64,000 nucleotides of DNA from Acetobacteraceae bacterium (GTDB lineage Bacteria > Pseudomonadota > Alphaproteobacteria > Acetobacterales > Acetobacteraceae). Position numbers and translations under genes: made by a program. Where the stretch lies: assembly GCA_027482245.1 (NCBI GenBank), contig JAIXWG010000061.1:62001-126000 (forward strand), read 5' to 3'. Below are positions 1-64,000 of the stretch, piece after piece. Below the pieces are notes generated by a model. That model made no database searches and was not told the DNA's origin. It saw only the letters and a list, made by a program, of their open reading frames with translations. Within the stretch, counting starts at the first letter, position 1. The number at the start of each line of letters is the position of its first letter.

Positions 1-78
1 ACCCCCTTCGACAGCGCGCGCTACACGCGCCGCATGCACCGCACGACGCTGGAAGGGGAAATTCCCGTGCTGGCCTGA
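1..78 (+). CDS. C-terminal end of a TauD/TfdA-like 2-oxoglutarate dioxygenase (partial)
   Basis: The reading frame is open from the window edge and stops with TGA at 76-78, leaving 25 residues. The tail contains RRMHRTTLEGEIPV. This resembles the end of TauD/TfdA non-heme iron, 2-oxoglutarate-dependent dioxygenases, where an arginine in an 'R-x-M-H-R-x-T-x-x-G' stretch binds the 2-oxoglutarate carboxylate. The rest of the gene lies upstream of the window. The family call rests on this short tail alone, so substrate is unknown. A GC-rich palindrome follows immediately and may end the transcript. Confidence 0.5.
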   Translation, partial: TPFDSARYTRRMHRTTLEGEIPVLA

Positions 79-85
79 CGCATAG

Positions 86-130
86 CCCTCTCCCCCCCCC
101 ACAGGGGGGAGAGGGTTGGGTGAGGGGGGT
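86..130. repeat. GC-rich intergenic palindrome
   Basis: A 12-bp perfect stem (86-97 pairing with 104-115, loop 98-103) sits between the convergent ends of the TauD-like gene and the hydroxyacid dehydrogenase gene. The stretch 101-130 recurs almost unchanged at 32563-32592, so this is a dispersed repeat and not only a terminator. It could still act as a bidirectional transcription terminator, although no T-run follows the stem. Confidence 0.6.
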
Positions 131-142
131 AGCGCCGACCCT

Positions 143-1177
143 TCAATACAGCCGAGGCTTGTCCAGCAGGTTGCGCATCGCCTCCGGCTTCCCGTCCAGC
201 CACAGCGCGAGATTGTGCAGGAAGATGTCCGTGATCCGCCCGTTCTCGCCCTCCACCGTGCTGGCGGAATGGGGGCTGATCAGCACGTTCGGCATGTCCC
301 AGAGCGGGCTTGCCTCCGGCAGGGGCTCCACCTCCGTCACGTCGAGCGCCGCGAAGGCGATGTGGCCGCGGCGAAGCGCCTCGATCATCGCCTGCTCGTC
401 CACCACCTGGCCGCGGGCGATGTTCACCAGCGCGATGCCGGGCTTCATGGCGGCGATGGCGGCGGCATCGATCATGCGCTCCGTCTCCGGCGTATGCGGC
501 ACGGTCAGCACCGCGGCATCCGCGCGGCCCAGCGCCTCATGCAGCGCGGAATTCGGCAGCACCTCGTCGAACAGCGCACCGTGTTCGCGGGAGAGATCCG
601 GGTTCCGCGCGATGGCGATGACATGCATGTCGAGCGCCTTGGCGATGCGCGCGGAGCCGCGCGCCAAATCGCCGGCGCCGAGGATCACCAGCGTCCGCCC
701 CGCGATCTCCTGCCCGCAGATCCGCAGCCAGCGATGCGCGCGCTGTTCCGCCCGGAGGTAGTCGAGCTGCCGGAAATGGGCGAGCAGCGCCATGAAGACG
801 AATTCCGCCAGCGGCTGCGCGTGGACGCCACGCGCCGTCGTCACGATGACGGGGCTGTCGATCAGCCCGAGCTTCGCCACCGCCTGGCCGACGCCCGTGC
901 TCGTCGTCTGGATCCAGCGCAGCTTCGGCATCATCGCGAGCTCGCTCGCGGAGGGCAGGTCGAAGGCGATGGTGGTGCGCGGCAGCAGCGCCTCCCACCG
1001 CGCCTGCTGTTCCGGCGTGCGCGTCAGCGGATGGCCCTTGTGGTCGTTGCGATAGCGCGTGGTGGGGAGCAGGTCGGGCTCGTAGAGGACCTCCACCCGA
1101 TCCGGCGCGAAGGCCGCCAGCCGCGCGACATGCTCGGCTTCGAGAGGGGAGGTGATGAGGATCGTCTCGCGCTGCAT
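143..1177 (-). CDS. D-isomer-specific 2-hydroxyacid dehydrogenase
   Basis: A 344-residue protein of the D-2-hydroxyacid dehydrogenase family (NAD(P)-dependent 2-keto acid/2-hydroxy acid interconversion, cytosolic). The Rossmann motif reads ILGAGDLARG, and the catalytic set is present: Arg in NIARGQVVDE, Glu in TEVEPLPE, His in ISPHSAS. The ATG at 1177 is chosen because the family fold begins just after it (QRETILITS); the longer in-frame extension to 1228 runs through the upstream palindrome. It is the last gene of a leftward operon after pcaG, 76 bases away with a palindrome between. Its substrate is unknown. A role in protocatechuate breakdown is suggested only by position. Confidence 0.85.
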   Translation of the reverse strand: MQRETILITSPLEAEHVARLAAFAPDRVEVLYEPDLLPTTRYRNDHKGHPLTRTPEQQARWEALLPRTTIAFDLPSASELAMMPKLRWIQTTSTGVGQAVAKLGLIDSPVIVTTARGVHAQPLAEFVFMALLAHFRQLDYLRAEQRAHRWLRICGQEIAGRTLVILGAGDLARGSARIAKALDMHVIAIARNPDLSREHGALFDEVLPNSALHEALGRADAAVLTVPHTPETERMIDAAAIAAMKPGIALVNIARGQVVDEQAMIEALRRGHIAFAALDVTEVEPLPEASPLWDMPNVLISPHSASTVEGENGRITDIFLHNLALWLDGKPEAMRNLLDKPRLY

Positions 1178-1218
1178 GATCGGCGGCTCCGTGGTGGCGG
1201 CGATCATGCCTGGATACT

Positions 1219-1245
1219 CCCTCTCCACCCGCAGGGGGGAGAGGG
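1219..1245. repeat. GC-rich palindrome between pcaG and the hydroxyacid dehydrogenase gene
   Basis: CCCTCTCC at 1219-1226 pairs with GGAGAGGG at 1238-1245. The core is the same as the palindrome at 86-115. It lies in the 76-base gap inside the leftward operon and could attenuate or stabilise the transcript between pcaG and the dehydrogenase gene. Confidence 0.5.
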
Positions 1246-1253
1246 CTCTGTCC

Positions 1254-1862
1254 TCAGATGTCGAAGAAGACCGTCTCGTTCTCGCCCTGCAGGTGGATGT
1301 CGAGAACGTAGCGGCCCGGCGCTTCCCGCCGCGCGATCAGCGTCTGGCGGCGCGCGGGCTGTTCGATGATGCGCAGCACGGGGTCCTCCGCATTCGCCGC
1401 TTCCTCGTCGCCGAAGTAGAGCCGTGTCGAGAGGCCGATATTGATGCCGCGCGCGACGATCCACAGCGAGATATGCGGCGCCATGCGCTTGTGGCCGTGG
1501 CGGCCGGGCACGCGGCCAGGCTTCACCGTCTCGATCGCCCAGAGCCCGGTCTCGAAATCCGTGCCGGTGCGCGCCCAGCCGCGGAAGCCATCGGGCGTCG
1601 GCGTCGCGTGGTACACGCCCGCCGCATCCGCCTGCCAGATCTCCACCAGCGCGTCGCGCACCGGGCTGCCGGTGCCATCGAAAATGCGGCCCTCGATCCG
1701 GATGCGCTCGCCGGGAGTCGTGGCGCCGACCGGGGATTCACCGAGGTTGTTGTCGAAGATGTCGAAGCCGGCCTGCTTCGGAATCAGCCCGATATGCACA
1801 TAGGGCCCGGCGGTCTGGGACGGGGTTTCGGCCAGGTAGCCGAGCGCGTTGGGCGTGAACAT
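1254..1862 (-). CDS. pcaG: protocatechuate 3,4-dioxygenase alpha subunit
   Basis: A 202-residue intradiol dioxygenase subunit. With PcaH it cleaves protocatechuate to 3-carboxy-cis,cis-muconate in the cytosol. Family stretches seen are TPSQTAGPYVHIGL near the N-terminus, ALVEIWQADAAGVYH in the middle, and HISLWIVARG with LSTRLYF before the C-terminus. The alpha subunit lacks the full iron-ligand set, as expected, since iron is held by the beta subunit. The start at 1862 places it 4 bases after the pcaH stop, and the short overlap-style spacing implies co-translation. Length is normal for PcaG. No pcaB, pcaC or pcaD lies next to it. Confidence 0.93.
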   Translation of the reverse strand: MFTPNALGYLAETPSQTAGPYVHIGLIPKQAGFDIFDNNLGESPVGATTPGERIRIEGRIFDGTGSPVRDALVEIWQADAAGVYHATPTPDGFRGWARTGTDFETGLWAIETVKPGRVPGRHGHKRMAPHISLWIVARGINIGLSTRLYFGDEEAANAEDPVLRIIEQPARRQTLIARREAPGRYVLDIHLQGENETVFFDI

Positions 1863-1866
1863 CGCC

Positions 1867-2583
1867 TCAGTTCCCTTCCAGCCGGTTCTCGAACAGCGTG
1901 GAGCGGCTGCCGCGCAGCACGATGTCCCAGCGATAGGCGAGCGTATCCAGCGGGACCGCCGCATCCAGGTCGAGCTTCGCCACCAGCCTCTCCCGCGCCG
2001 CGGGATCGGGGATGGTGCCGAGGATGCTGTCGCGCGCGATCAGCGGATCGCCCTCGAAGTAGTTCTGCGTGATCAGGCGCTGCGCGAAGCCGGTGCCGAA
2101 CACCGAGAAATGGATATGCGCCGGCCGCCAGTCATTGCCGCGGTTGCGATAGGGGTAGGGGCCGGGCTTCACGGTGCGGAAGGCGTAGCGGCCCACGGCA
2201 TCCGTGATGGTGCGGCCACAGCCGCCGAAATTCGGATCGACGGGGGCGACATAGGTGTCGTTGCGGTGCCTGTAGCGCCCGCCCGCATTGGCCTGCCAGT
2301 TTTCCACCAGCACGCCCGGCACGGGCCGGCCGCTGCCATCCAGCACGCGGCCATGCATGATGATCCGCTCCCCGATCGGCTGGCCCGTCTTCGCGTAGTT
2401 CAGGATCAGGTCGTTATCGAGCGGCCCGATGTCGCCATGCCCGAAGACCGGCCCCGTGACCTCGCTGAGCGAATTCTGCAGCGAGATCAGCGGTCGGTGC
2501 GGGCCGCGCAGCACGCTGGTCTTGTAGATCGGCGTCACCGCCGGCGGGTGCTGGTCCCGGTCCCTCGGGATGAACTCGTTCAT
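1867..2583 (-). CDS. pcaH: protocatechuate 3,4-dioxygenase beta subunit
   Basis: A 238-residue catalytic subunit of protocatechuate 3,4-dioxygenase. The four Fe(III) ligands can be placed by alignment to the known family pattern: Tyr104 (GGRYRH), Tyr143 (GPYPYRN), and His156 and His158 (RPAHIHF). The N-terminal region (residues 1-60) is the beta-specific extension, and the intradiol beta-sandwich follows. The start overlaps the upstream BKACE gene by 4 bases (ATGA), and pcaG follows 4 bases after the stop, so the three genes are probably one transcript. The gene order H-G is normal. The neighbours differ from the usual pca operon. Confidence 0.95.
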
Positions 2584-3419
2584 GCCATGATCTCCTTCAG
2601 CCCCAGCATCGCCCGAGCCTGCTTCGCGGTGGCGATGGGCCTTCCGTACTCCGCGGCCATGGCCGCGACATGCTTCACCAGCGCGGCGTTGGAGGGCGCC
2701 AGCGTGTTCCGGTCCATGCGGATGTTGTCCTCCAGCCCCGTGCGGGTGTGCCCACCCATTTCCAGCGCCCAGCGCGCGACCTCGAACTGGTGACGGCCGA
2801 TGCCGGCAGCGGTCCAGGTGGCGCCGGGCAGCAGCTCCTTCAGTTTCGCGACCTCGAATTCCAGCACGTCACGCCGCGCGGGCAGGGCGTGCTTCACGCC
2901 CATCACGAACTGCACATGCGGCCGCGGCAGGATCAGCCCCTCCGCCACCAGATCGGCGGTGTTGAACAGCATAGCCAGGTCGAAGACCTCGATCTCCGGC
3001 CGCACGCCGAGGTCGCGCATCGTCACCGCCAGGTCGCGGACGAAATCGGGCGGGTTCTCATAGACGATCGTGGGAAAATTCACGCTGCCCGTCGCGAGCG
3101 ACGCCATGTCGGGCTTCAGATGCAGCATCGCCCCCCGCGCCTCCAGCGCCCGGCCGCGGCCGCCGGTCGAGAACTGCACGATGATGTCGGGGCAGTGCCT
3201 GCGGATGCCCTCCTGGAAGGCCGCGAATTTCTCGGGGTCGGAGGAGGGGGTCTCGTCCGCGTTGCGGACACGGACATGGACGAGCGCGGCGCCGGCCTCA
3301 TAGGCCGCATGCGTGCTCTCGATCTGCTCCGCGACCGTCACCGGCAGCGCCGGGTTGTCCTTCTTGCGGGGCACGGAGCCCGTGATGGCGACCGCGATGA
3401 TGCAGGGCTCTGGCGTCAT
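2580..3419 (-). CDS. BKACE-family (DUF849) beta-keto acid cleavage enzyme
   Basis: A 279-residue TIM-barrel protein of the BKACE family. Known members condense a beta-keto acid with acetyl-CoA and split it into a CoA ester and acetoacetate-type products, using a divalent metal. Seen here: IIAVAITGS at the start, [11 protein letters not shown] at the first metal site, QFSTGGRG, and TGLEDNIR near the Glu ligand. The usual H-x-H metal pair appears as H-x-R, which is odd. It is the first gene of the operon, with AGGAAG just upstream of the ATG. Placed before pcaHG, it may replace the late beta-ketoadipate steps. That role is inference. Confidence 0.85.
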
Positions 3420-3552
3420 GATGCGCCGCTTCCTCCGTGATGGCGGCCAATCCTAGTCATGTATGTACTGGTTAGTCCATAAGGAAACGCTGGCAAGGTT
3501 GGCCATCGCCCGGGCCCGTGGCAGCCTCCCGCGGTTGCAACGGGGAAACGCC

Positions 3553-4239
3553 ATGGACCGCCTGATCGACATCGAGGCCGATGCCCGCCGCGCCTTCGAG
3601 GCGATCCGCCGGGGCGGCATCGCCATCCTGCCCATGGATGTCGGCTATTCCCTGATCGGCAGCGGGGAGGCGGCGCTGCGGCGCATCTTCGACACCAAGC
3701 GCCGCGCGCCCTCCAAGCTCAACGCCATGGTCGGCGACCAGGCGATCCACCGGGAGATCCACCTGCTGGATACGCGCCAGCGGGCGATCGTCGATGCCAT
3801 CGTGCAGGATCACGGCCTGCCGCTCGGCCTCATCGCCCCCGGCCGCATGGACCACCCGCTGCTGCAGGCTCTGTCGCCGGAGATGCTGGCGCGGAGCACG
3901 AAGGACGGCACCGTCCTGATGCTGCTGAACGCCGGCGGCTTCGAGGAAGCGATCGGCCGCCTGTCGCTCCGCCACGGCGTTCCGCTCTTCGGCTCCTCCG
4001 CCAATCTCAGCCTGTCCGGCACCAAGTTCCGGGTGGAGGATATCGAGCCGGAGGTGCTGGGCATCGCCGATGTCGTCATCGATTACGGCCTCCGGAAGTG
4101 GCACTTCTACCGGCAATCCTCGACGCTGATCGACATCAGGACCGTCACCGCCACGCGCAAGGGATCCTGCTTCGACGTGATCTCGGACATCCTCGCGCGG
4201 CAGTTCGGCATCACGCTGAACGACCCGACGCAGCCCTGA
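3553..4239 (+). CDS. YrdC/Sua5-like domain protein
   Basis: A 228-residue protein of the Sua5/YciO/YrdC fold. Classical members make threonylcarbamoyl-AMP for tRNA t6A. Seen: GGIAILPMDVGYSL, the basic patch DTKRRAPSK, FGSSANLSLSGT and a closing QSSTLIDI, which are the nucleotide and bicarbonate-binding elements of the fold. It lacks the extra C-terminal Sua5 domain. The ATG at 3553 starts the conserved domain; an upstream in-frame ATG at 3463 would add 30 residues without family match. It diverges from the pcaHG operon across an AT-richer promoter-like stretch (about 3451-3485). It may be a secondary paralog and not the housekeeping TsaC. Confidence 0.75.
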   Translation: MDRLIDIEADARRAFEAIRRGGIAILPMDVGYSLIGSGEAALRRIFDTKRRAPSKLNAMVGDQAIHREIHLLDTRQRAIVDAIVQDHGLPLGLIAPGRMDHPLLQALSPEMLARSTKDGTVLMLLNAGGFEEAIGRLSLRHGVPLFGSSANLSLSGTKFRVEDIEPEVLGIADVVIDYGLRKWHFYRQSSTLIDIRTVTATRKGSCFDVISDILARQFGITLNDPTQP

Positions 4240-4613
4240 TGCGCGCCTGGGTTTCCGCCACCGCGCAGCGCCTGGCCTTCCTCGGCGCCGATCCGCTGGC
4301 GCTGCTGGATGCGGTGGAGGCGGTGGCGGCGCGCGACTCTGACGCCGCGCTGCGCACCTTCCTGCACGCCTGCCTTGATGCGCTGGACGATGCCCTGCCG
4401 GAGGGCCCGGCACGGGCCGACGTCCTCGCCATGGCCGCGATTGCCCGCGCCGAGATCGCGGGTAGCCGGGACGACCGCGCGATCCTGGCGCGGGAGGAAG
4501 CGCTGATGAACGAGCCCGCGCCGATCCCCTCCGCCGCCACCGTGCCGGGCCCGTCGTCTGGCTCGCCGCCATGGCTGCCGAGGTGCCGGACCAGGAAGGG
4601 CCGGCCGCCGTGA
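4239..4613 (+). CDS. small unknown protein, possibly frameshifted
   Basis: A 124-residue frame that starts at the stop of the YrdC-like gene (A of TGA shared with ATG), so it is probably co-translated. Residues 1-85 are helical and Ala/Asp-rich (LALLDAVEAVAARDSD). The last 30 residues turn low-complexity and basic (PPWLPRCRTRKGRPP), unlike a natural end. In the +2 frame, 4571-4681 reads a plausible tail (MAAEVPDQEG, then LVNDLAALGRDLPLR) ending at a TGA that overlaps the livM end. This suggests a single-base indel near 4540-4570, natural or from sequencing. No family was recognised. Confidence 0.45.
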   Translation: MRAWVSATAQRLAFLGADPLALLDAVEAVAARDSDAALRTFLHACLDALDDALPEGPARADVLAMAAIARAEIAGSRDDRAILAREEALMNEPAPIPSAATVPGPSSGSPPWLPRCRTRKGRPP

Positions 4614-4664
4614 TGCTGGTGAACGACCTTGCGGCGCTCGGCCGCGACCTGCCGCTGCGGGCCT

Positions 4665-5633
4665 TCAGGGCGGCGGGCTGACCTTCGCCGCGTGGCGCGA
4701 CACCGTCGCGCGCTCGCCGAGCAGCCCGCGCGGCCGCACCACCAGGATGGTTGCGATCAGCACGCCGATCAGCACCACCTGCAGCGCCGCACCCCGCGCC
4801 TGCTCCGCCGCCGGCAGCATTTCACGCAGCGCGCCGCCGCTGACGGTCCAGATGGCCCAGACCAGCACCGCGCCCAGCACGGCGCCGGCATTGTTGCCGG
4901 ACCCGCCGACGATCAGCATCGCCCAAATCTGGAAGGTCAGGATCGGAAGAAAGTCCTCCGGCGCGATGTAGCCGACGAAATGGGCGTAGAGCGCGCCGCC
5001 CAACCCCATCACCATGCAGCCCATGACAAAGCTCTGCAACCGGAACGCCGCCGCCCGCTTGCCGAGCGAGGCGGCCGCGGCCTCATCCTCCCGGATCGCG
5101 CGCAGCACCCGCCCCCAGGGGGAGGCCACCAGCCGCTCCAGCCCCCACCACACCAGGCCCAGCACCGCCAGCACGATGGCGAGGTAGGCCAGGTTCCAGG
5201 CGAAGCCGGTGCCGAGCCAGCCCGCCAGCGGCTTCGGGATGGACTGGATGCCGAAGGGCCCGCCCGTCAGCCAGGTCGCGTTCAGCGCCACCAGCTGGAT
5301 CGTCACCGCGATGCCGAAGGTGGTGATGGCGAGGTAGTCCTCCCGCAGCCGCAGCGCGGCGACGCCGACGATGAAGGCGGCGAGGCCCGACAGCGCCATG
5401 GCGCCCAGCCACCCCGCCAGGATCGGCAGCCCGAAGCCGCCGAAGCGTTCGGGATCGGGCGCGCCGGTCAGCAGGGCGGAGGTGTAGGCGCCGATGGCGA
5501 CGAAGCCCGCGACGCCGACATTGAACAGCCCGGTGAAGCCCCATTGCAGGTTCAGCCCCAGCGCCATGACGGCGAAGATCGCCGCGAAAACGCTGAAGAA
5601 GGCGAGGTAGGAGAGAGCCGACGCGGCATCCAT
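4665..5633 (-). CDS. livM: branched-chain amino-acid-type ABC transporter permease LivM
   Basis: A 322-residue inner-membrane permease of the LivM family. It has about nine hydrophobic segments, the family stretch LGLNLQWGFTGLFNVG near residue 28, and the cytoplasmic coupling region AIREDEAAAASLGK. LivHMGF transporters import branched-chain amino acids, but related systems carry amides, urea or aromatic acids, so the substrate is open. It overlaps livH by one base (TGATG) and is the last gene of the leftward order livG-livF-livH-livM. Its 3' end converges with the small unknown gene at 4239. Confidence 0.9.
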   Translation of the reverse strand: MDAASALSYLAFFSVFAAIFAVMALGLNLQWGFTGLFNVGVAGFVAIGAYTSALLTGAPDPERFGGFGLPILAGWLGAMALSGLAAFIVGVAALRLREDYLAITTFGIAVTIQLVALNATWLTGGPFGIQSIPKPLAGWLGTGFAWNLAYLAIVLAVLGLVWWGLERLVASPWGRVLRAIREDEAAAASLGKRAAAFRLQSFVMGCMVMGLGGALYAHFVGYIAPEDFLPILTFQIWAMLIVGGSGNNAGAVLGAVLVWAIWTVSGGALREMLPAAEQARGAALQVVLIGVLIATILVVRPRGLLGERATVSRHAAKVSPPP

Positions 5634-6556
5634 CACGCCTTCTCCCCGAACAGCCCGCGCGGGCGCAGCAGCAGGATCGCGATCAGCACGAGGAAGGCCG
5701 TGGCCAGCCGGTACTCCGCACCGAAGAGGGGCACGGAGAAGCTCTCCGCCAGCCCCACGATCAGCCCGCCCGCGACCGCCCCCCAGACGCTGCCGATGCC
5801 GCCCAGGATCGCCGCGGCGAAGAGCGGCAGCAGCAATTCGAAGCCGAGCCCGGGCCTGATCTGCCCGACCAGCCCCGCCATCACGCCCGCGACGGCCGCG
5901 AGCCCCGCGCCGATCACCCAGGTCGCGCGCACCACCCCCTCCACGTCGACGCCCGCGACGCGGGCCAGCGCCGGGTTCTGCGCGGTTGCGCGCATGGCGC
6001 GCCCCAGCGTCGTGCGCGTCAGCAGCAGGTGCAGCCCGATCACGGCCGCCGCCGTCACGCCCAGCACCAGCATCTGGTCGGGCGTGATGCGCAGCCCGCC
6101 CATCACATCCCGCGGCACCAGCCGCACCGCGATCTGGATCTCCCGCGTGTAGTATTCCGGCAGCGTGCCGTAGAGGAACTGCAGCAGGTTCCGCAGCGCC
6201 AGCGCCGCGCCGAAGCTCGCGATGACCAGCGTGATGGCGCTGCCGGTGCGGCGCAGGCGCGCGAACAGCGCCCAGTCCAGCAGCAGCGCCAGCATGGTCG
6301 TCAGCGCCGCGGCGGCCACCATCGCCACGGGCAATTGCCAGCCGAAGGAGAAGGGCTCGATCGGCGTCATCACGCCGCCGCCCGTCACGGCCAGCGTCAG
6401 CGACAGCGCGGAGACCGCGAGGTAGGCGCCCCAGGTCAGGAACTCGCCCTGGCCGAAATTGGCGAAGCGGAGGATGGAATAGGTCAGCGTCAGCCCGACG
6501 GCGCCCAGCGAGATGACGGAGCCCACGACCAGCCCGTCGGCAATCAACTGGAGCAT
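5633..6556 (-). CDS. livH: branched-chain amino-acid-type ABC transporter permease LivH
   Basis: A 307-residue permease of the LivH family with about eight membrane segments. Diagnostic parts are GLTLTYSILRFANFGQGEFL near the N-terminus and GRAMRATAQNPALARVAGVD, the coupling loop that touches the ATPases. It pairs with LivM to form the membrane channel. The ATG at 6556 is 2 bases after the livF stop, and the gene ends in a TGATG junction with livM. The four transporter genes form one compact transcription unit. Confidence 0.92.
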   Translation of the reverse strand: MLQLIADGLVVGSVISLGAVGLTLTYSILRFANFGQGEFLTWGAYLAVSALSLTLAVTGGGVMTPIEPFSFGWQLPVAMVAAAALTTMLALLLDWALFARLRRTGSAITLVIASFGAALALRNLLQFLYGTLPEYYTREIQIAVRLVPRDVMGGLRITPDQMLVLGVTAAAVIGLHLLLTRTTLGRAMRATAQNPALARVAGVDVEGVVRATWVIGAGLAAVAGVMAGLVGQIRPGLGFELLLPLFAAAILGGIGSVWGAVAGGLIVGLAESFSVPLFGAEYRLATAFLVLIAILLLRPRGLFGEKA

Positions 6557-6558
6557 GG

Positions 6559-7278
6559 TCAGTGCACCCCGCCGCCGAGGTAGAGACCCGCGAGCCTTCC
6601 ATCATCCGCGAGGTCCGACGCCGCGCCGACCAGGCGTTCCCGCCCCTCCACCAGCACCGCCGCGCGGTCGGCGATGGCGAGTGCCGCCTTCACGTTCTGC
6701 TCCACCAGCAGGATGGTCACGCCCGTGTCCCGCACGGCCTTCAGCCGTTCGAACACGACGCCGACCAGCAGCGGTGAGAGCCCCGCCGAGGGCTCGTCCA
6801 GCATCAGCACGGTGGGCGAGGCGACCAGCGCCCGCGCCACCGCCACCATCTGCCGCTGCCCGCCGGAAAGCCGGCCCGCGGGCAGCGACCGCTGCCGGTC
6901 GAGGTCCGGGAACAGCTGGAACATGGAATCCAGCGACCCGCGCCGGTCCTTCGGCACCAGGGCCGCGGCGAGTTGCAGGTTCTCCAGCACGGAGAGATTG
7001 GCGAAGACGTTCTCCGTCTGCGGCACGAAGCCCAGCCCCTCCCGCACCATCCGATGCGCCGGCACGCGCGTGATGTCGCGCCCGTTCAGCACCACGCTGC
7101 CCGACCAGATCGGCACCAGCCCCGCCGCCGCCTTCACCAGCGTGGATTTCCCCGCGCCATTGGGGCCGAGCAGCGCCACGATCTCGCCGGGCTGCACCGT
7201 CAGCGACGCCCCGCGCAGGATCGGCAGGCCGGGCTCGTACCCGCCCTCGACCGAGGAAAACTCCAGCGCGGCCGTCAT
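6559..7278 (-). CDS. livF: branched-chain amino-acid-type ABC transporter ATPase LivF
   Basis: A 239-residue ABC ATPase. The Walker A motif GPNGAGKST is at residues 38-46, followed by a Q-loop (FVPQTENVF), signature RLSGGQRQM, Walker B VLMLDEPSAGLSP and switch His region LLVEQN. The EQN (not THD) ending and the short length are typical of LivF. It overlaps livG by 4 bases (ATGA) and precedes livH by 2 bases. It should work as a heterodimer with LivG under the LivHM channel. Confidence 0.92.
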   Translation of the reverse strand: MTAALEFSSVEGGYEPGLPILRGASLTVQPGEIVALLGPNGAGKSTLVKAAAGLVPIWSGSVVLNGRDITRVPAHRMVREGLGFVPQTENVFANLSVLENLQLAAALVPKDRRGSLDSMFQLFPDLDRQRSLPAGRLSGGQRQMVAVARALVASPTVLMLDEPSAGLSPLLVGVVFERLKAVRDTGVTILLVEQNVKAALAIADRAAVLVEGRERLVGAASDLADDGRLAGLYLGGGVH

Positions 7279-8033
7279 GCGATCCCCGCGCCGAGATAGG
7301 CCTCGACCACCCGCCGGTCGGCCCGCACCGCCTCCGGCTCCCCCTCCATCAACAGCTTCCCCTGCGCCAGCACCAGCACCGGCCGGCAGAGCGACATGAC
7401 GAGTTCCATGTTGTGCTCGATGATCAGGAAGCTCGTGCCCTGCGCGTTCAGGCTCACGATCTTCTCCATGATCGTGGCCAGCAGGGGCGGCGCGACGCCG
7501 GCGCCGGGTTCGTCCAGCAGGATCAGCCGCGGTTCCGCCACCAGCACGCGCGCCAGTTCCAGCAGTTTCCGCTGCCCGCCCGACAGAACGCGGGCCGGTT
7601 CCCCTGCGAGCCTCGTCAGCCCCACGAAATCCAGCCAGTGCAGCGCGCGGTCCCGCACGCGCCGCTCCTCCGCCGCCACGGCGCCCGGGCGCAGCCAGTT
7701 GGTCCAGAACCGCTCCCCCTGCTGGCAGGGCGGCGCCAGCATCACATTCTCCAGCACCGTCATGGCGGGGAAGGGGCGGGGGATCTGGAAGGTCCGCGCC
7801 AGGCCGAGGCCGAAGACCTCATCCGGCCGCCGCCCCTCGATCCGCGTGCCATCCAGCGTCAGCGTGCCCCGGTCCGGCGCCAGGCTGCCCGCCAGCAGGT
7901 TGAACAGCGTCGTCTTGCCCGCGCCATTCGGCCCGATCAGCCCCGTGATGGCGCCCCTCGCCAGGGTGAAGGAGACATCCTCCACCACCGGCGGCCCGCC
8001 GAATCCCTTTGTCAGTCCCTGCGCCACGAGCAT
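7275..8033 (-). CDS. livG: branched-chain amino-acid-type ABC transporter ATPase LivG
   Basis: A 252-residue ABC ATPase of the LivG type. Walker A GPNGAGKTT lies at residues 34-42, the signature is VLSGGQRKLL, and Walker B is LILLDEPGAGVAP. The switch region reads LIIEHNMELVMSL, which is characteristic of LivG. It is the first gene of the livG-F-H-M unit. The 121-base gap upstream to the divergent gene at 8155 should hold the operon promoter. A LivK-like binding protein gene lies 2.3 kb away on the other strand. Confidence 0.92.
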   Translation of the reverse strand: MLVAQGLTKGFGGPPVVEDVSFTLARGAITGLIGPNGAGKTTLFNLLAGSLAPDRGTLTLDGTRIEGRRPDEVFGLGLARTFQIPRPFPAMTVLENVMLAPPCQQGERFWTNWLRPGAVAAEERRVRDRALHWLDFVGLTRLAGEPARVLSGGQRKLLELARVLVAEPRLILLDEPGAGVAPPLLATIMEKIVSLNAQGTSFLIIEHNMELVMSLCRPVLVLAQGKLLMEGEPEAVRADRRVVEAYLGAGIA

Positions 8034-8154
8034 TGCGCGGCAGTCCCCCGGCCACTACCGCGCATCAACCTTCGTGCCGCTTCCGGGTCAAGGCCCCTGG
8101 CGCTTGCCCCGCGCCGCCCTTCGCCCGATATCCGCCCCAACCGGGAAGGGCGGC

Positions 8155-8502
8155 ATGGACGAGGACGGATTCGATCTCTGGGACCTTCGCGTGGAGGTGG
8201 TGGCCCCCCCCGGCGCGAAGCTCTGGTGCGGCGCCGTCCCCGGCGACCACTTCGAGCTGCGCGGGGAGATGCTGCACCTGCCCCCCGGCCAGGGTTTTTC
8301 GGTGTACTCCCTCGCCGCCGTCCTGCCCCTGCTGGCCGCCAAGCAGCGCATGACCCATCCCGCGGACTGGATGAGCACGGATGCCGAGGTTGCCTGCCCC
8401 GACCCCAACTGCCCCTCCCGCCTGCGCATCACCCGCCTCGCGAAGCGCCGCTTCCGCCACGCGGACACCACCGCGGTGCCGATGAAGGATTCGCCCCAGT
8501 GA
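8155..8502 (+). CDS. TIGR04076-family small protein
   Basis: A 115-residue protein resembling TIGR04076. That family has an N-terminal strand (LRVEVVAPPG), a short 'G-D-x-F-E-L/V-R-G' segment (PGDHFELRGEML), a central helix (SLAAVLPLLAAKQR) and an ending with ACPDP-x-x-P (here VACPDPNCPSRLRI). Its function is unknown. It overlaps the next aldo/keto reductase gene by 4 bases (GTGA), so the two proteins are probably made together. GGGAAGGG upstream serves as the ribosome binding site. Confidence 0.6.
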   Translation: MDEDGFDLWDLRVEVVAPPGAKLWCGAVPGDHFELRGEMLHLPPGQGFSVYSLAAVLPLLAAKQRMTHPADWMSTDAEVACPDPNCPSRLRITRLAKRRFRHADTTAVPMKDSPQ

Positions 8503-9536
8503 CCGTCGAACGGACCGAGCTCTCTCCCGGCTATTCCATCGCCCGCCTGCTGCGCGGCGGCTGGCAGCTGGCCGGCGGCCATGGCGATGTCGAGCAGCCC
8601 CGCGCCATCGCCGACATGCGCGCCTTCCTCGATGCCGGCGTCACCACCTTCGACTGCGCCGACATCTACACGGGCGTGGAGGCGATGATCGGTGAGTTCC
8701 GCGCGACCCTGCCCGCCGAGGATCGCGCCCGCCTCCAGGTCCACACCAAATTCGTCCCGGATTGGTCGGACCTGCCCCGCGTCGATTTCGACTATGTCGA
8801 GCGCATCATCGACCGCTCGCTCCTGCGCCTGAAGGCGGAGCGGCTGGACCTGGTGCAGTTCCACTGGTGGAACTACGCCGTGCCCGGCCAGGTGGAGACG
8901 GCGCTGCACCTCCGCGAACTCCAGCTCCGCGGCAAGATCCACAACATCGGCGGCACGAATTTCGACACGCCGAGCACCGCCGCGATGATCGAGGCGGGCG
9001 TGCCGCTCGTCTCCATGCAGGTGCAGTATTCGCTGCTGGATCGCCGCCCGGCCGGGCTTCTCGCGGGCCTCGCCGCCGATAGCGGGCTGCGCTTCCTCTG
9101 CTACGGCACCGTCGCCGGCGGCTTCCTGTCGTCCCGCTGGCTGGGGAAACCCGCGCCGGCGGAGCCGCTGGCGAACCGCAGCCTGGTCAAATACCGCCTG
9201 ATCATCGAGGAATTCGGCGGCTGGGATGCCTTCCAGGCGCTGCTGCGGCTGCTGGACGGCATCGCGCGCAAGCACGGTGTCTCCCTCACCGCCGTCGCCA
9301 CGCGCTGGGTGCTGGACCAACCGCATGTCGCCGGCGCCATCGTCGGCGCGCGCTACGCGGAACACCTGCCCGACAACCTGGCCATCTTCGGCTTCACCCT
9401 GGATGCCGAGGACCGCGCCGCGATCGACGCGCTGCTGGCGCAACACCCCGGCCCGGGCGGCGATACCTACACCCTGGAACGCGACCGCGACGGCCCCCAC
9501 GGCAGGATCATGAAGTATGACCTCAACAAGGAATGA
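8499..9536 (+). CDS. aldo/keto reductase
   Basis: A 345-residue (beta/alpha)8 NAD(P)H-dependent aldo/keto reductase, cytosolic. Catalytic tetrad candidates are Asp and Tyr in FDCADIYTG, Lys in VHTKFVPD and His in VQFHWWNY. The tail has the cofactor-binding pattern IVGARYAEHLPDNL. The GTG start at 8499 gives a four-base GTGA overlap with the TIGR04076-like gene and fits the family N-terminus. It is closely related to the AKR half of the fusion protein at 11724 (both have FHWW and the G-T-x-x-G-G-F-L segment). Substrate unknown. Confidence 0.88.
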   Translation: MTVERTELSPGYSIARLLRGGWQLAGGHGDVEQPRAIADMRAFLDAGVTTFDCADIYTGVEAMIGEFRATLPAEDRARLQVHTKFVPDWSDLPRVDFDYVERIIDRSLLRLKAERLDLVQFHWWNYAVPGQVETALHLRELQLRGKIHNIGGTNFDTPSTAAMIEAGVPLVSMQVQYSLLDRRPAGLLAGLAADSGLRFLCYGTVAGGFLSSRWLGKPAPAEPLANRSLVKYRLIIEEFGGWDAFQALLRLLDGIARKHGVSLTAVATRWVLDQPHVAGAIVGARYAEHLPDNLAIFGFTLDAEDRAAIDALLAQHPGPGGDTYTLERDRDGPHGRIMKYDLNKE

Positions 9537-9921
9537 GGCCTGCGCGGCGGAAATCGTCGCGCTGCACCAGGTGTTCGAGGCCTGGCTCGGCGCGCCGGGG
9601 CAGGGGGACTTCCACCGCTTCGAAACCGCCTTCGCGCCCGGCTTCCAAATGGTCCTCCCCTCCGGCGCCCGCTTCGACCGCGACGGCATCCTCGCCTTCC
9701 TGCGCGATGCCCGCGCTGTCCGCGGCCCCGGCCTCCGCATCGCGGTGGAGGAGATCGAGACCGTCCATGAGACCCCCGGCCTCGCCCTGATGCATTACGT
9801 GGAGCGCCAGTGGTTCGCCGGCCAGGAAACCGCGCGGCGCGCCGCCGCCCTGTTCGACACCACGGCCACGCCGCCGCGCTGGCTCTTCGTGCAGGAAACC
9901 TGGGTCACGCCCCCGGCGTGA
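9517..9921 (+). CDS. NTF2/SnoaL-like small protein
   Basis: A 134-residue protein with the alpha+beta layout of NTF2/SnoaL-like domains. It has an N-terminal helix (ALHQVFEAWLGAPGQ), a strand with FAPGFQMVLPSG, a helix DGILAFLRDAR, and C-terminal strands including ALMHYVERQWF and PRWLFVQETWV. Such domains often bind or isomerise small hydrophobic ligands; no catalytic call is possible. It begins 20 bases inside the end of the aldo/keto reductase gene and so is the third member of that unit. The C-terminus overlaps a convergent small gene by 17 bases. Confidence 0.65.
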   Translation: MTSTRNEACAAEIVALHQVFEAWLGAPGQGDFHRFETAFAPGFQMVLPSGARFDRDGILAFLRDARAVRGPGLRIAVEEIETVHETPGLALMHYVERQWFAGQETARRAAALFDTTATPPRWLFVQETWVTPPA

Positions 9922-10162
9922 TGGCGTCGCCCAGCCAGGCGATGCGCCGCGCCGCCTCCTCCCGCGCCGCGGCGCGGGAGGCGAAGCGGAGGCCGGAGAA
10001 GTAGCTGACCGGCGTCCAGGCCCCGCCATCCTCCGCATCCCGGCGGAACGCCTCGAACCCGAAGCTGCCATCCGGACGCGCGAAGAGGTCCACGCAGCGG
10101 TCGTGCTGCTGGTTCTCGATGCTGTCCAGCACGACCCATGACGGGTCCAGTCGCTTCGCCAT
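9905..10162 (-). CDS. unknown 85-residue protein
   Basis: A small cytosolic protein without signal or membrane segment. It starts MAKRLDPSWVVLDSIEN and contains RPDGSFGFEAFRRDAED and a C-terminal helix SRAAAREEAARRIAWLG, giving a strand-rich front half and a helical tail. The sequence is not low in complexity and codon use matches neighbours, so it is probably real. It converges with the NTF2-like gene, overlapping by 17 bases. No function recognised. Confidence 0.5.
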   Translation of the reverse strand: MAKRLDPSWVVLDSIENQQHDRCVDLFARPDGSFGFEAFRRDAEDGGAWTPVSYFSGLRFASRAAAREEAARRIAWLGDAITPGA

Positions 10163-10295
10163 GCGGCGTCCTCCCCATCCACGGCATAGCGCGGGGCGCA
10201 TTTCCGCGCGCATCCGGGCCGGGAGCCTGGACAAGCACGGGCTGACTCGGGCATTCCGATGAACGAATATCCATCTGCCGGGGGGCCTTCCGATC

Positions 10296-11585
10296 ATGTC
10301 CTTTGCCCGTCGCGCGGCATTCGCCGCCGCCGTCGCCGCATCCGCGCTGGCCGCCCAGCCTGTCGCGGCGCAGGCGCCGTCCTGCACCCACAATGTCGGC
10401 ATGGTCGTCTCGCTCACCGGCCCCGCCGGCCGCTTCGGCCAGGCCGCGGCGAAGTCCGTCGAACTCGCCTTCAATGAGCTGAACGCCGCCGCCGGTGCGC
10501 AGGGCATCGCCGGCTGCCGCCTGGCCTTCGACCTGCGCGACGCGCAGTCCCAGGGCAGCGTCGCGGTGGACCAGGCGCGGCAGCTGGTGGATTTGCGGCG
10601 CACCCCCGCCATCATCGGCGGCATCATCAGCAGCGTCTCGATCCCGATCGTCACCAGCGTGACCGGCCCGGCCGGCGTGGTGCAGATCTCGCCGGCTTCC
10701 TCCTCCCCCACGCTGACCCGCATCGCAGTGGAGGGACAGACCCGCGGGTGGTTCTTCCGCACCATCACCTCCGACGCGCTGCAGGGCACCGCCGCGGCGC
10801 GCTACGCGATCGACCAGGGCCTCCGGCGCCTCGCCATCATTCACGTCAACAACGATTTCGGCGTGAACATGGTGAACGAGTTCCGCCGCGCCTTTGTGGC
10901 GCTCGGCGGCACCATCATCTCCACCACGCCCTACAACCAGGGCCAGGCGAGCTACGCGCCGGAAGTCACCAACGCGCTGCGCGGCGATCCGCCCGCCCTC
11001 TACCTCGTCAGCTATCCCGGCGACGGCACGACCATCGCGCGCACCTGGATCCAGCAGGGCGGCCCCGCGACCTTCCTGCTGAATGACGGCATGAACAGCG
11101 CCGACTTCATCCGGGACGTCGGCCCGCGCTTCCTGAACAACGCCTACGGCACCTCCTCCGGCACCGTCTCCACGCCGTCAACCGAATACTTCGCCCGCGC
11201 CTATCCGCCGATGTCGGGCGGCTTCGGCGCCGGCGCCCCCGCCGCCGACCGCGCCTTCGACGCCGCCGCGATCCTGGGCCTCGCCATCGCCAAGGCCGGC
11301 CGCTTCGAGGCCGCGGCCATCCGCGACGCCATCCGCCAGGTCACGGCGCCCGGCGGCACGGAAGTCCATGCGGGGCCGGAGGGCTTCGCCCGAGGCCTGG
11401 AACTGATCCGCGCCGGCCAGGCCGTGCGCTACATCGGCGTCATCGGCCCCGTCGAGTTCGACGCCAACGGCGACATCACCGGCCCCTTCCGCAAGTGGCG
11501 CATCCAGAACGGCGAGATCACCACCGTCGGCCAGATGACGGCCGAGGAAGTGCAGGCCGTCCAGCGCCAGCTGCCCCCGCGGTAA
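10296..11585 (+). CDS. LivK-like periplasmic substrate-binding protein (type 1 fold)
   Basis: A 429-residue secreted binding protein. An Arg-containing signal peptide (MSFARRAAFAAAVAASALAA, cleavage near AQA-PS) precedes two periplasmic lobes. Family features are VGMVVSLTGPAGRFGQ, the ligand-binding region PAIIGGIISS with VVQISPASSSPTLT, and YNQGQASYAPEVTNAL. It is the type that feeds LivHMGF permeases. The leftward liv genes at 4665-8033 lack a binding protein of their own, so the two are likely partners. Ligand identity cannot be read from the sequence. Confidence 0.85.
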   Translation: MSFARRAAFAAAVAASALAAQPVAAQAPSCTHNVGMVVSLTGPAGRFGQAAAKSVELAFNELNAAAGAQGIAGCRLAFDLRDAQSQGSVAVDQARQLVDLRRTPAIIGGIISSVSIPIVTSVTGPAGVVQISPASSSPTLTRIAVEGQTRGWFFRTITSDALQGTAAARYAIDQGLRRLAIIHVNNDFGVNMVNEFRRAFVALGGTIISTTPYNQGQASYAPEVTNALRGDPPALYLVSYPGDGTTIARTWIQQGGPATFLLNDGMNSADFIRDVGPRFLNNAYGTSSGTVSTPSTEYFARAYPPMSGGFGAGAPAADRAFDAAAILGLAIAKAGRFEAAAIRDAIRQVTAPGGTEVHAGPEGFARGLELIRAGQAVRYIGVIGPVEFDANGDITGPFRKWRIQNGEITTVGQMTAEEVQAVQRQLPPR

Positions 11586-11597
11586 CGTAGCGCCTTA

Positions 11598-11692
11598 CCC
11601 CCACCCCGACCCTCTCCCGGAAGCCCGGGGGAGGGAGTGAGAGTGGCGCAACCGGCTCCTCCCCCGCGCTTGCGGGGGAGGCTGGGTGGGGG
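11598..11692. repeat. long GC-rich intergenic palindrome
   Basis: The gap after the LivK-like gene is filled by an imperfect palindrome that begins CCCCCACCCCGACCCTC and ends with the related GGCTGGGTGGGGGT. Inside it are two smaller hairpins, one around 11614-11636 and one with CCCCCGC/GCGGGGG arms at 11661-11677. The same element occurs at 19441-19529. It is a dispersed intergenic repeat, possibly also a terminator for the gene before it. Confidence 0.65.
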
Positions 11693-11723
11693 TCATCCCG
11701 CGCCTTCCGCACGGAGCCACGCC

Positions 11724-13178
11724 ATGCCCCACCGCCCGCGCCCCCCGCGCACCCTCCTCGCCCCCGGCCTGCCCGCCAGCCGCATCGTCACCGGCCTCTG
11801 GCAGGTGGCGGACCAGGAGCGTGACGGCCGCAGCCTGGACTACGCCGCCGCCGCGGCCGCCATGGCGGACTACGCCGAGGCCGGCTTCGACAGCTTCGAC
11901 ATGGCCGACCACTACGGCGGCGCGGAGGAGATCTTCGCGAAGTTCCGCGCGCTCGGCGGCAACGCCTCCGTCTTCACGAAATGGGTGCCGACCCCCGGCC
12001 CGATGACGCGAGAGGTGGTGCGCGAGGGCGTCGGCCGCAGCATCGCCCGCCTCGGCGGCATCCCGGACCTGATGCAGTTCCACTGGTGGTCCTTCCGCCA
12101 CCCCGCCTGGCTCGATGCCCTCAAGGAAATGGCGGCGATGCGCGCGGAAGGCGCGCTGAACCACATCGGCGTCACGAACTTCGACACGGACCACCTCCGC
12201 GTCGCCGTGAAACACGGCATCCCCATCGCCACCAACCAGGTCAGCTTTTCGCTGCTCGACCGCCGCGCGGCCGGCGCGATGTCGGACTTCTGCCTGGTCC
12301 ACGGCGTGAAGATCCTCGCCTACGGCACGCTCGGCGGCGGCTTCCTCGCCGAGCGCTGGCTCGGCCGCGACGAACCGGCAGAAGCCGACATCACCGACTG
12401 GTCCAAGATGAAGTACCGCCGCTTCATCGACGCCATGGGCGGGTGGGCTGGCTTCCAGCGCCTGCTGCGCGAGGCCGACGCCATCGCGAAAAAGCACAGC
12501 GTCTCCCTCAGCAACGTCGCCACGCGCTGGTCCCTGCAACACCCCGCCGTCGGCGCCGTCATCCTCGGCGCGCGCCTGACGGAAGCCGAACACCGTGCCG
12601 ACAACCTCCGCCTGTTCTCCTTCACCCTCGACGAGGATGACCAGGCGCGCCTCCGCCACGCCTTCGGCGACACACAGCCCATCCCCGGCGACTGCGGCGA
12701 CGAATACCGCAAGCCGCCCTTCCTCACCGCCTCCGGCGACCTCAGCCACCACCTCGACAGCCTGCCGAAGATCTACACCGCCACCGAATTCGCCCCCGGG
12801 CGCCTGCGCGTGGACAGCGGCAGCATCTGGGAAGAATCCTGCGGCTACAGCCGCGCCGTGCGCGTCGGTAGCCGCATCCTCGTCAGCGGCACCACCGCCA
12901 CCCACACCGACGGCTCCGTCATTTGCCCCGGCGACGCCGGCGGCCAGGCCATCTACATCCTCGACAAGATCGCCGCCGCCATCGAAACCCTCGGCGGCAC
13001 CATGGACGACGTCATCCAGACCCGGGTCTGGCTGCGCGACGCCAACGACTGGGAAGCCGTCGGCCGCGTCCACGGCCGCACCTTCGCCACCGCCCGTCCC
13101 GCCAACACCCTGCTCGAAGTCGCCCGCCTCGTTGGCCCGTACGCGGTGGAAATCGAAGCGGAAGCGGTGGTGGGGTAA
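11724..13178 (+). CDS. aldo/keto reductase-RidA fusion protein
   Basis: A 484-residue two-domain protein. Residues 1-330 form an aldo/keto reductase (FDMADHYGG, FTKWVPTPG, MQFHWWSF, and VILGARLTEAEHRADN as the cofactor tail). Residues 360-484 form a RidA/YjgF domain (YSRAVRVGSRILVSGTTA, DDVIQTRVWLRD, LLEVARLVGPYAVEIEAEAV). The frame is continuous with no stop or low-complexity break, so this is a true fusion. In the Rid domain, the position of the imine-binding Arg of RidA appears as Asn (RPANTLLEV), so deaminase activity is doubtful. The ATG at 11724 follows a palindromic repeat and fits the AKR start. Confidence 0.88.
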   Translation: MPHRPRPPRTLLAPGLPASRIVTGLWQVADQERDGRSLDYAAAAAAMADYAEAGFDSFDMADHYGGAEEIFAKFRALGGNASVFTKWVPTPGPMTREVVREGVGRSIARLGGIPDLMQFHWWSFRHPAWLDALKEMAAMRAEGALNHIGVTNFDTDHLRVAVKHGIPIATNQVSFSLLDRRAAGAMSDFCLVHGVKILAYGTLGGGFLAERWLGRDEPAEADITDWSKMKYRRFIDAMGGWAGFQRLLREADAIAKKHSVSLSNVATRWSLQHPAVGAVILGARLTEAEHRADNLRLFSFTLDEDDQARLRHAFGDTQPIPGDCGDEYRKPPFLTASGDLSHHLDSLPKIYTATEFAPGRLRVDSGSIWEESCGYSRAVRVGSRILVSGTTATHTDGSVICPGDAGGQAIYILDKIAAAIETLGGTMDDVIQTRVWLRDANDWEAVGRVHGRTFATARPANTLLEVARLVGPYAVEIEAEAVVG

Positions 13179-13189
13179 GGGGGTGCGGC

Positions 13190-13440
13190 TATGGCCCGGG
13201 GAAGAGGCTCCGCCCCTTCCCCGTACCCCAACCCCTCAAAGGGGCAGCGGCCCCTTTAATCCCCCTTCAATCGATGGGTGATGGTAGGGGCACAGCGGGA
13301 CCGCCGGGCAAGCGCACGCGTCGTGCCCCTCCCATCACCCATCGATGCAAAGCCTGGGGTCCAGGGGCCCGCTGGCCCCTGGCGGGGAGAGGTCTGGAGA
13401 GGGGCCGGAGGCCCTTCTCCAGGAGCCACAAGCGCCCCCC
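13190..13440. repeat. composite inverted-repeat region
   Basis: This 250-base gap holds no gene. It contains a 24-base inverted repeat with one mismatch (13270-13293 and 13323-13346, spacer 29 bases), whose outer end reads ATCGATGGGTGATGG. Several short hairpins flank it: AAAGGGGC with GCCCCTTT near 13238-13258, CCAGGGGCC with GGCCCCTGG near 13361-13382, and GGAGAGGGGCC with GGCCCTTCTCC near 13394-13420. The layout looks like a small non-coding mobile or structural repeat between two convergent genes. Confidence 0.6.
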
Positions 13441-13448
13441 CTACGCCA

Positions 13449-14222
13449 TCACAGCAGCCCGCGTCCGATCCCGCCGTCCACGGCGACGGACTGGCCGACC
13501 ACGTAGCTGCTGCGGGGCGAGGCAAGGAAGGCGGCGACATCGGCGATTTCCTCGGCGGCGCCGAAGCGGCCGAGGGGGATGTCGGCGGCGAAGCGGGTGA
13601 GGATGGCCTCGGGCGTGGTGCCTTCGGCCTTGGCCATGGTGGCGGCGCGGTTGCGCCAGAGGCGGGTGATGGTGCGGCCGGGGGAGACGGCGTTGACGCG
13701 GATGCCTTCCGGGATGAGTTCGGCGGCCAGCGTCTTCACCAGCGCGATGTGGCCGGCCTTGTGGACGTTGGAGACGATCTGTTCGGCGTAGGGCATGCGG
13801 GCGCCGGCGGCGCCGAACAGCACCACGCGGGCGCCGCCGGCGCGGCGGAGTGCGGGCAGCAGGCCGCGGACGACGCGGACCGTCGCCATGATGTTGAATT
13901 CCCAGTTGTGGCGCCATTGCTCGTCGGTCAGGGCTTCGAAGGCCGCGCGGTGGCTGCCGCCGACGGCCATGACGAGGATGTCGAGCTTCTGGTGGGTGTT
14001 CTCCCAGGCCTGGACCAGCGCCTCGACGGAGGCTGGGTCGGTCGCGTCGCAGGGGAGGTGGGAGAGGTTGTTGGCCGCCGCGACCTCGGCCAGGGCGGCG
14101 GCGTCGCGGGAGGCGATGGTGACGCGCGCGCCGTCCTCCGCGAGGGCCCGCGCGGTGGCGAGCCCGATTCCGTCGCTGCCGCCGACAACGAGTGCCAGGT
14201 CGTCCTTGATCCGCAGATCCAT
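13449..14222 (-). CDS. short-chain dehydrogenase/reductase fold protein with altered catalytic residues
   Basis: A 257-residue classical SDR by fold. The cofactor motif GGSDGIGLATA is at residues 14-24, MAVGG replaces the usual NNAG, and the C-terminal segment PLGRFGAAEEIADVAAFLAS with VVGQSVAVDGG is typical. The catalytic region is not: the Ser position reads FGAAGAR, and the Tyr of Y-x-x-x-K reads Ser in SNVHKAG, leaving only Lys. The protein may bind NAD(P) without normal SDR catalysis or use another residue. The ATG at 14222 matches the family start. It diverges from the DUF1275 gene. Confidence 0.82.
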   Translation of the reverse strand: MDLRIKDDLALVVGGSDGIGLATARALAEDGARVTIASRDAAALAEVAAANNLSHLPCDATDPASVEALVQAWENTHQKLDILVMAVGGSHRAAFEALTDEQWRHNWEFNIMATVRVVRGLLPALRRAGGARVVLFGAAGARMPYAEQIVSNVHKAGHIALVKTLAAELIPEGIRVNAVSPGRTITRLWRNRAATMAKAEGTTPEAILTRFAADIPLGRFGAAEEIADVAAFLASPRSSYVVGQSVAVDGGIGRGLL

Positions 14223-14299
14223 GCCGTGGAGTCCCATCCCTTGGAATAAGTGCCGCCAGGGTTGCGCGGGCGGGGCGGGGCAGCAAGCCGGCAACGGCG

Positions 14300-14313
14300 C
14301 GTGGCGCGCCACG
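14300..14313. promoter_or_regulatory. palindrome in a divergent promoter region
   Basis: A perfect 14-base palindrome (CGTGGCGCGCCACG) lies in the 121-base gap between the divergent SDR gene (start 14222) and the DUF1275 gene (start 14344). Position fits a shared operator, but GC-only palindromes arise easily at this base composition. Confidence 0.25.
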
Positions 14314-14343
14314 TTGCGGCGGCGTGGCGGAGGACCTTGGGGA

Positions 14344-14934
14344 ATGCGGTGGGTGCTGGGCCTGGCCTTGTCGGCGGTGGCGGGTTTCGTCGATGCGGTG
14401 GGCTGGATCGCCTTCGGGGGTGTCTTCGTGGCCTTCATGAGCGGGAACACGACCAGGCTGGGGGTGGAGGCGGTGCGGGGCGACCTGCCGGCCGCCTGGC
14501 ACGCCGCGCAGCCCATCCTGGCCTTCATCGCCGGCACCGTGGCGGGGGCGCTGCTGCGCCGCGCGGGCGGCCTGGCGGGGCTTATGGCGGCGGAGGCTGC
14601 GGCTCTGGCCGTGGCCGCGGCAGTGGTCGCGGCCTCAGGCTCCGCCGTGCTGCCGCTGGCGCTGGCGATGGGGATGCAGAACCTGGCCCGGCTGGCGGTG
14701 GGGCCGGCGCAGTTCGGCGGCACCTTCATCACGGGCACGCTGGTCGGGTTGGGCCAGGCGCTGGCGGCGGGGGAGTGGCGGGGCGCGGGGGCGCAGGCAG
14801 CGGCCTGGCTGGCGCTGCTGGCCGGCATTCTGGCGGGCGCGCTCGCGATGGCCGGCGGCGCGGCGCCCGCCCTGGCGGGGGTGGCGCTGCTGCTGCTGGT
14901 CCTGGCCGGAACCGTCGCCCTGCTGCGGGGTTGA
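14344..14934 (+). CDS. YoaK/DUF1275-family membrane protein
   Basis: A 196-residue inner-membrane protein with about six hydrophobic segments. The family signature is at the N-terminus: ALSAVAGFVDAVGWI followed by FVAFMSGNTTRLGV. Further family parts are LALAMGMQNLARLA and GGTFITGTLVGLGQAL. DUF1275 members are small transporters or channels of unknown substrate. The ATG at 14344 gives a start directly before the first helix, with AGGACCTTGGGGA upstream. Nothing in the neighbourhood fixes a role. Confidence 0.85.
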   Translation: MRWVLGLALSAVAGFVDAVGWIAFGGVFVAFMSGNTTRLGVEAVRGDLPAAWHAAQPILAFIAGTVAGALLRRAGGLAGLMAAEAAALAVAAAVVAASGSAVLPLALAMGMQNLARLAVGPAQFGGTFITGTLVGLGQALAAGEWRGAGAQAAAWLALLAGILAGALAMAGGAAPALAGVALLLLVLAGTVALLRG

Positions 14935-14962
14935 GGCGCCACGGCGGAGGAGGAACCTGCCC

Positions 14963-15277
14963 ATGCCCCGCGGCGACAAGTCGAAATACACCGGCAAGCA
15001 GAAGCGCATGGCCGAGCATATCGAGGAGGGCTACGAAGCCCGCGGCGTGCCGAAGGAGCAGGCCGAGGCCCGCGCCTGGGCCACCGTCAACAAGGAAACG
15101 GGCGGCGGCAACAAGGCGGGCTCCGGCCGCGGTGTGCGGGATACGAATGTTTCCGCCAAGCGCGGCGGGAAGAAGAGTGGCGCGGCCGCGGCGGCGCGGA
15201 CGCCGGAACAGCGCAGCGCCTCCGCCCGCAAGGCCGCGGAGACGAGGCGCCGCAACGCGGCGGCAAAGCTGCATTGA
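14963..15277 (+). CDS. small basic protein of the 'MPRGDKSKYT' type
   Basis: A 104-residue, strongly basic protein. The first 55 residues (MPRGDKSKYTGKQKRMAEHI then ARAWATVNKETGGG) match a widespread small bacterial family that is often labelled 'plasmid stabilization protein' without experimental support. The tail (residues 60-104) is Lys/Arg/Ala-rich and histone-like (KRGGKKSGAAAAA, ARKAAETRRRNAAAK), suggesting nucleic-acid binding. It has no toxin or antitoxin partner nearby, so a stability function is doubtful. GGAGGAGG lies 10 bases before the start. Confidence 0.65.
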   Translation: MPRGDKSKYTGKQKRMAEHIEEGYEARGVPKEQAEARAWATVNKETGGGNKAGSGRGVRDTNVSAKRGGKKSGAAAAARTPEQRSASARKAAETRRRNAAAKLH

Positions 15278-15279
15278 CC

Positions 15280-15561
15280 ATGCGCCACCTGCTCCTCGCC
15301 CTGCTGCTGGCCGTCCCCGTCGCGGCCGCCGCGCAGGCGCCGCCCCGGGTGGAGCGCCCGGCCCAGCCCCCGCCGCGGGGTGGCGGCCCGACCGGCAACG
15401 ACACCATCGAGGGTCCGGTCCAGCCGCGGCCGCAGCGCGGCGTGCTGCGCCCGCCGGGCAATGTCGATCCGGAGATCCGGGTGCCCGGCCCGGTGCCTCG
15501 CACGACCACGCCGGTGATCCCGCCGCCGGTGAACCCGGATGGCACGGCGCGGCCGCGCTGA
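15280..15561 (+). CDS. small secreted proline-rich protein
   Basis: A 93-residue protein with a clear signal peptide (MRHLLLALLLAVPVAAAAQA, cleavage after AQA). The mature part of about 73 residues is rich in Pro, Arg and Gly, with no predicted fold (PAQPPPRGGGP, VIPPPVNPDG). The ATG at 15280 begins directly after the previous stop (15277), so the two are probably transcribed together. It is likely periplasmic or envelope-associated. No family was recognised. Confidence 0.5.
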   Translation: MRHLLLALLLAVPVAAAAQAPPRVERPAQPPPRGGGPTGNDTIEGPVQPRPQRGVLRPPGNVDPEIRVPGPVPRTTTPVIPPPVNPDGTARPR

Positions 15562-15591
15562 ACGCGGCTGGCGCTTCCGCGTTGGGGTTGC

Positions 15592-15939
15592 ATGACGAAC
15601 CCCATCAGGATCGCCCCCGCCATGTCCGACCCGGCCCCCGACGCCCCGCCCGAACTGCCGGGCCTGCCGCCGCTGGAGCCCGGCACGCCGCCGCCGGACG
15701 AGACGCCGCCCCCGATCCCGCAGCTGCCGGGCCTGCCCCAGGTGGAGCCCGGCCCCGCGACACCGCCGGCCGAGCCCCTGACGCCCCCGGCCCAGCCACC
15801 GCCGGGCTTCCCGACCCCGGGTCGCGGCATCCCTGTACCCGACCCCTCGCCGGGGCCGGAAGTGCCGGGGCCTGGCGGCCCGATGGAGGTACCGGACATC
15901 TCCCCCGGCGGGCCCGGCATCATCCGCCCGATGGCGTGA
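15592..15939 (+). CDS. proline-rich low-complexity protein
   Basis: A 115-residue frame in which more than a third of residues are proline, in a loose repeat of 'LPGLPPLEPGTPP' and 'LPGLPQVEPGPATPP'. There is no signal peptide or membrane segment. An internal ATG at 15622 (MSDPAPDAPPELP) is an alternative start. It follows the secreted proline-rich gene by 30 bases and ends 3 bases before the end of the convergent 710-residue gene. Such frames can arise by chance in GC-rich DNA, so existence is uncertain. Confidence 0.4.
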   Translation: MTNPIRIAPAMSDPAPDAPPELPGLPPLEPGTPPPDETPPPIPQLPGLPQVEPGPATPPAEPLTPPAQPPPGFPTPGRGIPVPDPSPGPEVPGPGGPMEVPDISPGGPGIIRPMA

Positions 15940-15942
15940 CGC

Positions 15943-18075
15943 TCAGCGGCGGCGCAGTTCCGGCACAAGCAGCCGGTCCAGCGCCGCCGCCGTCCGTTCC
16001 GGGAAGGCGCGCCGCGCTGCCTCCAGCCGGCTGGCGGCCCAGTTCAGGCGGCGATCCATGTCAAGCGCGCCCCAGCGGGGATCGGGGCCGGGCATGGGGT
16101 CGCGCGGGATGCCGCCCTCCAGCATGTCCTTCAGGCTGAAGCGGTCCATCACATCCGGGACGTCCCGCAGCTTGGCCAGGCGCGCCGCCTGCAGATCCTC
16201 GAAGAAGGCGGGTTCCACCACCACGAAGCTCGGCACGACATGCACCGTCATGGCATCCGCCACCACCTCCGCCTGCCGGGCGAGCAGGGGGTTGGCGGGG
16301 TCGTCATGCACCAGGCGGGTTTCCAGCACCTCCACCCGCAGCAGCACAGCGTGCGGGAATTCGCGCGGCGCGGTGTTGCGGATGGCGATGCCGATGCGCC
16401 CTGCCGCATTCGCCCCCGGCTTCGACGGATCGAAGGCGAAGGTGATGTCGAGGTCGAGAGCCACCGGCGCCGGGCGCGGGTTGATGAAGGCGCGGGGCAC
16501 GCCGGGCACCTGGCCATCCCGCTCGAAGGCATCCTCCTGCGCCACCGACATGGCGGCGGCCTGCACGGCGTCATGCACCACCATGGTGCCGCGCAATTCC
16601 CAGCGCAGCGGTTCCGTCGGGAAGGCGCCGCCCGGTGCGCCGGCGGTGGAGTAGGGGATCAGGTCCAGCACCTGGTCGCCGATCCGCAGCCGGTAGCCCA
16701 GCTGGATGCCGGACCGGCTGGCCCGCCGCGCGGCATCGAAGGCGAAGCGCTTCACGCCGCCCTGGAAGACGCGCGTCCCGGCATAGTCCTTGCGCGGGAA
16801 CCAGTAGCCATCGAGCCCGGTGACGACGGGCCTGACGCCATCCTCCCCGGCTTCCGGCGGCAGCAGGCGCAGATAGGTGGCGGGGGCGAGGTCCACGAAT
16901 TCCGACCCCTCCACCGGCGCCAGCCAGGATTCGTAGAGGCGGACGAGTTCGCGAATTTCCGGCAGGCCGCACTGCGCCTCCAGCGCGCGGCGCATCACCT
17001 CCTGCACCACCACGGCCTCGGCCAGCACCTCATCGGCGTTGAGGCAGCGGTAGTAGTCGGGGCCGCCCTTGGCGAGCAGGCTGCCTTCCGTCACCGCCTC
17101 CATCCGCATGCGGCCATTGGCGGTCCATTCGGGATCGATGACGGCGAGGCCCGTGCTGGGGTCCGCCGCGCCCAGCAGGATGCCCGGCATGGGGATGCCG
17201 GAGGGGCGGGAAAGGCGCCCATCGGCCCCGATCCACGCCGCCGGGTCGCTGACCAGGATGGAGGCCTTCCAGGCCGCGGCGAAGCGGGCGAGGCCCGCGG
17301 CGAGGTCGAGCATCGTGAGCCTCTCCCACCCCGTGGAGCGCGCGCCGGCTTCCAGCATCTGGATCGCCACCGGGAAGACGATCAGCGCCCGCGCCAGCAC
17401 CGGCAGGAACCACCCGCAATCCCAGAGGCCGAGGGGCGGGCTGGCCGCGAATTCCACCGCCGCGCCATCCTGCCGCCGCAGCCAGGGGCTGCGCGCCGTG
17501 CCGGCCCACCAGAGGTCGTGGGGCGGCGGGAAGGGCGCGCGGAGATAGGGGCGCGAGCCCGATGCCAGCATCGCCTGGATGGCATTCGCCAGCACCGTGA
17601 CATGCTGGGCGAGCGCATCGAGGTCCTTCTCCGACGCCGAATTGCCGAGCGTCGCCAGCGTGGATTCGACGTTGGTGCAGGCGGTCCGCCAGGCCTCCCG
17701 CAAGTCCCGGCGCGTCTGCCGGTCGCTTTCGTCGAGGTAGGTGGCGATGGTCTCGGTCGTTTGCTCGATCCGGTCGAGCGCGGCCAGGATCTTCTGCGTC
17801 TTGTCCTCGCCGAAATACTTCTGGTAGGCCTCGATCGCGCCCAGCACGGCGCCGCCGACGCCGACCAGCGCGGCGGCGAAGCTCACCGCTTCGCCAAGCC
17901 CGCCGGCCAGGTCGGACAGCGTCTCCCCATCCAGCTTCAGCACCTTCGCCGCCTTGCCGAGCGTCCACATGGCGGGGGCGAGCGGGGGTGCGGCCACCCC
18001 CGGGCGAAGGAGTTCGGCCGGGATGCCGGCCAGGTCGGCGGCCCGGAGGCCGGTGGTGAATATGCGGCGCGCCAT
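15943..18075 (-). CDS. unrecognised 710-residue protein with a helical, hydrophobic-hairpin N-terminal part
   Basis: No family was recognised. There is no classic signal peptide. Residues 52-85 hold a hydrophobic stretch (AVSFAAALVGVGGAVLGAIE) and residues 88-170 are strongly helical (TQKILAALDRIEQTTETIAT, LAQHVTVLANAIQAMLAS). A second hydrophobic helix lies near 215-232 (WFLPVLARALIVFPVAIQML). The C-terminal half (from about 410) is strand-rich with folded-domain composition. A helical bundle with a hydrophobic hairpin plus a beta-rich domain resembles the general build of pore-forming proteins, but that is analogy only. It is a single-gene unit with 111 bases to the next upstream gene. Coding potential is strong. 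Confidence 0.7.
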   Translation of the reverse strand: MARRIFTTGLRAADLAGIPAELLRPGVAAPPLAPAMWTLGKAAKVLKLDGETLSDLAGGLGEAVSFAAALVGVGGAVLGAIEAYQKYFGEDKTQKILAALDRIEQTTETIATYLDESDRQTRRDLREAWRTACTNVESTLATLGNSASEKDLDALAQHVTVLANAIQAMLASGSRPYLRAPFPPPHDLWWAGTARSPWLRRQDGAAVEFAASPPLGLWDCGWFLPVLARALIVFPVAIQMLEAGARSTGWERLTMLDLAAGLARFAAAWKASILVSDPAAWIGADGRLSRPSGIPMPGILLGAADPSTGLAVIDPEWTANGRMRMEAVTEGSLLAKGGPDYYRCLNADEVLAEAVVVQEVMRRALEAQCGLPEIRELVRLYESWLAPVEGSEFVDLAPATYLRLLPPEAGEDGVRPVVTGLDGYWFPRKDYAGTRVFQGGVKRFAFDAARRASRSGIQLGYRLRIGDQVLDLIPYSTAGAPGGAFPTEPLRWELRGTMVVHDAVQAAAMSVAQEDAFERDGQVPGVPRAFINPRPAPVALDLDITFAFDPSKPGANAAGRIGIAIRNTAPREFPHAVLLRVEVLETRLVHDDPANPLLARQAEVVADAMTVHVVPSFVVVEPAFFEDLQAARLAKLRDVPDVMDRFSLKDMLEGGIPRDPMPGPDPRWGALDMDRRLNWAASRLEAARRAFPERTAAALDRLLVPELRRR

Positions 18076-18186
18076 GATCGTCTGCCTCCCGTCACGGGGC
18101 CCGGGATCGGGCCCCTTCTCGGACGGCGGGACGATGGCGCGGGGGTGCGGCGCCGGTCCCGAAGGCCTGCCGAAAAAGCGCCGAAA

Positions 18187-19413
18187 TCAGCGGGCGGGCG
18201 GCTCCGGCCCCCGTTCCCCGGGGGCGGGCGCCACGCCGTAGCGCGCGACCAGCGCCCAGACATGGCCGGGGACCATGGATTTCATCCGGCGCGGCTCCGA
18301 CCGGCGCAGATGGAGGATCGTCTCCACCGCCTTCATCTCGACGCGCGCGCGGGCGAATTCCAGCCCGCGCGGGCCGATCCGTGGCATCAGCCAGCCGACG
18401 ATGGGGCGCAGCCAGTCCGGCATCCGCCGCAGCGGTAGGCCGCCGGCGGCGCGTTCCGTGTTCGCCAGGAACCCCTTCACCGCGCTGTCGCGCTTGCCCG
18501 CGCTGCCGGGCGTGCTGGTCACGACCTCATCCCCCAGCAGGGCCAGCAATTCCTCGCCCCGGTCGTTCCGCACCAGCAGCCACTGCTCCCCCTGGCCGCC
18601 CATGTAGCCGACGGTGATGTCGGCCAGCACGTTGGTGTAGTCGACGCAGGTGCGGCAGGTCAGCGGGAAGAAGTCGCCCGGCAATTGGCTGATCGGCAGT
18701 TGCAGGAAGGGAATTTCGCGGGTCCGGCCATCGGCGAAGCGCAGCTCGACATGGAAGTCGGCGCGGAATTCCAGGTAGGTGATCGTCTCCGGCGCCTCGT
18801 CCAGCAGCGCCAGGAACTCGTGGAAATTCGCCGTGGTGGTGTTGTCGGAGCAGGGCGTGCCGATGACGTACAACCGGTCGAAGCCCAGCTCCCGCTCCAG
18901 CGCCCGCAGCGCATAGACCTGGCAAGGGATGCCGATGATCGCCAGGCGCCTGTGGCCGGCGGCGCGGGCGGGCTCCAGCAGCGCCAGCAGCGGCGCGTAG
19001 CCCATGCGCATGCCACGGCAGCGCGCCATGTCCTCGGCCTTAGTGACCAGAACGGGCATCGGCTTCCAGGAATCGGCGGGGTCCGGCGCCATGGCCAGCA
19101 CGGCATCCACGGCGCCGGTTTCCAGCAGCCGTTCCGCGATGCGCGTCGTGATGCCGGTCCATTGCGCGCCGGGCGCGGGCTTCGCGAGCCGCGCCCGGAC
19201 CATCCGCCGGTGCGGCCCGAAATGCAGCTCGTCCGGCCGCGCCGGATCGCGCGCGCGGCCATGCACCTGGGCTTCCAGCGCGGGGTAGTCGGGCCTGATG
19301 AACTGGCAGGCCCGGCCGCAGGCCTTGGGATCGCTGCTGCGGGAGATGCCGCAATCCGTGCAGAGGCCGCGCGGCGCGGCCGGCCCGATCACTGGTGTCT
19401 CGATCCCCTGCAT
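18187..19413 (-). CDS. FrhB/BciB-like iron-sulfur flavoprotein reductase
   Basis: A 408-residue protein of the coenzyme F420 hydrogenase/dehydrogenase beta-subunit family. The N-terminus carries a 4Fe-4S pattern CX2CX10CX3C at Cys18, 21, 32 and 36. Two further Cys-containing segments follow: GIPCQVYALRALE with IGTPCSDNTTTANF, and PLTCRTCVDYTNVLADITVG. Bacterial relatives include BciB, the ferredoxin-dependent 8-vinyl reductase of chlorophyll precursors. Without archaeal-type F420 metabolism, a BciB-like or related role is more likely. No bch gene lies in the window, so the pathway is not confirmed. It is 125 bases downstream of the RraA-like gene, with a long palindrome between. Confidence 0.75.
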   Translation of the reverse strand: MQGIETPVIGPAAPRGLCTDCGISRSSDPKACGRACQFIRPDYPALEAQVHGRARDPARPDELHFGPHRRMVRARLAKPAPGAQWTGITTRIAERLLETGAVDAVLAMAPDPADSWKPMPVLVTKAEDMARCRGMRMGYAPLLALLEPARAAGHRRLAIIGIPCQVYALRALERELGFDRLYVIGTPCSDNTTTANFHEFLALLDEAPETITYLEFRADFHVELRFADGRTREIPFLQLPISQLPGDFFPLTCRTCVDYTNVLADITVGYMGGQGEQWLLVRNDRGEELLALLGDEVVTSTPGSAGKRDSAVKGFLANTERAAGGLPLRRMPDWLRPIVGWLMPRIGPRGLEFARARVEMKAVETILHLRRSEPRRMKSMVPGHVWALVARYGVAPAPGERGPEPPAR

Positions 19414-19440
19414 GCGCTTCCCCTGGTGGCCGCGCAGCTT

Positions 19441-19529
19441 CCCCCACCCCGACCCTCCCCCGCAAGCGCGGGGGAGGGAGTATCGGGCGCTCCCTCCCCC
19501 GCGCTTGCGGGGAGGGTCGGGGTGGGGGT
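19441..19529. repeat. long GC-rich inverted repeat
   Basis: About 40-base arms (19441-19480 and 19490-19528) are reverse complements of each other with one single-base length difference, separated by a 9-base spacer. The outer ends read CCCCCACCCCGACCC and GGGTCGGGGTGGGGG. The same element, more diverged, is at 11598-11692. It lies between two leftward genes and could fold into a very stable hairpin in the transcript. Confidence 0.75.
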
Positions 19530-19538
19530 CTTCCCGCC

Positions 19539-20213
19539 TTACACGCCCTCGCAGCCCAGCCGCTTCAGCGCGGCGTCCACCCAGGACCGGTCGATCGTCC
19601 CGGCCTCGATCTGCGCCATCTGCTTCTGCTCTGCCGCCTGCTTCGCCTCGGTCGCGGCCAGCACCTTTTCCGCATCGTCGAAGGCGATGGCGACGAAGCC
19701 GTCATCATCGCCCAGGATCATGTCGCCGGGCTCGATCACCATGCCGTCGATCGCGATGGCGACATTGATCTCGCCGGGGCCGTCCTTGTAGGGGCCGCGA
19801 TGCGTCACGCCCGCGGCGAACACCGGGAAATCCTGCTGGGCGAGGGCGCCCGAGTCACGGATCGCGCCGTTGATGACGATGCCGGCCAGGCCGCGCTTCA
19901 CCATCTGCGCCAGCATCAGCTCCCCGATGATGGCATTGGTCAGGTCGCCGCCCGCATCCACCACCACCACGTCGCCGGGATTGGCGATGTCGATCGCCTT
20001 GTGGACCATGAGGTTGTCGCCCGGCCGCGTCTTCACCGTGAAGGCCGGCCCGGCCATCACGCCGCCCCGGTGCATCGGCCGGATGCGCGGCCCGGCCGCG
20101 AACATCCGCGACATGCTGTCGCTGACATTGGCGACGGGCAGGGGCTTGAAGCGCTCCACGATGGCGGGGGCGACGGCACGGGTGCGGGGCAGGATGCGGA
20201 AACCGGCGGGCAT
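19539..20213 (-). CDS. RraA-like / 4-hydroxy-4-methyl-2-oxoglutarate aldolase family protein
   Basis: A 224-residue protein of the RraA/HMG-aldolase family. Catalytic members split 4-hydroxy-4-methyl-2-oxoglutarate or 4-carboxy-4-hydroxy-2-oxoadipate to pyruvate, the last step of the protocatechuate 4,5-cleavage pathway. The motif DAGGDLTNAIIGELM and the Arg119-Asp120 pair in GAIRDSG support an aldolase and not the RNase E inhibitor RraA. The N-terminus is PLPVANVSDSMSRMF. LigAB-type genes at 31.3 kb could supply its substrate, although they are far away. A second family member is cut by the window end (63475). Confidence 0.85.
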   Translation of the reverse strand: MPAGFRILPRTRAVAPAIVERFKPLPVANVSDSMSRMFAAGPRIRPMHRGGVMAGPAFTVKTRPGDNLMVHKAIDIANPGDVVVVDAGGDLTNAIIGELMLAQMVKRGLAGIVINGAIRDSGALAQQDFPVFAAGVTHRGPYKDGPGEINVAIAIDGMVIEPGDMILGDDDGFVAIAFDDAEKVLAATEAKQAAEQKQMAQIEAGTIDRSWVDAALKRLGCEGV

Positions 20214-20365
20214 GGAGTTCTCCGAAGCTTGGGCCCATCCCGCCTACAGGCCGTGCCGCGCCCGGGCAAGGTGGCCCCGGGAAGTCGCCACGCGCGGCCT
20301 TGTCATGCCGCCTTCCGCCGCCCTGGCGCGATGATGCCTGTCGAACCACGACGGGAGCATCGACC

Positions 20366-20800
20366 ATGGCCAGCATTATCCGTAGCGCCTCCGCCCACTG
20401 GACCGGCGGCGGCAAGGACGGCACCGGGCACATCTCCTCCGCCAGCGGCGTGCTGAAGGAAGCGCCCTACGGCTTCAACGCCCGCTTCGGCGATGGCCGC
20501 GGCACCAACCCGGAGGAGCTGATCGGCGCCGCCCATGCCGGTTGCTTCACCATGGCGCTGGCCTTCCGCCTGGCGAAGGACGGGCTGACGGCCGAAAGCC
20601 TCGACACCACCGCCAAGGTCGCGATGGAGCAGGAAGGGGAAGGCTTTCGCATCACCCGCGTGGCGCTGACGCTCCGCGCCAAGCTGCCCGGAACGGACGA
20701 GGCGACCTTCAAGGCGCTGGCCGAGGAAGCCAAGGCCGGCTGCCCCGTCTCCAAGCTGCTGAAGGCCGACATCACGCTCGAGACGCATTTCGAGGGGTAG
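20366..20800 (+). CDS. OsmC-family peroxiredoxin
   Basis: A 144-residue OsmC-type thiol peroxidase, which reduces organic hydroperoxides. The two catalytic cysteines are Cys60 (GAAHAGCFTMAL) and Cys126 (EAKAGCPVSKLL), and the family start ASAHWTGGGKDGTG and FNARFGDGRGTNPEEL are present. The ATG at 20366 has GGGAG 11 bases upstream and begins at the family N-terminus. Length is normal. It is a monocistronic gene converging on the hydroxyacid dehydrogenase gene, with 8 bases between stops. Confidence 0.93.
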   Translation: MASIIRSASAHWTGGGKDGTGHISSASGVLKEAPYGFNARFGDGRGTNPEELIGAAHAGCFTMALAFRLAKDGLTAESLDTTAKVAMEQEGEGFRITRVALTLRAKLPGTDEATFKALAEEAKAGCPVSKLLKADITLETHFEG

Positions 20801-20808
20801 GCAAGCCC

Positions 20809-21756
20809 TCACGCAATCCGCGTCGGCAATGGCCTCCCCGCCATCGCCGCCGCGACATTGTCCCGCATCAGCCGGCCCATGTCCTTCCGCGTCTCGATGC
20901 TGCCGCTGGCGGCATGGGGCTGTAGCAGCACGTTGGGGAAGGTGAGGAATTCCGGGTCGATGTTCGGCTCGTTCAGGAAGACGTCGAGCCCCGCGGCACC
21001 GATCCGGCCGTTCCGCAGCGCCTCCAGTAGCGCAGCCTCATCCACCACCGTGCCGCGGGAGACGTTGACGAAGATGGCGCCGGGGGCCAGCGCCGCGATC
21101 GCCGCGCGGTCCACCAGGCCGCGCGTCCCTGCGCCGCCGGCCGCGGCCACGCAGAGCACATCGACATGCGGCGCCAGCGCGGCGGGCGTCGGATACCAGG
21201 CGTAAGGCACGCCATCCTTCCGCGCCCTCGCGCTGTAGGCGATCGACATGCCGAAGGCCGCCGCGCGCTGCGCGATGGCGGAGCCGATGCGCCCGAGCCC
21301 CACGATGCCGAGCCGCTTGCCGGAGACGCGCGTGGTCAGCGCCATCGGCCCGCGCGCGGCCCAGTTGCCGCTGCGCACCCATTCATCGCCATCCCGCACG
21401 CGCCGCGCCGCGCCCAGCATCAGCAGAACGGCGAAATCCGCCACCTCCTCCGTCAGCACATCGGGCGTGTTGGTCACGGGAATGCCCCGCGCCCGCGCGG
21501 CATCGAGGTCGATGGCATCCACGCCGACCCCATAGCAGGCGATGATTTTTGTCAGTGGCAGCGCGTCCATGAGCGCGGCGTCCGCGCCGATCTCGCCCTT
21601 GGTGACGATGGCGACGACGCTGTCCCGCACGGCCGCCAGCATCGCGGCCTTGTCGGCCGCCCGCCAGTAATGGTGAACGGTGAAATCGGTTTCCAGCGCC
21701 GCCACGTCCCATTCCGGCAGCTCGCCGACCAGCAACAACCCCGGCTTGTCCGTCAT
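20809..21756 (-). CDS. D-isomer-specific 2-hydroxyacid dehydrogenase
   Basis: A 315-residue NAD(P)-dependent 2-hydroxyacid dehydrogenase, nearest in style to glyoxylate/hydroxypyruvate reductases. It has the dinucleotide motif IVGLGRIGSAIA, catalytic Arg in NVSRGTVVDEAAL, Glu in VFLNEPNID and His in LQPHAASGS. The ATG at 21756 was chosen because family homology begins right after it; the reading frame stays open much further upstream but is then antisense to the SDR gene. It diverges from that SDR gene across a 45-base gap, suggesting joint control and a common sugar-acid or hydroxyacid pathway. Confidence 0.9.
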   Translation of the reverse strand: MTDKPGLLLVGELPEWDVAALETDFTVHHYWRAADKAAMLAAVRDSVVAIVTKGEIGADAALMDALPLTKIIACYGVGVDAIDLDAARARGIPVTNTPDVLTEEVADFAVLLMLGAARRVRDGDEWVRSGNWAARGPMALTTRVSGKRLGIVGLGRIGSAIAQRAAAFGMSIAYSARARKDGVPYAWYPTPAALAPHVDVLCVAAAGGAGTRGLVDRAAIAALAPGAIFVNVSRGTVVDEAALLEALRNGRIGAAGLDVFLNEPNIDPEFLTFPNVLLQPHAASGSIETRKDMGRLMRDNVAAAMAGRPLPTRIA

Positions 21757-21801
21757 CGCATTTCCCCGCAACGTCCCCGCCATCAAGGGCAGGAGGCGTC
21801 G

Positions 21802-22569
21802 ATGGCGCAAGGGTTGTTCGACCTCAAGGGGCGGCGGATTCTCATCACGGGCTCCAGCCGCGGCATCGGCTTCGCGCTGGCCCGCGGCCTCGGCCAGGCC
21901 GGCGGCTCCATCATCCTGAACGGCCGCGACCCGAAGGCGCTGGGGGAGGCCGCGCGGACCCTGGCGGCGGAGGGCATCGACGTGACCGAGGCCGGCTTCG
22001 ACGTGACGGACCCGCACGCGCTGGACGCGGCGGTGGAGGAACTGGAGACACGCGTCGGCCCCATCGAGGTGCTGGTCAACAACGCCGGCATCAACCGCCG
22101 CTTCCCCGCGACGGACGTGACGCCCGAGACCTTCCGCGAGGTCCAGGCCGTGAATGTGGAGGCGGTGTTCTTCATGGCCCAGGCCTGCGCGCGGCGGATG
22201 CTGAAGCGCGGCCACGGCAAGATCGTGAACATCGCGAGCGTCCAGTCCGAACTCGGCCGCGCCACGATCACGCCCTACGCCGCGAGCAAGGGTGCGGTGC
22301 GGACGATGACGCGATCGCTCTGCGCCGAATGGGCCAAGGGCGGCGTGCAGGTGAACGCCATCGCGCCGGGCTATTTCGCGACGGAGCTGACGAAGGTGCT
22401 GGTGGAGGACGAGGCCTTCACGGACTGGCTGTGCAAGCGCGTGCCGGCGGGCCGCTGGGGCAAGGTGGAGGAACTGGTTGGCGCCGCCGTCTTCCTTGCC
22501 TCCCCCGCCTCCGACTTCGTCAACGGCCACCTGCTCTACGTCGATGGCGGCATGACCGCGGTGGTGTGA
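21802..22569 (+). CDS. SDR family oxidoreductase, gluconate 5-dehydrogenase-like
   Basis: A 255-residue classical SDR with all active residues. The cofactor motif ITGSSRGIGFALA is near residue 15, NNAGINRRF near residue 92, Ser in NIASVQSELG, and Tyr/Lys in TPYAASKGAV. The C-terminus reads SDFVNGHLLYVDGGM. The pattern around RILITGSSRGIG and NNAGINRR resembles gluconate 5-dehydrogenase (IdnO/Gno). A strong AGGAGG site lies 6 bases before the ATG at 21802. It diverges from a 2-hydroxyacid dehydrogenase and is followed by a convergent GntR regulator, which may control both. Confidence 0.88.
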   Translation: MAQGLFDLKGRRILITGSSRGIGFALARGLGQAGGSIILNGRDPKALGEAARTLAAEGIDVTEAGFDVTDPHALDAAVEELETRVGPIEVLVNNAGINRRFPATDVTPETFREVQAVNVEAVFFMAQACARRMLKRGHGKIVNIASVQSELGRATITPYAASKGAVRTMTRSLCAEWAKGGVQVNAIAPGYFATELTKVLVEDEAFTDWLCKRVPAGRWGKVEELVGAAVFLASPASDFVNGHLLYVDGGMTAVV

Positions 22570-22586
22570 GCGCAGGGGGCGGCGCC

Positions 22587-23336
22587 CTACTGCGCGCCAG
22601 CCCCCGCCTGCGCCGCCAGCCGCCGATACCGCTCCCGCGCCGCTTCCAGGTGCCCGCGCATCGCGTCCCGCGCGCCGGCCTCATCGCCCGCGGCGATCGC
22701 CTCCGCCACCAGGCGATGCTCGCGCCGCACCTGCTGGAGGTAGGCGTGGCGCTCCGCCTCGCTCCGCTCCACCAGGCCGAGTGCCCGGCGGGGAATGGCG
22801 TGGCGTCCCAGCACTTCCAGCAGGCGCAGGAAATGCGGGTTGGCGGTCGCGGCGAAGATGGCGCGGTGGAGCGCGAAATCGGCCTCCGCCCCGTCGCTGC
22901 CGGATGCCATGGCGGTGTCGAAGGCGGCCTCGGCCTCCCGGATCGCGGCCAGGGACGCCTCGTCACGCCGCAGCGCGGCGAGGCCCGCCGCCTCCACCTC
23001 CAGCGCCAGGCGCAGTTCCAGCACCTGGATGACCTGCTGCAGGCCCTCGGCCTCGCTCGGCGTCAGGCGGAAGATGCCCTCGCCGGGCCGGTCGCTGACG
23101 AAGGCGCCCACACCCTGGCGGGTGAAGACCAGGCCCTCCGCCCGCAGCGCGGCCACGGCTTCCCGCACCACGGTGCGGCTGACGCCGGCCTCCCGCATCA
23201 GATCCTGTTCGGTCGGCAGGCGGGCGCCGGGTTGCAGGCGGCCGCTGCGGATCTCCTCCGCCAGGCGATGCACCAGCGCGCCGGTGAGGTTGGCGGGTGA
23301 GCGCAGCGGGGCCATGCCGATGCCGCGGCCACTCAT
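22587..23336 (-). CDS. GntR-family (FadR/FCD type) transcriptional regulator
   Basis: A 249-residue regulator. Residues 15-82 form the winged helix (LTGALVHRLAEEIRSGRL, LPTEQDLMREAGVSRTVVRE, GLVFTRQGVGAFV). The rest is an all-helical FCD ligand domain (ADFALHRAIFAATANPHFL and a late REHRLVAEAI His region that usually holds a metal). Such regulators answer to sugar acids and other organic acids. Met8 is an alternative start. A 13-base palindrome lies 34 bases upstream of its own start, consistent with autoregulation. Likely targets are the neighbouring dehydrogenases, by position only. Confidence 0.88.
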   Translation of the reverse strand: MSGRGIGMAPLRSPANLTGALVHRLAEEIRSGRLQPGARLPTEQDLMREAGVSRTVVREAVAALRAEGLVFTRQGVGAFVSDRPGEGIFRLTPSEAEGLQQVIQVLELRLALEVEAAGLAALRRDEASLAAIREAEAAFDTAMASGSDGAEADFALHRAIFAATANPHFLRLLEVLGRHAIPRRALGLVERSEAERHAYLQQVRREHRLVAEAIAAGDEAGARDAMRGHLEAARERYRRLAAQAGAGAQ

Positions 23337-23369
23337 GCGGGGACGCCCCGGGCGGGGCAGGAAGGGTCA

Positions 23370-23382
23370 GTCATCATATGAC
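23370..23382. promoter_or_regulatory. candidate GntR operator
   Basis: GTCAT-CAT-ATGAC is a perfect inverted repeat of 5-base arms around a 3-base centre, in the AT-richest stretch upstream of the GntR-family gene (start 23336). Size and spacing suit a FadR/FCD dimer. It lies in the 97-base gap that also precedes the hydrolase gene end, so it serves the regulator promoter only. Confidence 0.45.
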
Positions 23383-23433
23383 CTGACAACGCTACGTCGC
23401 CGACTCCCTGCCCGTCAATTCAGCCCCCTCCGG

Positions 23434-24312
23434 TCAGGCCGCCCCTTCGGCCACGACGCCCGCTTCCTCCGCCGAGATCAGACGCCCCTCGAACCACAGC
23501 GCCGCACAGACGCGGGACATGGCGCGCCCGTCATGGCCGATGCCGGCGACGGGGACGAGGGTCCAGGCGCAGTCCATGCCACGCCGCGCGGCCTCCGCCC
23601 GGCCGGCCGCCAGGTAGTTGTGCGCGCGGGCGAAGCGGTGCGGGCCCTGGGCGAGCGCCTCGGGGTTGGAGGGAAGGGAGGGTCCGACCTCCGTGTCCCG
23701 GTCGCCGGCCAGGATGGTCAGGGGGTAGCGCAGCAGCGCCTCGACCTCCGCATCGCCAAGCCCGATGCCGCCCATCCCCTCCGGGAAGGGCTTCTCCAGC
23801 GTCGGCAGCGTGTACCAGCCGGGGTTGCCGACGGTCGCGGCTTCCAGAAAGTCGTGCGGCTGGGTGGACATGAGGCGGTGGCCGAACTGGCCGCCGGCGC
23901 TGTGGCCGAAGAAATGCGCCTTGGCGCGGCGCGTGACGCCGGCTGCCTGCAGCGCCTGGAACACCCTCAGCGGGATGCCATAGGCCCAGGCGGGGCGCGG
24001 CCGCACCGCGCCGGCCTCATCCATCACCAGGCCGTTGTTGTAGGGGCCGGCGCCCGGCCAGGCGGCGTCGCCGAAGGTGGTGGCGACGATCAGCAGGTTG
24101 TGGCGGTCCGCGGCCTCCACCCAGAAGTCGCGGTAGTCGTCGCCGTTGCGCAGCATGCCGTGGCTGACCAGCACCACCGGGCTGTCCGACGTGAAGCCTA
24201 CGGGCCGGTAGGTGTGCAGCGTCAGCGGCCGGGCCAGGTCGCACTCGGCATCCGCCCAGGGGATGGCGGCGCGGCCGGGCTGGGACAGCGCCTGGGCGAG
24301 GGGGGTCTTCAT
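23434..24312 (-). CDS. alpha/beta hydrolase
   Basis: A 292-residue alpha/beta hydrolase with no signal peptide. Nucleophile Ser138 lies in the elbow GHSAGG. The oxyanion strand reads VVLVSHGMLRNGDDYRDFW, an acid residue probably lies in ILAGDRDTEVG, and His in VAGIGHDGRAMS. The build resembles PHB-depolymerase/feruloyl-esterase-like intracellular esterases. It overlaps the upstream peptide-type binding protein gene by 4 bases (ATGA), so the pair is co-translated and the hydrolase may act on the imported compound. Confidence 0.82.
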   Translation of the reverse strand: MKTPLAQALSQPGRAAIPWADAECDLARPLTLHTYRPVGFTSDSPVVLVSHGMLRNGDDYRDFWVEAADRHNLLIVATTFGDAAWPGAGPYNNGLVMDEAGAVRPRPAWAYGIPLRVFQALQAAGVTRRAKAHFFGHSAGGQFGHRLMSTQPHDFLEAATVGNPGWYTLPTLEKPFPEGMGGIGLGDAEVEALLRYPLTILAGDRDTEVGPSLPSNPEALAQGPHRFARAHNYLAAGRAEAARRGMDCAWTLVPVAGIGHDGRAMSRVCAALWFEGRLISAEEAGVVAEGAA

Positions 24313-25913
24313 TCCGGCATGATCTCCTGCGCCAGCGTCGTCTGGTCCATCCGGCCTTCGAACTTCAGGCCGCGACGGAAGGCCCAGACCGCACTCTCGA
24401 AATGGATGGGCAGCACCGGCATCTGCTCCAGCGCCCGGCGGGATGCCGCCTGCAGCAGCGCGTTGCGCGCCGCGTCGTCCATGGTGGTCAGCGCCGGCAC
24501 CGCCTGCGCGTCGAAGGTCGGGTCCGACCAGCCGCTGTAGTTGCTGGTGCCGACGCCGCGGTCCCGGTCCAGGCTCGCGACCCAGATGCGGAAGAACAGC
24601 AGCGTCTCCTCCGCGCTGGCGGACCAGCCGCCCATGGGAACGGAGAAGTCCCGCCGCGCCCGCCGGGTGAAGAAGACGTTGGAGGGCATGGCATCGACCT
24701 CCGTCCGCACCCCGATGCGCGTGAAATACTGGCCGAGCGCCTGGGCGATGCGGGCATCGTTCACGTAGCGGTTGTTGGTGGCGTGGACGGTCAGCGTGAA
24801 GCCGTTGGGGTAGCCGGCCTCCGCCAGCAGGGCGCGGGCGCGGGCGGGGTCGTAGGGCAGCACGGGCAGGCCCGGGATGGTGCCCGTCATGCCATCCGGC
24901 AGGAACTGCGCCGCCGGCACCGCCAGCCCGTCCATCACGCGCTGCACGATGGCGTTGCGGTCGATGGCCATCGACAGCGCCTGCCGCACCCGGACATCCC
25001 GCAGCGGGTTGGGGCTGTTGCCGCCATTCACGAAGGGGGCGGCCTCCCGCTGGTCCAACTGGAGGAAGATGAGCCGCGTGGTCGGCGCCACCGCCAGCCG
25101 CATCGCCGCATTGCCCCGCAGGCGCGGCATGTCGGCGGTGGAGGGTGCCTCCACCACGTCATGGTCGCCGGACAGCAGCCCGGCCAGCCGCGGCCCCGCC
25201 GCCGTCACGGGCTGCAGCCGCACCTCCGCCCAATGCGGCTTGCGGCCCCAGTAGTCATCGAACCGCACCAGCTCCGTCACGCCGCCGCGGCCGAAGGCGC
25301 GCATCCGGAAGGGCCCGGTGCCGATCGCCGCGCTGCCGTCGTTGAACTGCGCCAGCGTCGGCCAGGGACCTTCCTTCGGCCCGCAGCCATTCGCGCCGTC
25401 ATAGGTCACGGGCCGCGGGGGCACGGTGCTGGCGCTGATGATGCGGATGCTGGACAGGTCGGAGGGCAGCAGCGGCTCCGGCTCCCGCGTCGTGATCACG
25501 ATGCGGTGCGGCGTCTCCGTGACCACCCCCGCGATCCGCCGGATGGTGGAGGAGAAGGACGATGCCAGCTCGGCTTCGTTGTTGACGATCCGGCAGAAGG
25601 AGAACTGCACATCCGCCGCCGTGAAGGCCGCGCCATTGTGGAAGCGCACGCCCTCCCGCAGCTCGAACACCCAGCTCCGGTCGTCCCGCCGCGACCAGCC
25701 CGTGGCGAGGGACGGCCCCGCCTTCAGCCGGGCATCAAGCTCCACCAGGCTTTCGAAGACGTGGTCATGCAGGGTGGAGTTGGGCGCCGCCGCATAGTGC
25801 TGCGGGTCGGCCGAGGTCGGCTCCGCCGCCATCGCGATCCGCAGAGTCTGGGCACCCGTCGGCCCCGCCGCCAGCGCCGCCGCCGCGACGCCCGCCATCA
25901 TCAACCGCCGCAT
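24309..25913 (-). CDS. peptide/nickel-type ABC transporter substrate-binding protein
   Basis: A 534-residue periplasmic binding protein of the SBP_bac_5 (DppA/OppA) family. A signal peptide (MMAGVAAAALAAGPTGAQT) is followed by TSADPQHYAAAPNS and WVFELREGVRFHNGAAFTAAD, the hallmark of the family. Further parts are GTGPFRMRAF, DVRVRQALSMAIDRNAIV and AEAGYPNGFTLTV. No permease or ATPase genes for this type lie nearby, so it is an orphan component here. Its only partner is the overlapping hydrolase gene. Confidence 0.9.
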   Translation of the reverse strand: MRRLMMAGVAAAALAAGPTGAQTLRIAMAAEPTSADPQHYAAAPNSTLHDHVFESLVELDARLKAGPSLATGWSRRDDRSWVFELREGVRFHNGAAFTAADVQFSFCRIVNNEAELASSFSSTIRRIAGVVTETPHRIVITTREPEPLLPSDLSSIRIISASTVPPRPVTYDGANGCGPKEGPWPTLAQFNDGSAAIGTGPFRMRAFGRGGVTELVRFDDYWGRKPHWAEVRLQPVTAAGPRLAGLLSGDHDVVEAPSTADMPRLRGNAAMRLAVAPTTRLIFLQLDQREAAPFVNGGNSPNPLRDVRVRQALSMAIDRNAIVQRVMDGLAVPAAQFLPDGMTGTIPGLPVLPYDPARARALLAEAGYPNGFTLTVHATNNRYVNDARIAQALGQYFTRIGVRTEVDAMPSNVFFTRRARRDFSVPMGGWSASAEETLLFFRIWVASLDRDRGVGTSNYSGWSDPTFDAQAVPALTTMDDAARNALLQAASRRALEQMPVLPIHFESAVWAFRRGLKFEGRMDQTTLAQEIMPE

Positions 25914-26096
25914 GCCCTGCCCTCCGCCGTGCCGGGCGGGATCATGCCCCCCGGGGCCGGCGGCGCAAGGGGCGGGCGCGCCATTGCAGCCGGGCGCAGA
26001 CGCGGGCGCCCAAAGCCGTTATCCCTTCCGCCACCCAACCTGGCGGATCATGCCGGGGGCAGCACAGGGAATGACCGGCAGCGTGGTGGCAGGACG

Positions 26097-27197
26097 ATGA
26101 AGGACAAGCCGACTTCCGCCTGGACGACGCGGACGCTGAACCGCGCGACAGGCCCGCTGGTGGACGCGGTGGCGGATCTGGTGCTGCAGCGCCTGGCCAG
26201 TGGCGGGCGGGCAGCCGGTGATGGCCCGCCGGCGCGGGACCCCCTTTCCCTCGCGTTGAAGGAAATCGCGGCGCTGCGCTGGAACACGAAGCTGATGGGC
26301 CTCGCGCTGGCGGAGCGCTTCTACGCCGAGGGCAAGGCCGGCCCCGGCGCGGTGCTGCCCGGCCGCGCCACGCGCATCGGCCTGACCAGCAAGCTCTGCA
26401 CCCAGGCGGACATCGAATCGGAATGGCTGCGCTTCTGGTGCGGCCAGCTGCAGATCGTGCCCTTCTACAGCCGGAAGATCTGGGAATACGGCTTCGTGCT
26501 GCAGGCGCTGTGGGAAGGCGGGCAGCTGCGCAGCGGGGCGCAGGGCCTGGGCTTTGCCGTCGGCACCGAACTCACCCCCGCCTATTTCGCCAGCCGCAAC
26601 ATCCAGGTCCTGGCGACGGACCTGGCGGAGCAGGATGCGCGGTCCGGCGACTGGGCGCAGACGGACCAGCACGCGGCGTCGCTGGAAGGGCTGCTACGCC
26701 CGAACCTGGTGCGGCGCGAACGCTTCCTGGCGAATTGCCGCTACCGCCCCGTGGACATGAACGCGATCCCCGCCGACCTGCACGGCCAGTTCGATTTCTG
26801 CTGGTCCATGTGCTCCTTCGAGCATGTGGGATCGATCGAGAAGGGCCTGGAATTCGTGCGCAACTCCGTCCGCTGCCTGAAGCCCGGCGGCATCGCCGTG
26901 CACACGACGGAGATGAACCTGGAGACGGAAGGGGAGACGGTGGACCACTGGGGCACCGTCCTGTTCCAGCCCCGCCACTTCGCGGAGCTGTCGCGTCGCC
27001 TGGCGGAGGACGGGCACGAATTGCTGGCGCTGGACCTCGACCCCGGCACCGGCCTGCTGGACCGGTTCATCGACGTCCCGCCCTACGACTTCCAGCCGCA
27101 CCCCGCCATGACCTTCCCGGCGGCGCCGCATCTCAGGCTGACGGTGGACGGCTTCCCCGTGACCTCCGTCGGCCTGATCGTGCGCGCGGGGGGTTAG
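26097..27197 (+). CDS. SAM-dependent class I methyltransferase
   Basis: A 366-residue protein. Residues 1-110 are a helical region without known family (ALKEIAALRWNTKLMGLALA). A Rossmann-like methyltransferase domain follows: motif I GLGFAVGTELTPAYFA, acidic residue in QVLATDLAEQD, and FDFCWSMCSFEHVGSIEKGL with VRCLKPGGIAVHTTEMN as later motifs. This build is common in small-molecule or surface-glycan methyltransferases. AGGACG precedes the ATG at 26097. It stands alone between two leftward units, so no substrate is suggested. Confidence 0.8.
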   Translation: MKDKPTSAWTTRTLNRATGPLVDAVADLVLQRLASGGRAAGDGPPARDPLSLALKEIAALRWNTKLMGLALAERFYAEGKAGPGAVLPGRATRIGLTSKLCTQADIESEWLRFWCGQLQIVPFYSRKIWEYGFVLQALWEGGQLRSGAQGLGFAVGTELTPAYFASRNIQVLATDLAEQDARSGDWAQTDQHAASLEGLLRPNLVRRERFLANCRYRPVDMNAIPADLHGQFDFCWSMCSFEHVGSIEKGLEFVRNSVRCLKPGGIAVHTTEMNLETEGETVDHWGTVLFQPRHFAELSRRLAEDGHELLALDLDPGTGLLDRFIDVPPYDFQPHPAMTFPAAPHLRLTVDGFPVTSVGLIVRAGG

Positions 27198-27221
27198 GCA
27201 CCCCCCCGCGCGCACTGCGCC

Positions 27222-28637
27222 TCACACCACCCGGAAGTTCCGGAACTGCCAGGGATCCTCGCGGTCGAGATCCTCCGGGAACAGCACCGCGCGGTCCTGC
27301 AGCGGCGTCCAGTCGGAATAGGCGCCGACGACCTCCCCCAGATAGGGCGCGCAGATCGCCAGCGCGCGCTCATGGTCGATCTCATCCGACTCGACCACGC
27401 CGAGGCGCGGATTCTCGATGGCGTAGATCACGCCCGCCAGCACCGCCGCCGTCACCTGCAGCGACGTCGCGTTGTTATGCGGCACGACGCGGCGCGCTTC
27501 CTCGATCGTCAGGCGCGATCCGTACCAGTAGGCGCCTTTGGCATGGCCCATTAGCAGCACGCCGAGTTCGTCCATCCCCTCCACGATCTCATCCGTCATC
27601 AGCCGCTTCTCCGGCTGCATCTGCCAGTTCTTGCCGGCGAGTTCGTGGATGGACAGCACCGCGTCGTCGCAGGGGTGGTAGGCGTAGTGGGAGGTCGGGC
27701 GATAGGTCACGGCGCCGCTGTCATCCTTCAGCGTGTAGTAGTCCGCGATCGAGATGCTTTCGTTGTGCGTGATGAGGAAGCCGTGCATCGGCCCCTCCAG
27801 CGGCGTCCAGGACCGCACGCGCGTGCTGGCGCCGGGCCGCATCAGGTAGATGGCCGCATCGCAGCCGAAGCCGTGGCGGTGGCCGTCCGGCGGCAGCGCC
27901 TTCTCATGGCTGCCCCAGCCGAGTTCCGCGGGCTGGCTGCCTTCGCCGACGAAGCCGTCCACCGACCAGGTGTTCACGAACTCCCCGGGCTTCTTCGGCG
28001 TGGCCGAGACCTGCGTGTCGCGCTCCGCGATGTGGATCACCTTCACGCCGAGGTCGCGCGCCAGCGTCGCCCAGCCCGTGCGGTCCGCGGGCTTCGGCAC
28101 CGTGACGGCGCGCCCCGTGTCGCGGGCGATGTCCACCAGCGCCTGCTTCACGAAATGGCTGACCAGGCCGGGATTCGCGCCATGCGCGGTGACGGAGGTC
28201 GGCCCGCCCTGGAACGCCGCCTTCAGCGCCACCGCTTCCTCCCGCATCGCATAGTTGCTGCGCTGGGATGGCGTGAGGCTCGGGTCCGTGTAGCCGCCGG
28301 CCCAGGGCTCCACCACCGTGTCCAGGTAGAGGCAGTCCAGCTCCTGGCACAGCTTCATCAGCGCCACGGAGGCGACGTCCACGCTGAGGTTCAGCAGGAA
28401 GTCACCCTTGCCCAGCAGAGGCGAAAGAAGGTCGCGGTAGTTCTCCCGCGTCGCGGGATCGACGATGAAGCGCACGCCGTATTCCGCCGCCACCTCCTGC
28501 CCGCGTTCCTCCGCGGTCACGATGGTGATGCGGTCGGCGGTGATGCCGATGTGGCGGAGGATCAGCGGCAGGACGCCCTGGCCGATCGATCCGAAGCCCA
28601 GCATCACCAGCCGGCCGGCGAAATCCACATGCTTCAT
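27222..28637 (-). CDS. hss: homospermidine synthase
   Basis: A 471-residue NAD-dependent homospermidine synthase, which makes sym-homospermidine from putrescine with release of ammonia. The saccharopine-dehydrogenase-like Rossmann domain starts LVMLGFGSIGQGVLPLI, and family stretches include DFLLNLSVDVASVALM, TVVEPWAGGYTD and TAHGANPGLVSHFVKQAL. Length matches the alphaproteobacterial enzyme. It follows ornithine decarboxylase by 29 bases on the same strand, so putrescine made by that enzyme goes straight to homospermidine, the main long polyamine in this group. Confidence 0.95.
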   Translation of the reverse strand: MKHVDFAGRLVMLGFGSIGQGVLPLILRHIGITADRITIVTAEERGQEVAAEYGVRFIVDPATRENYRDLLSPLLGKGDFLLNLSVDVASVALMKLCQELDCLYLDTVVEPWAGGYTDPSLTPSQRSNYAMREEAVALKAAFQGGPTSVTAHGANPGLVSHFVKQALVDIARDTGRAVTVPKPADRTGWATLARDLGVKVIHIAERDTQVSATPKKPGEFVNTWSVDGFVGEGSQPAELGWGSHEKALPPDGHRHGFGCDAAIYLMRPGASTRVRSWTPLEGPMHGFLITHNESISIADYYTLKDDSGAVTYRPTSHYAYHPCDDAVLSIHELAGKNWQMQPEKRLMTDEIVEGMDELGVLLMGHAKGAYWYGSRLTIEEARRVVPHNNATSLQVTAAVLAGVIYAIENPRLGVVESDEIDHERALAICAPYLGEVVGAYSDWTPLQDRAVLFPEDLDREDPWQFRNFRVV

Positions 28638-28666
28638 CGTTCAGTCGCTCCTTCGGCCCGCGCCGT

Positions 28667-29890
28667 TCACGCCGCCACGGCGGGCATGAAGTAACCCGGC
28701 GTGTCGAGCAAGGGTGCATCGATGACATCGACCATGCCGGCACGGTCGAAGCCGTTGAAGGCGGTGCGCAGGCAGCCGCCATAGGCGCCGAGCTGCCCGA
28801 CCTCGATCCAGTCCCCCTCCTGCACGTCGCCCGGCAGCAGGAAGGGCCCTGCCATCCGGTCGGCGCTATCGCAGGTGGGGCCCTGGAAGGCGAAGGGCAC
28901 CGGGGCCGCGTCGGTCTGGCGGAGCAGCCGGACGGGGAACCGGAACCCCGGCACCCCCGCATCGGACAGCGCGCCATAGATGCCGTCATTGACGAAAAGC
29001 TCGCCCCCCCGCCGCGCCTGCACCTGCAGGACGACGGAGGCGCCGCCGGCCACCAGCGCCCGCCCCGGCTCCGCCCAGAGCTGCACGCCCGGCAGGGCAG
29101 CAGCCTCGAAGGCGTCCCCGATCTCGGCCATGAAGGCCGACAGCGGCGGCGGCAGGATGTCCGGATAGGCGACGGGGAAGCCCCCGCCCACATCCAGCAC
29201 CTCCACCGGCACGCCCGCCTCCCGGATCACCTGCGCCGCCAGCGTGATGGCGCGGGCATAGGCCGCCGGTTCCAGGCACTGCGAGCCCACATGGAAGGAC
29301 ACGCCGAGCTTCACCGCCAGGCCACGCGCCGCCCGCAGCAGCGCCACCGCCGCCGCCGGCTCCGCCCCGAACTTGCCCGAGAGGTCCATCATGGCCCCGC
29401 CCTTCGGCAGGGCCAGGCGGATGATGATGCCGAGGTCGGACGCCGTGCCCGTCTCGGCCATCACCTTCGCCAGCTCGGCTTCGCTGTCCACGACGAAGTC
29501 GCGCACGCCGTGCTGGGCATAGGCGTCGCGGATCGCGGAGCGTGCCTTCACCGGGTGCATGAAGTGGATCACCGCATCCGGGAACATGCTGCGCACCAGC
29601 CGCACCTCGGCCGCGGAGGCGCAGTCGAAATGGCGCATGCCGCCATCCCACAGCGCGCGAAGCATCCCGGGTTCCGGGTTGCACTTCACGGCGTACATGG
29701 TCGTGCCGGGGAAGGCGGCCAGGAAGGTGCCTGCCGTCGCCGCCACCTGCGCGGGGCGCAGGCAGTGCATCGGCTCCTCCGGCCGCAGCGCCGCGACGAT
29801 GCCGTCCACGGTGCGGGGCAGGGGTGCGGCGGCGGTGATGTCCTGGCGGCGGAGCGGCGCGACGGCGCCGCGGAAGCGGAACTCGGTCAT
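28667..29890 (-). CDS. ornithine/lysine decarboxylase, type III fold
   Basis: A 407-residue PLP-dependent decarboxylase of the eukaryotic-like ornithine decarboxylase fold. PLP-binding Lys69 is in YAVKCNPEP, His200 in FHVGSQ, the glycine loop at 235-237 in DVGGGFP, Arg277 in AEPGR, and Cys340-Asp341 in GPTCDSAD, which completes the active site across the dimer. It should form putrescine from ornithine (possibly cadaverine from lysine). It leads into hss. A 513-base upstream region with a short leader frame and hairpins suggests regulated expression. Confidence 0.92.
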   Translation of the reverse strand: MTEFRFRGAVAPLRRQDITAAAPLPRTVDGIVAALRPEEPMHCLRPAQVAATAGTFLAAFPGTTMYAVKCNPEPGMLRALWDGGMRHFDCASAAEVRLVRSMFPDAVIHFMHPVKARSAIRDAYAQHGVRDFVVDSEAELAKVMAETGTASDLGIIIRLALPKGGAMMDLSGKFGAEPAAAVALLRAARGLAVKLGVSFHVGSQCLEPAAYARAITLAAQVIREAGVPVEVLDVGGGFPVAYPDILPPPLSAFMAEIGDAFEAAALPGVQLWAEPGRALVAGGASVVLQVQARRGGELFVNDGIYGALSDAGVPGFRFPVRLLRQTDAAPVPFAFQGPTCDSADRMAGPFLLPGDVQEGDWIEVGQLGAYGGCLRTAFNGFDRAGMVDVIDAPLLDTPGYFMPAVAA

Positions 29891-30078
29891 GGCGGTGGCC
29901 CTCCTTCGGCGTGACGCGGCAATTTGGCCCGCCGCCGCGCCAGCATCCCGGATGGGGGAGGCGCGGCGGCGGGAAGGAGGGAGCCGTGAGCCTGCCCAAG
30001 GCTCCGCCCCGGCACGCCGGGCCTTTCGGCGCGGACGGGACGCGGCGGAGGAGCCGTCGCCGGCGCGCCGTCCTGCCC

Positions 30079-30153
30079 TCAGGCAGTCGGTCGCGCCGCG
30101 GTCCGGCTCAGGCGCAGATGCGTCGGCATGTCGGGAGTGACACGGCCACGCAT
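30079..30153 (-). CDS. candidate leader peptide of the ornithine decarboxylase-hss operon
   Basis: A 24-codon frame starting MRGRVTPDMPTHLRLSRT and ending in a TGA. It is rich in Arg, Thr and Pro, which are features of leader peptides that stall ribosomes. The frame lies about 190 bases before the decarboxylase gene in the same direction. In gammaproteobacteria a different Arg-rich leader peptide (SpeFL) senses ornithine; a parallel here is inference. No strong ribosome binding site is obvious upstream, and short frames occur by chance. Confidence 0.3.
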   Translation of the reverse strand: MRGRVTPDMPTHLRLSRTAARPTA

Positions 30154-30190
30154 GCGGCGATCAGGCGACTCAGGCGGTTCCCTCGAACCC

Positions 30191-30210
30191 ACCCGGGAGT
30201 GACCCCGGGT
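30191..30210 (-). promoter_or_regulatory. leader stem-loop
   Basis: ACCCGGG and CCCGGGT form a 7-bp stem with a 6-base loop in the ornithine decarboxylase leader. It lies about 40 bases before the candidate leader frame. There is no T-run after it, so it is more likely part of a folded leader than a terminator. Confidence 0.4.
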
Positions 30211-30302
30211 CGAACAAAGGACGCGTCCCGTCGTTGCTGTGCCCAGGCTTCCAGCGGGAAGGGGGCTCGCGACACGTGCGATGGCGTCGGTCAGTGGCCG
30301 AA

Positions 30303-30331
30303 TAAATAGCGGCCACCCTCGCGGTATGCAA
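30303..30331 (-). promoter_or_regulatory. candidate promoter of the ornithine decarboxylase operon
   Basis: On the minus strand TTGCAT and TATTTA are separated by 17 bases, in the only AT-rich island of this gap. The match to the sigma-70 consensus is partial (first three bases of each box). Position before the leader features supports the call. Confidence 0.3.
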
Positions 30332-30403
30332 GCGGAAATTCTGGCGTCGCTGCGGATTGTCGCGCGGGACATCCGGCGCTTTCGATGAAGCGCCGGAAGC
30401 ATT

Positions 30404-31285
30404 TCAGCGGCAGAGGTATTCCCAGGCCACCGTCGCCGCCGCCAGCGCCGTGACCTCCGCCACGTCATGGGCGGGCAGCACCTCCACCACGTCCATCCCC
30501 CTGAAATCCAGCCCCTTCAGCCGCCGCAGCAGCGCCTGCGCCTGCCAGCTGGCGAGCCCCCCGATCTCCGGCGTCCCCGTGCCCGGGGCGAAGGCGGGGT
30601 CCAGCACATCGATGTCGAAGGAGAGATACGCCGGCGCCGCCCCAACGACCTCTCGCACCTTCGCCGCCACCGCGGCGGGGCCGATCTCGTGAAAATCCTG
30701 GGCGGTGACGATGGTGACGCCCTGGGCGAGGGTCCAGTCCCAGACCTCCCGCTGCACGGGGCTGCGGATGCCCACCTGGATCATCCGGCGGGGATCGACC
30801 AGGCCTTCCCGGATCGCGTGCCAGAAGACCGATCCATGCGCGTAGTCCTGGCCGAAATTGTCTTCCCAGGTGTCCACATGCGCATCGGCATGCAGCAGCG
30901 CCAGCGGGGCGCCGACCCGCTTCCGCAGCGCGCGCAGCAGCGGCAGCGTGATGCCGTGCTCGCCGCCGAAGGCGACCAGGTGATCCAGCGCGGAAGCCTG
31001 TTCCTCGATCAGCTTCAGGCTGCCGGGAATGTCGCCGAGCGCGATGGCGAAGTCGCCGATATCGGCGATGGGCAGCGTCGCTGGGTCCACCCAGGACCCG
31101 GGATGCGCCCCATCCACCAGCATGCGCGACGCCGCCCGGATGGCTCGCGGGGCGTCCCGCGCGCCGGCGCGGTTCGTCGTGCCGATATCCAGCGGGATGC
31201 CCGCCACCGCGATCCCACCGGCCGGGTCGCGCCTGGTCACGCCGAGGAAGCCGGGCGGGGTGGCGAAGGTCGGCGTTCCGGCCAT
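30404..31285 (-). CDS. agmatinase-family ureohydrolase
   Basis: A 293-residue arginase/agmatinase-fold enzyme, binuclear manganese. Metal ligands are His110 (FGGEHGI), Asp134, His136 and Asp138 (HADAHVD), and Asp224 and Asp226 (SFDIDVLDP). The substrate loop APGTGTPE and the start GVAGIP-like AVAGIPLDIGTTNRAGA favour agmatinase or guanidinobutyrase over arginase. Agmatinase would yield putrescine, a second input to the hss step downstream. It is transcribed in the same direction as the decarboxylase but with a 513-base gap, so probably separately. Confidence 0.88.
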   Translation of the reverse strand: MAGTPTFATPPGFLGVTRRDPAGGIAVAGIPLDIGTTNRAGARDAPRAIRAASRMLVDGAHPGSWVDPATLPIADIGDFAIALGDIPGSLKLIEEQASALDHLVAFGGEHGITLPLLRALRKRVGAPLALLHADAHVDTWEDNFGQDYAHGSVFWHAIREGLVDPRRMIQVGIRSPVQREVWDWTLAQGVTIVTAQDFHEIGPAAVAAKVREVVGAAPAYLSFDIDVLDPAFAPGTGTPEIGGLASWQAQALLRRLKGLDFRGMDVVEVLPAHDVAEVTALAAATVAWEYLCR

Positions 31286-31347
31286 GCGGCGTCTCCGGTT
31301 TTGTTGCGCGCTGGACAGGGCAGGGGCCGCACGCGAGGCTTCCCCTC

Positions 31348-31647
31348 ATGCCTGATTTCGACCCGGAGCGGGATATCCTGCCCTTCGACCTCGCGGCCGC
31401 CCGCCGCGGCATGCGGCTCAACCGGCTGGGCCATGCGCTGCGGGATCCCGCCACGCGCGCCCGCTTCGCGACCGATCCCGATGGCGTGCTGGATGACGCC
31501 GGATTGACCGCGGAGGAGCGCGCCGCACTCGCGGCCCGCGACTGGCGCGCCCTGCTGGCGCTGGGCGCCAGCGTCTATGCGCTGGCCAAGATCGGCGGCG
31601 CGATGGGGGTGCCGCTGCCGCAGATCGTGCGGGAGGGTCGGGGCTGA
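31348..31647 (+). CDS. LigA-like small subunit of class III extradiol dioxygenase
   Basis: A 99-residue all-helical protein similar to LigA, the alpha subunit of protocatechuate 4,5-dioxygenase that caps the LigB active site. Seen: MRLNRLGHALRDPATRARF, DPDGVLDDAGLTAEERAAL, and RDWRALLALGASVYALAKI. The ending with GVPLPQIV fits the family. It overlaps the large-subunit gene by one base (TGATG). The pair diverges from the agmatinase-like gene across 62 bases. Confidence 0.85.
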   Translation: MPDFDPERDILPFDLAAARRGMRLNRLGHALRDPATRARFATDPDGVLDDAGLTAEERAALAARDWRALLALGASVYALAKIGGAMGVPLPQIVREGRG

Positions 31648-32474
31648 TGGCGCGCATCATCGGCGGCATCGGCATCACGCACAGCCCGGCCGCCATCTTC
31701 GCCCATGACCGGGGGCTCGGGGCCAAGCCGGAATGGGCGCCCTTCTTCGAACCCCTCGGGGAAGCCCGCACCTGGCTGGAGGCTGTCCGGCCGGACCTCA
31801 TCCTGTGCGTCTACAACGACCACCTGAATCACTTCTTCTTCGACGCCTATCCGAGCTTCGCCATCGGCGTCGCGGACGAGTTCCCGCTGGCGCCGGAGGC
31901 CGGCGCGATCCCCGCCTTCCCGCCCATCCCCGGCGATTTCGCGAGCGCCGCGGCGATCACGGAGGCGCTGGTCGCGCGCGACTTCGATCTGACCGTCTGC
32001 CAGGACATGGCGCTGGACCATGGCGCGGCGGGGCCGCTCAGGATGCTGGCGGAGCCCTGGCCGGCGCCGGTGGTGCCGATCTTCATCAATGTGCTCCGCG
32101 CCCCCGTGCCGCGCCCGGCCCGGCTGTATGCGCTGGGCCGGGCGCTGGCGGCGGCCGTGGCCGCGCTGCCCGATGACCTGCGCGTCGTCGTCGTCGCGAC
32201 CGGCGGCCTGTCCCACCAGCTGCACGGCCCCCGCGGCGGGGAGATCAACGAGGCCTGGGACCGCGACTTCCTCGCCCGCCTGCCGACGGAAGGCGCGGCG
32301 CTCGCTAGCCTGACGACGCGCGACTACGTGGTCCGCGGCGGGGCCGAGGGGGCGGAGACGGTGATGTGGCTCGCGATGCGCGGCGCCCTGCCGGATGCCG
32401 TGCGCCCCGTCGTCACGGGCTACTTGGCCACGGGCAGCACGGGCCTCGGCCTGCTGGTGCTGGAGGCGGGGTAG
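31647..32474 (+). CDS. LigB-like catalytic subunit of class III extradiol dioxygenase
   Basis: A 275-residue class III extradiol dioxygenase, close to protocatechuate 4,5-dioxygenase beta and gallate dioxygenase. Fe(II) ligands by family pattern are His12 (GITHSPA), His59 (VYNDHLNHFF) and Glu237 (GAETVMW). The catalytic His190 is in ATGGLSHQLHG. With LigA it should open the ring of protocatechuate or a related catechol acid between C4 and C5. No ligC, ligI or ligJ lies beside it. A GC-rich repeat follows the gene. Confidence 0.88.
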   Translation: MARIIGGIGITHSPAAIFAHDRGLGAKPEWAPFFEPLGEARTWLEAVRPDLILCVYNDHLNHFFFDAYPSFAIGVADEFPLAPEAGAIPAFPPIPGDFASAAAITEALVARDFDLTVCQDMALDHGAAGPLRMLAEPWPAPVVPIFINVLRAPVPRPARLYALGRALAAAVAALPDDLRVVVVATGGLSHQLHGPRGGEINEAWDRDFLARLPTEGAALASLTTRDYVVRGGAEGAETVMWLAMRGALPDAVRPVVTGYLATGSTGLGLLVLEAG

Positions 32475-32554
32475 CGGGGCCGAAACCGCTGGCAATCGGC
32501 GTATGTTCCGGTTATGTTCCCGCGGCCATCACCCCAATTGCGCCCGGTTGCCCA

Positions 32555-32592
32555 CTCCCGCCACAGGCGGGAGAGGGTTGGGTGAGGGGGGT
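32555..32592. repeat. GC-rich intergenic palindrome
   Basis: CTCCCGCC (32555-32562) and GGCGGGAG (32566-32573) form a hairpin. The stretch 32563-32592 matches 101-130 with one mismatch across 30 bases. It fills the gap after the LigB-like gene, which converges with kynA. Confidence 0.6.
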
Positions 32593-32676
32593 GCGGCCGG
32601 ACACCCCGAAAACGGTGCTAAAGGTGCTAAACCGGCATAATCCTCCTAAGGCGCCTTGCGACTAAAAAGCCACACC

Positions 32677-33501
32677 TCACCGCGCCTTCAGCCGCGTCCG
32701 CACCGACCACAGCTCCGGGAAGAACCCCCGCTCCAGCACCCCCTTGAGGTAGGAGACCCCCGCCGAGCCGCCCGTGCCCATGCGGTGCCCGATGATCCGC
32801 TCCACCGTCTTCATGTGCCGGAAGCGCCAGGTCTGGAACGCGTCCTCGAGGTCCACGAGCTCCTCGGCCAACTCATAGAGGTCGAAATGCTGGTCCGGGT
32901 TCTCATAGACCACGGCCCAGGCCGCGGTGACCCCCTCATCCGCCTCGTGCCGCTTCGTCAAATCGCGTTCCAGGACATGGGCGGGCACCGGCAGGCCGCG
33001 CCGCGCCAGCAGGCGCAGCGCCTCGTCATAGATGGAGGGCCCGCGATAGGCGGCCTCCAGCGGGCCGATGATGTCCGGGCGGTGGCGGTGCGGGCGCAGC
33101 ATGAACTCGTCCTTGGCGCCCATGCGGAACTCGATCATCCGGTACTGCCAGGACTGGAAGCCCGAGGAGGAGCCGAGGCTGGCGCGGAAGGCCAGATAGT
33201 CATGCGGCGTCATGGTAGAGAGCACGTCCCAGGCGCCGATCAGCTGCGCCTGGATTCGCGAAACCCGTGACAGCGCCTTGAAGCAGGGGCGCAGCTCGTC
33301 CCGCCGCATGTTCTCGATCGCCAGGTCCATCTCATGGTTCAGCAGCTTCATCCACAGCTCCTGCACCTGGTGGATGGTGATGAACAGCAGCTCGTCATGC
33401 TGGCCGGACAGCGGCGCCTGGGCGGTCAGCAGCTGGTCGAGCCGGAGGTAGTCGCCATAGCTCATCCGCTTCGCGAAATCGGTCTCGACGCCTTCGACCA
33501 T
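32677..33501 (-). CDS. kynA: tryptophan 2,3-dioxygenase
   Basis: A 274-residue heme dioxygenase that opens the indole ring of tryptophan to N-formylkynurenine. Family parts: LLFITIHQVQELWMKLLNHE with distal His44, MTPHDYLAFRASLGSSSGFQS, and the proximal heme ligand His229 in RFRHMKTVERIIG, followed by the GTGGSAG loop that closes on tryptophan. Length is normal. It diverges from the kynureninase-like gene across a 63-base gap with a perfect 22-base palindrome, which probably controls both. No kynurenine formamidase gene (kynB) is next to it. Confidence 0.96.
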   Translation of the reverse strand: MVEGVETDFAKRMSYGDYLRLDQLLTAQAPLSGQHDELLFITIHQVQELWMKLLNHEMDLAIENMRRDELRPCFKALSRVSRIQAQLIGAWDVLSTMTPHDYLAFRASLGSSSGFQSWQYRMIEFRMGAKDEFMLRPHRHRPDIIGPLEAAYRGPSIYDEALRLLARRGLPVPAHVLERDLTKRHEADEGVTAAWAVVYENPDQHFDLYELAEELVDLEDAFQTWRFRHMKTVERIIGHRMGTGGSAGVSYLKGVLERGFFPELWSVRTRLKAR

Positions 33502-33523
33502 CGGGAGAGTCTCCTTGAACCCC

Positions 33524-33545
33524 GATAGTTTAAGCTTAAACTATC
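33524..33545. promoter_or_regulatory. perfect 22-base palindrome between kynA and the kynureninase-like gene
   Basis: GATAGTTTAAG is followed directly by its exact reverse complement. The site is AT-rich in a GC-rich genome and lies between two divergent starts (33501 and 33565). It has the size of a MarR-, LysR- or Lrp-type dimer site and probably regulates tryptophan catabolism. It cannot be a terminator because nothing is transcribed into it from either side as an end. Confidence 0.8.
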
Positions 33546-33564
33546 CCGGGAAGGGAACCCGAAT

Positions 33565-34713
33565 ATGCTGGACCTGCGCGCCCATTTCTCCCGCTTCCTC
33601 GGCGCCCGGCCGGGCCGGCTGCATGTGGCGGCGCATAGCCACCACCCCTGGCCGGATGCGACGCGGGCGGCGCACCTCGCCGCCTGGGACGTGGCGGCGG
33701 AGCACCAGGACGACAAATGGGCCGTGGTGCTGGGGGAGACCTGGCAGGCGGCGCAGCGCAACGTCGCGCGGCAGATCGGCGCGCCCGATCCCGCCACGAT
33801 CGTCTTCGCGCCCAACACGCATGAATTCGTGGTGCGCATCCTGTCGTCGCTGCCCACGCACCGCCCCGCCCGCATCCTGACGACGGACGGCGAATTCCAC
33901 TCCTTCGCTCGCCAGGTGGCACGGCTGGAGGAGGAAGGTTTTGTTCATGTCACCCGCATCGCCAGCGACCCCGGTCCCGACTGCCTGCCCCGCCTGGCGG
34001 AGGCCGCGCGCGCCGGCTTTGACCTGGTCTGGACCAGCGAGGTCTTCTTCCACTCCGGCTATGCGCAGGAGCATTTTTCGCCGTTGGCGCAAGCCGCCGG
34101 GGAGGCCGTGCTGGTCATCGACGGCTACCACGGCTTCATGGCCCGCCCGGTGGACATCGGCCCCGTCGCCGACCGCGCCTTCTACCTCGCCGGCGGCTAC
34201 AAATACGCCATGGCCGGGGAGGGCGCCTGCTTCCTGCACTGCCCGCCGGGCTGGCTGCCCCGCCCGCGCGCGACGGGCTGGTACGCCGCCTTCGGCGCGC
34301 TGTCGGCCAGCGATGGCAGCGTGCCCTATGCGACCGATGGCTGGCGGATGATGGGCGCCACCTTCGACCCCTCCGGCCTCTACCGCCTCAACGCCGCGAT
34401 GGATTGGCTGGACGGGCAGGGGATCACCACCGCCGCCATCAGCGCCCACGCCCATGCGCTGCAGGAACGCTTCGCCGCGGGGCTCGCGGGCACGGGGCTT
34501 GATGCCGCGCGCCTCGCCGTGTCCGTCACGGAGCGCCGGCGCGGCAATTTCCTCGCCTTCGACCTCGACGATGCGGAGGCGTGGCAGTCACGCCTGGCGG
34601 CCGCCGAGATCGTCACGGACCGCCGCGGCCGGCGGCTGCGCTTCGGCTTCGGCCTCTACCACGCCGCCGAGGATATCGACCGCCTGCTCGACCGGATCAG
34701 GTCACTGCCCTGA
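33565..34713 (+). CDS. kynureninase-like PLP-dependent enzyme (class V fold)
   Basis: A 382-residue fold type I PLP enzyme. Lys213 in GGYKYAMAGEG should hold PLP, Asp186 in VIDGYHGF binds its pyridine nitrogen, and FAPNTHEFVVRILSS is the phosphate region. Kynureninase cleaves kynurenine or hydroxykynurenine to (hydroxy)anthranilate and alanine. The divergent kynA and shared palindrome make this the likely role, but the protein is somewhat short for KynU (usually over 400 residues), and related class V lyases cannot be excluded. GGGAAGGGA precedes the ATG. Its end overlaps the convergent P450 by 17 bases. Confidence 0.75.
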   Translation: MLDLRAHFSRFLGARPGRLHVAAHSHHPWPDATRAAHLAAWDVAAEHQDDKWAVVLGETWQAAQRNVARQIGAPDPATIVFAPNTHEFVVRILSSLPTHRPARILTTDGEFHSFARQVARLEEEGFVHVTRIASDPGPDCLPRLAEAARAGFDLVWTSEVFFHSGYAQEHFSPLAQAAGEAVLVIDGYHGFMARPVDIGPVADRAFYLAGGYKYAMAGEGACFLHCPPGWLPRPRATGWYAAFGALSASDGSVPYATDGWRMMGATFDPSGLYRLNAAMDWLDGQGITTAAISAHAHALQERFAAGLAGTGLDAARLAVSVTERRRGNFLAFDLDDAEAWQSRLAAAEIVTDRRGRRLRFGFGLYHAAEDIDRLLDRIRSLP

Positions 34714-35872
34714 CGGGCAGCGAGACCGGGCTGCGGAAGGTCGGCGAATGGGCCCACTCGATGGGCCCATCCTCCGCCCGCTCCAGCACCGGCAACCGAT
34801 CGAGCAGCGCGCCCAGGAACACGCGCGCAACGCTCCGCGCGAGCGCCGCGCCCGCGCAGAAATGGATGCCATGGCCGAGCCCGAGATGCCGCGTCGGCTT
34901 CCGCCTGATGTCGAGCCGGTCCGGGTCCGGGAAGGCGCGTTCGTCGCGGTTCGCGCTGCCATAGGCGAGCATGACCTTCTCGCCGGGCCGCATGAGCTTG
35001 CCGTGCAGCTCGACGGGCTGCGCGATGGTGCGCGCGAAGCGCTGCGCCGGCGTCTCCCAGCGCAGGAATTCCTCGACGGCATCGGGGATCAGCGCGTGGT
35101 CTACCGCCAGTTCGTCGCGCGCCGCCGGATGCGTCATCAGTGCCAGCACGGCGTTGGCGAGGAAGCTCGATGTGCTCTCGAAGCCCGCGCCGAAGACCGC
35201 GCGGGCCATCCACACCACGCTGTCGCCTTCCAGCCGCTCGCCCTCGATCTCGATGGTCAGCAGCGCGGTGATCATGTCCTCGCCGGGATTGGCGCGCCGC
35301 GCCTCCACCTGCTGCGCGACCAGCCCGAACAGCGCCGCCTGCGCCGCCTCGCCCTCTGCCGTGCGGCTGCGCGTGACGGGGTCGCGGTACATGGACAGGT
35401 CGATGAGGCGCTTGAACTGCACGAGGTCCGTGCCCGCGATGCCGAGCAGATGCGCCATCACCTCCCCGGCCAGCGGAGAGGTCACGTCGCGCACCAGGTC
35501 GAAGCTGCGGCGGCCAGCGACGCTGCCGACGAGTCGCGCGGCAGCGGCTTCAAGAAAGGCGGCCTCCTCCGCGATGCGGCGGCGGCCGAAGGCCTCGTTC
35601 ACCAGCGCGCGCAGCCTTGTGTGTCGTGGCGGATCGACGCTGCCGACGGTGCGGCCGAGCTTCGCCTTGCTGTCATCGATGACGTTGCCGCCGGTGTTGG
35701 AGAAATGCGGCCAGTCATGCAGTGCGGCGAAGACATCGGCATGCCGCGACAGCACCCAGCAGCGCGCACCCTCCGACCAGTAGCAGGGATGCTCGTCCCG
35801 TAGCCGCCGATAGAAGGGGTAGGGATCGGCATGGACCGCAAAGCTGAAGGGATCGAAGATCGGGTCGCTCAT
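34697..35872 (-). CDS. cytochrome P450
   Basis: A 391-residue soluble bacterial P450. The heme-thiolate Cys339 is in LGHGIHFCAGAALAR, the oxygen-binding I-helix reads FGAGFESTSS (Glu in place of the usual Asp/Glu-Thr pair, Thr-like residues follow), and the ExxR motif is EEFLR at 267-271. DPPRHTRLRALVNEAF is the C-helix. It needs a ferredoxin and reductase, neither of which lies beside it. The start at 35872 overlaps nothing coding if the next gene starts at its GTG. Substrate unknown. Confidence 0.93.
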   Translation of the reverse strand: MSDPIFDPFSFAVHADPYPFYRRLRDEHPCYWSEGARCWVLSRHADVFAALHDWPHFSNTGGNVIDDSKAKLGRTVGSVDPPRHTRLRALVNEAFGRRRIAEEAAFLEAAAARLVGSVAGRRSFDLVRDVTSPLAGEVMAHLLGIAGTDLVQFKRLIDLSMYRDPVTRSRTAEGEAAQAALFGLVAQQVEARRANPGEDMITALLTIEIEGERLEGDSVVWMARAVFGAGFESTSSFLANAVLALMTHPAARDELAVDHALIPDAVEEFLRWETPAQRFARTIAQPVELHGKLMRPGEKVMLAYGSANRDERAFPDPDRLDIRRKPTRHLGLGHGIHFCAGAALARSVARVFLGALLDRLPVLERAEDGPIEWAHSPTFRSPVSLPVRAVT

Positions 35873-35891
35873 GGAAGGGAAGGGTAACGCC

Positions 35892-36836
35892 GTGGCGGAT
35901 CGCGAGTCCAACCGGCCCATCGTGCTGGCCGTGCCGGGGTTCGAGGCCGCGAACGTCGCCGCCGCCATGCGCGCCGCCTTCCCGCATCGCCCGATCCTCT
36001 CCTGGCCCGAGCATGACGGGGATGCCGAGGCGCTGGTCGCCTTCCGCCCGCCACCCGGCATCTTCGCCGCACTCACGAAGCTGCGCTTGGTGCATGCTTC
36101 CGGCGCCGGGGTGGACCACATCCTGCGCGCGCCCGGCCTGCCCGCCGATGTGCCCGTCTGCCGCGTGATCGACCCCGCGCCCGCGCTCGCCATGGCGCGC
36201 CACGTCGTCCATGCCGTGCTGCACATCCTCGGCAACCACACGCGCTATGCGGAGCAGCAGCGGGACGCGCAGTGGAAGCGCCTGCCGCCCCGCGCGCTGC
36301 CCGCCAGCCGCGTGGCGGTGCTGGGCATGGGGAGCATGGGCCAGGCGGCGGCGCGGGCGCTGGCGGCACTCGGCCTGCCCGTCACGGGCTGGTCCCGCAC
36401 GCCGCGCGACCTGCAAGGCATCCCGGCCGCCCATGGCCTGGACGCGCTGGATGGCGTGCTGGCCGCCGCCGATGTCGCGGTCGTGCTGCTGCCGATGACG
36501 GCGGAGACGGACCGCCTGCTCGATGCCCGTCGCCTGGCCCTGATGCCGCCAGGCGCCGCCATCGTCGCCGCCGGCCGCGGCAACCAGGTGGTGGAGGCCG
36601 ACCTGGTCTCGGCACTGGATGCCGGCCACCTCTCCGCCGCGCATTGCGACGTCTTCGCCCAGGAACCGCTGCCCGCCGATAGCCCGCTCTGGCACCACCC
36701 CCGCATCACCATCACGCCCCATATCGCGAGCCCGCCCGATGCCGCGGCCCTGGCGCGCAGCGTGGCGGCTGCGCTGGCGGCGCTTGATCGGGCCGAAACG
36801 CCGCCGGGCCTCGCCGACCGCGCGCGCGGCTATTGA
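35892..36836 (+). CDS. D-isomer-specific 2-hydroxyacid dehydrogenase (GhrA-like)
   Basis: A 314-residue enzyme resembling glyoxylate/hydroxypyruvate reductase A. It has VLGMGSMGQAAARALAALG as cofactor motif, GWSRTPRD for the NADP-preferring Arg, catalytic Arg in AAGRGNQVVEADL, Glu in VFAQEPLPADS and His in TPHIASPPDA. The GTG at 35892 is preferred because GAAGGGAAGGG lies just upstream; an in-frame ATG at 35871 has no such site and would overlap the P450 start. It precedes a peptide-type binding protein gene by 53 bases. Confidence 0.85.
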   Translation: MADRESNRPIVLAVPGFEAANVAAAMRAAFPHRPILSWPEHDGDAEALVAFRPPPGIFAALTKLRLVHASGAGVDHILRAPGLPADVPVCRVIDPAPALAMARHVVHAVLHILGNHTRYAEQQRDAQWKRLPPRALPASRVAVLGMGSMGQAAARALAALGLPVTGWSRTPRDLQGIPAAHGLDALDGVLAAADVAVVLLPMTAETDRLLDARRLALMPPGAAIVAAGRGNQVVEADLVSALDAGHLSAAHCDVFAQEPLPADSPLWHHPRITITPHIASPPDAAALARSVAAALAALDRAETPPGLADRARGY

Positions 36837-36889
36837 CCGGCATGCCATCGCGCGTGCTTCGATGCGGGGACGGTACGGGGGACAGGCGG

Positions 36890-38389
36890 ATGCGCAGGCT
36901 GGGCTTGGTGGCGGCGGCCATGATCGTCGCGGGCGGCGCGCAGGGCCAGAACCTCAGGGTCGGGATGTTCGAGGATCTCGACATCATGGACCCCGCGCTC
37001 TCCCGCTTCTTCTCCGGCCTGCAGATCCTCTCGGCCACCTGCGACAAGCTGCTGGACCTGGCGCCGGACCTGACGGTGGTGCCGGCGCTGGCGGAATCCT
37101 ACGAATGGGTCGATGGCGCCCGCGGCCTGGTGCTGAAGCTCCGTCGCGGCGTCACCTTCCAGGACGGCACGCCCTTCGATGCGGAGGCCGTGCGCGCCAA
37201 TATCGACCGGCAGATGACGCTGCAGGGCAGCTTCCGCCGGGGGGAGATGCCGGACGTCACCGGCGTCACGATTATCGACAGCCACACGGCGCGCATCGAC
37301 CTCGCCAATCCCTTCATTCCGCTGATGAGCATCCTGGTGACTCGCGGCGGCATGATGGTGTCGCCCCGCGCCATGGACCAGGGCCGCGACTTCGCCCGCA
37401 ACCCCGTCTGCTCCGGCCCCTACCGCTTCACGGAACGCGTGGCGCAGGACCGCACCGTCGTCGATCGCTGGCCCGGCTACTGGAACGCGCAGAACATCCA
37501 CATCCCGCGCATCACCTTCCGCCCGATAGCCGATGGTACCGTGCGGCTGGCGAACCTCCGCGGCGGCGCGCTCGACATCATGGAGCGTGTCGGCGCCACC
37601 GATATCGACCAGGTGCGCCGCACGCCGGGCCTGGCGCTCGCGAGCGCGCCGGAACTCGGCCACAACTTCCTCCGGTTCAACATCGCCAATGGCCCCGGCG
37701 CCAACAGCCCCTTCGCGCGCGACGCCAGGCTGCGGGAGGCGCTTGAACTCAGCATCGACCGGGAAGCCCTGAACCGCGTCGCTTTCGAGGGCGCGCACAT
37801 CCCCGGGAACCAGTGGGTCAATCCGCAGAGCCCCTTCTATGCCCGCAACGTCCCGATCCCCGCGCGGGACGTCGCCAGGGCGCGCCGCCTGCTGGCGGAG
37901 GCCGGCCACCCCAACCCGACGCTGCGCCTCGTCGCGCAGAATGCCGGGGAGACGCTGCAGGTCGCCGAGATCATCCAGGCCATGGCGCGGGAAGCGGGCA
38001 TCGACATCCGCATCCAGGCCATGGAGATCGGCGCCGCCGTCCGCGCCCAGATCAACGGGGATTTCGAGGCCTTCCTCGGCTTCTGGGGCGGCCGCAGCGA
38101 TCCGGATGGCAATATCAGCTTCCACATCGGCACCGGCGGCCCGAACAATGACGGGAAGTACAGCAACGCCGATGTCGATCGCTGGCTGGCGGAGGCCCGC
38201 GCCGTGCCCGACACCGCCGCCCGCACCGCGATCTACGAACGCGTGGCGTCGCAGGTGCTGGCCGATCGCCCCTATATCTATCTCTGGCATCGCCGCAATT
38301 CCTGGGCCTACACGGAGCGCCTGACCGGCTTCACCGCCTATCCCGACGGCGTCTTCCGCTGGGCCGGCATGCGGCTGCGCGAGCGATGA
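36890..38389 (+). CDS. peptide/nickel-type ABC transporter substrate-binding protein
   Basis: A 499-residue periplasmic protein of the SBP_bac_5 family. The signal peptide is MRRLGLVAAAMIVAGGAQG. Family parts: RGLVLKLRRGVTFQDGTPFD, NPVCSGPYRFTERVAQD, DARLREALELSIDREAL and ARRLLAEAGHPNPTLRLV. The ATG at 36890 follows GGGGACAGGCGG. An earlier in-frame ATG at 36833 would put extra residues before the signal. It overlaps the IclR gene by 4 bases, so the regulator is made with the binding protein. No permease genes are near. Confidence 0.9.
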   Translation: MRRLGLVAAAMIVAGGAQGQNLRVGMFEDLDIMDPALSRFFSGLQILSATCDKLLDLAPDLTVVPALAESYEWVDGARGLVLKLRRGVTFQDGTPFDAEAVRANIDRQMTLQGSFRRGEMPDVTGVTIIDSHTARIDLANPFIPLMSILVTRGGMMVSPRAMDQGRDFARNPVCSGPYRFTERVAQDRTVVDRWPGYWNAQNIHIPRITFRPIADGTVRLANLRGGALDIMERVGATDIDQVRRTPGLALASAPELGHNFLRFNIANGPGANSPFARDARLREALELSIDREALNRVAFEGAHIPGNQWVNPQSPFYARNVPIPARDVARARRLLAEAGHPNPTLRLVAQNAGETLQVAEIIQAMAREAGIDIRIQAMEIGAAVRAQINGDFEAFLGFWGGRSDPDGNISFHIGTGGPNNDGKYSNADVDRWLAEARAVPDTAARTAIYERVASQVLADRPYIYLWHRRNSWAYTERLTGFTAYPDGVFRWAGMRLRER

Positions 38390-39174
38390 GCGAGGAGAAC
38401 GAGGGTACCGCCGCCGTCCGCTCCGTCCTGATGGCGGTGCGGGTGCTGGAAGCAATGGCGCTCGCCGGCGGGCCGATGCGCGTCTCCGACCTGGCCCGCG
38501 ACCTCGCCGAGCCCAAGGGCCGCGTCCACCGTCACCTCGTCACGCTGCGCCAGGCCGGGCTGGTGGCGCAGGAGGAGACGACGGAGCGCTACCACCTGAC
38601 CTGGCGCATGTACCAGATCGGCCAGGCGGCCGGGGAGCAGTTCGACCTGAAGCGCGTGGCGGAGCCCGCCATGCATCGCCTCCGCGATGCCGTGGGGCAA
38701 TCCGTGCTGCTGGCGGTTCCGACTAGCGGCGATCCGCTGGTGGTGCATGCGCTGGAGGCGCCGAACAAGGTCTCCATCACCGTCCAGCCCGGCAACCGCC
38801 CGGCCGCGCATTGCTCCGCCCAGGGCCGAATCATGCTGGCCTTCGGGCCGGAGGATCTGCGCGCCCGCGTGCTGGCCGGGCCGCTGGAGAAGCTGACGCC
38901 CGACAGCATCACCGATCCCGCCGTCCTGCGGGACCGTCTGGCGATGGTGCGCGACCGGCTGTGGGAATCCGCGCCCGGCGAGGCGCTGACCGGCATCAAC
39001 GTCCTCGCCGCGCCGCTCTTCGCGGCGGGCGAGGTGCTGGTCGGCTCCATCGGCATCGTGGGCTCCGTGCAGTTCGTGCAAGATCCGCCACCGGCCCCGA
39101 TGCTGGCCGCGCTGCATGAAGCCGCGGGCGCCGTCAGCGCCCGCCTGGGATCGAACCGCTACCTCTCCACGTGA
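38386..39174 (+). CDS. IclR-family transcriptional regulator
   Basis: A 262-residue regulator. The winged helix covers residues 10-75 (VRSVLMAVRVLEAMALAGG, VSDLARDLAEPKGRVHRHLV, LRQAGLVAQEETTERYHL). The effector domain covers 85-255, with HCSAQGRIMLAFGPEDL and GINVLAAPLFAAGEVLVGSI as typical segments. IclR proteins respond to small organic acids. It is coupled to the binding-protein gene (ATGA overlap) and converges with the DHODH-like gene, so it may control its own transport unit or the leftward cluster. Confidence 0.92.
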   Translation: MSEENEGTAAVRSVLMAVRVLEAMALAGGPMRVSDLARDLAEPKGRVHRHLVTLRQAGLVAQEETTERYHLTWRMYQIGQAAGEQFDLKRVAEPAMHRLRDAVGQSVLLAVPTSGDPLVVHALEAPNKVSITVQPGNRPAAHCSAQGRIMLAFGPEDLRARVLAGPLEKLTPDSITDPAVLRDRLAMVRDRLWESAPGEALTGINVLAAPLFAAGEVLVGSIGIVGSVQFVQDPPPAPMLAALHEAAGAVSARLGSNRYLST

Positions 39175-39186
39175 GGCGGCACGGCG

Positions 39187-40239
39187 CTATCGCGCCTCGG
39201 GCGGCACGAAGTCCCGCCAGTAACCCGGCCGGTCGGCCTGCACGCCATAGGCCACGCGCCGCTCGGCCGCGAGGCCGATCAGGTCCTCCACGCTGCCGCC
39301 GGTGCGGACCAGGTAGGCGTCGATCTCCGCCACCGCGCGGCGCGCGACGTCGAAGCCGCCGGCCATGATCGCGCTGGTCATCTCGACCGCCCGTGCCCCG
39401 GCCAGCAGGAAGCGCACCACGTCCAGCCCGTCCCTCGCGCCATTCGTGCCAAGCAGCGAGTAGTCCGCGCCCACCTTCTTCCGCGCCTCCGCCAGCCAGC
39501 GGCAGGTCAGCGCCAGCGACCAGGGCCCGCCGATGGCGCCCGCCGTACCGAGCATCGGCGCGCGCGTCTCGATATCCGGCACCAGCGCCATGAAGCGGCC
39601 CATGACGATGGTCGCATCCGCGCCGCCTTCCTTGGCGGCCAGCGCGAGGGCGCCGACATCCTCGCTCTGCCCCGTCAGCTTGATCCAGAGCGGGATGGAG
39701 ATGGCGGCGCGCAGCCTGGCCGTGATCTCCCGCACCCGGTTCGCCGCGCGTTCCTGGATGATGGCGCCCGGCACGGCCTCGTCGCCATGCGGCGCGCCGA
39801 TGTTCAGCTCCAGGATGCGGATGCCCGCCGCCTCGTAGCGCTTCGCGAGGTCGCAGGCGGTGTCGAGATTGGCGAGGATGATGGAGCCGATGACGTACTG
39901 CCCCGTCTTCGCGGCTTCCCTGTCCTGCGCCGCGACGATCTCGATCCAGTCCTCGCTGGGGGATTGGTGCAGCCCCGACCGGCCGAGCAGCATGGCATCC
40001 GGCGGCGGCGAGAAATCCCAGGGGATGGGGTTCCAGCGGCTGTCCAGCAGCACATGGTCGCTGCCATCCAGCTGCCGCTTCGCGGCCTCGCTTTCGTTGA
40101 TCGACTTGGCGACGACGGCGCCCACCCCGGTGGCGCGCGCCGCGACCAGCGCGCCCTCCGTCATGGTGTGGTCGCCGGAGCCGATGATGACGGGGTTGTT
40201 GAGGCGAACGCCGCCAACCCGGATGGAAAGATCAGGCAT
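39187..40239 (-). CDS. dihydroorotate dehydrogenase-fold FMN enzyme
   Basis: A 350-residue FMN-binding TIM barrel of the dihydroorotate/dihydropyrimidine dehydrogenase superfamily. Seen: LNNPVIIGSGDHTMTEGAL, VVAKSINESEAAKRQ, ILELNIGAPHGDEAVPG, PLWIKLTGQSEDVGALA, LGTNGARDGLDVVRFLLAG. The active-site Cys of PreA-like enzymes (in an S-C-P-H-G setting) is Ala here (GAPHG), and no iron-sulfur domain is attached. The ATG at 40239 overlaps the cupin gene end by 8 bases. In this cluster it may reduce or oxidise a cyclic amide-type compound. That is inference. Confidence 0.78.
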   Translation of the reverse strand: MPDLSIRVGGVRLNNPVIIGSGDHTMTEGALVAARATGVGAVVAKSINESEAAKRQLDGSDHVLLDSRWNPIPWDFSPPPDAMLLGRSGLHQSPSEDWIEIVAAQDREAAKTGQYVIGSIILANLDTACDLAKRYEAAGIRILELNIGAPHGDEAVPGAIIQERAANRVREITARLRAAISIPLWIKLTGQSEDVGALALAAKEGGADATIVMGRFMALVPDIETRAPMLGTAGAIGGPWSLALTCRWLAEARKKVGADYSLLGTNGARDGLDVVRFLLAGARAVEMTSAIMAGGFDVARRAVAEIDAYLVRTGGSVEDLIGLAAERRVAYGVQADRPGYWRDFVPPEAR

Positions 40240-40564
40240 ACTCAGGCCTGGCCGGCGTGAAGACATCGAGGTTCAGCACAGGCTCATCGCCCACGACCAC
40301 GCCGTGATGCATGGCATTCGGCGGCACCACCAGCAGCCCGCCCGGGCCGAGGCGATGGACCGCGCCCTCGATGTGGAAGTCGATGGTGCCGGCCATGATG
40401 TAGACGATCTGCTCGTTCGGATGGTTGTGCGGCTTCGGCTCATGCCCGGGATGCAAGCGATGGAGTGCGACGGTTGCGCCATCGCCGGTGAAGCCCTTGC
40501 GCTCCACGCCCGGGCGCACCGTCGTCCACGGGATGGCGTTCCAGTCGATGCTGTGGATGTTCAT
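40232..40564 (-). CDS. cupin-domain protein
   Basis: A 110-residue single-domain cupin. Motif 1 is GHEPKPHNHPNEQIVYIMAG (metal ligands His-x-His and Glu), and motif 2 is PPNAMHHGVVVGDEP. Such small cupins are isomerases, dioxygenases or binding proteins. It joins the TctC-type gene upstream by a one-base overlap and the DHODH-like gene downstream by 8 bases, so it is an integral part of the leftward operon. Confidence 0.85.
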   Translation of the reverse strand: MNIHSIDWNAIPWTTVRPGVERKGFTGDGATVALHRLHPGHEPKPHNHPNEQIVYIMAGTIDFHIEGAVHRLGPGGLLVVPPNAMHHGVVVGDEPVLNLDVFTPARPEYA

Positions 40565-41520
40565 TACTGCTTCTCGATCCGTGCGGCTTCGATGACGCGG
40601 CCCCAGAGGGCGGTTTCCTGTACCAGCAGGGCATGCATGGCTTCCGGCGTGCCGGGCGCGGGCTCCACGCCGATCGGCACCAGGCGGTCCCGCACATCCG
40701 GCATGGCCATGACGCGCGCGACTTCCTGGTTCAGCCGGTCTATCACCGCGCGCGGCGTGCCCCGCGGCGCGGCCATGCCGTTCCAGGTGATGACGTTGTA
40801 GTCCGGCAGCCCGGACTCGGCCACGGTCGGCACGTCCGGCAGGATCGACATGCGGGATGGCGAGGTGACCGCCAGCGCGCGCATCCGCCCGCCGCTGATC
40901 TGGCCGAGCGTCGTCGCCGCGACCTCCATCGCCGCCTGCACATCGCCGCTGACCGTCGCGTTCAGCAACTCGCCGGTGGAGCGGTAGGTCACGATCTCCG
41001 CCGGGATGCTGCCCATGCTGCGCAGCAGTTCCAGGGAGAGGTGCAGCGCCGTGCCGACGCTGACGGAGCCGAGGTTGACCCGCCCCGGATTGGCCCGGGC
41101 GCCGGCGATCAGGTCCTGGATGTTGCGGTAGGGCGAATTGGCCGCGACGACGATCGCGTGCGGGAAGCTCGCGATCTGCGTCACGAAGGCGAAGTCGTCG
41201 ATGGGGTGGTAGGGTAGCTGGCGGAACAGATGCGGCGCCGTCGCGGCCGTCGCCGTCACCAGCAGCAACGTGTGGCCGTCCGGGGCGGCGCGCGCCACCG
41301 TCTCGCTGGCCACGATGCCGCCGGCGGAGGGACGGTTCTCGATCACCACGGGCTGGCCGAGCGTCTCGCTGAGCTTCTGGCCGACGATGCGCGCGGTGGT
41401 GTCGCCGACGCCGCCGGGCGCGAAGCCCACGATCCAGCGGATCGGCCGGTTCGGGAATTGCTGCGCCATCGCCGGCAGCGCGGTGCAGGCAAGGAGTGCG
41501 GCAAGCAGCAGGCGCTTCAT
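40564..41520 (-). CDS. TctC/Bug-family tripartite tricarboxylate-type binding protein
   Basis: A 318-residue periplasmic binding protein with signal peptide MKRLLLAALLACTALPAMA. Family patterns: FPNRPIRWIVGFAPGGVGD, VVIENRPSAGGIVASETVA, APDGHTLLLV and PDVPTVAESGLPDYNV. These bind carboxylated compounds in a conserved pocket. No TctA or TctB membrane subunit is seen in the window, as is common for Bug proteins. It overlaps the class II aldolase gene by 4 bases (ATGA) and the cupin gene by one. Confidence 0.92.
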   Translation of the reverse strand: MKRLLLAALLACTALPAMAQQFPNRPIRWIVGFAPGGVGDTTARIVGQKLSETLGQPVVIENRPSAGGIVASETVARAAPDGHTLLLVTATAATAPHLFRQLPYHPIDDFAFVTQIASFPHAIVVAANSPYRNIQDLIAGARANPGRVNLGSVSVGTALHLSLELLRSMGSIPAEIVTYRSTGELLNATVSGDVQAAMEVAATTLGQISGGRMRALAVTSPSRMSILPDVPTVAESGLPDYNVITWNGMAAPRGTPRAVIDRLNQEVARVMAMPDVRDRLVPIGVEPAPGTPEAMHALLVQETALWGRVIEAARIEKQ

Positions 41521-42236
41521 GACGTCTCTCCCAGGAACGGCCGGCTTCGGGCGATTTTTCGTTTGAGAAAGTCCCAGCGCAGGCCGAGGTTGGCCGCGTT
41601 CAGCAGGAACTTTTTCGACTGTGCGGCGGCGGCGGGATCAAGCTTCTGCAGCGGCCCCGCCGCGGCGGCGCGCAGCTGCACATCGGCGGCCCATTCCAGC
41701 ACGGTCATGCCGATGCAGGCCTCCGCGACGGAGGCGCCGACCACCAGCGCGCCATGGTTCTTCAGCAGCAAGCCGCGCTTCGGCCCCAGCGCCGCGGCGA
41801 TGGCATCGCCCTCGTTGGTATCGAGGACGATGCCGTGGAACTCGTCGAACAGCGCGATGTCGTCATGGAAGACGGCACCGGTCTGGGTGATCGTCTCCAG
41901 CGTCATCCCCGCACAGCCGAGCGCGACGCCGGCCTTGCCATGGGTGTGGATGATGCAGGTCACGTCCGGCCGCGCGCGATAGATGCGCGTGTGGATGTGC
42001 AGCGTCGGGTTGACGCGGCCCTGGCCGCGAGTCGTGTTCAGGTCGAAATCGGCCTCGATCAGCCCGTCCGCCCGCACCTCGTCGAAGCCGACGCCCCATT
42101 GGTGGGACCAGAAACGGTCCGACCCGGGCAGGCGCGCCGTCAGGTGGCCCGCGATACCGCTGGCCTGACCATCGGCGTCCAGGATGTGGTAGGCGTGCAG
42201 CAGGTCCTGCTTCAGCAGCCGCTCCGCGTCGCTCAC
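41517..42236 (-). CDS. class II aldolase/adducin-family protein
   Basis: A 239-residue zinc-dependent aldolase-fold protein (FucA/AraD family). Zinc ligands His-x-His are in CIIHTHGKAGVAL, with a third His in LLLKNHGALVVG. The N-terminus ADGQASGIAGHLTARLPG and SHQWGVGFDEV fit the family. It could be an aldolase or a decarboxylase. The GTG start at 42236 overlaps the TctC gene stop by 4 bases (GTGA) and is chosen for this coupling. Confidence 0.85.
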   Translation of the reverse strand: MSDAERLLKQDLLHAYHILDADGQASGIAGHLTARLPGSDRFWSHQWGVGFDEVRADGLIEADFDLNTTRGQGRVNPTLHIHTRIYRARPDVTCIIHTHGKAGVALGCAGMTLETITQTGAVFHDDIALFDEFHGIVLDTNEGDAIAAALGPKRGLLLKNHGALVVGASVAEACIGMTVLEWAADVQLRAAAAGPLQKLDPAAAAQSKKFLLNAANLGLRWDFLKRKIARSRPFLGETS

Positions 42237-43201
42237 TGCTTTTCCACCCCGGCCAGCTGCGCCATGCGTCCCCAGGCCTCCAGCTCCCGCGGGATCATCG
42301 CCGCCAGTTCCTCGGGCGAGGAGGCTTCTGGCACGCCGCCCGTGTCGATGATGCGCTGCCGGATTTCCGGCGTGCCGAGCGCGCGGCGGATGGCGCGGTT
42401 CATCGCCTCCACATAGGGGCGCGGCGTGTTGGCGGGGAAGGCGATGGAGTTCCAGGACCGCACGATGTAGTCGGGCATCCCGCTTTCCGCGCTGGTCAGC
42501 ACGTCGGGGATGGCCGGGTGGCGCTGGGGCGAGGTGACGGCCAGGATGCGGACGCGCCCGGCCTGGTGCTGAGGCACGGTCGGCGCCAGCAACTCGCCCG
42601 CCACCTGGATCTCCCCCGTCGCCAGCGCATTGATGAGCTCCGGCGATGACCGGTAGGTCACCGTCGTCAGCGACTTCCCCGCCATGGCCTGGAACAGCTC
42701 GACGCCCAGGTGCTGGCCGTTGCCCACCGCGATGGAGCCGATGTTCAGCCGCCCCGGCTGCGCCTTTGCCAGCGCGACAAGCTCCGCCAGGCTGTTCACG
42801 GGCAGCTGCGGGTTGATCGCGATCAGGTGGTCCAGCCACACCATGCGGCCGACCGGCGTGAAGTCCCGCACGATGTCGAAGGGGATGGTGCGGAAGAAGG
42901 ACGGCGCGGCGACGTTGCTCGTCGTCAGCAGATAGGCGGTGTGGCCGTCCGGCGCGGCGCGCGCGACGATCTCCCCGCTCAGGATGCTGCCGGCACCGGG
43001 GCGGTTGTCCACCACGATCGGTTGGCCGATCTCCTGCGCCATGATCGGCGTCAGCATGCGGACGGAGATGTCGCCCGCCCCGCCCGCAGCGAAGCCCAGC
43101 ACCAGGCGCACGGGCCTGGTGAACAGCGCCTGCGCGCGCAGCGACGGCGCGGCCAGCAGGCCCGCCGCGACGCCGAGTGCCGTTCGCCTTGTGATCATCA
43201 T
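42233..43201 (-). CDS. TctC/Bug-family tripartite tricarboxylate-type binding protein (tandem copy 2)
   Basis: A 322-residue binding protein with a twin-Arg style signal peptide (ITRRTALGVAAGLLAAPSLR). Features: RPVRLVLGFAAGGAGDISVR, VVDNRPGAGSILSGEIVA, APDGHTAYLLTTSN, and PDVLTSAESGMPDYIVRSWN. It is roughly three-quarters identical by eye to the gene at 43236, including the ending GRMAQLAGVEKQ, so the pair arose by tandem duplication. It is coupled to the class II aldolase gene. Confidence 0.92.
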   Translation of the reverse strand: MMITRRTALGVAAGLLAAPSLRAQALFTRPVRLVLGFAAGGAGDISVRMLTPIMAQEIGQPIVVDNRPGAGSILSGEIVARAAPDGHTAYLLTTSNVAAPSFFRTIPFDIVRDFTPVGRMVWLDHLIAINPQLPVNSLAELVALAKAQPGRLNIGSIAVGNGQHLGVELFQAMAGKSLTTVTYRSSPELINALATGEIQVAGELLAPTVPQHQAGRVRILAVTSPQRHPAIPDVLTSAESGMPDYIVRSWNSIAFPANTPRPYVEAMNRAIRRALGTPEIRQRIIDTGGVPEASSPEELAAMIPRELEAWGRMAQLAGVEKQ

Positions 43202-43235
43202 CGTTCCTGCCCCCCTCGATGCGCCGCTTCGGGCG

Positions 43236-44201
43236 CTATTGCTTTTCCACGCCCGCGAGCTGCGCCATGCGGCCCCAGGCCGCCACCTCGTTCGGGATCA
43301 TCGCGCCCAGTTCCTCGGGGCTGCTCGCTTCCGGCAGCCCGCCGAGTTCGATGAGGCGCGCGCGGATCTCCGGCACGGCGAGGGCGCGGCGGATGGCGCG
43401 GTTCATCGCCTCGACCTGCGGGCGCGGCGTGTTGGCGGGGAAGACGATCGCGTTCCAGGACCGCACGATGTAGTCGGGCAGCCCAGACTCCGCGCTGGTC
43501 AGAACGTCCGGCAGCGTCGGGAAGCGGTTCGGCGCCGTCACCGCCAGCAGCTTCACGCGGCCGGCCTGCACCTGCGGCAGCGTCGGCGCCAGCAGCTCAC
43601 CCGCCACCTGGATCTCCCCGGTGGAGAGTGCGGTGATGAGTTCGGGCGAGGAGCGGTAGGTCACCGTCGTCATCGGCGCGCCGGCCATGGCGCGGAACAG
43701 CTCCACGCCCAGATGCTGCGCATTGCCGACGGCGATGGAGCCGATGTTCAGCGCGTTCGGCCGCGCCTTCGCATAGGCGATGAGTTCGGCCAGCGTGTTG
43801 ACGGGCAGTTGCGGGTTCACCGCGATGACGTGGTCGTACCAGACCATGCGCCCGACCGGCGCGAAGTCCTTCGTCACGTCGAAGGGCATGGTGCGGTAGA
43901 AGGCGGGCGCGGCCATGTTGCTGGTCGTGAGCAGGTACATGGTGTGGCCATCCGGCGCGGCGCGCGCCACGGCCTCCGCGCTGATGATGCCGCCGGCGCC
44001 GGGGCGGTTGTCCACGACGATGGGCTGGCCGATCTCCGCCTGCATGTGCGGCACCAGCATGCGCACCGTGATGTCGCCCGCGCCGCCGGCCGCGAAGCCG
44101 AGGACGAAGCGGACGGGCCGGTTGAACAGCGCCTGGGCACGCACCAAGCCGGGCATGGCCAGCACCGATGCGCTGCCGAGCAGCGCGCGCCTTGCGATCA
44201 T
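43236..44201 (-). CDS. TctC/Bug-family tripartite tricarboxylate-type binding protein (tandem copy 1)
   Basis: A 321-residue binding protein. The signal starts MIARRALLGSASVLAMPGL. Family parts are RPVRFVLGFAAGGAGDITVR, VVDNRPGAGGIISAEAVA, APDGHTMYLLTTSN and PDVLTSAESGLPDYIVRSWN. It is the paralog of the next gene (42233), 34 bases away. It follows the HyuB gene by 41 bases in the same direction, which suggests that the imported acid is linked to HyuAB. Confidence 0.92.
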   Translation of the reverse strand: MIARRALLGSASVLAMPGLVRAQALFNRPVRFVLGFAAGGAGDITVRMLVPHMQAEIGQPIVVDNRPGAGGIISAEAVARAAPDGHTMYLLTTSNMAAPAFYRTMPFDVTKDFAPVGRMVWYDHVIAVNPQLPVNTLAELIAYAKARPNALNIGSIAVGNAQHLGVELFRAMAGAPMTTVTYRSSPELITALSTGEIQVAGELLAPTLPQVQAGRVKLLAVTAPNRFPTLPDVLTSAESGLPDYIVRSWNAIVFPANTPRPQVEAMNRAIRRALAVPEIRARLIELGGLPEASSPEELGAMIPNEVAAWGRMAQLAGVEKQ

Positions 44202-44242
44202 TCCTGTCGTTTCCTCAGATGACGCCCGTTTGCCGGGAGTCG

Positions 44243-45802
44243 TTAGACGCTACCGTAACCGCCGCCGCCGGGTGTTTCCATCAGCACTTCGTCGGTGGCG
44301 GCCATCGCCATCTTGCGGGCCTCGTTCACCGGCTTCCCGTTCACCAGGAAGCGCCCGGGCAACCCATCGCCGCCGCCTTCCAGTCCCTCCGGGCCGAGGT
44401 CCGTGCGGCTGGCCACCACGTTCAGCAGCCAGGGATCGTTGGTGCGCATGCGGTAGCCGATCACCTGGCCGTCGCCGCCCGGCATGCGCCCCGCGCCGCC
44501 CGACCCGCGCCGCAACTCCTTGCGCGTGAAGACGATGGGCATCGCCGCTTCCAGCACCTCCACCGGCACCGCCGCGACGCCCGTGGGGTAGCAGGTGGCG
44601 GAAAGGCCCGGCTTCTCCCGCCGCGCGCCCGTGCCGCCGGAGTAGTTGAACATGGACGAGGTGAAGGGCTGGCCCTCATCGTCCTTGCCCTGGATCTGGA
44701 TGGTCCAGACCGCGCCCGATCCCTCCGCCAGCACGCGGTCCGGCATCACCTGGTGCAGCGCCTTGAGCACGGGGAAGGGAACGTACATGCCGACGACGTG
44801 GCGCGCATTGACCGGCGCGGGGTAGCGGCAGTTCACGATGCTGCCTTCCGGCGCCACGACCTTCACGGGGAAGAGGCTGCCGTAGTTGTTCGGCAGGTCG
44901 GGGTCGAGGCAGGCGCGCACGGCGAAGTTCGCATAGGCCGCCGTGTAGTTCAGCACGACGTTGATGCCGATCGGCGCTTCCGGCGAGGAACCGGTGAAGT
45001 CGATCACCAGTTCGCCCGCCTGCGCATCGACGGTGACGGCGGCCTTCAGCGTGATCTTCTGCCCGCCGGGGACATCGAAGATGCTCTCGCCATGGTAGGT
45101 GCCGGGGGTGAGCTTGCGGATGCTCTCCCGCGTCGCGGCCTCCGACCGTCCGATGATGGCGTCCGACAGCGCCTCGATGTCATCGAAGCCGGTGCGGTCA
45201 CAGAGCGCGTTCAGCCGCTCCGCGCCGACGCGCCCCGCCGCCACCTGCGCGGCCAGGTCGCCCGCGACGTGGTCGGGCGTGCGGACGTTGCGGCGGATGA
45301 TGTCGAAGAGGAGGGCATTGGCGACGCCCTTCTCGTAGAGCTTCGCCAGCGGGATCCAGAGCCCTTCCTCATGCACGTCCCGCGCGCCGGCGCCGACGCC
45401 GTAGCCGCCGATGTCCGTGTGGTGGATGGTGCTGCCGAAGAAGCCGATGCAGCGATCGCCGCGGAAGACCGGCGTCATCACCGTGATGTCAAAGAAATGC
45501 CCGGCGGACAGCCAGGGATCATTGGTGATCAGCACATCGCCCGGCGAGAGGCTGTCCGGCGGGAAGGCACGGACAAAGTGCTGGCCGGCGGCGCCGAGGC
45601 TGTTGATGTGCCCCGGCGTCCCCGTCACCGCCTGCGCCACCATCCGCCCGCGCCGGTCGAAGAGCGCGGTGGCGAGGTCCCCCGCCTCACGCACGATCGG
45701 GCTGAAGGCGATGCGCTGCAGCGCGCGGGCCTGCTCCGTCACCGTCGCGATCAGGTTGGACCACTGGATCTCCAGCGCGATGCCGTCGAGTTGGGTGCTC
45801 AT
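44243..45802 (-). CDS. hydantoinase B/oxoprolinase-family subunit
   Basis: A 519-residue HyuB/OplB-type subunit. Family stretches are FSPIVREAGDLATALFDRRG, VLITNDPWLSAGHFFDITVM, FGSTIHHTDIGGYG and the end DEVLMETPGGGGYG. With HyuA it forms an ATP-dependent cyclic-amide hydrolase (N-methylhydantoin, 5-oxoproline or acetophenone-type carboxylase activity). It overlaps hyuA by 4 bases (ATGA). Length fits the HyuB type of hydantoinase rather than the longer acetone carboxylase subunits. Confidence 0.93.
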   Translation of the reverse strand: MSTQLDGIALEIQWSNLIATVTEQARALQRIAFSPIVREAGDLATALFDRRGRMVAQAVTGTPGHINSLGAAGQHFVRAFPPDSLSPGDVLITNDPWLSAGHFFDITVMTPVFRGDRCIGFFGSTIHHTDIGGYGVGAGARDVHEEGLWIPLAKLYEKGVANALLFDIIRRNVRTPDHVAGDLAAQVAAGRVGAERLNALCDRTGFDDIEALSDAIIGRSEAATRESIRKLTPGTYHGESIFDVPGGQKITLKAAVTVDAQAGELVIDFTGSSPEAPIGINVVLNYTAAYANFAVRACLDPDLPNNYGSLFPVKVVAPEGSIVNCRYPAPVNARHVVGMYVPFPVLKALHQVMPDRVLAEGSGAVWTIQIQGKDDEGQPFTSSMFNYSGGTGARREKPGLSATCYPTGVAAVPVEVLEAAMPIVFTRKELRRGSGGAGRMPGGDGQVIGYRMRTNDPWLLNVVASRTDLGPEGLEGGGDGLPGRFLVNGKPVNEARKMAMAATDEVLMETPGGGGYGSV

Positions 45803-47919
45803 ACCACGCGCTCCGCAATCACCGCGCCCGTCGGGTGCACGCTGGCCGTCCAGCCGCGCAGCACCACCAGCGTGGTCTCCCGTTCCTCGATGATGACAGG
45901 GCCTTCGATCTTCTGGCCGACGGCGATCGCGGCGCGGTCATAGACCGGCACCATCGGCACGCCGGGTTCCACTGCCACCGGGCGATGCGTGCGCGGGCTG
46001 GCCGGCGCGCCGCCGGCCATCGGCGAGGGGTTGGCGACCGGCAGCGGCCCACGCGCGGCCAGGCGCCAGGTCACGACCTCCACCGGGACATCGGGAAGGC
46101 GGATGCCGTAGAGGGCCTCATAGGCGCTCTCGAAGGCCTCCCGCAGCGCGGCCGCGTCGCCGCTCTCCAGCACCGCCAGCGGCAGGTCGGTCGTCACCTC
46201 GTTCTGCTGCCCGCGGTAGCGGCAATCGACGCCTAGTTCGAGCGTCGCATCCGCGGCCGCGACGCCGGCCTCCGCCAGCGCGGCGCGCCCCTCATCCGCC
46301 ATGCCGCCGACCAGCGCGCGCACGCCGGCCCAGTCCAGCGTCGCGAGCGGGGAGAGCGCTGAACGCACCAGGTCCAGCCGCACGGGGGAGACGAGGGTGC
46401 CGAAGGCCGACAGCACGCTCGCCATGGGCGGGAAGACCAGATGCCGGCATTCCAGCAGCTCCGCCACGCGGCAGGCATGCACGGGCCCCGCACCGCCGAA
46501 GGCCAGCATGGGCAGGCCGCGCCAGTCGATCCCGCGATCCGTCGCATGCGCGCGGGCGGCGCCCGCCATCTGTTCGCACACCACCTCGAACACGCCGCGC
46601 GCCGTCGCCACGGCGTCGGTGCCGAGGCGTTCGCCAAGCCTCCCCAGCGCCGCCGCCGCACCGGCCTTGTCCAGCTTCATGTCGCCACCGAGGAAGCGGT
46701 CCGCATCGAGCAGGCCGAGCACGACGTCGCTATCCGTCACCGTCGGCTCCGTGCCCCCGCGGCCGTAGCAGACCGGCCCCGGTTCCGATCCCGCGCTGCG
46801 CGGCCCGACCTTCAGCAGGCCGAGATTGTCCACGCGCGCGATGGAGCCGCCGCCTGCGCCGATCTCGATCATGTCCACGGCGGGGATGGTGATGGGGAAG
46901 CCGCTGCCGGGCTTGAAGCGGTAGCGGCGATCGACCTCGAACTCCCCGGCGACCAGCGGCTTGCCCGCATCGATCATGCAGGCCTTGGCCGTGGTGCCGC
47001 CCATGTCGAAGGACAGCAGGCGCGGCAGATGCAGCACCTCCGCGAAGTAGCTCGCGGCCAGCGCGCCGGCGGCGGGGCCGCTTTCGATCATGCGGACGGG
47101 GAAGGCGCCGGCGACGGAGGTGCCGACCACGCCGCCATTGCTCAGCATGATGAGCGGCCGGTTCGGAAAGCCCCGCCGCACCAGTTCCGCCGACAGTGCC
47201 GCCAGGTAGGGCGCGACGATGGGTTGGGTATAGGCGTTCATCACGGTCGTGGAGGCGCGCGGATATTCGCGGATCTGCGGCGAGACCTCCGACGAGAGGG
47301 TGACCTCCATGGAAGGCACCGCCGCCAGGATCGCCTCCCGCGCCGCCCGTTCATTGGCGCCGTTGCGATAGGCGTTGAGCAGGCAGATGCCGACGGCCTT
47401 CACGCCATCGGCGGCCATGCGCCGCGCCAGCGCCGCGGCCTCCGCGGCATCCACCGGCTTCTCCACCGCGCCGGTCGCCAGCATGCGTTCGTCGAGGGTG
47501 TAGACGAAGGCATCCGCCACCAGCGGATCCGGGAACTCAATCTGCGGGTCGAACATGTCGTAGCGATGTTCGTTGCGGATGCTCAGGATGTAGCGGAAGC
47601 CCTTCGTGGCCAGCAGCGCGGTCGGCGGGCCGCGACGCTCGATCACCGCATTGGTCACCAGCGTCGTGGCGTGGACGGTTACCTCCGTCACCGCCTCCGG
47701 CCCCACGCCGGTCTTGCCCAGCGCCAGGTCCACCGCGCGGAAGAAGCCCTCCAGCAGGTTGCGGTGGGTGGTCAGCGTCTTGTCCGTGGTCGCGCGGCCA
47801 TCGGCGTGGCGCAGGACGACATCGGTGAAGGTGCCGCCGATATCGACGGCGAGCGAATAGCCGGTGGTGGCCGTCATGGCGGCCGGGGCGCGCGGCGCGC
47901 CCGTGACATCGTCTGGCAC
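45799..47919 (-). CDS. hydantoinase A/oxoprolinase-family subunit
   Basis: A 706-residue ATP-binding partner of HyuB with an actin-like fold. It has LAVDIGGTFTDVVLRHADG near residue 23, ALVTNAVIERRGPPTALLAT, LLSFDMGGTTAKACMIDAGK and PMLAFGGAGPVHACRVAELL. The GTG start at 47919 is preferred for the GGAAGG site in front; the next ATG at 47877 has none. It is first in the leftward run that reaches to 39187. A terminator at 48028-48062 separates it from the PotABCD-like operon. Confidence 0.93.
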   Translation of the reverse strand: MPDDVTGAPRAPAAMTATTGYSLAVDIGGTFTDVVLRHADGRATTDKTLTTHRNLLEGFFRAVDLALGKTGVGPEAVTEVTVHATTLVTNAVIERRGPPTALLATKGFRYILSIRNEHRYDMFDPQIEFPDPLVADAFVYTLDERMLATGAVEKPVDAAEAAALARRMAADGVKAVGICLLNAYRNGANERAAREAILAAVPSMEVTLSSEVSPQIREYPRASTTVMNAYTQPIVAPYLAALSAELVRRGFPNRPLIMLSNGGVVGTSVAGAFPVRMIESGPAAGALAASYFAEVLHLPRLLSFDMGGTTAKACMIDAGKPLVAGEFEVDRRYRFKPGSGFPITIPAVDMIEIGAGGGSIARVDNLGLLKVGPRSAGSEPGPVCYGRGGTEPTVTDSDVVLGLLDADRFLGGDMKLDKAGAAAALGRLGERLGTDAVATARGVFEVVCEQMAGAARAHATDRGIDWRGLPMLAFGGAGPVHACRVAELLECRHLVFPPMASVLSAFGTLVSPVRLDLVRSALSPLATLDWAGVRALVGGMADEGRAALAEAGVAAADATLELGVDCRYRGQQNEVTTDLPLAVLESGDAAALREAFESAYEALYGIRLPDVPVEVVTWRLAARGPLPVANPSPMAGGAPASPRTHRPVAVEPGVPMVPVYDRAAIAVGQKIEGPVIIEERETTLVVLRGWTASVHPTGAVIAERVV

Positions 47920-48027
47920 CTGGTTTCCTTCCCCGACTGCGCTGCGGGATTGTCGTCTCGCAGTGCAGGACAGCGTCCTTCATGGAGAAAGCATGTCGCC
48001 AAGCACCGCGCGCGTCAACCGGAAACG

Positions 48028-48062
48028 AAAAACCCCCCGGCGCGGGGGCGACCGGGGGGTTT
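48028..48062 (-). terminator. intrinsic terminator of the PotABCD-like operon
   Basis: An 11-bp stem (AAACCCCCCGG pairing with CCGGGGGGTTT, loop 48041-48051) is followed on the minus strand by TTTTT then CGTTT. It lies 29 bases past the stop of the permease gene and before the hyuA start, so it ends the upstream leftward operon. Confidence 0.85.
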
Positions 48063-48090
48063 CGGGAAGGCCGGGGAGGGTGAGGAAGCG

Positions 48091-49794
48091 CTACCGCTTC
48101 CAGACCCGGTCGAGGGGCATGAAGCGGTTCACCAGCACCAGCATCGCCACCGTCATCAGGATGAAGATGGTGCTGATGGCGTTGACCGTGTTTTCCAGGC
48201 TGAAGGTGCTCTCGGCATAGATGCGCACCGGCAGCGTCTGCAGCCGCGCCGTCGTCAGGAAGGCCGTCACCGTCACTTCCCCGAAGCTCAGCAGGAAGCC
48301 GATGACGCAGGCCACCGCGATCCCGGGGCCGAGCTGCGGCAGGATGACACGGCGGAAGACGCGGACGGGATTGGCGCCGAGGCCCCCCGCCGCTTCCTCC
48401 AGCGTCCGGTCGAGCCCCGCGACGGAAGCGCGCAGCAGCGCCAGCATGAAGGGCGCGACCAGCACGACATGCACGGCCAGCACGCCCAGGAAGGGCGGCA
48501 GCGCCGTGAACCACTGCAGCAGCCGCAGCATGCCGAGCCCGACGGCGATGCCGGGCAGGGCGAGGGGCAGCATCAGCGCCGCGCCCAGCACCTCCCGCCC
48601 CCGGAACCCCGCGCGGACCAGGGCGAAGGAGGCCGGGAGCGCGATGGCGAGCGAGATGGCGACGCAGGCCAGCGCCAGCTGCACGCTGACCCAGGCATCG
48701 GCCAGGTAGCGTTCGTTCTGCAGCACCATCCCGTACCATTTCCAGGTGAAGCCGACGAATTGCGCGACCGTCGCCTGCGGGCTGTCATTCACCGACGCCA
48801 CCGCCACCAGCATCAACGGGAAGATCAGCACGCCGATCGCCAGCGTCAGCAGGAACCGGGAGACGACCGGCGCCACGGCCTCCGCCACCATCACCAGCGG
48901 CCGGCGGATGCCCGGCGGGACGGAGAGGCGGAAACGCGGCGGACGGCCCGTCACCCAGGGCGTCAGCAGCCCGATCACCCGCCCGATCAGGATCGTCACG
49001 GCGACGGAGGCGCCCAGCATCATCATCGCGAGCGCGGCGGCCAGCGGGTAGTTGAGGATCTCCATCCCCTCCTTCAGCACCACCATGCCCGAGACCCAGA
49101 CCTTCCGCCCGCCGACCAGTGTCGCGGAGACGTAGGCCGTGGACGCCATCAGGAAGGTCACAGTGAGGCCCGCGCGCAGGCCCGGCAGCGACAGCGGCAG
49201 GATCACGCGGAGGAACCGCATGGCCGGCCCCGCGCCGAGCCCCGCCGCCGCTTCCTCCAGCCTTTTGTCCTGGCCATCGAGCACGTCGTACAAGGCGAGG
49301 ACCATGTAGGGCAGAAAGACCTGCGTCAGCGAAAGCCCGACCGCGAACCAGCCGAAGAGCAGGTTCGACGGCGGCAGCCCGAAGAACTGCCCAATGCCGG
49401 AGACGATGCCGCGCGGTGCCAGCAGCAGGATGATGCCGAGCGAACGCACCACGACATTCGTCAGCAGCGGCACCAGCACCACCGCGAAGCCCAGCGGCTT
49501 CCACCGCGGCGGCAGGCGCGTCAGCCACAGCGCCAGCGGATAGGCGAGGAAGGTGGCGGCCGCGGCGACGCCGAGGCCCAGCCAGATCGTGTTGAGGAAG
49601 ACCCGCACATAGAAGCGGTCCCCCAGCAGTTCCTGGTACTGCGCGGCGGACGGCACCAGGGACAGCGGCGCGAACATCTCGCTGCTTTCCTGCACGGAAA
49701 GCAGCGCCACGGCACCGAGCGGCGCGGCGAAGGCGGCCAGCAGCCACAGCCCATAGGGCAGGGCGAGCCAGCCGGCCCGCGGAGAGGAATTCAT
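48091..49794 (-). CDS. ABC transporter permease with two fused permease domains
   Basis: A 567-residue inner-membrane protein that joins two MetI-like permease domains. Each has about six membrane segments and an EAA loop: EEAAAGLGAGPAMRFLRVIL near residue 184 and EEAAGGLGANPVRVFRRVIL near residue 458. A loop near residues 285-310 links the halves. Fused permeases are known in iron(III) and some polyamine/phosphonate ABC systems. It is last in the order ATPase-binding protein-permease, 36 bases after the binding protein, and is followed by an intrinsic terminator. Confidence 0.9.
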   Translation of the reverse strand: MNSSPRAGWLALPYGLWLLAAFAAPLGAVALLSVQESSEMFAPLSLVPSAAQYQELLGDRFYVRVFLNTIWLGLGVAAAATFLAYPLALWLTRLPPRWKPLGFAVVLVPLLTNVVVRSLGIILLLAPRGIVSGIGQFFGLPPSNLLFGWFAVGLSLTQVFLPYMVLALYDVLDGQDKRLEEAAAGLGAGPAMRFLRVILPLSLPGLRAGLTVTFLMASTAYVSATLVGGRKVWVSGMVVLKEGMEILNYPLAAALAMMMLGASVAVTILIGRVIGLLTPWVTGRPPRFRLSVPPGIRRPLVMVAEAVAPVVSRFLLTLAIGVLIFPLMLVAVASVNDSPQATVAQFVGFTWKWYGMVLQNERYLADAWVSVQLALACVAISLAIALPASFALVRAGFRGREVLGAALMLPLALPGIAVGLGMLRLLQWFTALPPFLGVLAVHVVLVAPFMLALLRASVAGLDRTLEEAAGGLGANPVRVFRRVILPQLGPGIAVACVIGFLLSFGEVTVTAFLTTARLQTLPVRIYAESTFSLENTVNAISTIFILMTVAMLVLVNRFMPLDRVWKR

Positions 49795-49830
49795 GCGCCG
49801 TCCCGTATGCCTGTCGTCAGCAGTCCAAGG

Positions 49831-50871
49831 TTACCCGGCGATCTCGCGCGTGAAGCGGCTGGACCAGCGCGGCTGGTTCGCGATGACGACGTCCCAGTTG
49901 AAATCCACCAGCTTGTTCACCGCTTCCTCGCCCAGGATCAGCTTGGCGGCGAGTTCGGGCGCGAACTGCACGTTCTTGATGGTGGGGGAGTAGTAGATCT
50001 CCTCCGCATAGGCCGCCTGGCATTCGGGCGAGAGGTGCAGGTTCACGAAGGCCTCGGCCAGCGCCTGGTTGCGTGTGCCGGTCGTGATGCAGGCGACGTT
50101 GGTCGCAATGGCCTGGCCCTCGGTGGGGTCGGCGATGACGATGTTCGGGTTGCGCGTTTCCGCATACTTCCGGGTGAAGCTGCCGAACTCGACGCTGGCC
50201 GCGCCGACATCCTGGTCGAACATGCCGTAGAGCTGGTCCTGGCTGCCCTGGATGGCGGCGAAGGGCTTCAGCCGCGCGATGTTGGTGAAGGCGGGGTCGA
50301 TGTTCGTCTCGCTGCCGCCCCATACCTTCGCCGCCATCAGCAGCGCCGCCGTGCCCTGCGCGCCCGGATAGGTCGGCCAGATCACCTTGCCCTTCAGATC
50401 GTCGCGCCAGAAGTCGCGCCAGGACGTCATGGGCGCCGCCACCTTGCGGCGGTCATAGACGATGGTGACAGGGTTGAAGGCCACCGCGAAGCCACCGATC
50501 TTCGCGACCTCATACAGGTTGGCGAAGTTGGGGACATTGGCGCTGGACCCCATCGTCACCCCATCCTTCACGGCCTGCCGGCTTTCGAAGATGTTGAGGT
50601 AGAGCAGGTCGAAGGAAGGCCGGCCGCGCTCCGCATAGGCGCGGGCGCGGCGTTCCGGCGTGCCGCCGAGCACGTAGTTGATCTTCACGCCGTGCTGGCG
50701 TTCCAGCGGCGTCGCGCAGAACTGGCGCGTGATGCGTTCCTGCACGCCGCCCCAGATGCCGACCGTCAGCTCATCACCCCGGCGGATCTGGGCCACGGCG
50801 TCGCGGCCCCAGATGGCGGGGGCGGCGAGGGCGGCGCCCAGCAGGGCGCGGCGAGACGTCTGGATGCTCAT
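49831..50871 (-). CDS. PotD/iron-type ABC transporter substrate-binding protein
   Basis: A 346-residue periplasmic binding protein with a twin-Arg signal (SRRALLGAALAAPAIW). It is a type 2 fold of the spermidine/putrescine or Fe(III) group: ELTVGIWGGVQERITRQF, PSFDLLYLNIFESRQAVK, FAVAFNPVTIVYDRRKV, and LKGKVIWPTYPGAQGTAALL. Ligand cannot be told from sequence. Its start overlaps the ATPase gene stop by 4 bases (ATGA). Confidence 0.88.
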   Translation of the reverse strand: MSIQTSRRALLGAALAAPAIWGRDAVAQIRRGDELTVGIWGGVQERITRQFCATPLERQHGVKINYVLGGTPERRARAYAERGRPSFDLLYLNIFESRQAVKDGVTMGSSANVPNFANLYEVAKIGGFAVAFNPVTIVYDRRKVAAPMTSWRDFWRDDLKGKVIWPTYPGAQGTAALLMAAKVWGGSETNIDPAFTNIARLKPFAAIQGSQDQLYGMFDQDVGAASVEFGSFTRKYAETRNPNIVIADPTEGQAIATNVACITTGTRNQALAEAFVNLHLSPECQAAYAEEIYYSPTIKNVQFAPELAAKLILGEEAVNKLVDFNWDVVIANQPRWSSRFTREIAG

Positions 50872-51974
50872 GCGGATGCTCCCGTTGCGGCGTTGAAATC
50901 CTCGATCCAGGACACCGCCTCCGGCGGTGCGGCGAGGGTGACTTCGGTGCCTGGTGCGATGGCGGGCTCGGCGGAGGGGCGGTGTACCCGCACCTGCCGT
51001 CCGGCCAGCGTCACCTCGTAATGGATGCTGTCATCCAGCCGCGTCACCGCCGTCACCACGGCGGGCAGCGCGAAATGGTTGTAGGGCAGGGGCCCGCGCG
51101 GCAGCTGAGCCTCCCGCGGCGACAGCAGGCAGAGCCGCGCGGCGCGCAGCACCAGGTGGCTTGGCCGCGCGGGCGCATCCTCCGGCAGGGGCAGGATCGT
51201 GCCGTCCTCCAGCACGAAGCGCCCTTCCGCCGCTCGGCCCGACAGCACGGTGCGCGCGCCGAGGAAGCCCGCGGTGAAGAGGTGCCGCGGCCGTTCCGTG
51301 AGGACAGCCGGCGCCGTGCATTCGACGATGCGGCCGCGATCCATGACGGCGACGCGGTCGGCGAGCGCCAGCGCCTCCTCCTGGTCATGCGTCACGAACA
51401 GCGTAGTGATGCCGGAGGCCGCGCGCAGCCGCGCGATCTCCTCCCGCATCTCCACGCGCAGCCCGGCATCGAGGTTGGACAGCGGCTCATCCAGCAGCAG
51501 CAGGTCGGGGCGGATGACCAGCGCCCGGGCGAGCGCCACCCGCTGCTGCTGGCCACCCGACATGCGGCCGGGATAGCGGTCCGCCAGGTGGCCGAGCCCC
51601 ACCATGGCCAGCGCTTCCGCCACGCGCTTGTCGCGCTCGGCGCGGGAGACGTCGCGCATCTCCAGCCCAAACCCGACATTGTCCGCCGCCGTCATGTGCG
51701 GGAACAGCGCGTAGTTCTGGAACACCATGCCAATCTGGCGGCGATGCGGGGGCGCGCGTTCGATCGACCGGCCATCGAGCTGGATGCGGCCCTCATCCGG
51801 CATGATGAAGCCGGCGACGAGCCGCAGCGTGGTGGTCTTGCCGCAGCCGGACGGGCCGAGCAGCGCGATGCATTCGCCACGCTCCACGGCCAGGGAGACG
51901 CCATCGACAGCCGCCTGGCTGCCATAGCGCTTGGTGAGTCGGTCGAGGAGGAGATGGGGGGCAGGGTCTGGCAC
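50868..51974 (-). CDS. PotA-like ABC transporter ATPase
   Basis: A 368-residue importer ATPase. Walker A GPSGCGKTT is near residue 38, followed by FQNYALFPHMTA (Q-loop), RMSGGQQQRVALARAL, Walker B LLLLDEPLSNLDAGL and FVTHDQEEAL. The C-terminal TOBE region (about 270-350) is present. The GTG at 51974 is chosen because the homologous part begins just after (LLLDRLTKRYGS); the frame extends to an ATG at 52097 with no family match. It is first in the operon and diverges from the NMT1-type operon. Confidence 0.88.
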   Translation of the reverse strand: MPDPAPHLLLDRLTKRYGSQAAVDGVSLAVERGECIALLGPSGCGKTTTLRLVAGFIMPDEGRIQLDGRSIERAPPHRRQIGMVFQNYALFPHMTAADNVGFGLEMRDVSRAERDKRVAEALAMVGLGHLADRYPGRMSGGQQQRVALARALVIRPDLLLLDEPLSNLDAGLRVEMREEIARLRAASGITTLFVTHDQEEALALADRVAVMDRGRIVECTAPAVLTERPRHLFTAGFLGARTVLSGRAAEGRFVLEDGTILPLPEDAPARPSHLVLRAARLCLLSPREAQLPRGPLPYNHFALPAVVTAVTRLDDSIHYEVTLAGRQVRVHRPSAEPAIAPGTEVTLAAPPEAVSWIEDFNAATGASA

Positions 51975-52240
51975 GGCGGGGACTTTAGGCAATGCCGGTG
52001 CCAGGGCGCCATGCCCGCGGGCCGGGGAAAGACAGCCGGGAAGGCTGCGCGGCCCAAAACGGTTGCCTAAATTTTCCGCGAATGCCCGCTTTCGCATCGA
52101 CCCCCGGCTGGTCTATGCCTCACGCGCTTCGGGTCGCCCTGGCATGGGCCTTGCTGATTTCCGGCCATGCACCCTTCTACAGGGGCGAACCGCCGCGAGT
52201 CGGCGGCCACAACCGGGATGCGGAAGAAAGGGACAGGCGG

Positions 52241-53260
52241 ATGCGGACACGGTATCGGATCGAGCGGCGCGCGCTGCTCACGGGCGGCACGGCCTTCACC
52301 CTGGCGGCCGTCGCGGGCGCCAAGGTGCCGCTGGCCCAGACGCTGGAGAAGGTCTCCTTCCAGACCAACTGGCGCGCCCAGGCGGAACATGGCGGCTACT
52401 ACCATGCGGTCGCGTCGGGCATCTACCGGCGCTACGGCATCGACTGCGAGATCCGCATGGGCGGCCCGCAGCAGAACCCGGCGCAGCTGCTGCTGGCGGG
52501 CCGCGTGGACTTCATCATGTCCAACGGCTTCCAGGCGCTGAACTATGTGCGGGAGAACCTGCCCTTCCTGACCATCGGCGCCATCATGCAGAAGGACCCG
52601 CAGGTCCTGATGACGCATGAGGGCAACGGGATCAATTCCTTCGAGGACATGCGCGGCCGCCCGATCCTGATCGGCGCCTCCGGCCGCGTCACCTACTGGC
52701 CCTTCCTGCGCCGCCGCTTCGGCTTCACGGATGAGCAGATCCGCCCCTACACCTTCAATGTCGGCCCCTTCCTGGCGGACCGGATGGCGATCCAGCAGGG
52801 CTTCGTCTCCTCGGAGCCCTTCGCGGCCATGCAGGCGGGGGCGCGCCCGAGGGTCTTCCTGATCGCCGATGCGGGCTACAACAACTACAACACGACCATC
52901 GACGTCAGCCGCCGCATGGTGGCGGAGAAGCGGGACCTGGTGCAGCGCTTCGTCAGCGCCACGATGGAAGGCTGGACGCAGTACCTGGCCGGCCAGAACA
53001 TCGAGGCCGCGAATGCCCAGATCAAGCGCGACAACCCGGAGATGGACGACGCCAAGATCGCCTATGCGATCCAGGTGATGAACAGCAACGGCATCGTCAT
53101 GTCCGGCGACGCGCTGAACCTCGGCTGCGGCGCCATGACGCATGAACGCTGGCAGTCCTTCTACGAGGGCATGCGCGATGTCGGCCTCTATCCCGCCGGA
53201 ATGGATTTCCGCCAGGCCTACAGCCTGGACTTCGTGAACAAGCGGGTTGGCCTTGCATAA
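52241..53260 (+). CDS. NMT1/THI5-like ABC transporter substrate-binding protein
   Basis: A 339-residue periplasmic protein with twin-Arg-like signal (MRTRYRIERRALLTGGTAF). Family features: VSFQTNWRAQAEHGGYYHAV, YGIDCEIRMGGPQQNPAQLL, FIMSNGFQALNYVRE and RPILIGASGRVTYWPFLR. THI5-like proteins bind pyrimidines, and relatives bind sulfonates or riboflavin. The ATG at 52241 sits 3 bases after GGGACAGGCGG, the same leader as at 36880. Together with the ATPase, permease and the cytosine-deaminase-like gene it forms a four-gene operon. Confidence 0.9.
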   Translation: MRTRYRIERRALLTGGTAFTLAAVAGAKVPLAQTLEKVSFQTNWRAQAEHGGYYHAVASGIYRRYGIDCEIRMGGPQQNPAQLLLAGRVDFIMSNGFQALNYVRENLPFLTIGAIMQKDPQVLMTHEGNGINSFEDMRGRPILIGASGRVTYWPFLRRRFGFTDEQIRPYTFNVGPFLADRMAIQQGFVSSEPFAAMQAGARPRVFLIADAGYNNYNTTIDVSRRMVAEKRDLVQRFVSATMEGWTQYLAGQNIEAANAQIKRDNPEMDDAKIAYAIQVMNSNGIVMSGDALNLGCGAMTHERWQSFYEGMRDVGLYPAGMDFRQAYSLDFVNKRVGLA

Positions 53261-53261
53261 T

Positions 53262-54029
53262 ATGGACGTGGGGATCGGGGCGCCCGTCGTCTCCCTGGCC
53301 GGCGTGACCAAGCGCTACGCCAACGGGACGCTTGCGGTCAGGGGCGTGGAAATGGCCATCGGACAGGGGGACTTCGTCTCCCTGCTCGGTCCCTCCGGCT
53401 GCGGCAAGTCGACCGTGCTGCGCATGATGGCGGGCCTCATCCCGCCGAGTGCGGGGCGGATCGAGATGGCGGCGGGCGGCCATGCCTCCGGCGATGTCGG
53501 CTTCGTCTTCCAGGAGCCGACGCTCGCCCCCTGGTCCAACGCGCTGAAGAACGTGATGCTGCCGCTGCGTCTGGCGGGCGTGGCGAAGGCGGAGGCCGAG
53601 GCGCGCGCCGCCGCGGCCCTCGCTTCCGTCGGCCTGGCGGGCTTCGAGAAATCCTACCCCCGCGCGCTGTCCGGCGGCATGAAGATGCGCGTCTCCATCG
53701 CCCGCGCCCTGGTCACCCGGCCGCGGCTGCTGCTGATGGATGAGCCCTTCGCGGCGCTCGACGAGATCACGCGCCACAAGCTGAACAACGACCTGCTGAC
53801 GCTGTGGGAGGCGGAGCGCTTCACCGCCATCTTCGTCACTCATTCGGTGTTCGAAAGCGTCTACCTCTCTCGCCGCATCGTCGTCATGGCCGCGCGCCCC
53901 GGTCGCGTGGTGGAGGACCTCTCCGTGGATGCCCCCTATCCCCGAGGCGAGGTGTTCCGCACTTCCGCCGCCTATGCCGCCCATTGCCGCGACATCTCCG
54001 CGGCGCTGACCAGGGCGATGGGCGAATGA
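53262..54029 (+). CDS. nitrate/sulfonate/pyrimidine-type ABC transporter ATPase
   Basis: A 255-residue ATPase of the SsuB/TauB/ThiZ type. Walker A is GPSGCGKST near residue 42, the Q-loop is VFQEPTLAPWSNAL, the signature is ALSGGMKMRVSIARAL, Walker B is LLLMDEPFAALDEIT, and the switch is FVTHSVFESVYLS. The ATG at 53262 lies one base after the stop of the binding protein gene. It overlaps the permease gene by 4 bases (ATGA). Confidence 0.92.
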   Translation: MDVGIGAPVVSLAGVTKRYANGTLAVRGVEMAIGQGDFVSLLGPSGCGKSTVLRMMAGLIPPSAGRIEMAAGGHASGDVGFVFQEPTLAPWSNALKNVMLPLRLAGVAKAEAEARAAAALASVGLAGFEKSYPRALSGGMKMRVSIARALVTRPRLLLMDEPFAALDEITRHKLNNDLLTLWEAERFTAIFVTHSVFESVYLSRRIVVMAARPGRVVEDLSVDAPYPRGEVFRTSAAYAAHCRDISAALTRAMGE

Positions 54030-54886
54030 GCGTCGTCCTCTCCTCCAACGAGGCCGCGACGGCCGTCGAGGAGCATAGCGAGCGCAAGGTGATGGGCCTG
54101 ACGCCGGATGGCTGGCTGCGGATCATCGCGCCGCTGCTGATCGGCCTGCTGGCACTCGGCGCCTGGGAATGGGCGGTGCGGGCGAAGGAGATACCCTCCT
54201 ACATCCTGCCGGGCCCGATCGAGATCGGCCGCACGCTGCTGGCGGATTGGGGCACGCTGTCGGGATCACTGCTGATCACGCTGCAGATCACCTTCGCCGC
54301 GCTGACCGTCGCCGCCGTGCTTGGCCTGGCGCTCGCGGTGCTCTTCGCGCAGTCGCGCATCATCGAGCTGTCGCTGTTCCCCTATGCGGTCATCCTGCAG
54401 GTCACGCCGATCGTCGCCATCGCGCCGCTGATCTTCATCTGGGTGGACGACATCCGCATCGCGCTGCTGATCTGCGCCTGGATCGTCGCCTTCTTCCCGA
54501 TCCTGTCGAACACGACGCTCGGCCTGAACAGCGCCGACCACAACCTGGTGGACCTGTTCCGGCTGTACCGCGCCAATCGCTGGCAGGTGCTGCGCTACCT
54601 CCGCCTGCCCACCGCGATGCCCTATTTCCTCGCGGGGCTGCGCATCTCCGGCGGCCTGGCGCTGATCGGCGCCATCGTCGCGGAATTCGTGGCGGGCACG
54701 GGCGGACGGGCCTCGGGGCTGGCGTACCGGATTCTCGAGGCAGGCTACCAGCTGAAGATTCCCCGGATGTTCGCGTCCCTGGTGCTGATCTCCGTCACCG
54801 GCATCGCCATCTTCCTGGCGCTCAGCCTCATCTCCCATCTCGCGCTGCGCCACTGGCATGAAAGCGCGATGAAGGAACGCAAGTAG
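54026..54886 (+). CDS. nitrate/sulfonate/pyrimidine-type ABC transporter permease
   Basis: A 286-residue permease of the SsuC/TauC/ThiX type with about six membrane segments after a 35-residue polar N-terminus. Family parts: EIPSYILPGPIEIGRTLL, LQVTPIVAIAPLIFIWVDD and the EAA-like loop LFRLYRANRWQVLRYLRLPTA. The gene starts inside the ATPase stop (ATGA) and its last base begins the GTG of the amidohydrolase gene, so all four genes are coupled. Confidence 0.92.
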   Translation: MSVVLSSNEAATAVEEHSERKVMGLTPDGWLRIIAPLLIGLLALGAWEWAVRAKEIPSYILPGPIEIGRTLLADWGTLSGSLLITLQITFAALTVAAVLGLALAVLFAQSRIIELSLFPYAVILQVTPIVAIAPLIFIWVDDIRIALLICAWIVAFFPILSNTTLGLNSADHNLVDLFRLYRANRWQVLRYLRLPTAMPYFLAGLRISGGLALIGAIVAEFVAGTGGRASGLAYRILEAGYQLKIPRMFASLVLISVTGIAIFLALSLISHLALRHWHESAMKERK

Positions 54887-56214
54887 TGAAAACCGCCCTT
54901 GCCTCTGCCGGCAGCCGCTACTGGCTGCTGGATGCCCGCGTGCCTGCCGCGCTGCTCGCCCATCCCGAGGGTCCGGCCGAGGCCGATGGCCTGCACCGCG
55001 TCGATATCCGCATCGAGGATGGCCGCATCGCCGCCATCGTGCCGACCGGCCATGGCGGCGATGACGGGATCGATCTGCGCGGCGGCCAGGTCTGGCCGGG
55101 CTTCGTCGATGCCCACACGCATCTCGACAAGGGCCATATCTGGCCGCGGTCGCGCAACGCGGATGGCACCTTCGCCGGCGCCATCAACGCCGTCATGGCC
55201 GACCGCACCCAGGCCTGGAGCCCGGATGACGTCGCCGCCCGCGCCGACTTCTCGCTTCGCTGCGCCTATGCGCACGGCACCGTCGCCATCCGCACGCACC
55301 TCGACACCTACATGCCGCATGGCGCCGGCACCTGGCGCGTCTTCCGCAAGCTGCGCGACGATTGGGCAGGGCTCATCAATCTGCAGATGTCCTCCATCTG
55401 CCCGCTCGACCGCTTCAAGGGCGATGACGGCGCGGCGCTCGCCGACATGGTGGCGGAGAGTGGCGGCGTGCTCGGCATGGTCACGCGCCATTCCGGCGGC
55501 ATCCATGACGACCTGCCGGAGGGGTTCCAGGAGGAACTCGACCACTTCTTCTCCCTCGCCGAGGCCCGCAACCTCGACCTCGACCTGCATGTGGACGAGA
55601 GCGGGGAGACCGGTGCCCGCGCGCTGCGGGAGATCGCGCTGACGGCGCTGAAGCGCGGCTTCAAGGGCCGCATCCAGGCCGGCCATTGCTGTTCGCTGTC
55701 GATCCAGCCGGAGGAGTTCGCGAAGGAGACCATCGCCCGCGTGGCGGAGGCCGGGATCGACATCGTCGTCCTGCCGATGTGCAACATGTACCTCCAGGAC
55801 CGCGTGCCGAACCGCACGCCCCGCTGGCGCGGCGTGACGCTGGTGCATGAAATGCGCGCGGCCGGCATCCGCGTCTCCGTCGCGTCCGACAACACGCGCG
55901 ATCCCTTCTACGCCTATGGCGACCTCGACATGGCGGAAGTGTTCCGGGAGGCGACGCGCATCCTCCACCTCGACCATCCCTTCGGGGACTGGCACGGCGC
56001 CGCGGCGGCCGCGCCGGCGGAGGCGATGCAGGTGGATCGCCAGCACGGCCGAATCCGCGTCGGCGCCACGGCCGACCTTGTGCTGTTCTCCGCCCGCTTC
56101 ATGACGGAGCTGCTCTCCCGCCCGCAATCCGACCGGGTCGTGCTGCGGGCGGGCAAGGTGCTGGAGGCGACGGCGCCGGACTGGCGGGAGCTGGATGCGA
56201 TCGTCGGTCTCTGA
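54886..56214 (+). CDS. cytosine-deaminase-like amidohydrolase
   Basis: A 442-residue metal-dependent amidohydrolase nearest to cytosine deaminase. Metal ligands: His77 and His79 (VDAHTHLDKGH), a third His in DLHVDESGE, and Asp in VASDNTRDPF. RIQAGHCCSLSIQPEE holds a further active-site His. It has C-terminal strands with GATADLVLFSARF. CodA-like enzymes also act on isoguanine, creatinine and related amidines, so substrate is open. The GTG at 54886 overlaps the permease stop by one base. The transporter before it likely imports the substrate. Confidence 0.9.
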   Translation: MKTALASAGSRYWLLDARVPAALLAHPEGPAEADGLHRVDIRIEDGRIAAIVPTGHGGDDGIDLRGGQVWPGFVDAHTHLDKGHIWPRSRNADGTFAGAINAVMADRTQAWSPDDVAARADFSLRCAYAHGTVAIRTHLDTYMPHGAGTWRVFRKLRDDWAGLINLQMSSICPLDRFKGDDGAALADMVAESGGVLGMVTRHSGGIHDDLPEGFQEELDHFFSLAEARNLDLDLHVDESGETGARALREIALTALKRGFKGRIQAGHCCSLSIQPEEFAKETIARVAEAGIDIVVLPMCNMYLQDRVPNRTPRWRGVTLVHEMRAAGIRVSVASDNTRDPFYAYGDLDMAEVFREATRILHLDHPFGDWHGAAAAAPAEAMQVDRQHGRIRVGATADLVLFSARFMTELLSRPQSDRVVLRAGKVLEATAPDWRELDAIVGL

Positions 56215-56215
56215 G

Positions 56216-56797
56216 CTACCAGCGCTGGAAATGCGCGCGGACGCGGGCGACGAAGCCCTCGCACTCCGCGCGCGTCCGGTGGTCCATCCGCGTCAGCGTC
56301 ACCCATTCGACCTTGCAGTCCTTGGCGCAGAGCCGCCGGATGCCGCGGCCCATCAGCTTGCGGTCGATCCGGCCGATGTACCAGAGCAGCCAGGTGGGCG
56401 ACCCGTAGGTCGTCACCACCGCGATCCGCTTGATGTTGGTCAACAGCGGCTCGATCGCGCCCTCGCCGAGCTTGAAGGCGACGCCGGGCGCCCAGACGCG
56501 GTCGAACCAGCCCTTCAGCATCGCGGGCATGCCGTACCACCAGGTCGGATAGACCAGCACCAGAGCATCGACCGCGCGCAGGCTTTCCACATGGTCCGCG
56601 ACGCCCAGGTAGTTGTCGGTGACGGCGTGATAGACCCCACGCTCCTCCGCGCTGAGTGCGGGGTTGAAGCCCTCCGCATACAGGTCGCGCACCTCCACCG
56701 TGTGGCCCGCGGCTTCCAGCGATTCGCGCGTGGCGTCGCGCAGCGTGGCGTTCAGGCTGTCGGATCGCGGATGGCTGTGGACCAGCAGGATGCGCAT
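56216..56797 (-). CDS. flavodoxin-fold NAD(P)H dehydrogenase (quinone) family protein, copy A
   Basis: A 193-residue FMN/FAD-binding reductase of the MdaB/KefF/NQO type. It has ILLVHSHPRSDSLNATL at the phosphate loop, VRDLYAEGFNPALSAEERGV and VLVYPTWWYGMPAMLKGWFD as the conserved flavin region. It probably reduces quinones or nitro compounds by two electrons. It converges on the amidohydrolase gene (1 base between stops) and diverges from a cupin gene. A homolog of the same length lies at 57300. Confidence 0.88.
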   Translation of the reverse strand: MRILLVHSHPRSDSLNATLRDATRESLEAAGHTVEVRDLYAEGFNPALSAEERGVYHAVTDNYLGVADHVESLRAVDALVLVYPTWWYGMPAMLKGWFDRVWAPGVAFKLGEGAIEPLLTNIKRIAVVTTYGSPTWLLWYIGRIDRKLMGRGIRRLCAKDCKVEWVTLTRMDHRTRAECEGFVARVRAHFQRW

Positions 56798-56868
56798 CGT
56801 GATTGTCCCGGTTCTTGGCGGCCGGGATGTGCAACAATCAGCGCCAGCTTTGCAAGGAACGTCGCCGC

Positions 56869-57300
56869 ATGATGGCCGCCCCCGTCCTGTCCCGCCGCGC
56901 CGCCGATCTCCGCGGCTTCCGCATCGCGCCTGGTGACAGCAACTACTTCGCCTGCCTCTTCGATCCCGTGGCCGATGGCGTCACCTTCACCCTGGTGGTG
57001 GAGATCTTCGAGCCCGGCGGCCGCACGCCGCCCAACACCCACAGCGCCGCGGAGGAATGCTTCTTCGTCCTGGCCGGCTCCGGCAAGGCCTATGCGGATG
57101 GCGTGGAGATGCCCGTCGGCCCCGGCGACTGCTTCGTGCTGCGCCCGGGCACGGAGCATGTCGTCGTCAACGACACGGACGAAAAACTCTACTGCCTGAC
57201 GATGATGACGCCGAACGAGGGTTTCGCCGAACTCATCCGTAACGGCACGCCGGTGGAGCTGGCGCCGGAGGACATTGCCATCATCGCGGGGCGCCGCTGA
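56869..57300 (+). CDS. cupin-domain protein
   Basis: A 143-residue cupin. Motif 1 is GGRTPPNTHSAAEECFFVLAG (one His, then Glu), motif 2 is RPGTEHVVVNDTDE. The conserved first motif has Asn-Thr-His in place of a His-x-His, so metal binding may be weaker. AAGGAA lies 10 bases before the ATG at 56869. It overlaps the downstream quinone reductase gene by one base (TGATG), suggesting a joint role with the two flavoproteins. Confidence 0.85.
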   Translation: MMAAPVLSRRAADLRGFRIAPGDSNYFACLFDPVADGVTFTLVVEIFEPGGRTPPNTHSAAEECFFVLAGSGKAYADGVEMPVGPGDCFVLRPGTEHVVVNDTDEKLYCLTMMTPNEGFAELIRNGTPVELAPEDIAIIAGRR

Positions 57301-57881
57301 TGCGCATCCACTACCTCTATGCCCATCCGCTGGAAGACAGTTTCCATGCCGCGATCAGCCGTGCCGCGCGGGACGGGCTGCGCGATGCCGGCCACCACGT
57401 GGATTTCTGCGACCTCTATGCGGAAGGCTTCAACCCCGTCCTCAGCGCGGAGGAACGCCGCGGCTACCATGAGGTGCCCGCCAATCAGGAACCCGTCGCC
57501 GACTACGTCCGCCGCCTGATGGAGGCGGAGGCGCTTGTCCTGTCCTTCCCCACCTGGTGCTTCGGCCTGCCCGCGATCCTCAAGGGCTGGATGGACCGCG
57601 TGATGCTGCCTGGCGTGTCCTTCAAGCTGGAGGACGGCATTGCCTCGCCCAACCTGCTGCACATCCGGAAGGTCGCGGGCATCAGCACCTATGGCCGCCC
57701 GCGCTGGACGGCGATGATGATGGGCGATCCGCCGCGCAAGATCGTCACGCGCTACTTCAAGGTGGTCAGCGGCGGGCGCGCTTCGGTGCAGTACCACGCG
57801 CTCTACGACATGAACCGCGCCACCGAACACCAGCGCGCGACCTTCCTCGCCAAGGTGAGGCGGGAGATGGCGGGGTTCTGA
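57300..57881 (+). CDS. flavodoxin-fold NAD(P)H dehydrogenase (quinone) family protein, copy B
   Basis: A 193-residue homolog of the gene at 56216 with the same length and shared motif DLYAEGFNPVLSAEERRGYH. It also has VLSFPTWCFGLPAILKGWMD and RIHYLYAHPLEDSFHAAI at the phosphate loop. Two related copies flank the cupin gene, one on each strand. It likely forms one unit with the cupin and may be a specialised quinone or nitro reductase. Confidence 0.88.
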   Translation: MRIHYLYAHPLEDSFHAAISRAARDGLRDAGHHVDFCDLYAEGFNPVLSAEERRGYHEVPANQEPVADYVRRLMEAEALVLSFPTWCFGLPAILKGWMDRVMLPGVSFKLEDGIASPNLLHIRKVAGISTYGRPRWTAMMMGDPPRKIVTRYFKVVSGGRASVQYHALYDMNRATEHQRATFLAKVRREMAGF

Positions 57882-57946
57882 AACACCCTTGCCCTTCCGG
57901 TCGGCATGGACAATGTAGCCGCAAACGGTTGCACCGGGAGGGTCCG

Positions 57947-58912
57947 ATGATCTCACGCAGGCTGGCCTTGGGCATGGCGGGTCTTCTCGCCGCCCCCTCG
58001 CTCGCGACGGCGCAGGCCGCCTGGCCGAACCGGCCGGTGCGCATCATCGTGCCCTTCGGCCTCGGCGGGTCCGCCGATGTCGCGGCGCGCTTCCTGGGCG
58101 AGCAGCTGCAGCAGGCGCTCGGCCAGGCCTTCGTCATCGAGAACCGCCCCGGCGCCGGCGCCGTGATCGGCACGGATGCCGTCGCGAAGGCGGCGCCCGA
58201 TGGCTACACGCTGCTGCTGATGTCGAACACGCATACGGCGAACGAGACGCTGATCCCGAACCGGCCCTACCAGCTGATGCGGGATCTGGCGCCGGTCGCG
58301 GCGATCAACGTCGCCTATCACGTGCTGGCCGTACATCCCTCCATCCCCGCCACGACGGTGCCGGAGCTGATCGCGCTGCTGCGCGCCAATCCGGGCCGCT
58401 ACGACTACGCCTCCTCCGGCCCCGGTACGCCCTATCACGTGGCGGGCGAGGTCTTCCTCTCCATGGCGGGCGTGCAGGCGCAGCACGTGCCCTTCCGTGG
58501 GTCGAACGAGGCCCGCACCGCCGTCATCGGCGGGCAGGTGCCGATCATGTTCGACGCCATCCCGACGATGCGAGAGCAGGTGGCCGCCGGCCGCGTGCGC
58601 GCCCTGGCCACCACGGGCCCGACGCGCAGCCCGCTGATGCCGGATGTGCCCGCGGTGGCGGAAGCGCTGCCGGGCTACGAGGCCAGCATCTGGCTCGGCC
58701 TGATGGCGCCCGCCGCGCTGCCGCAGCCGATCAAGGATCGCCTGAACGCGGAGGTGAACCGCATCCTTGCGCTGCCCGCCACGCAGGAAGCCCAGGCCCG
58801 CGCCGGCGCCGCGCCGCTGCCCATGTCCATCGCGGAGTTCGACGAGTTCCTGCGCCGCGACATCACCCGCCAGGCGGAATACATCCGCATGGCGCGCATG
58901 ACGCCCTCGTGA
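57947..58912 (+). CDS. TctC/Bug-family tripartite tricarboxylate-type binding protein
   Basis: A 321-residue periplasmic binding protein with signal MISRRLALGMAGLLAAPSLA. Family parts: WPNRPVRIIVPFGLGGSAD, VIENRPGAGAVIGTDAVA, APDGYTLLLMSN, and MPDVPAVAEALPGYEASIW. GGGAGGG lies just before the ATG at 57947. Its stop overlaps the GTG of the 2Fe-2S gene by 3 bases, placing uptake at the head of the catabolic operon. No membrane subunits are nearby. Confidence 0.92.
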   Translation: MISRRLALGMAGLLAAPSLATAQAAWPNRPVRIIVPFGLGGSADVAARFLGEQLQQALGQAFVIENRPGAGAVIGTDAVAKAAPDGYTLLLMSNTHTANETLIPNRPYQLMRDLAPVAAINVAYHVLAVHPSIPATTVPELIALLRANPGRYDYASSGPGTPYHVAGEVFLSMAGVQAQHVPFRGSNEARTAVIGGQVPIMFDAIPTMREQVAAGRVRALATTGPTRSPLMPDVPAVAEALPGYEASIWLGLMAPAALPQPIKDRLNAEVNRILALPATQEAQARAGAAPLPMSIAEFDEFLRRDITRQAEYIRMARMTPS

Positions 58913-59376
58913 GTGTCTCCTTCACCCTGAACGGCGCGGCGGTGACCGCGCCGATCGAGGAGGATGCGCCGCTACTGGCCGCGCTGCGCGGCCCGCTCGG
59001 CCTGTCCGGCCCGCGCTTCGGCTGCGGGGCGGAACAATGCGGCGCCTGCCTGGTGCTGGTCGATGGCGCCCCCGCCTACAGTTGCACGCTGCACACGGGC
59101 GCGGTCGCCGGGAAGCGCGTGACGACGGTGGAGGGCCTCGGCACGCCGGAGGCCCCGCATCCGTTGCAGGCGGCGTTTCTTGAACTCCAGGCCGGGCAAT
59201 GCGGCTTCTGCCTCTCCGGCATCCTGCTGCGCGCCTCGGTGCTGCTGCGGGACAATCCCGATCCCAGCGAGGATGAGGTGCGCGCGGCGCTCGATCCGCA
59301 TCTCTGCCGCTGCGGCAGCCACAACCGGATCGTGCGCGCGGTGCTGCGCGCGGCCGCGCAAGGGCAGCCGGCATGA
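58909..59376 (+). CDS. 2Fe-2S subunit of a molybdenum hydroxylase
   Basis: A 155-residue electron-transfer subunit of the xanthine-oxidase family. It carries two 2Fe-2S clusters: plant-ferredoxin type with Cys39, 44, 47 and 59 (RFGCGAEQCGACLVL), and the second with Cys98, 101, 133 and 135 (GQCGFCLSGIL and LCRCGSHNRIV). It pairs with the molybdenum subunit that follows with a 4-base ATGA overlap. The GTG at 58909 is fixed by the overlap with the TctC gene stop. No FAD subunit gene is present, as in IorAB and nicotinate dehydrogenase. Confidence 0.93.
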   Translation: MSVSFTLNGAAVTAPIEEDAPLLAALRGPLGLSGPRFGCGAEQCGACLVLVDGAPAYSCTLHTGAVAGKRVTTVEGLGTPEAPHPLQAAFLELQAGQCGFCLSGILLRASVLLRDNPDPSEDEVRAALDPHLCRCGSHNRIVRAVLRAAAQGQPA

Positions 59377-61520
59377 ACCTGGCCTTCCGCAACGCCGTGC
59401 AGGGCGGCGACGACAAGCCGAAGCTGCCGGGCAGCCTCCATGTGAACCGCCGGCTCGACCAGTGGCTGTCGATCCAGCCCGAAGGCACGGTCACCATCAC
59501 GCCGGGAAAGGTCGAGCTGGGGCAGGGGATCGTCACGGCGCTCGCCCAGATCGCGGCGGAGGAGCTGGACGTCGCGCTTTCCCGCATCGTCATGCGCCCG
59601 GCCTCCACGCCGGCCAGCCCGGACGAGGCGGTGACGAGCGGCAGCCTCTCCGTCCAGGAATCCGGCATGGCCATCCGCCATGCCTGCGCCGAGGCGCGTG
59701 GCATCTTTGTGAGTGTCATCGCGCAGCGGACGGGCGTGCCGCGCGAGGATATCGCAGTCCAGGACGGCGACTTCATAGCGCCGGATGGCCGCGTGCTCGG
59801 TTCCTACTGGTCCATGGCCGATGCCGCGCTGCTGGCGGTGGAGGCGACGCCGGGCCACCGCGCCAAGCCTGCTTCCGCGCGCCGCATCACCGGAACCTCG
59901 ACGCCGCGCCTCGACCTGCCCGCCAAGGTCTTCGGCCAGCCGCGCTTCGTCCACGATTTGCGCCTGCCCGGCATGCTGCATGCCCGCATGGTCCGCCCCG
60001 GCGCGCGCGGTGCGACGCTGGCCGCGCTGAAGGACGGGCCGCTGCCCGGTGGTGCGACGGTCTTCCGCAGCGGCAGCGTCCTCGCCGCCGTCGCTGCGCA
60101 GGAACACCATGCGGAGGCCGCCGCCGCGCGCCTCGCCGCGCGCGCAACCTGGGACGCCGCGGACACGCTGCCGGAGGAGCACGCGCTGGAGGCCTGGATG
60201 GAGGCCGCGCCGCGCGAGGACTCCACCGTGCTGGAGCGCGACGCGGAGACGCCCGCCGCCACCCGCACGATCAGGCGCCGCTTCTTCCGCCCCTTCATCA
60301 CCCACGGCTCCATCGGGACGTGCTGCGCGATCGCGCAGTGGAACGGAGACACGGTCGAGATCTGGTGCCACAGCCAGGGCATCTACAACCTCCGCGCCGA
60401 CCTGACGAAGGCGCTGCGGATGCCGGCCGAAGACATCATCCTGCATCACGTCGAGGGTGCCGGCTGCTACGGCCATAACGGCGCCGATGATGTCGCCCTC
60501 GATGCCGCGCTGATCGCCCGCGCGCACCCCGCCACGCCGATCCGCGTCCTCTGGTCCCGCGCCGAGGAACTCGCCTGGGGCCCCGCATCGCCCGCGATGA
60601 TCGTCGATGTGGCGGCGGAGGCCGACGACTCCGGCACGCTGCTGCGCTGGACGCAGAACGTGCTCTCCAACGGGCATTCCGGCCGCCCCGGCCGCGGCGC
60701 GCTGCCGACGCTGCTCGCGGCCTCGATGATGGAGGATGGCTTCGCCGTCCCGCCCGCCATCAACCCGCCGCTGGCCGGTGGCGGCGGCGCGCAGCGCAAC
60801 GCCGTGCCGCCCTATCGCGTGCCGGCGCTGCGCGTGGACATGACGCGCATCACCGCCATGCCGCTCCGCAGCTCCGCGCTGCGCGGTCTCGGCGCACTGG
60901 TGAATGTCTGGGCGATCGAGAGCGTCATGGACGAACTCGCCGCCCAGGCCGGCGAGGATCCGCTCGCGCACCGCCTCCGTCACCTCGATGATGCGCGGTC
61001 GCGTGACGTTCTGGCGCGCGCCGCGCTGATGGCAGACTGGCCGAACCGCTTGAAGCGCGACGGCGTCGGGATGGGCCTCGCCGTCTCCCGCTACAAGGGC
61101 AGCGGCGCCTGGTGCGCTGCCGTGGCGGAGGTCGAGGCCGGGGAGCGCATCCGCTGCACCCGCCTCTGGCTCGCCGCCGATGTGGGGGAGGTGGTGAACC
61201 CCGACGGCTCGCTGAACCAGATCGAGGGCGGCGCCATCCAGGCGACCTCGCTCTGTCTGCTGGAAGCGGTGCGCCACGATGCGCGCACCGTCACCTCCGA
61301 CAGCTGGGAGAGCTACCCGATCCTCCGCTTCTCCGACGTCCCGCGCGTGCAGGCCGAACTCATCGCGCGGCCGGAGGCGCCGCCGCTCGGTGCCGGCGAA
61401 TGCAGCCTTGGCCCCGTCATCGCCGCCATCGCCAATGCCATCGCCGATGCGCTTGATGTCCGCGTCACGCGCTGGCCCTTCACGCCCGACAATATCGCCC
61501 GCGCCATGGATGAAGCATGA
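59373..61520 (+). CDS. molybdopterin-binding subunit of a xanthine dehydrogenase-family hydroxylase (IorB/NicB-like)
   Basis: A 715-residue molybdenum-cofactor subunit. Family parts: GKVELGQGIVTALAQIAAEE, TGTSTPRLDLPAKVFGQPRF, FITHGSIGTCCAIAQW, a Moco-binding stretch around residues 355-400, and the catalytic Glu in PPLGAGECSLGP. The HGSIG segment and lack of a separate FAD subunit place it with IorB/nicotinate-dehydrogenase types, which hydroxylate N-heterocycles. It has no C-terminal cytochrome domain, so an external acceptor is needed. It overlaps the next gene by 4 bases (ATGA). Confidence 0.9.
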   Translation: MNLAFRNAVQGGDDKPKLPGSLHVNRRLDQWLSIQPEGTVTITPGKVELGQGIVTALAQIAAEELDVALSRIVMRPASTPASPDEAVTSGSLSVQESGMAIRHACAEARGIFVSVIAQRTGVPREDIAVQDGDFIAPDGRVLGSYWSMADAALLAVEATPGHRAKPASARRITGTSTPRLDLPAKVFGQPRFVHDLRLPGMLHARMVRPGARGATLAALKDGPLPGGATVFRSGSVLAAVAAQEHHAEAAAARLAARATWDAADTLPEEHALEAWMEAAPREDSTVLERDAETPAATRTIRRRFFRPFITHGSIGTCCAIAQWNGDTVEIWCHSQGIYNLRADLTKALRMPAEDIILHHVEGAGCYGHNGADDVALDAALIARAHPATPIRVLWSRAEELAWGPASPAMIVDVAAEADDSGTLLRWTQNVLSNGHSGRPGRGALPTLLAASMMEDGFAVPPAINPPLAGGGGAQRNAVPPYRVPALRVDMTRITAMPLRSSALRGLGALVNVWAIESVMDELAAQAGEDPLAHRLRHLDDARSRDVLARAALMADWPNRLKRDGVGMGLAVSRYKGSGAWCAAVAEVEAGERIRCTRLWLAADVGEVVNPDGSLNQIEGGAIQATSLCLLEAVRHDARTVTSDSWESYPILRFSDVPRVQAELIARPEAPPLGAGECSLGPVIAAIANAIADALDVRVTRWPFTPDNIARAMDEA

Positions 61521-62473
61521 CCCAGCTCTCGCTCGCCTGCACCCTCACCGACCGCACCCGCGCCGTGGTGGAGGGACGCATCAAGGTCGAGGGCTTCGAC
61601 ATCGCCTTCACCCCTGGCGAGCCTGAGGACCTATTCCGCATCGCGATGCGGGAGGCGCGCTACGACATCACGGAGATGTCGATGGGCAGCCACATCCTCT
61701 CCGTCGCGCGCGGTGACAGCCGCTACATCGGCGTGCCCGTCTTCCCGAGCCGCGCCTTCCGCCATTCCGCCATCTACATCCGCACGGACCGCGGTATCGC
61801 CGGGCCGAAGGATCTGGCCGGGCGCGTGATCGGCCTGCCGGAATACCAGCAGACCGCGGCCGTCTGGGTGCGCGGCGTGCTGCGCGACCATTACGGCGTG
61901 GACCTGTCCGGCATCACCTGGAAGGTCGCCGGCGAACGCACGCCGATCGTGCTGCCCCCGCAGATCCGGAAGGAGAGCATCGCGGAGGGCCAGACGCTGG
62001 ACGCCATGCTGGCGGCCGGGGAGATCGACGCCGTCATCGCGCCGCGTCCGCCCGGCTGCTTCGTGAACCGGACGGCGCCCGTGGCGCGCCTGTTCCCCGA
62101 TTTCCGCAGCCATGAGGAAGCCTACTACAAGGCCACGGGCTTCTTCCCGATCATGCACTGCATCGCCATCCGGCGGGACGTGGCGGCGGCCAATCCAGGC
62201 CTGCCCATGGCGCTGTTCAACGCCTTCAGCGCCGCCAAGGCCCATGCGCTGGCGGAAGCTGCGATGGTGAACGTGTTGCGCGTCTCCATCCCGTGGATCG
62301 CGGCGGAGGTCGCGAAGCAGACGGAGTTCATGGGAGGCGACCCCTGGCCCTACGGCTTCCAGCGCAACCGCGCGGAGATTGCCGCCATGTGCGGCTTCTC
62401 CGCGGCCGATGGCCTGACTTCCCAGGACGTGCAGCCGGAGGCACTGTTTCACGAGACGACGCACGGCGTGTAA
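61517..62473 (+). CDS. 4,5-dihydroxyphthalate decarboxylase-like protein
   Basis: A 318-residue protein without a signal peptide, with a periplasmic-binding-protein fold used in the cytosol. It matches the dihydroxyphthalate decarboxylase family: LACTLTDRTRAVVEGRI near the start, DITEMSMGSHILSVARGD, IPVFPSR-like VPVFPSRAFRHSAIYIR, and VIAPRPPGCF. The family decarboxylates 4,5-dihydroxyphthalate to protocatechuate. ATGA overlap with the molybdenum subunit shows that the two act together. Here the real substrate may be a hydroxylated heteroaromatic acid. Confidence 0.82.
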   Translation: MTQLSLACTLTDRTRAVVEGRIKVEGFDIAFTPGEPEDLFRIAMREARYDITEMSMGSHILSVARGDSRYIGVPVFPSRAFRHSAIYIRTDRGIAGPKDLAGRVIGLPEYQQTAAVWVRGVLRDHYGVDLSGITWKVAGERTPIVLPPQIRKESIAEGQTLDAMLAAGEIDAVIAPRPPGCFVNRTAPVARLFPDFRSHEEAYYKATGFFPIMHCIAIRRDVAAANPGLPMALFNAFSAAKAHALAEAAMVNVLRVSIPWIAAEVAKQTEFMGGDPWPYGFQRNRAEIAAMCGFSAADGLTSQDVQPEALFHETTHGV

Positions 62474-62503
62474 CCGCCGGCGCGCTTTGGGAGGAACCAA
62501 CCA

Positions 62504-63469
62504 ATGATCCGTACCGGAAGGCGCGCCCTGCTGGGCGCCGCTGCCCTTCTCGCCGCGCCGCGCATCGCCAGCGCGCAGTCCAACACCATCCGCATCGTGG
62601 TGCCCTTCGGCCCCGGCGGATCCACGGACGCCGTCGCGCGGCTGGTGGCGCCCGGTGTGGGCGCGAAGCTCGGCGCGACCGTCGTGGTGGAGAACCGGTC
62701 CGGCGCCGCGGGCTCCATCGGCGCCGACATCGTGGCGAAGGCCCGACCGGACGGCCTGACCTGGATGCTGACCTTCGACAGCCACGCGACCATCCCCGCG
62801 CTGCTGCGCACGCCGCCGCTGAACGTACTGACGGACCTCGACCCCGTCATGCTCATCGGCGGATCGCCCTATGCCGTCGCCTGCAAGCCGGACAAGCCCT
62901 TCCGCACCCTGGCGGATGCGGTGGCGCGGGCGAAGGCGCAGCGGGACAGCGTTTCCTACGGCTCCACCGGCAACGGCACCATCGGCCACCTCACGATGAT
63001 CCAGCTGGGCGACCGGGAAGGCACCAGCTTCCAGCACGTGCCCTATCGCAGCGGCGGGCTCGCGGTGAATGACGCCGTCGCCGGCCATGTGGACATGATG
63101 ATCGGCAGCGCCGCGCTCATGCTGCCGCACATCGCCGGCGGGTCGCTGCGCCCGCTGATGCAGTTCGGCCCGACGCGGCTTGCGGGCCTGCCCGATACGC
63201 CCACCAGCGCGGAAGGCGGCTATGCGGGGCTGGAGGCCGAGGCCTGGTGGGGCGTCTGGGGCCCGAAGGGAACGCCGCCCGCCATGATCGCCGCCATGAA
63301 CGCCGCGCTGCGCGAAGCGCTCTCCGAGGAACGCGCCCGCCGCGTGATGACGGAAACGCAGCAGGCCCGCCTGGTGCTGTCCTCGCCCGAGGAACTCCGC
63401 ACCTTCTTCGCCCGCCAGGTGGAGACCTGGGGCGCGATCGTGCGCGCCAACAACATCCAGCCGGATTGA
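62504..63469 (+). CDS. TctC/Bug-family tripartite tricarboxylate-type binding protein
   Basis: A 321-residue periplasmic binding protein with signal MIRTGRRALLGAAALLAAPR. Family parts: IRIVVPFGPGGSTDAVARL, VVVENRSGAAGSIGADIVA, LPDTPTSAEGGYAGLEAEAW. GGGAGGAACC sits 7 bases before the ATG at 62504. It is the second TctC protein in this operon, divergent from the one at 57947, so two related carboxylates may be taken up. It lies 5 bases before the RraA-like gene. Confidence 0.92.
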   Translation: MIRTGRRALLGAAALLAAPRIASAQSNTIRIVVPFGPGGSTDAVARLVAPGVGAKLGATVVVENRSGAAGSIGADIVAKARPDGLTWMLTFDSHATIPALLRTPPLNVLTDLDPVMLIGGSPYAVACKPDKPFRTLADAVARAKAQRDSVSYGSTGNGTIGHLTMIQLGDREGTSFQHVPYRSGGLAVNDAVAGHVDMMIGSAALMLPHIAGGSLRPLMQFGPTRLAGLPDTPTSAEGGYAGLEAEAWWGVWGPKGTPPAMIAAMNAALREALSEERARRVMTETQQARLVLSSPEELRTFFARQVETWGAIVRANNIQPD

Positions 63470-63474
63470 CCCTG

Positions 63475-64000
63475 ATGTCCTTCGACCGCCTGCCTTCGGA
63501 TGTCCTCGCCCGCTTCGCGAAGCTGCCTTCCTCCTCCGTCTCCGATGCCTGCGACAAGCTTGGCATCGCGGGGCAGGTGGATGGGCTGAAGCCGATGCTG
63601 CAGGGCGCGCGCATCTGCGGCCAGGCGGTCACGCTGCGCTACATGCCGGTCGGCCCGGCGGGTGGCACGGTGGGGGATTTCCTGCATCTGGCGGAGGCCG
63701 GCGACGTCGTCGTCATCGACAATCGCGGCAGGCTCGACTGCACGGTCTGGGGCAACATCCTGACCGAATTCGCCAAGGCCCGCGGCGTGGCCGGCACGGT
63801 GATCGATGGCGTGAACCGCGATGTGACGGAGAGCCGCGACTACGGCTACCCCATCTGGTCCCGCGCCAACCATTCCCGCACAGGCAAGGACCGCGTGGCG
63901 CTGGATGCGACGAACGTGCCCGTCGTGCTCGGCCATGTCCGCGTCGATCCGGGCGACGTCATCTGCGCGGATGACAGCTGCGTCGTCTGCGTCCCCCTGA
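63475..64000 (+). CDS. RraA-like aldolase-family protein (partial, cut by the window end)
   Basis: The ATG at 63475 starts a frame open to the window end (175 residues seen). It matches the RraA/HMG-aldolase family: LPSSSVSDACDKLGIAGQV at the front, VGPAGGTVGDFLHLAEAGDV, and IDNRGRLDCTVWGNIL. The Arg-Asp pair lies in GVNRDVTES, fitting a lyase active site. It is 5 bases after the second TctC gene, so it ends or continues the operon that starts at 57947. A pyruvate-releasing lyase would suit the last step of ring-cleavage product breakdown. Confidence 0.85.
   Translation, partial: MSFDRLPSDVLARFAKLPSSSVSDACDKLGIAGQVDGLKPMLQGARICGQAVTLRYMPVGPAGGTVGDFLHLAEAGDVVVIDNRGRLDCTVWGNILTEFAKARGVAGTVIDGVNRDVTESRDYGYPIWSRANHSRTGKDRVALDATNVPVVLGHVRVDPGDVICADDSCVVCVPL

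Follow-up and report, generated by a model that had tools for sequence, protein, structure and literature searches.

Which acid is handled by a run of six genes that places a molybdenum hydroxylase beside a decarboxylase-like protein and two TctC-type binding proteins, and how much of that run forms a unit? The genes close the window, by which we mean the whole 64,000-nucleotide stretch of DNA that was analysed (G000:C27:62001-126000), in a genome of 6.39 Mb. The decarboxylase-like protein is 96-97% identical to its copies in Falsiroseomonas stagni, F. algicola, and Roseomonas ponticola, and the source genome is therefore, judging from this protein, most likely a Falsiroseomonas (Roseomonas group).

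Results

Layout of the Gene Run

The first-pass annotation had described six genes in one direction, the first four of them coupled, and the layout agrees: three successive 4-base overlaps join tctC1, feS, mo, and the gene of the decarboxylase-like protein, tctC2 follows after a gap of 30 bases, and the ATG of the RraA-like gene (63475) stands 5 bases past the tctC2 stop (Table 1). Extending the contig downstream, which had been suggested as a check, completed the RraA-like gene (end at L009:8147) and led into opposite-strand genes, for Vut_1, QueC, and QueG proteins among others by Pfam, with no known pathway emerging and no additional pathway gene recognized up to L009:19901. By eye, the opposite-strand genes also encode an acetyltransferase, an amidotransferase, and more queuosine proteins. 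The completed RraA-like protein matches 3k4i (8e-42) and scores below the cut-offs of the LigK-type NCBIfam models (108 vs. 304.5 bits for TIGR02798; 106 vs. 179 for NF006731). On the 5′ side, the cupin and flavodoxin-fold reductase genes are preceded by an inverted flavodoxin gene and then by an ABC transporter with an amidohydrolase; this amidohydrolase exceeds the NCBIfam cytosine deaminase cut-off (610 vs. 403 bits).

Table 1. Features of the gene run and its upstream flank, in window positions
Feature	Position	Strand	Basis and remarks
Cupin upstream, lineage-specific, start uncertain	56818..57300	+	Pfam Cupin_2; 7/80 loci
Flavodoxin-fold oxidoreductase upstream, lineage-specific	57300..57881	+	Pfam Flavodoxin_2; 7/80 loci
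tctC1: TctC/Bug-type periplasmic binding protein	57947..58912	+	Pfam TctC, 207 bits; signal sequence by eye
feS: [2Fe-2S] subunit of two-subunit molybdenum hydroxylase (putative)	58909..59376	+	Pfam Fer2 + Fer2_2; GTG start
mo: IorB-type (permuted) molybdopterin subunit, 715 aa (putative)	59373..61520	+	Pfam MoCoBD_2 + MoCoBD_1
Decarboxylase-like protein, periplasmic-binding-protein fold	61517..62473	+	PDB 9jp7, 241 bits, 1.2e-70; no signal sequence by eye
tctC2: second TctC-type binding protein	62504..63469	+	Pfam TctC, 195 bits
RraA-like protein	63475..64000, running 146 bases past the window	+	Pfam RraA-like, 120 bits (first 177 aa)

A Four-Gene Core Conserved across Genera

We collected relatives of the locus by a scan of GTDB genomes for the decarboxylase-like gene, taking the best 80 of 229 loci and counting as a neighbor any same-strand gene no more than 6 kb away that reached at least 50% identity; genes of the relatives were called with a simple GC3 script, and their starts may be wrong. 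Among these best 80 of 229 loci tctC1 is present at 74, feS and mo are each found at 64, upstream of the decarboxylase gene, and tctC2 occurs at 33. An FAH-family gene is found at 15 loci (preceding the module at 14 of them and the decarboxylase gene alone at 1), a flavin monooxygenase at 7, and the cupin with a second flavodoxin gene at 7, while the RraA gene appears at only 3, all from close kin of the window's strain; the "lyase" is therefore lineage-specific. The order and spacing of the first four genes are kept across many genera, more than chance would give, and in many of these genera the genes occupy one chromosomal site, between a group of ATP-grasp, alpha-E, and protease genes and queC/queG. 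The conserved core is tctC1-feS-mo-decarboxylase, smaller than the six-gene run; close kin of the window's strain have added the RraA lyase and the upstream genes to it. Of the operon as originally drawn, tctC2, which is part of the unit at 33 loci, and the RraA-like gene fall outside this core.

A family sample of 200 genomes, scored for mo and the decarboxylase, gives the same picture. The mo group, at 54% identity or more, comprises 31 loci in 30 of the 200 genomes (one locus is split into two fragments), and below it come two 51% fragments in a single genome (G098) and other matches of at most 48%. The decarboxylase group likewise covers 30 of the 200 at 54% identity or more, with the next match at 49%. 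Both are present in 28 genomes, mo only in 2, the decarboxylase only in 2, and neither in 168. Of the 31 mo loci, 25 (among them the window's) are followed on the same strand by the decarboxylase gene, which starts within 150 bases in 24 cases and after 2.2 kb in the other (L052); the remaining 6 have no adjoining decarboxylase gene. A search of gene neighborhoods, proposed along with the original annotation, thus finds a conserved adjacency, and the conserved order rules out the scattering of relatives that was to count against an operon.

The coupling has its limits. At 16 of the best 80 loci there is no mo within 6 kb, although one of these (L143) is cut off upstream; eight of the 16, all from MAGs (L095-L102), keep tctC1. 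In another family (f53; 275 genomes) 17 genomes hold a decarboxylase relative, none near a scored mo match, the nearest lying about 22 kb away in a scan that scored at most 4 candidates per genome. Among 397 genomes sampled across the phylum (E 1e-60), no decarboxylase relative above 48% was found outside the genus, and a pattern scan of viral contigs found no relative. One genome from another alphaproteobacterial family (G281) couples the two enzyme types as well: its operon contains a decarboxylase relative (48%), feS, and a distant mo (36%), together with TctCBA-type genes and genes for an FAA hydrolase and a CoA ligase. The TctCBA, OsmC, and CoA ligase labels in this genome were assigned by eye.

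A Putative Two-Subunit Molybdenum Hydroxylase

The feS product carries two [2Fe-2S] domains (Fer2 and Fer2_2) as a separate subunit, and mo matches MoCoBD_2 and MoCoBD_1 in two stretches each; the best MoCoBD_2 match (residues 31-154) precedes the MoCoBD_1 match (295-434), and a C-terminal part follows at about 580-714. This order points to a permuted, IorB-type subunit. Glutamate E676, the catalytic glutamate of the GxGE motif of such molybdenum subunits, is kept by all 37 proteins in the alignment. Pfam searches of the window locus found no FAD subunit in the gene run, and together with the permuted matches this bears out the earlier description of the gene as IorB-like. We also considered whether in-frame TGA codons in several mo relatives encode selenocysteine and rejected this in favor of the normal stop: of the tblastn alignments with the retrieved loci, only that of L055 runs into a stop codon, right at the C terminus, and the rest have none.

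From their domains, feS and mo would make up a molybdenum hydroxylase of the IorAB type. Like IorAB and NicAB, the pair combines an iron-sulfur subunit with a permuted molybdenum subunit and no FAD subunit; by domain content it differs in that mo has no detectable cytochrome domain of the kind that NicB carries, and its neighbors are others. The families set the chemistry and leave the substrate unfixed.

An aldehyde is one substrate to be weighed, in that the molybdenum enzyme may oxidize an aldehyde to the aromatic acid on which the decarboxylase then acts. The AF2 model of mo (pLDDT 89.1) has as its top Foldseek match the membrane-bound aldehyde dehydrogenase of Gluconobacter (8gy3; TM 0.81), ahead of 4-hydroxybenzoyl-CoA reductase, aldehyde oxidases, and quinoline 2-oxidoreductase at TM about 0.6, and the same dehydrogenase is the best structure match by sequence. 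The identity is only 24%, however, and to our knowledge this dehydrogenase is perhaps the sole permuted-type protein with a solved structure, so the match speaks for architecture and not for substrate. In addition, mo has no Tat signal by eye, and there is no cytochrome gene in the unit. We consider an aldehyde oxidoreductase decidedly unlikely.

A Decarboxylase-Like Protein in a Clade of Its Own

The fourth core gene encodes a protein with no Pfam match over the cut-off. In the PDB, a single entry matches it clearly by sequence: 9jp7, the 4,5-dihydroxyphthalate decarboxylase of Comamonas testosteroni KF-1 (40% identity), and its AF2 model (pLDDT 91.5) superposes on that enzyme with a TM of 0.92; the likeness to dihydroxyphthalate decarboxylases noted at first pass is thus confirmed. 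That the protein might instead be a solute-binding protein, making the unit one of transport plus a molybdenum enzyme, is suggested by faint Pfam similarity to binding proteins, under the cut-off, and by the database annotation of both Roseomonas plasmid homologues as ABC transporter substrate-binding proteins. Against this stand the lack of a signal sequence by eye and the sequence and structure match to a solved decarboxylase, whereas all other entries among the 50 structure matches listed, binding proteins included, reach at most TM 0.63 by query length. We regard a binding function as highly improbable.

The decarboxylase-like protein resembles the 9jp7 enzyme in predicted fold, yet differs in clade and in having a molybdenum hydroxylase as its partner. 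The same genome holds a closer relative of 9jp7 on another contig, C22 (428 bits, vs. 241 for the window copy), and a second on C54 (269 bits). The C22 copy adjoins a Rieske/LigXa_C protein, a ferredoxin-type reductase, and a GFO/IDH/MocA protein, a set much like the one that surrounds a 4,5-dihydroxyphthalate decarboxylase gene carried by a plasmid of Polaromonas; these oxygenase and dehydrogenase partners belong to the C22 copy and not to the window copy, and no phthalate Rieske oxygenase or dihydrodiol dehydrogenase genes were found at the window locus. In a tree of 40 rows the window clade (28 rows; support 100/99) is separate from that of 9jp7 and the C22 copy (9 rows; 98/97). The window protein thus belongs to a clade apart from 4,5-dihydroxyphthalate decarboxylase, and since the C22 copy is the one closer to that enzyme, the window copy is free for another substrate.

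A Candidate Route for Quinolinate

Quinolinate (pyridine-2,3-dicarboxylate) corresponds to phthalate in which nitrogen takes the place of one ring carbon. Its C6 adjoins this nitrogen, a position favored by molybdenum hydroxylases. 6-Hydroxyquinolinate is in turn the aza-analogue of 4-hydroxyphthalate, and 6-hydroxypicolinate has the same relation of hydroxyl to carboxylate as 3-hydroxybenzoate. With a confidence just short of even, we favor the reading that the four-gene core is a catabolic module for uptake, molybdenum-dependent hydroxylation, and decarboxylation with quinolinate as its substrate. A TctC protein would capture the ring dicarboxylic acid, and the cytoplasmic two-subunit Mo/[2Fe-2S] hydroxylase would place a hydroxyl beside the ring nitrogen, its electrons passing, as there is no FAD subunit, to some other acceptor. 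The decarboxylase with the binding-protein fold would next take off one carboxylate, so that quinolinate would become 6-hydroxyquinolinate and then 6-hydroxypicolinate, which in relatives a flavoenzyme resembling 3-hydroxybenzoate 6-hydroxylase may convert to 3,6-dihydroxypicolinate. We infer the order of these reactions, the ring nitrogen, the identity of the substrate, and the fate of the product from the gene order, families, predicted folds, clade, and co-occurrence described above. Uptake, molybdenum-dependent hydroxylation, and decarboxylation of a ring acid, as first suggested, is still the best reading, so that the original interpretation finds support in part.

The literature consulted (PMC6644310, PMC10142695, PMC6346535, PMC13040137, PMC11452294) includes a review that describes, for Alcaligenes sp. 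UK21, a highly specific decarboxylase that turns 6-hydroxyquinolinate into 6-hydroxypicolinate with no cofactor need reported; it likens this enzyme to phthalate decarboxylases, which it places in the UbiD family. The title of Uchida 2003 names a quinolinate dehydrogenase together with 6-hydroxyquinolinate decarboxylase. Hydroxylation followed by decarboxylation, the latter by an enzyme likened to phthalate decarboxylases, is the logic that we propose here, although there the route is known as biochemistry and here it is proposed from genes. No genes of the UK21 enzymes were found in the open-licence literature. The combination, which the first-pass annotation could assign to no complete pathway known to it, does correspond to a known two-step biochemical route; it therefore looks like a route whose genes are not known to us, rather than like an undescribed pathway. 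The pic cluster of Alcaligenes faecalis and Bordetella, which comprises the dehydrogenase picA1A2A3 plus picB1-B4 and picC, would have the 6-hydroxypicolinate intermediate in common with it (PMC10142695); unlike that cluster, the window locus shows no pic genes, picB/picC included, and no nicX-type genes that we could recognize by eye.

The binding protein does not help the case for quinolinate. tctC1 is, like Bug27 and Bug69, a member of the TctC family (172 bits), but it differs at the quinolinate contacts of Bug27: Thr22, Cys136, Gln142, Cys165, Thr183, and Asn228 of that protein align with Ala, Ser, Tyr, Ser, Ala, and Ser. (Asn228 in the paper's numbering is the Asn of YELNQW, 227 in the chain count, and the contact side chains are those that touch docked quinolinate.) As these contact residues are not kept, a role of tctC1 as a Bug27-like quinolinate binder is unsupported. 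The same divergence, along with enzyme families that fix only the chemistry, would suit another N-heteroaromatic acid handled by the same two-step logic, such as cinchomeronate, isocinchomeronate, or a substituted pyridine dicarboxylate. We judge such a substrate unlikely, as we found a single described enzyme pair built in this way, and it acts on quinolinate. Also counting against quinolinate are the aldehyde dehydrogenase as nearest molybdenum structure, the missing coupling in family f53, and the loci noted above at which mo or the decarboxylase gene lacks its partner.

Possible Fate of the Product and a Benzenoid Alternative

The window operon contains no enzyme for the step after decarboxylation. 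At 7 of the best 80 of 229 loci, the flavin monooxygenase that follows the module is 3-hydroxybenzoate-6-hydroxylase-like; one scored example reaches 500 bits against the NCBIfam cut-off of 459 for 3-hydroxybenzoate 6-monooxygenase and, read by hand, keeps Tyr105, His213, and Gln301 (chain numbering), positions that differ among four solved sequences. By the analogy drawn above, this flavoenzyme would suit 6-hydroxypicolinate. Its clade (at least 68% identity) is found in 7 of 30 core genomes and in 1 of 170 others (Fisher 6e-6, ignoring relatedness); in the exception (G166) the gene occupies that same chromosomal position, flanked by the protease and yhhQ genes. In the window's genome, a search for this flavoenzyme at E 1e-70 finds just one protein, a 50% relative encoded on contig C48. 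That genome also has 11 matches, unsorted, to the maleate-isomerase-type PF17645.

The same genes can be read as a benzenoid route, in which the molybdenum enzyme prepares a hydroxyphthalate, the decarboxylase yields 3-hydroxybenzoate, the flavoenzyme forms gentisate, and a gentisate dioxygenase and the FAH protein finish the degradation. We know of no molybdenum hydroxylase that hydroxylates the ring of a plain benzene carboxylate. Gentisate 1,2-dioxygenase is found over the cut-off in 18 of the 30 core genomes, the window's included, and in 15 of the 170 others (Fisher 2e-9, confounded by relatedness), a co-occurrence that suits a benzenoid product and counts against quinolinate, as do the FAH genes in several lineages; yet 12 of the 30 core genomes have no such match, and the one FAH gene scored (that of L053) is below every NCBIfam cut-off listed, its best being a rhamnonate-pathway hydrolase. 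On plasmid pBB2 of Cupriavidus necator N-1, a 45% decarboxylase relative lies near a cupin protein, FAH, and an FAD monooxygenase, with no molybdenum gene in the stretch shown. Several flavoenzyme copies of about 50% identity do lie within 3 kb of gentisate dioxygenase matches (over the cut-off in G168 and G059; below it in others such as G147, G083, and G031), but the clade that accompanies the module is distinct from them. A Comamonas dihydroxyphthalate decarboxylase is, according to a review, also active on 4-hydroxyphthalate, which such a route could use. Taking both sides together, we think a benzenoid substrate unlikely.

Discussion

The enzymes of this module are of known kinds; their combination and the separate decarboxylase clade appear, as far as the open-licence literature goes, to be new. 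The module of these Roseomonas-type bacteria most likely acts on quinolinate or another pyridine dicarboxylate. A bolder version, which we hold to be possible though doubtful, is that with this core quinolinate catabolism has its first gene set, and that the pathway is an aza-copy of the one for phthalate, in which a molybdenum hydroxylase takes the place of the Rieske dioxygenase and relatives of the decarboxylase and of 3-hydroxybenzoate 6-hydroxylase have been re-aimed at 6-hydroxyquinolinate and 6-hydroxypicolinate, with Roseomonas-type bacteria consuming an NAD precursor.

If the quinolinate reading is true, it would supply genes for an enzyme pair so far known as biochemistry, and the database label of the fourth protein would be corrected from a binding protein to an enzyme-like fold. 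Within one genome, a phthalate-type and a molybdenum-coupled branch of one decarboxylase family stand cleanly apart, and the quinolinate reading would offer a directly testable route by which quinolinate, an NAD precursor and neurotoxin, may be removed.

Decarboxylase Loci in Other Genomes and Neighboring Gene Groups

Eight loci from metagenome-assembled genomes (L095-L102) retain tctC1, the decarboxylase gene, and tctC2 at the usual site, where no FeS or Mo hydroxylase genes were found. Plasmids of Roseomonas marmotae and R. haemaphysalidis (L169 and L170) carry the module with an FCD-type regulator and an FAH gene; the decarboxylase there bears the annotation "ABC transporter substrate-binding protein." In another alphaproteobacterial family, one operon (genome G281) combines a decarboxylase relative (48%) with FeS and Mo subunits. 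It also contains an FAA hydrolase, a CoA ligase, TctCBA-type genes, and a gene resembling OsmC.

Coordinates of gene groups
Gene group	Location	Strand
ABC transporter genes, then amidohydrolase	window 51992-56214	
Hydantoinase/oxoprolinase group	window 39187-47919	opposite
Phthalate-type cluster (L167)	G000:C22:6511-11083	
Decarboxylase-Mo operon (L161, L193)	G281:C1:1583261-1595786	

Within the window, the ABC transporter-amidohydrolase set, whose amidohydrolase exceeds the NCBIfam cytosine deaminase cut-off, occurs only in Falsiroseomonas-type relatives among the best 80 of 229 decarboxylase loci. The opposite-strand group encodes hydantoinase/oxoprolinase A and B proteins (Pfam) and a dihydroorotate-dehydrogenase-like protein scoring under the cut-off; a small cupin and three TctC proteins were also recognized there by eye.

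The same genome (G000) has a phthalate-type cluster separate from the module. Its decarboxylase relative closely matches 4,5-dihydroxyphthalate decarboxylase (428 bits vs. PDB 9jp7) and adjoins Rieske/LigXa_C, ferredoxin-reductase, and GFO/IDH/MocA proteins. At L195 (G000:C48) and L200 (G087:C203), a 3-hydroxybenzoate-6-hydroxylase-like flavoenzyme adjoins a class II aldolase-family gene (labeled by Pfam in L195 and by eye in L200), and a TctC gene lies close to them; this is perhaps a further pairing with a decarboxylase.
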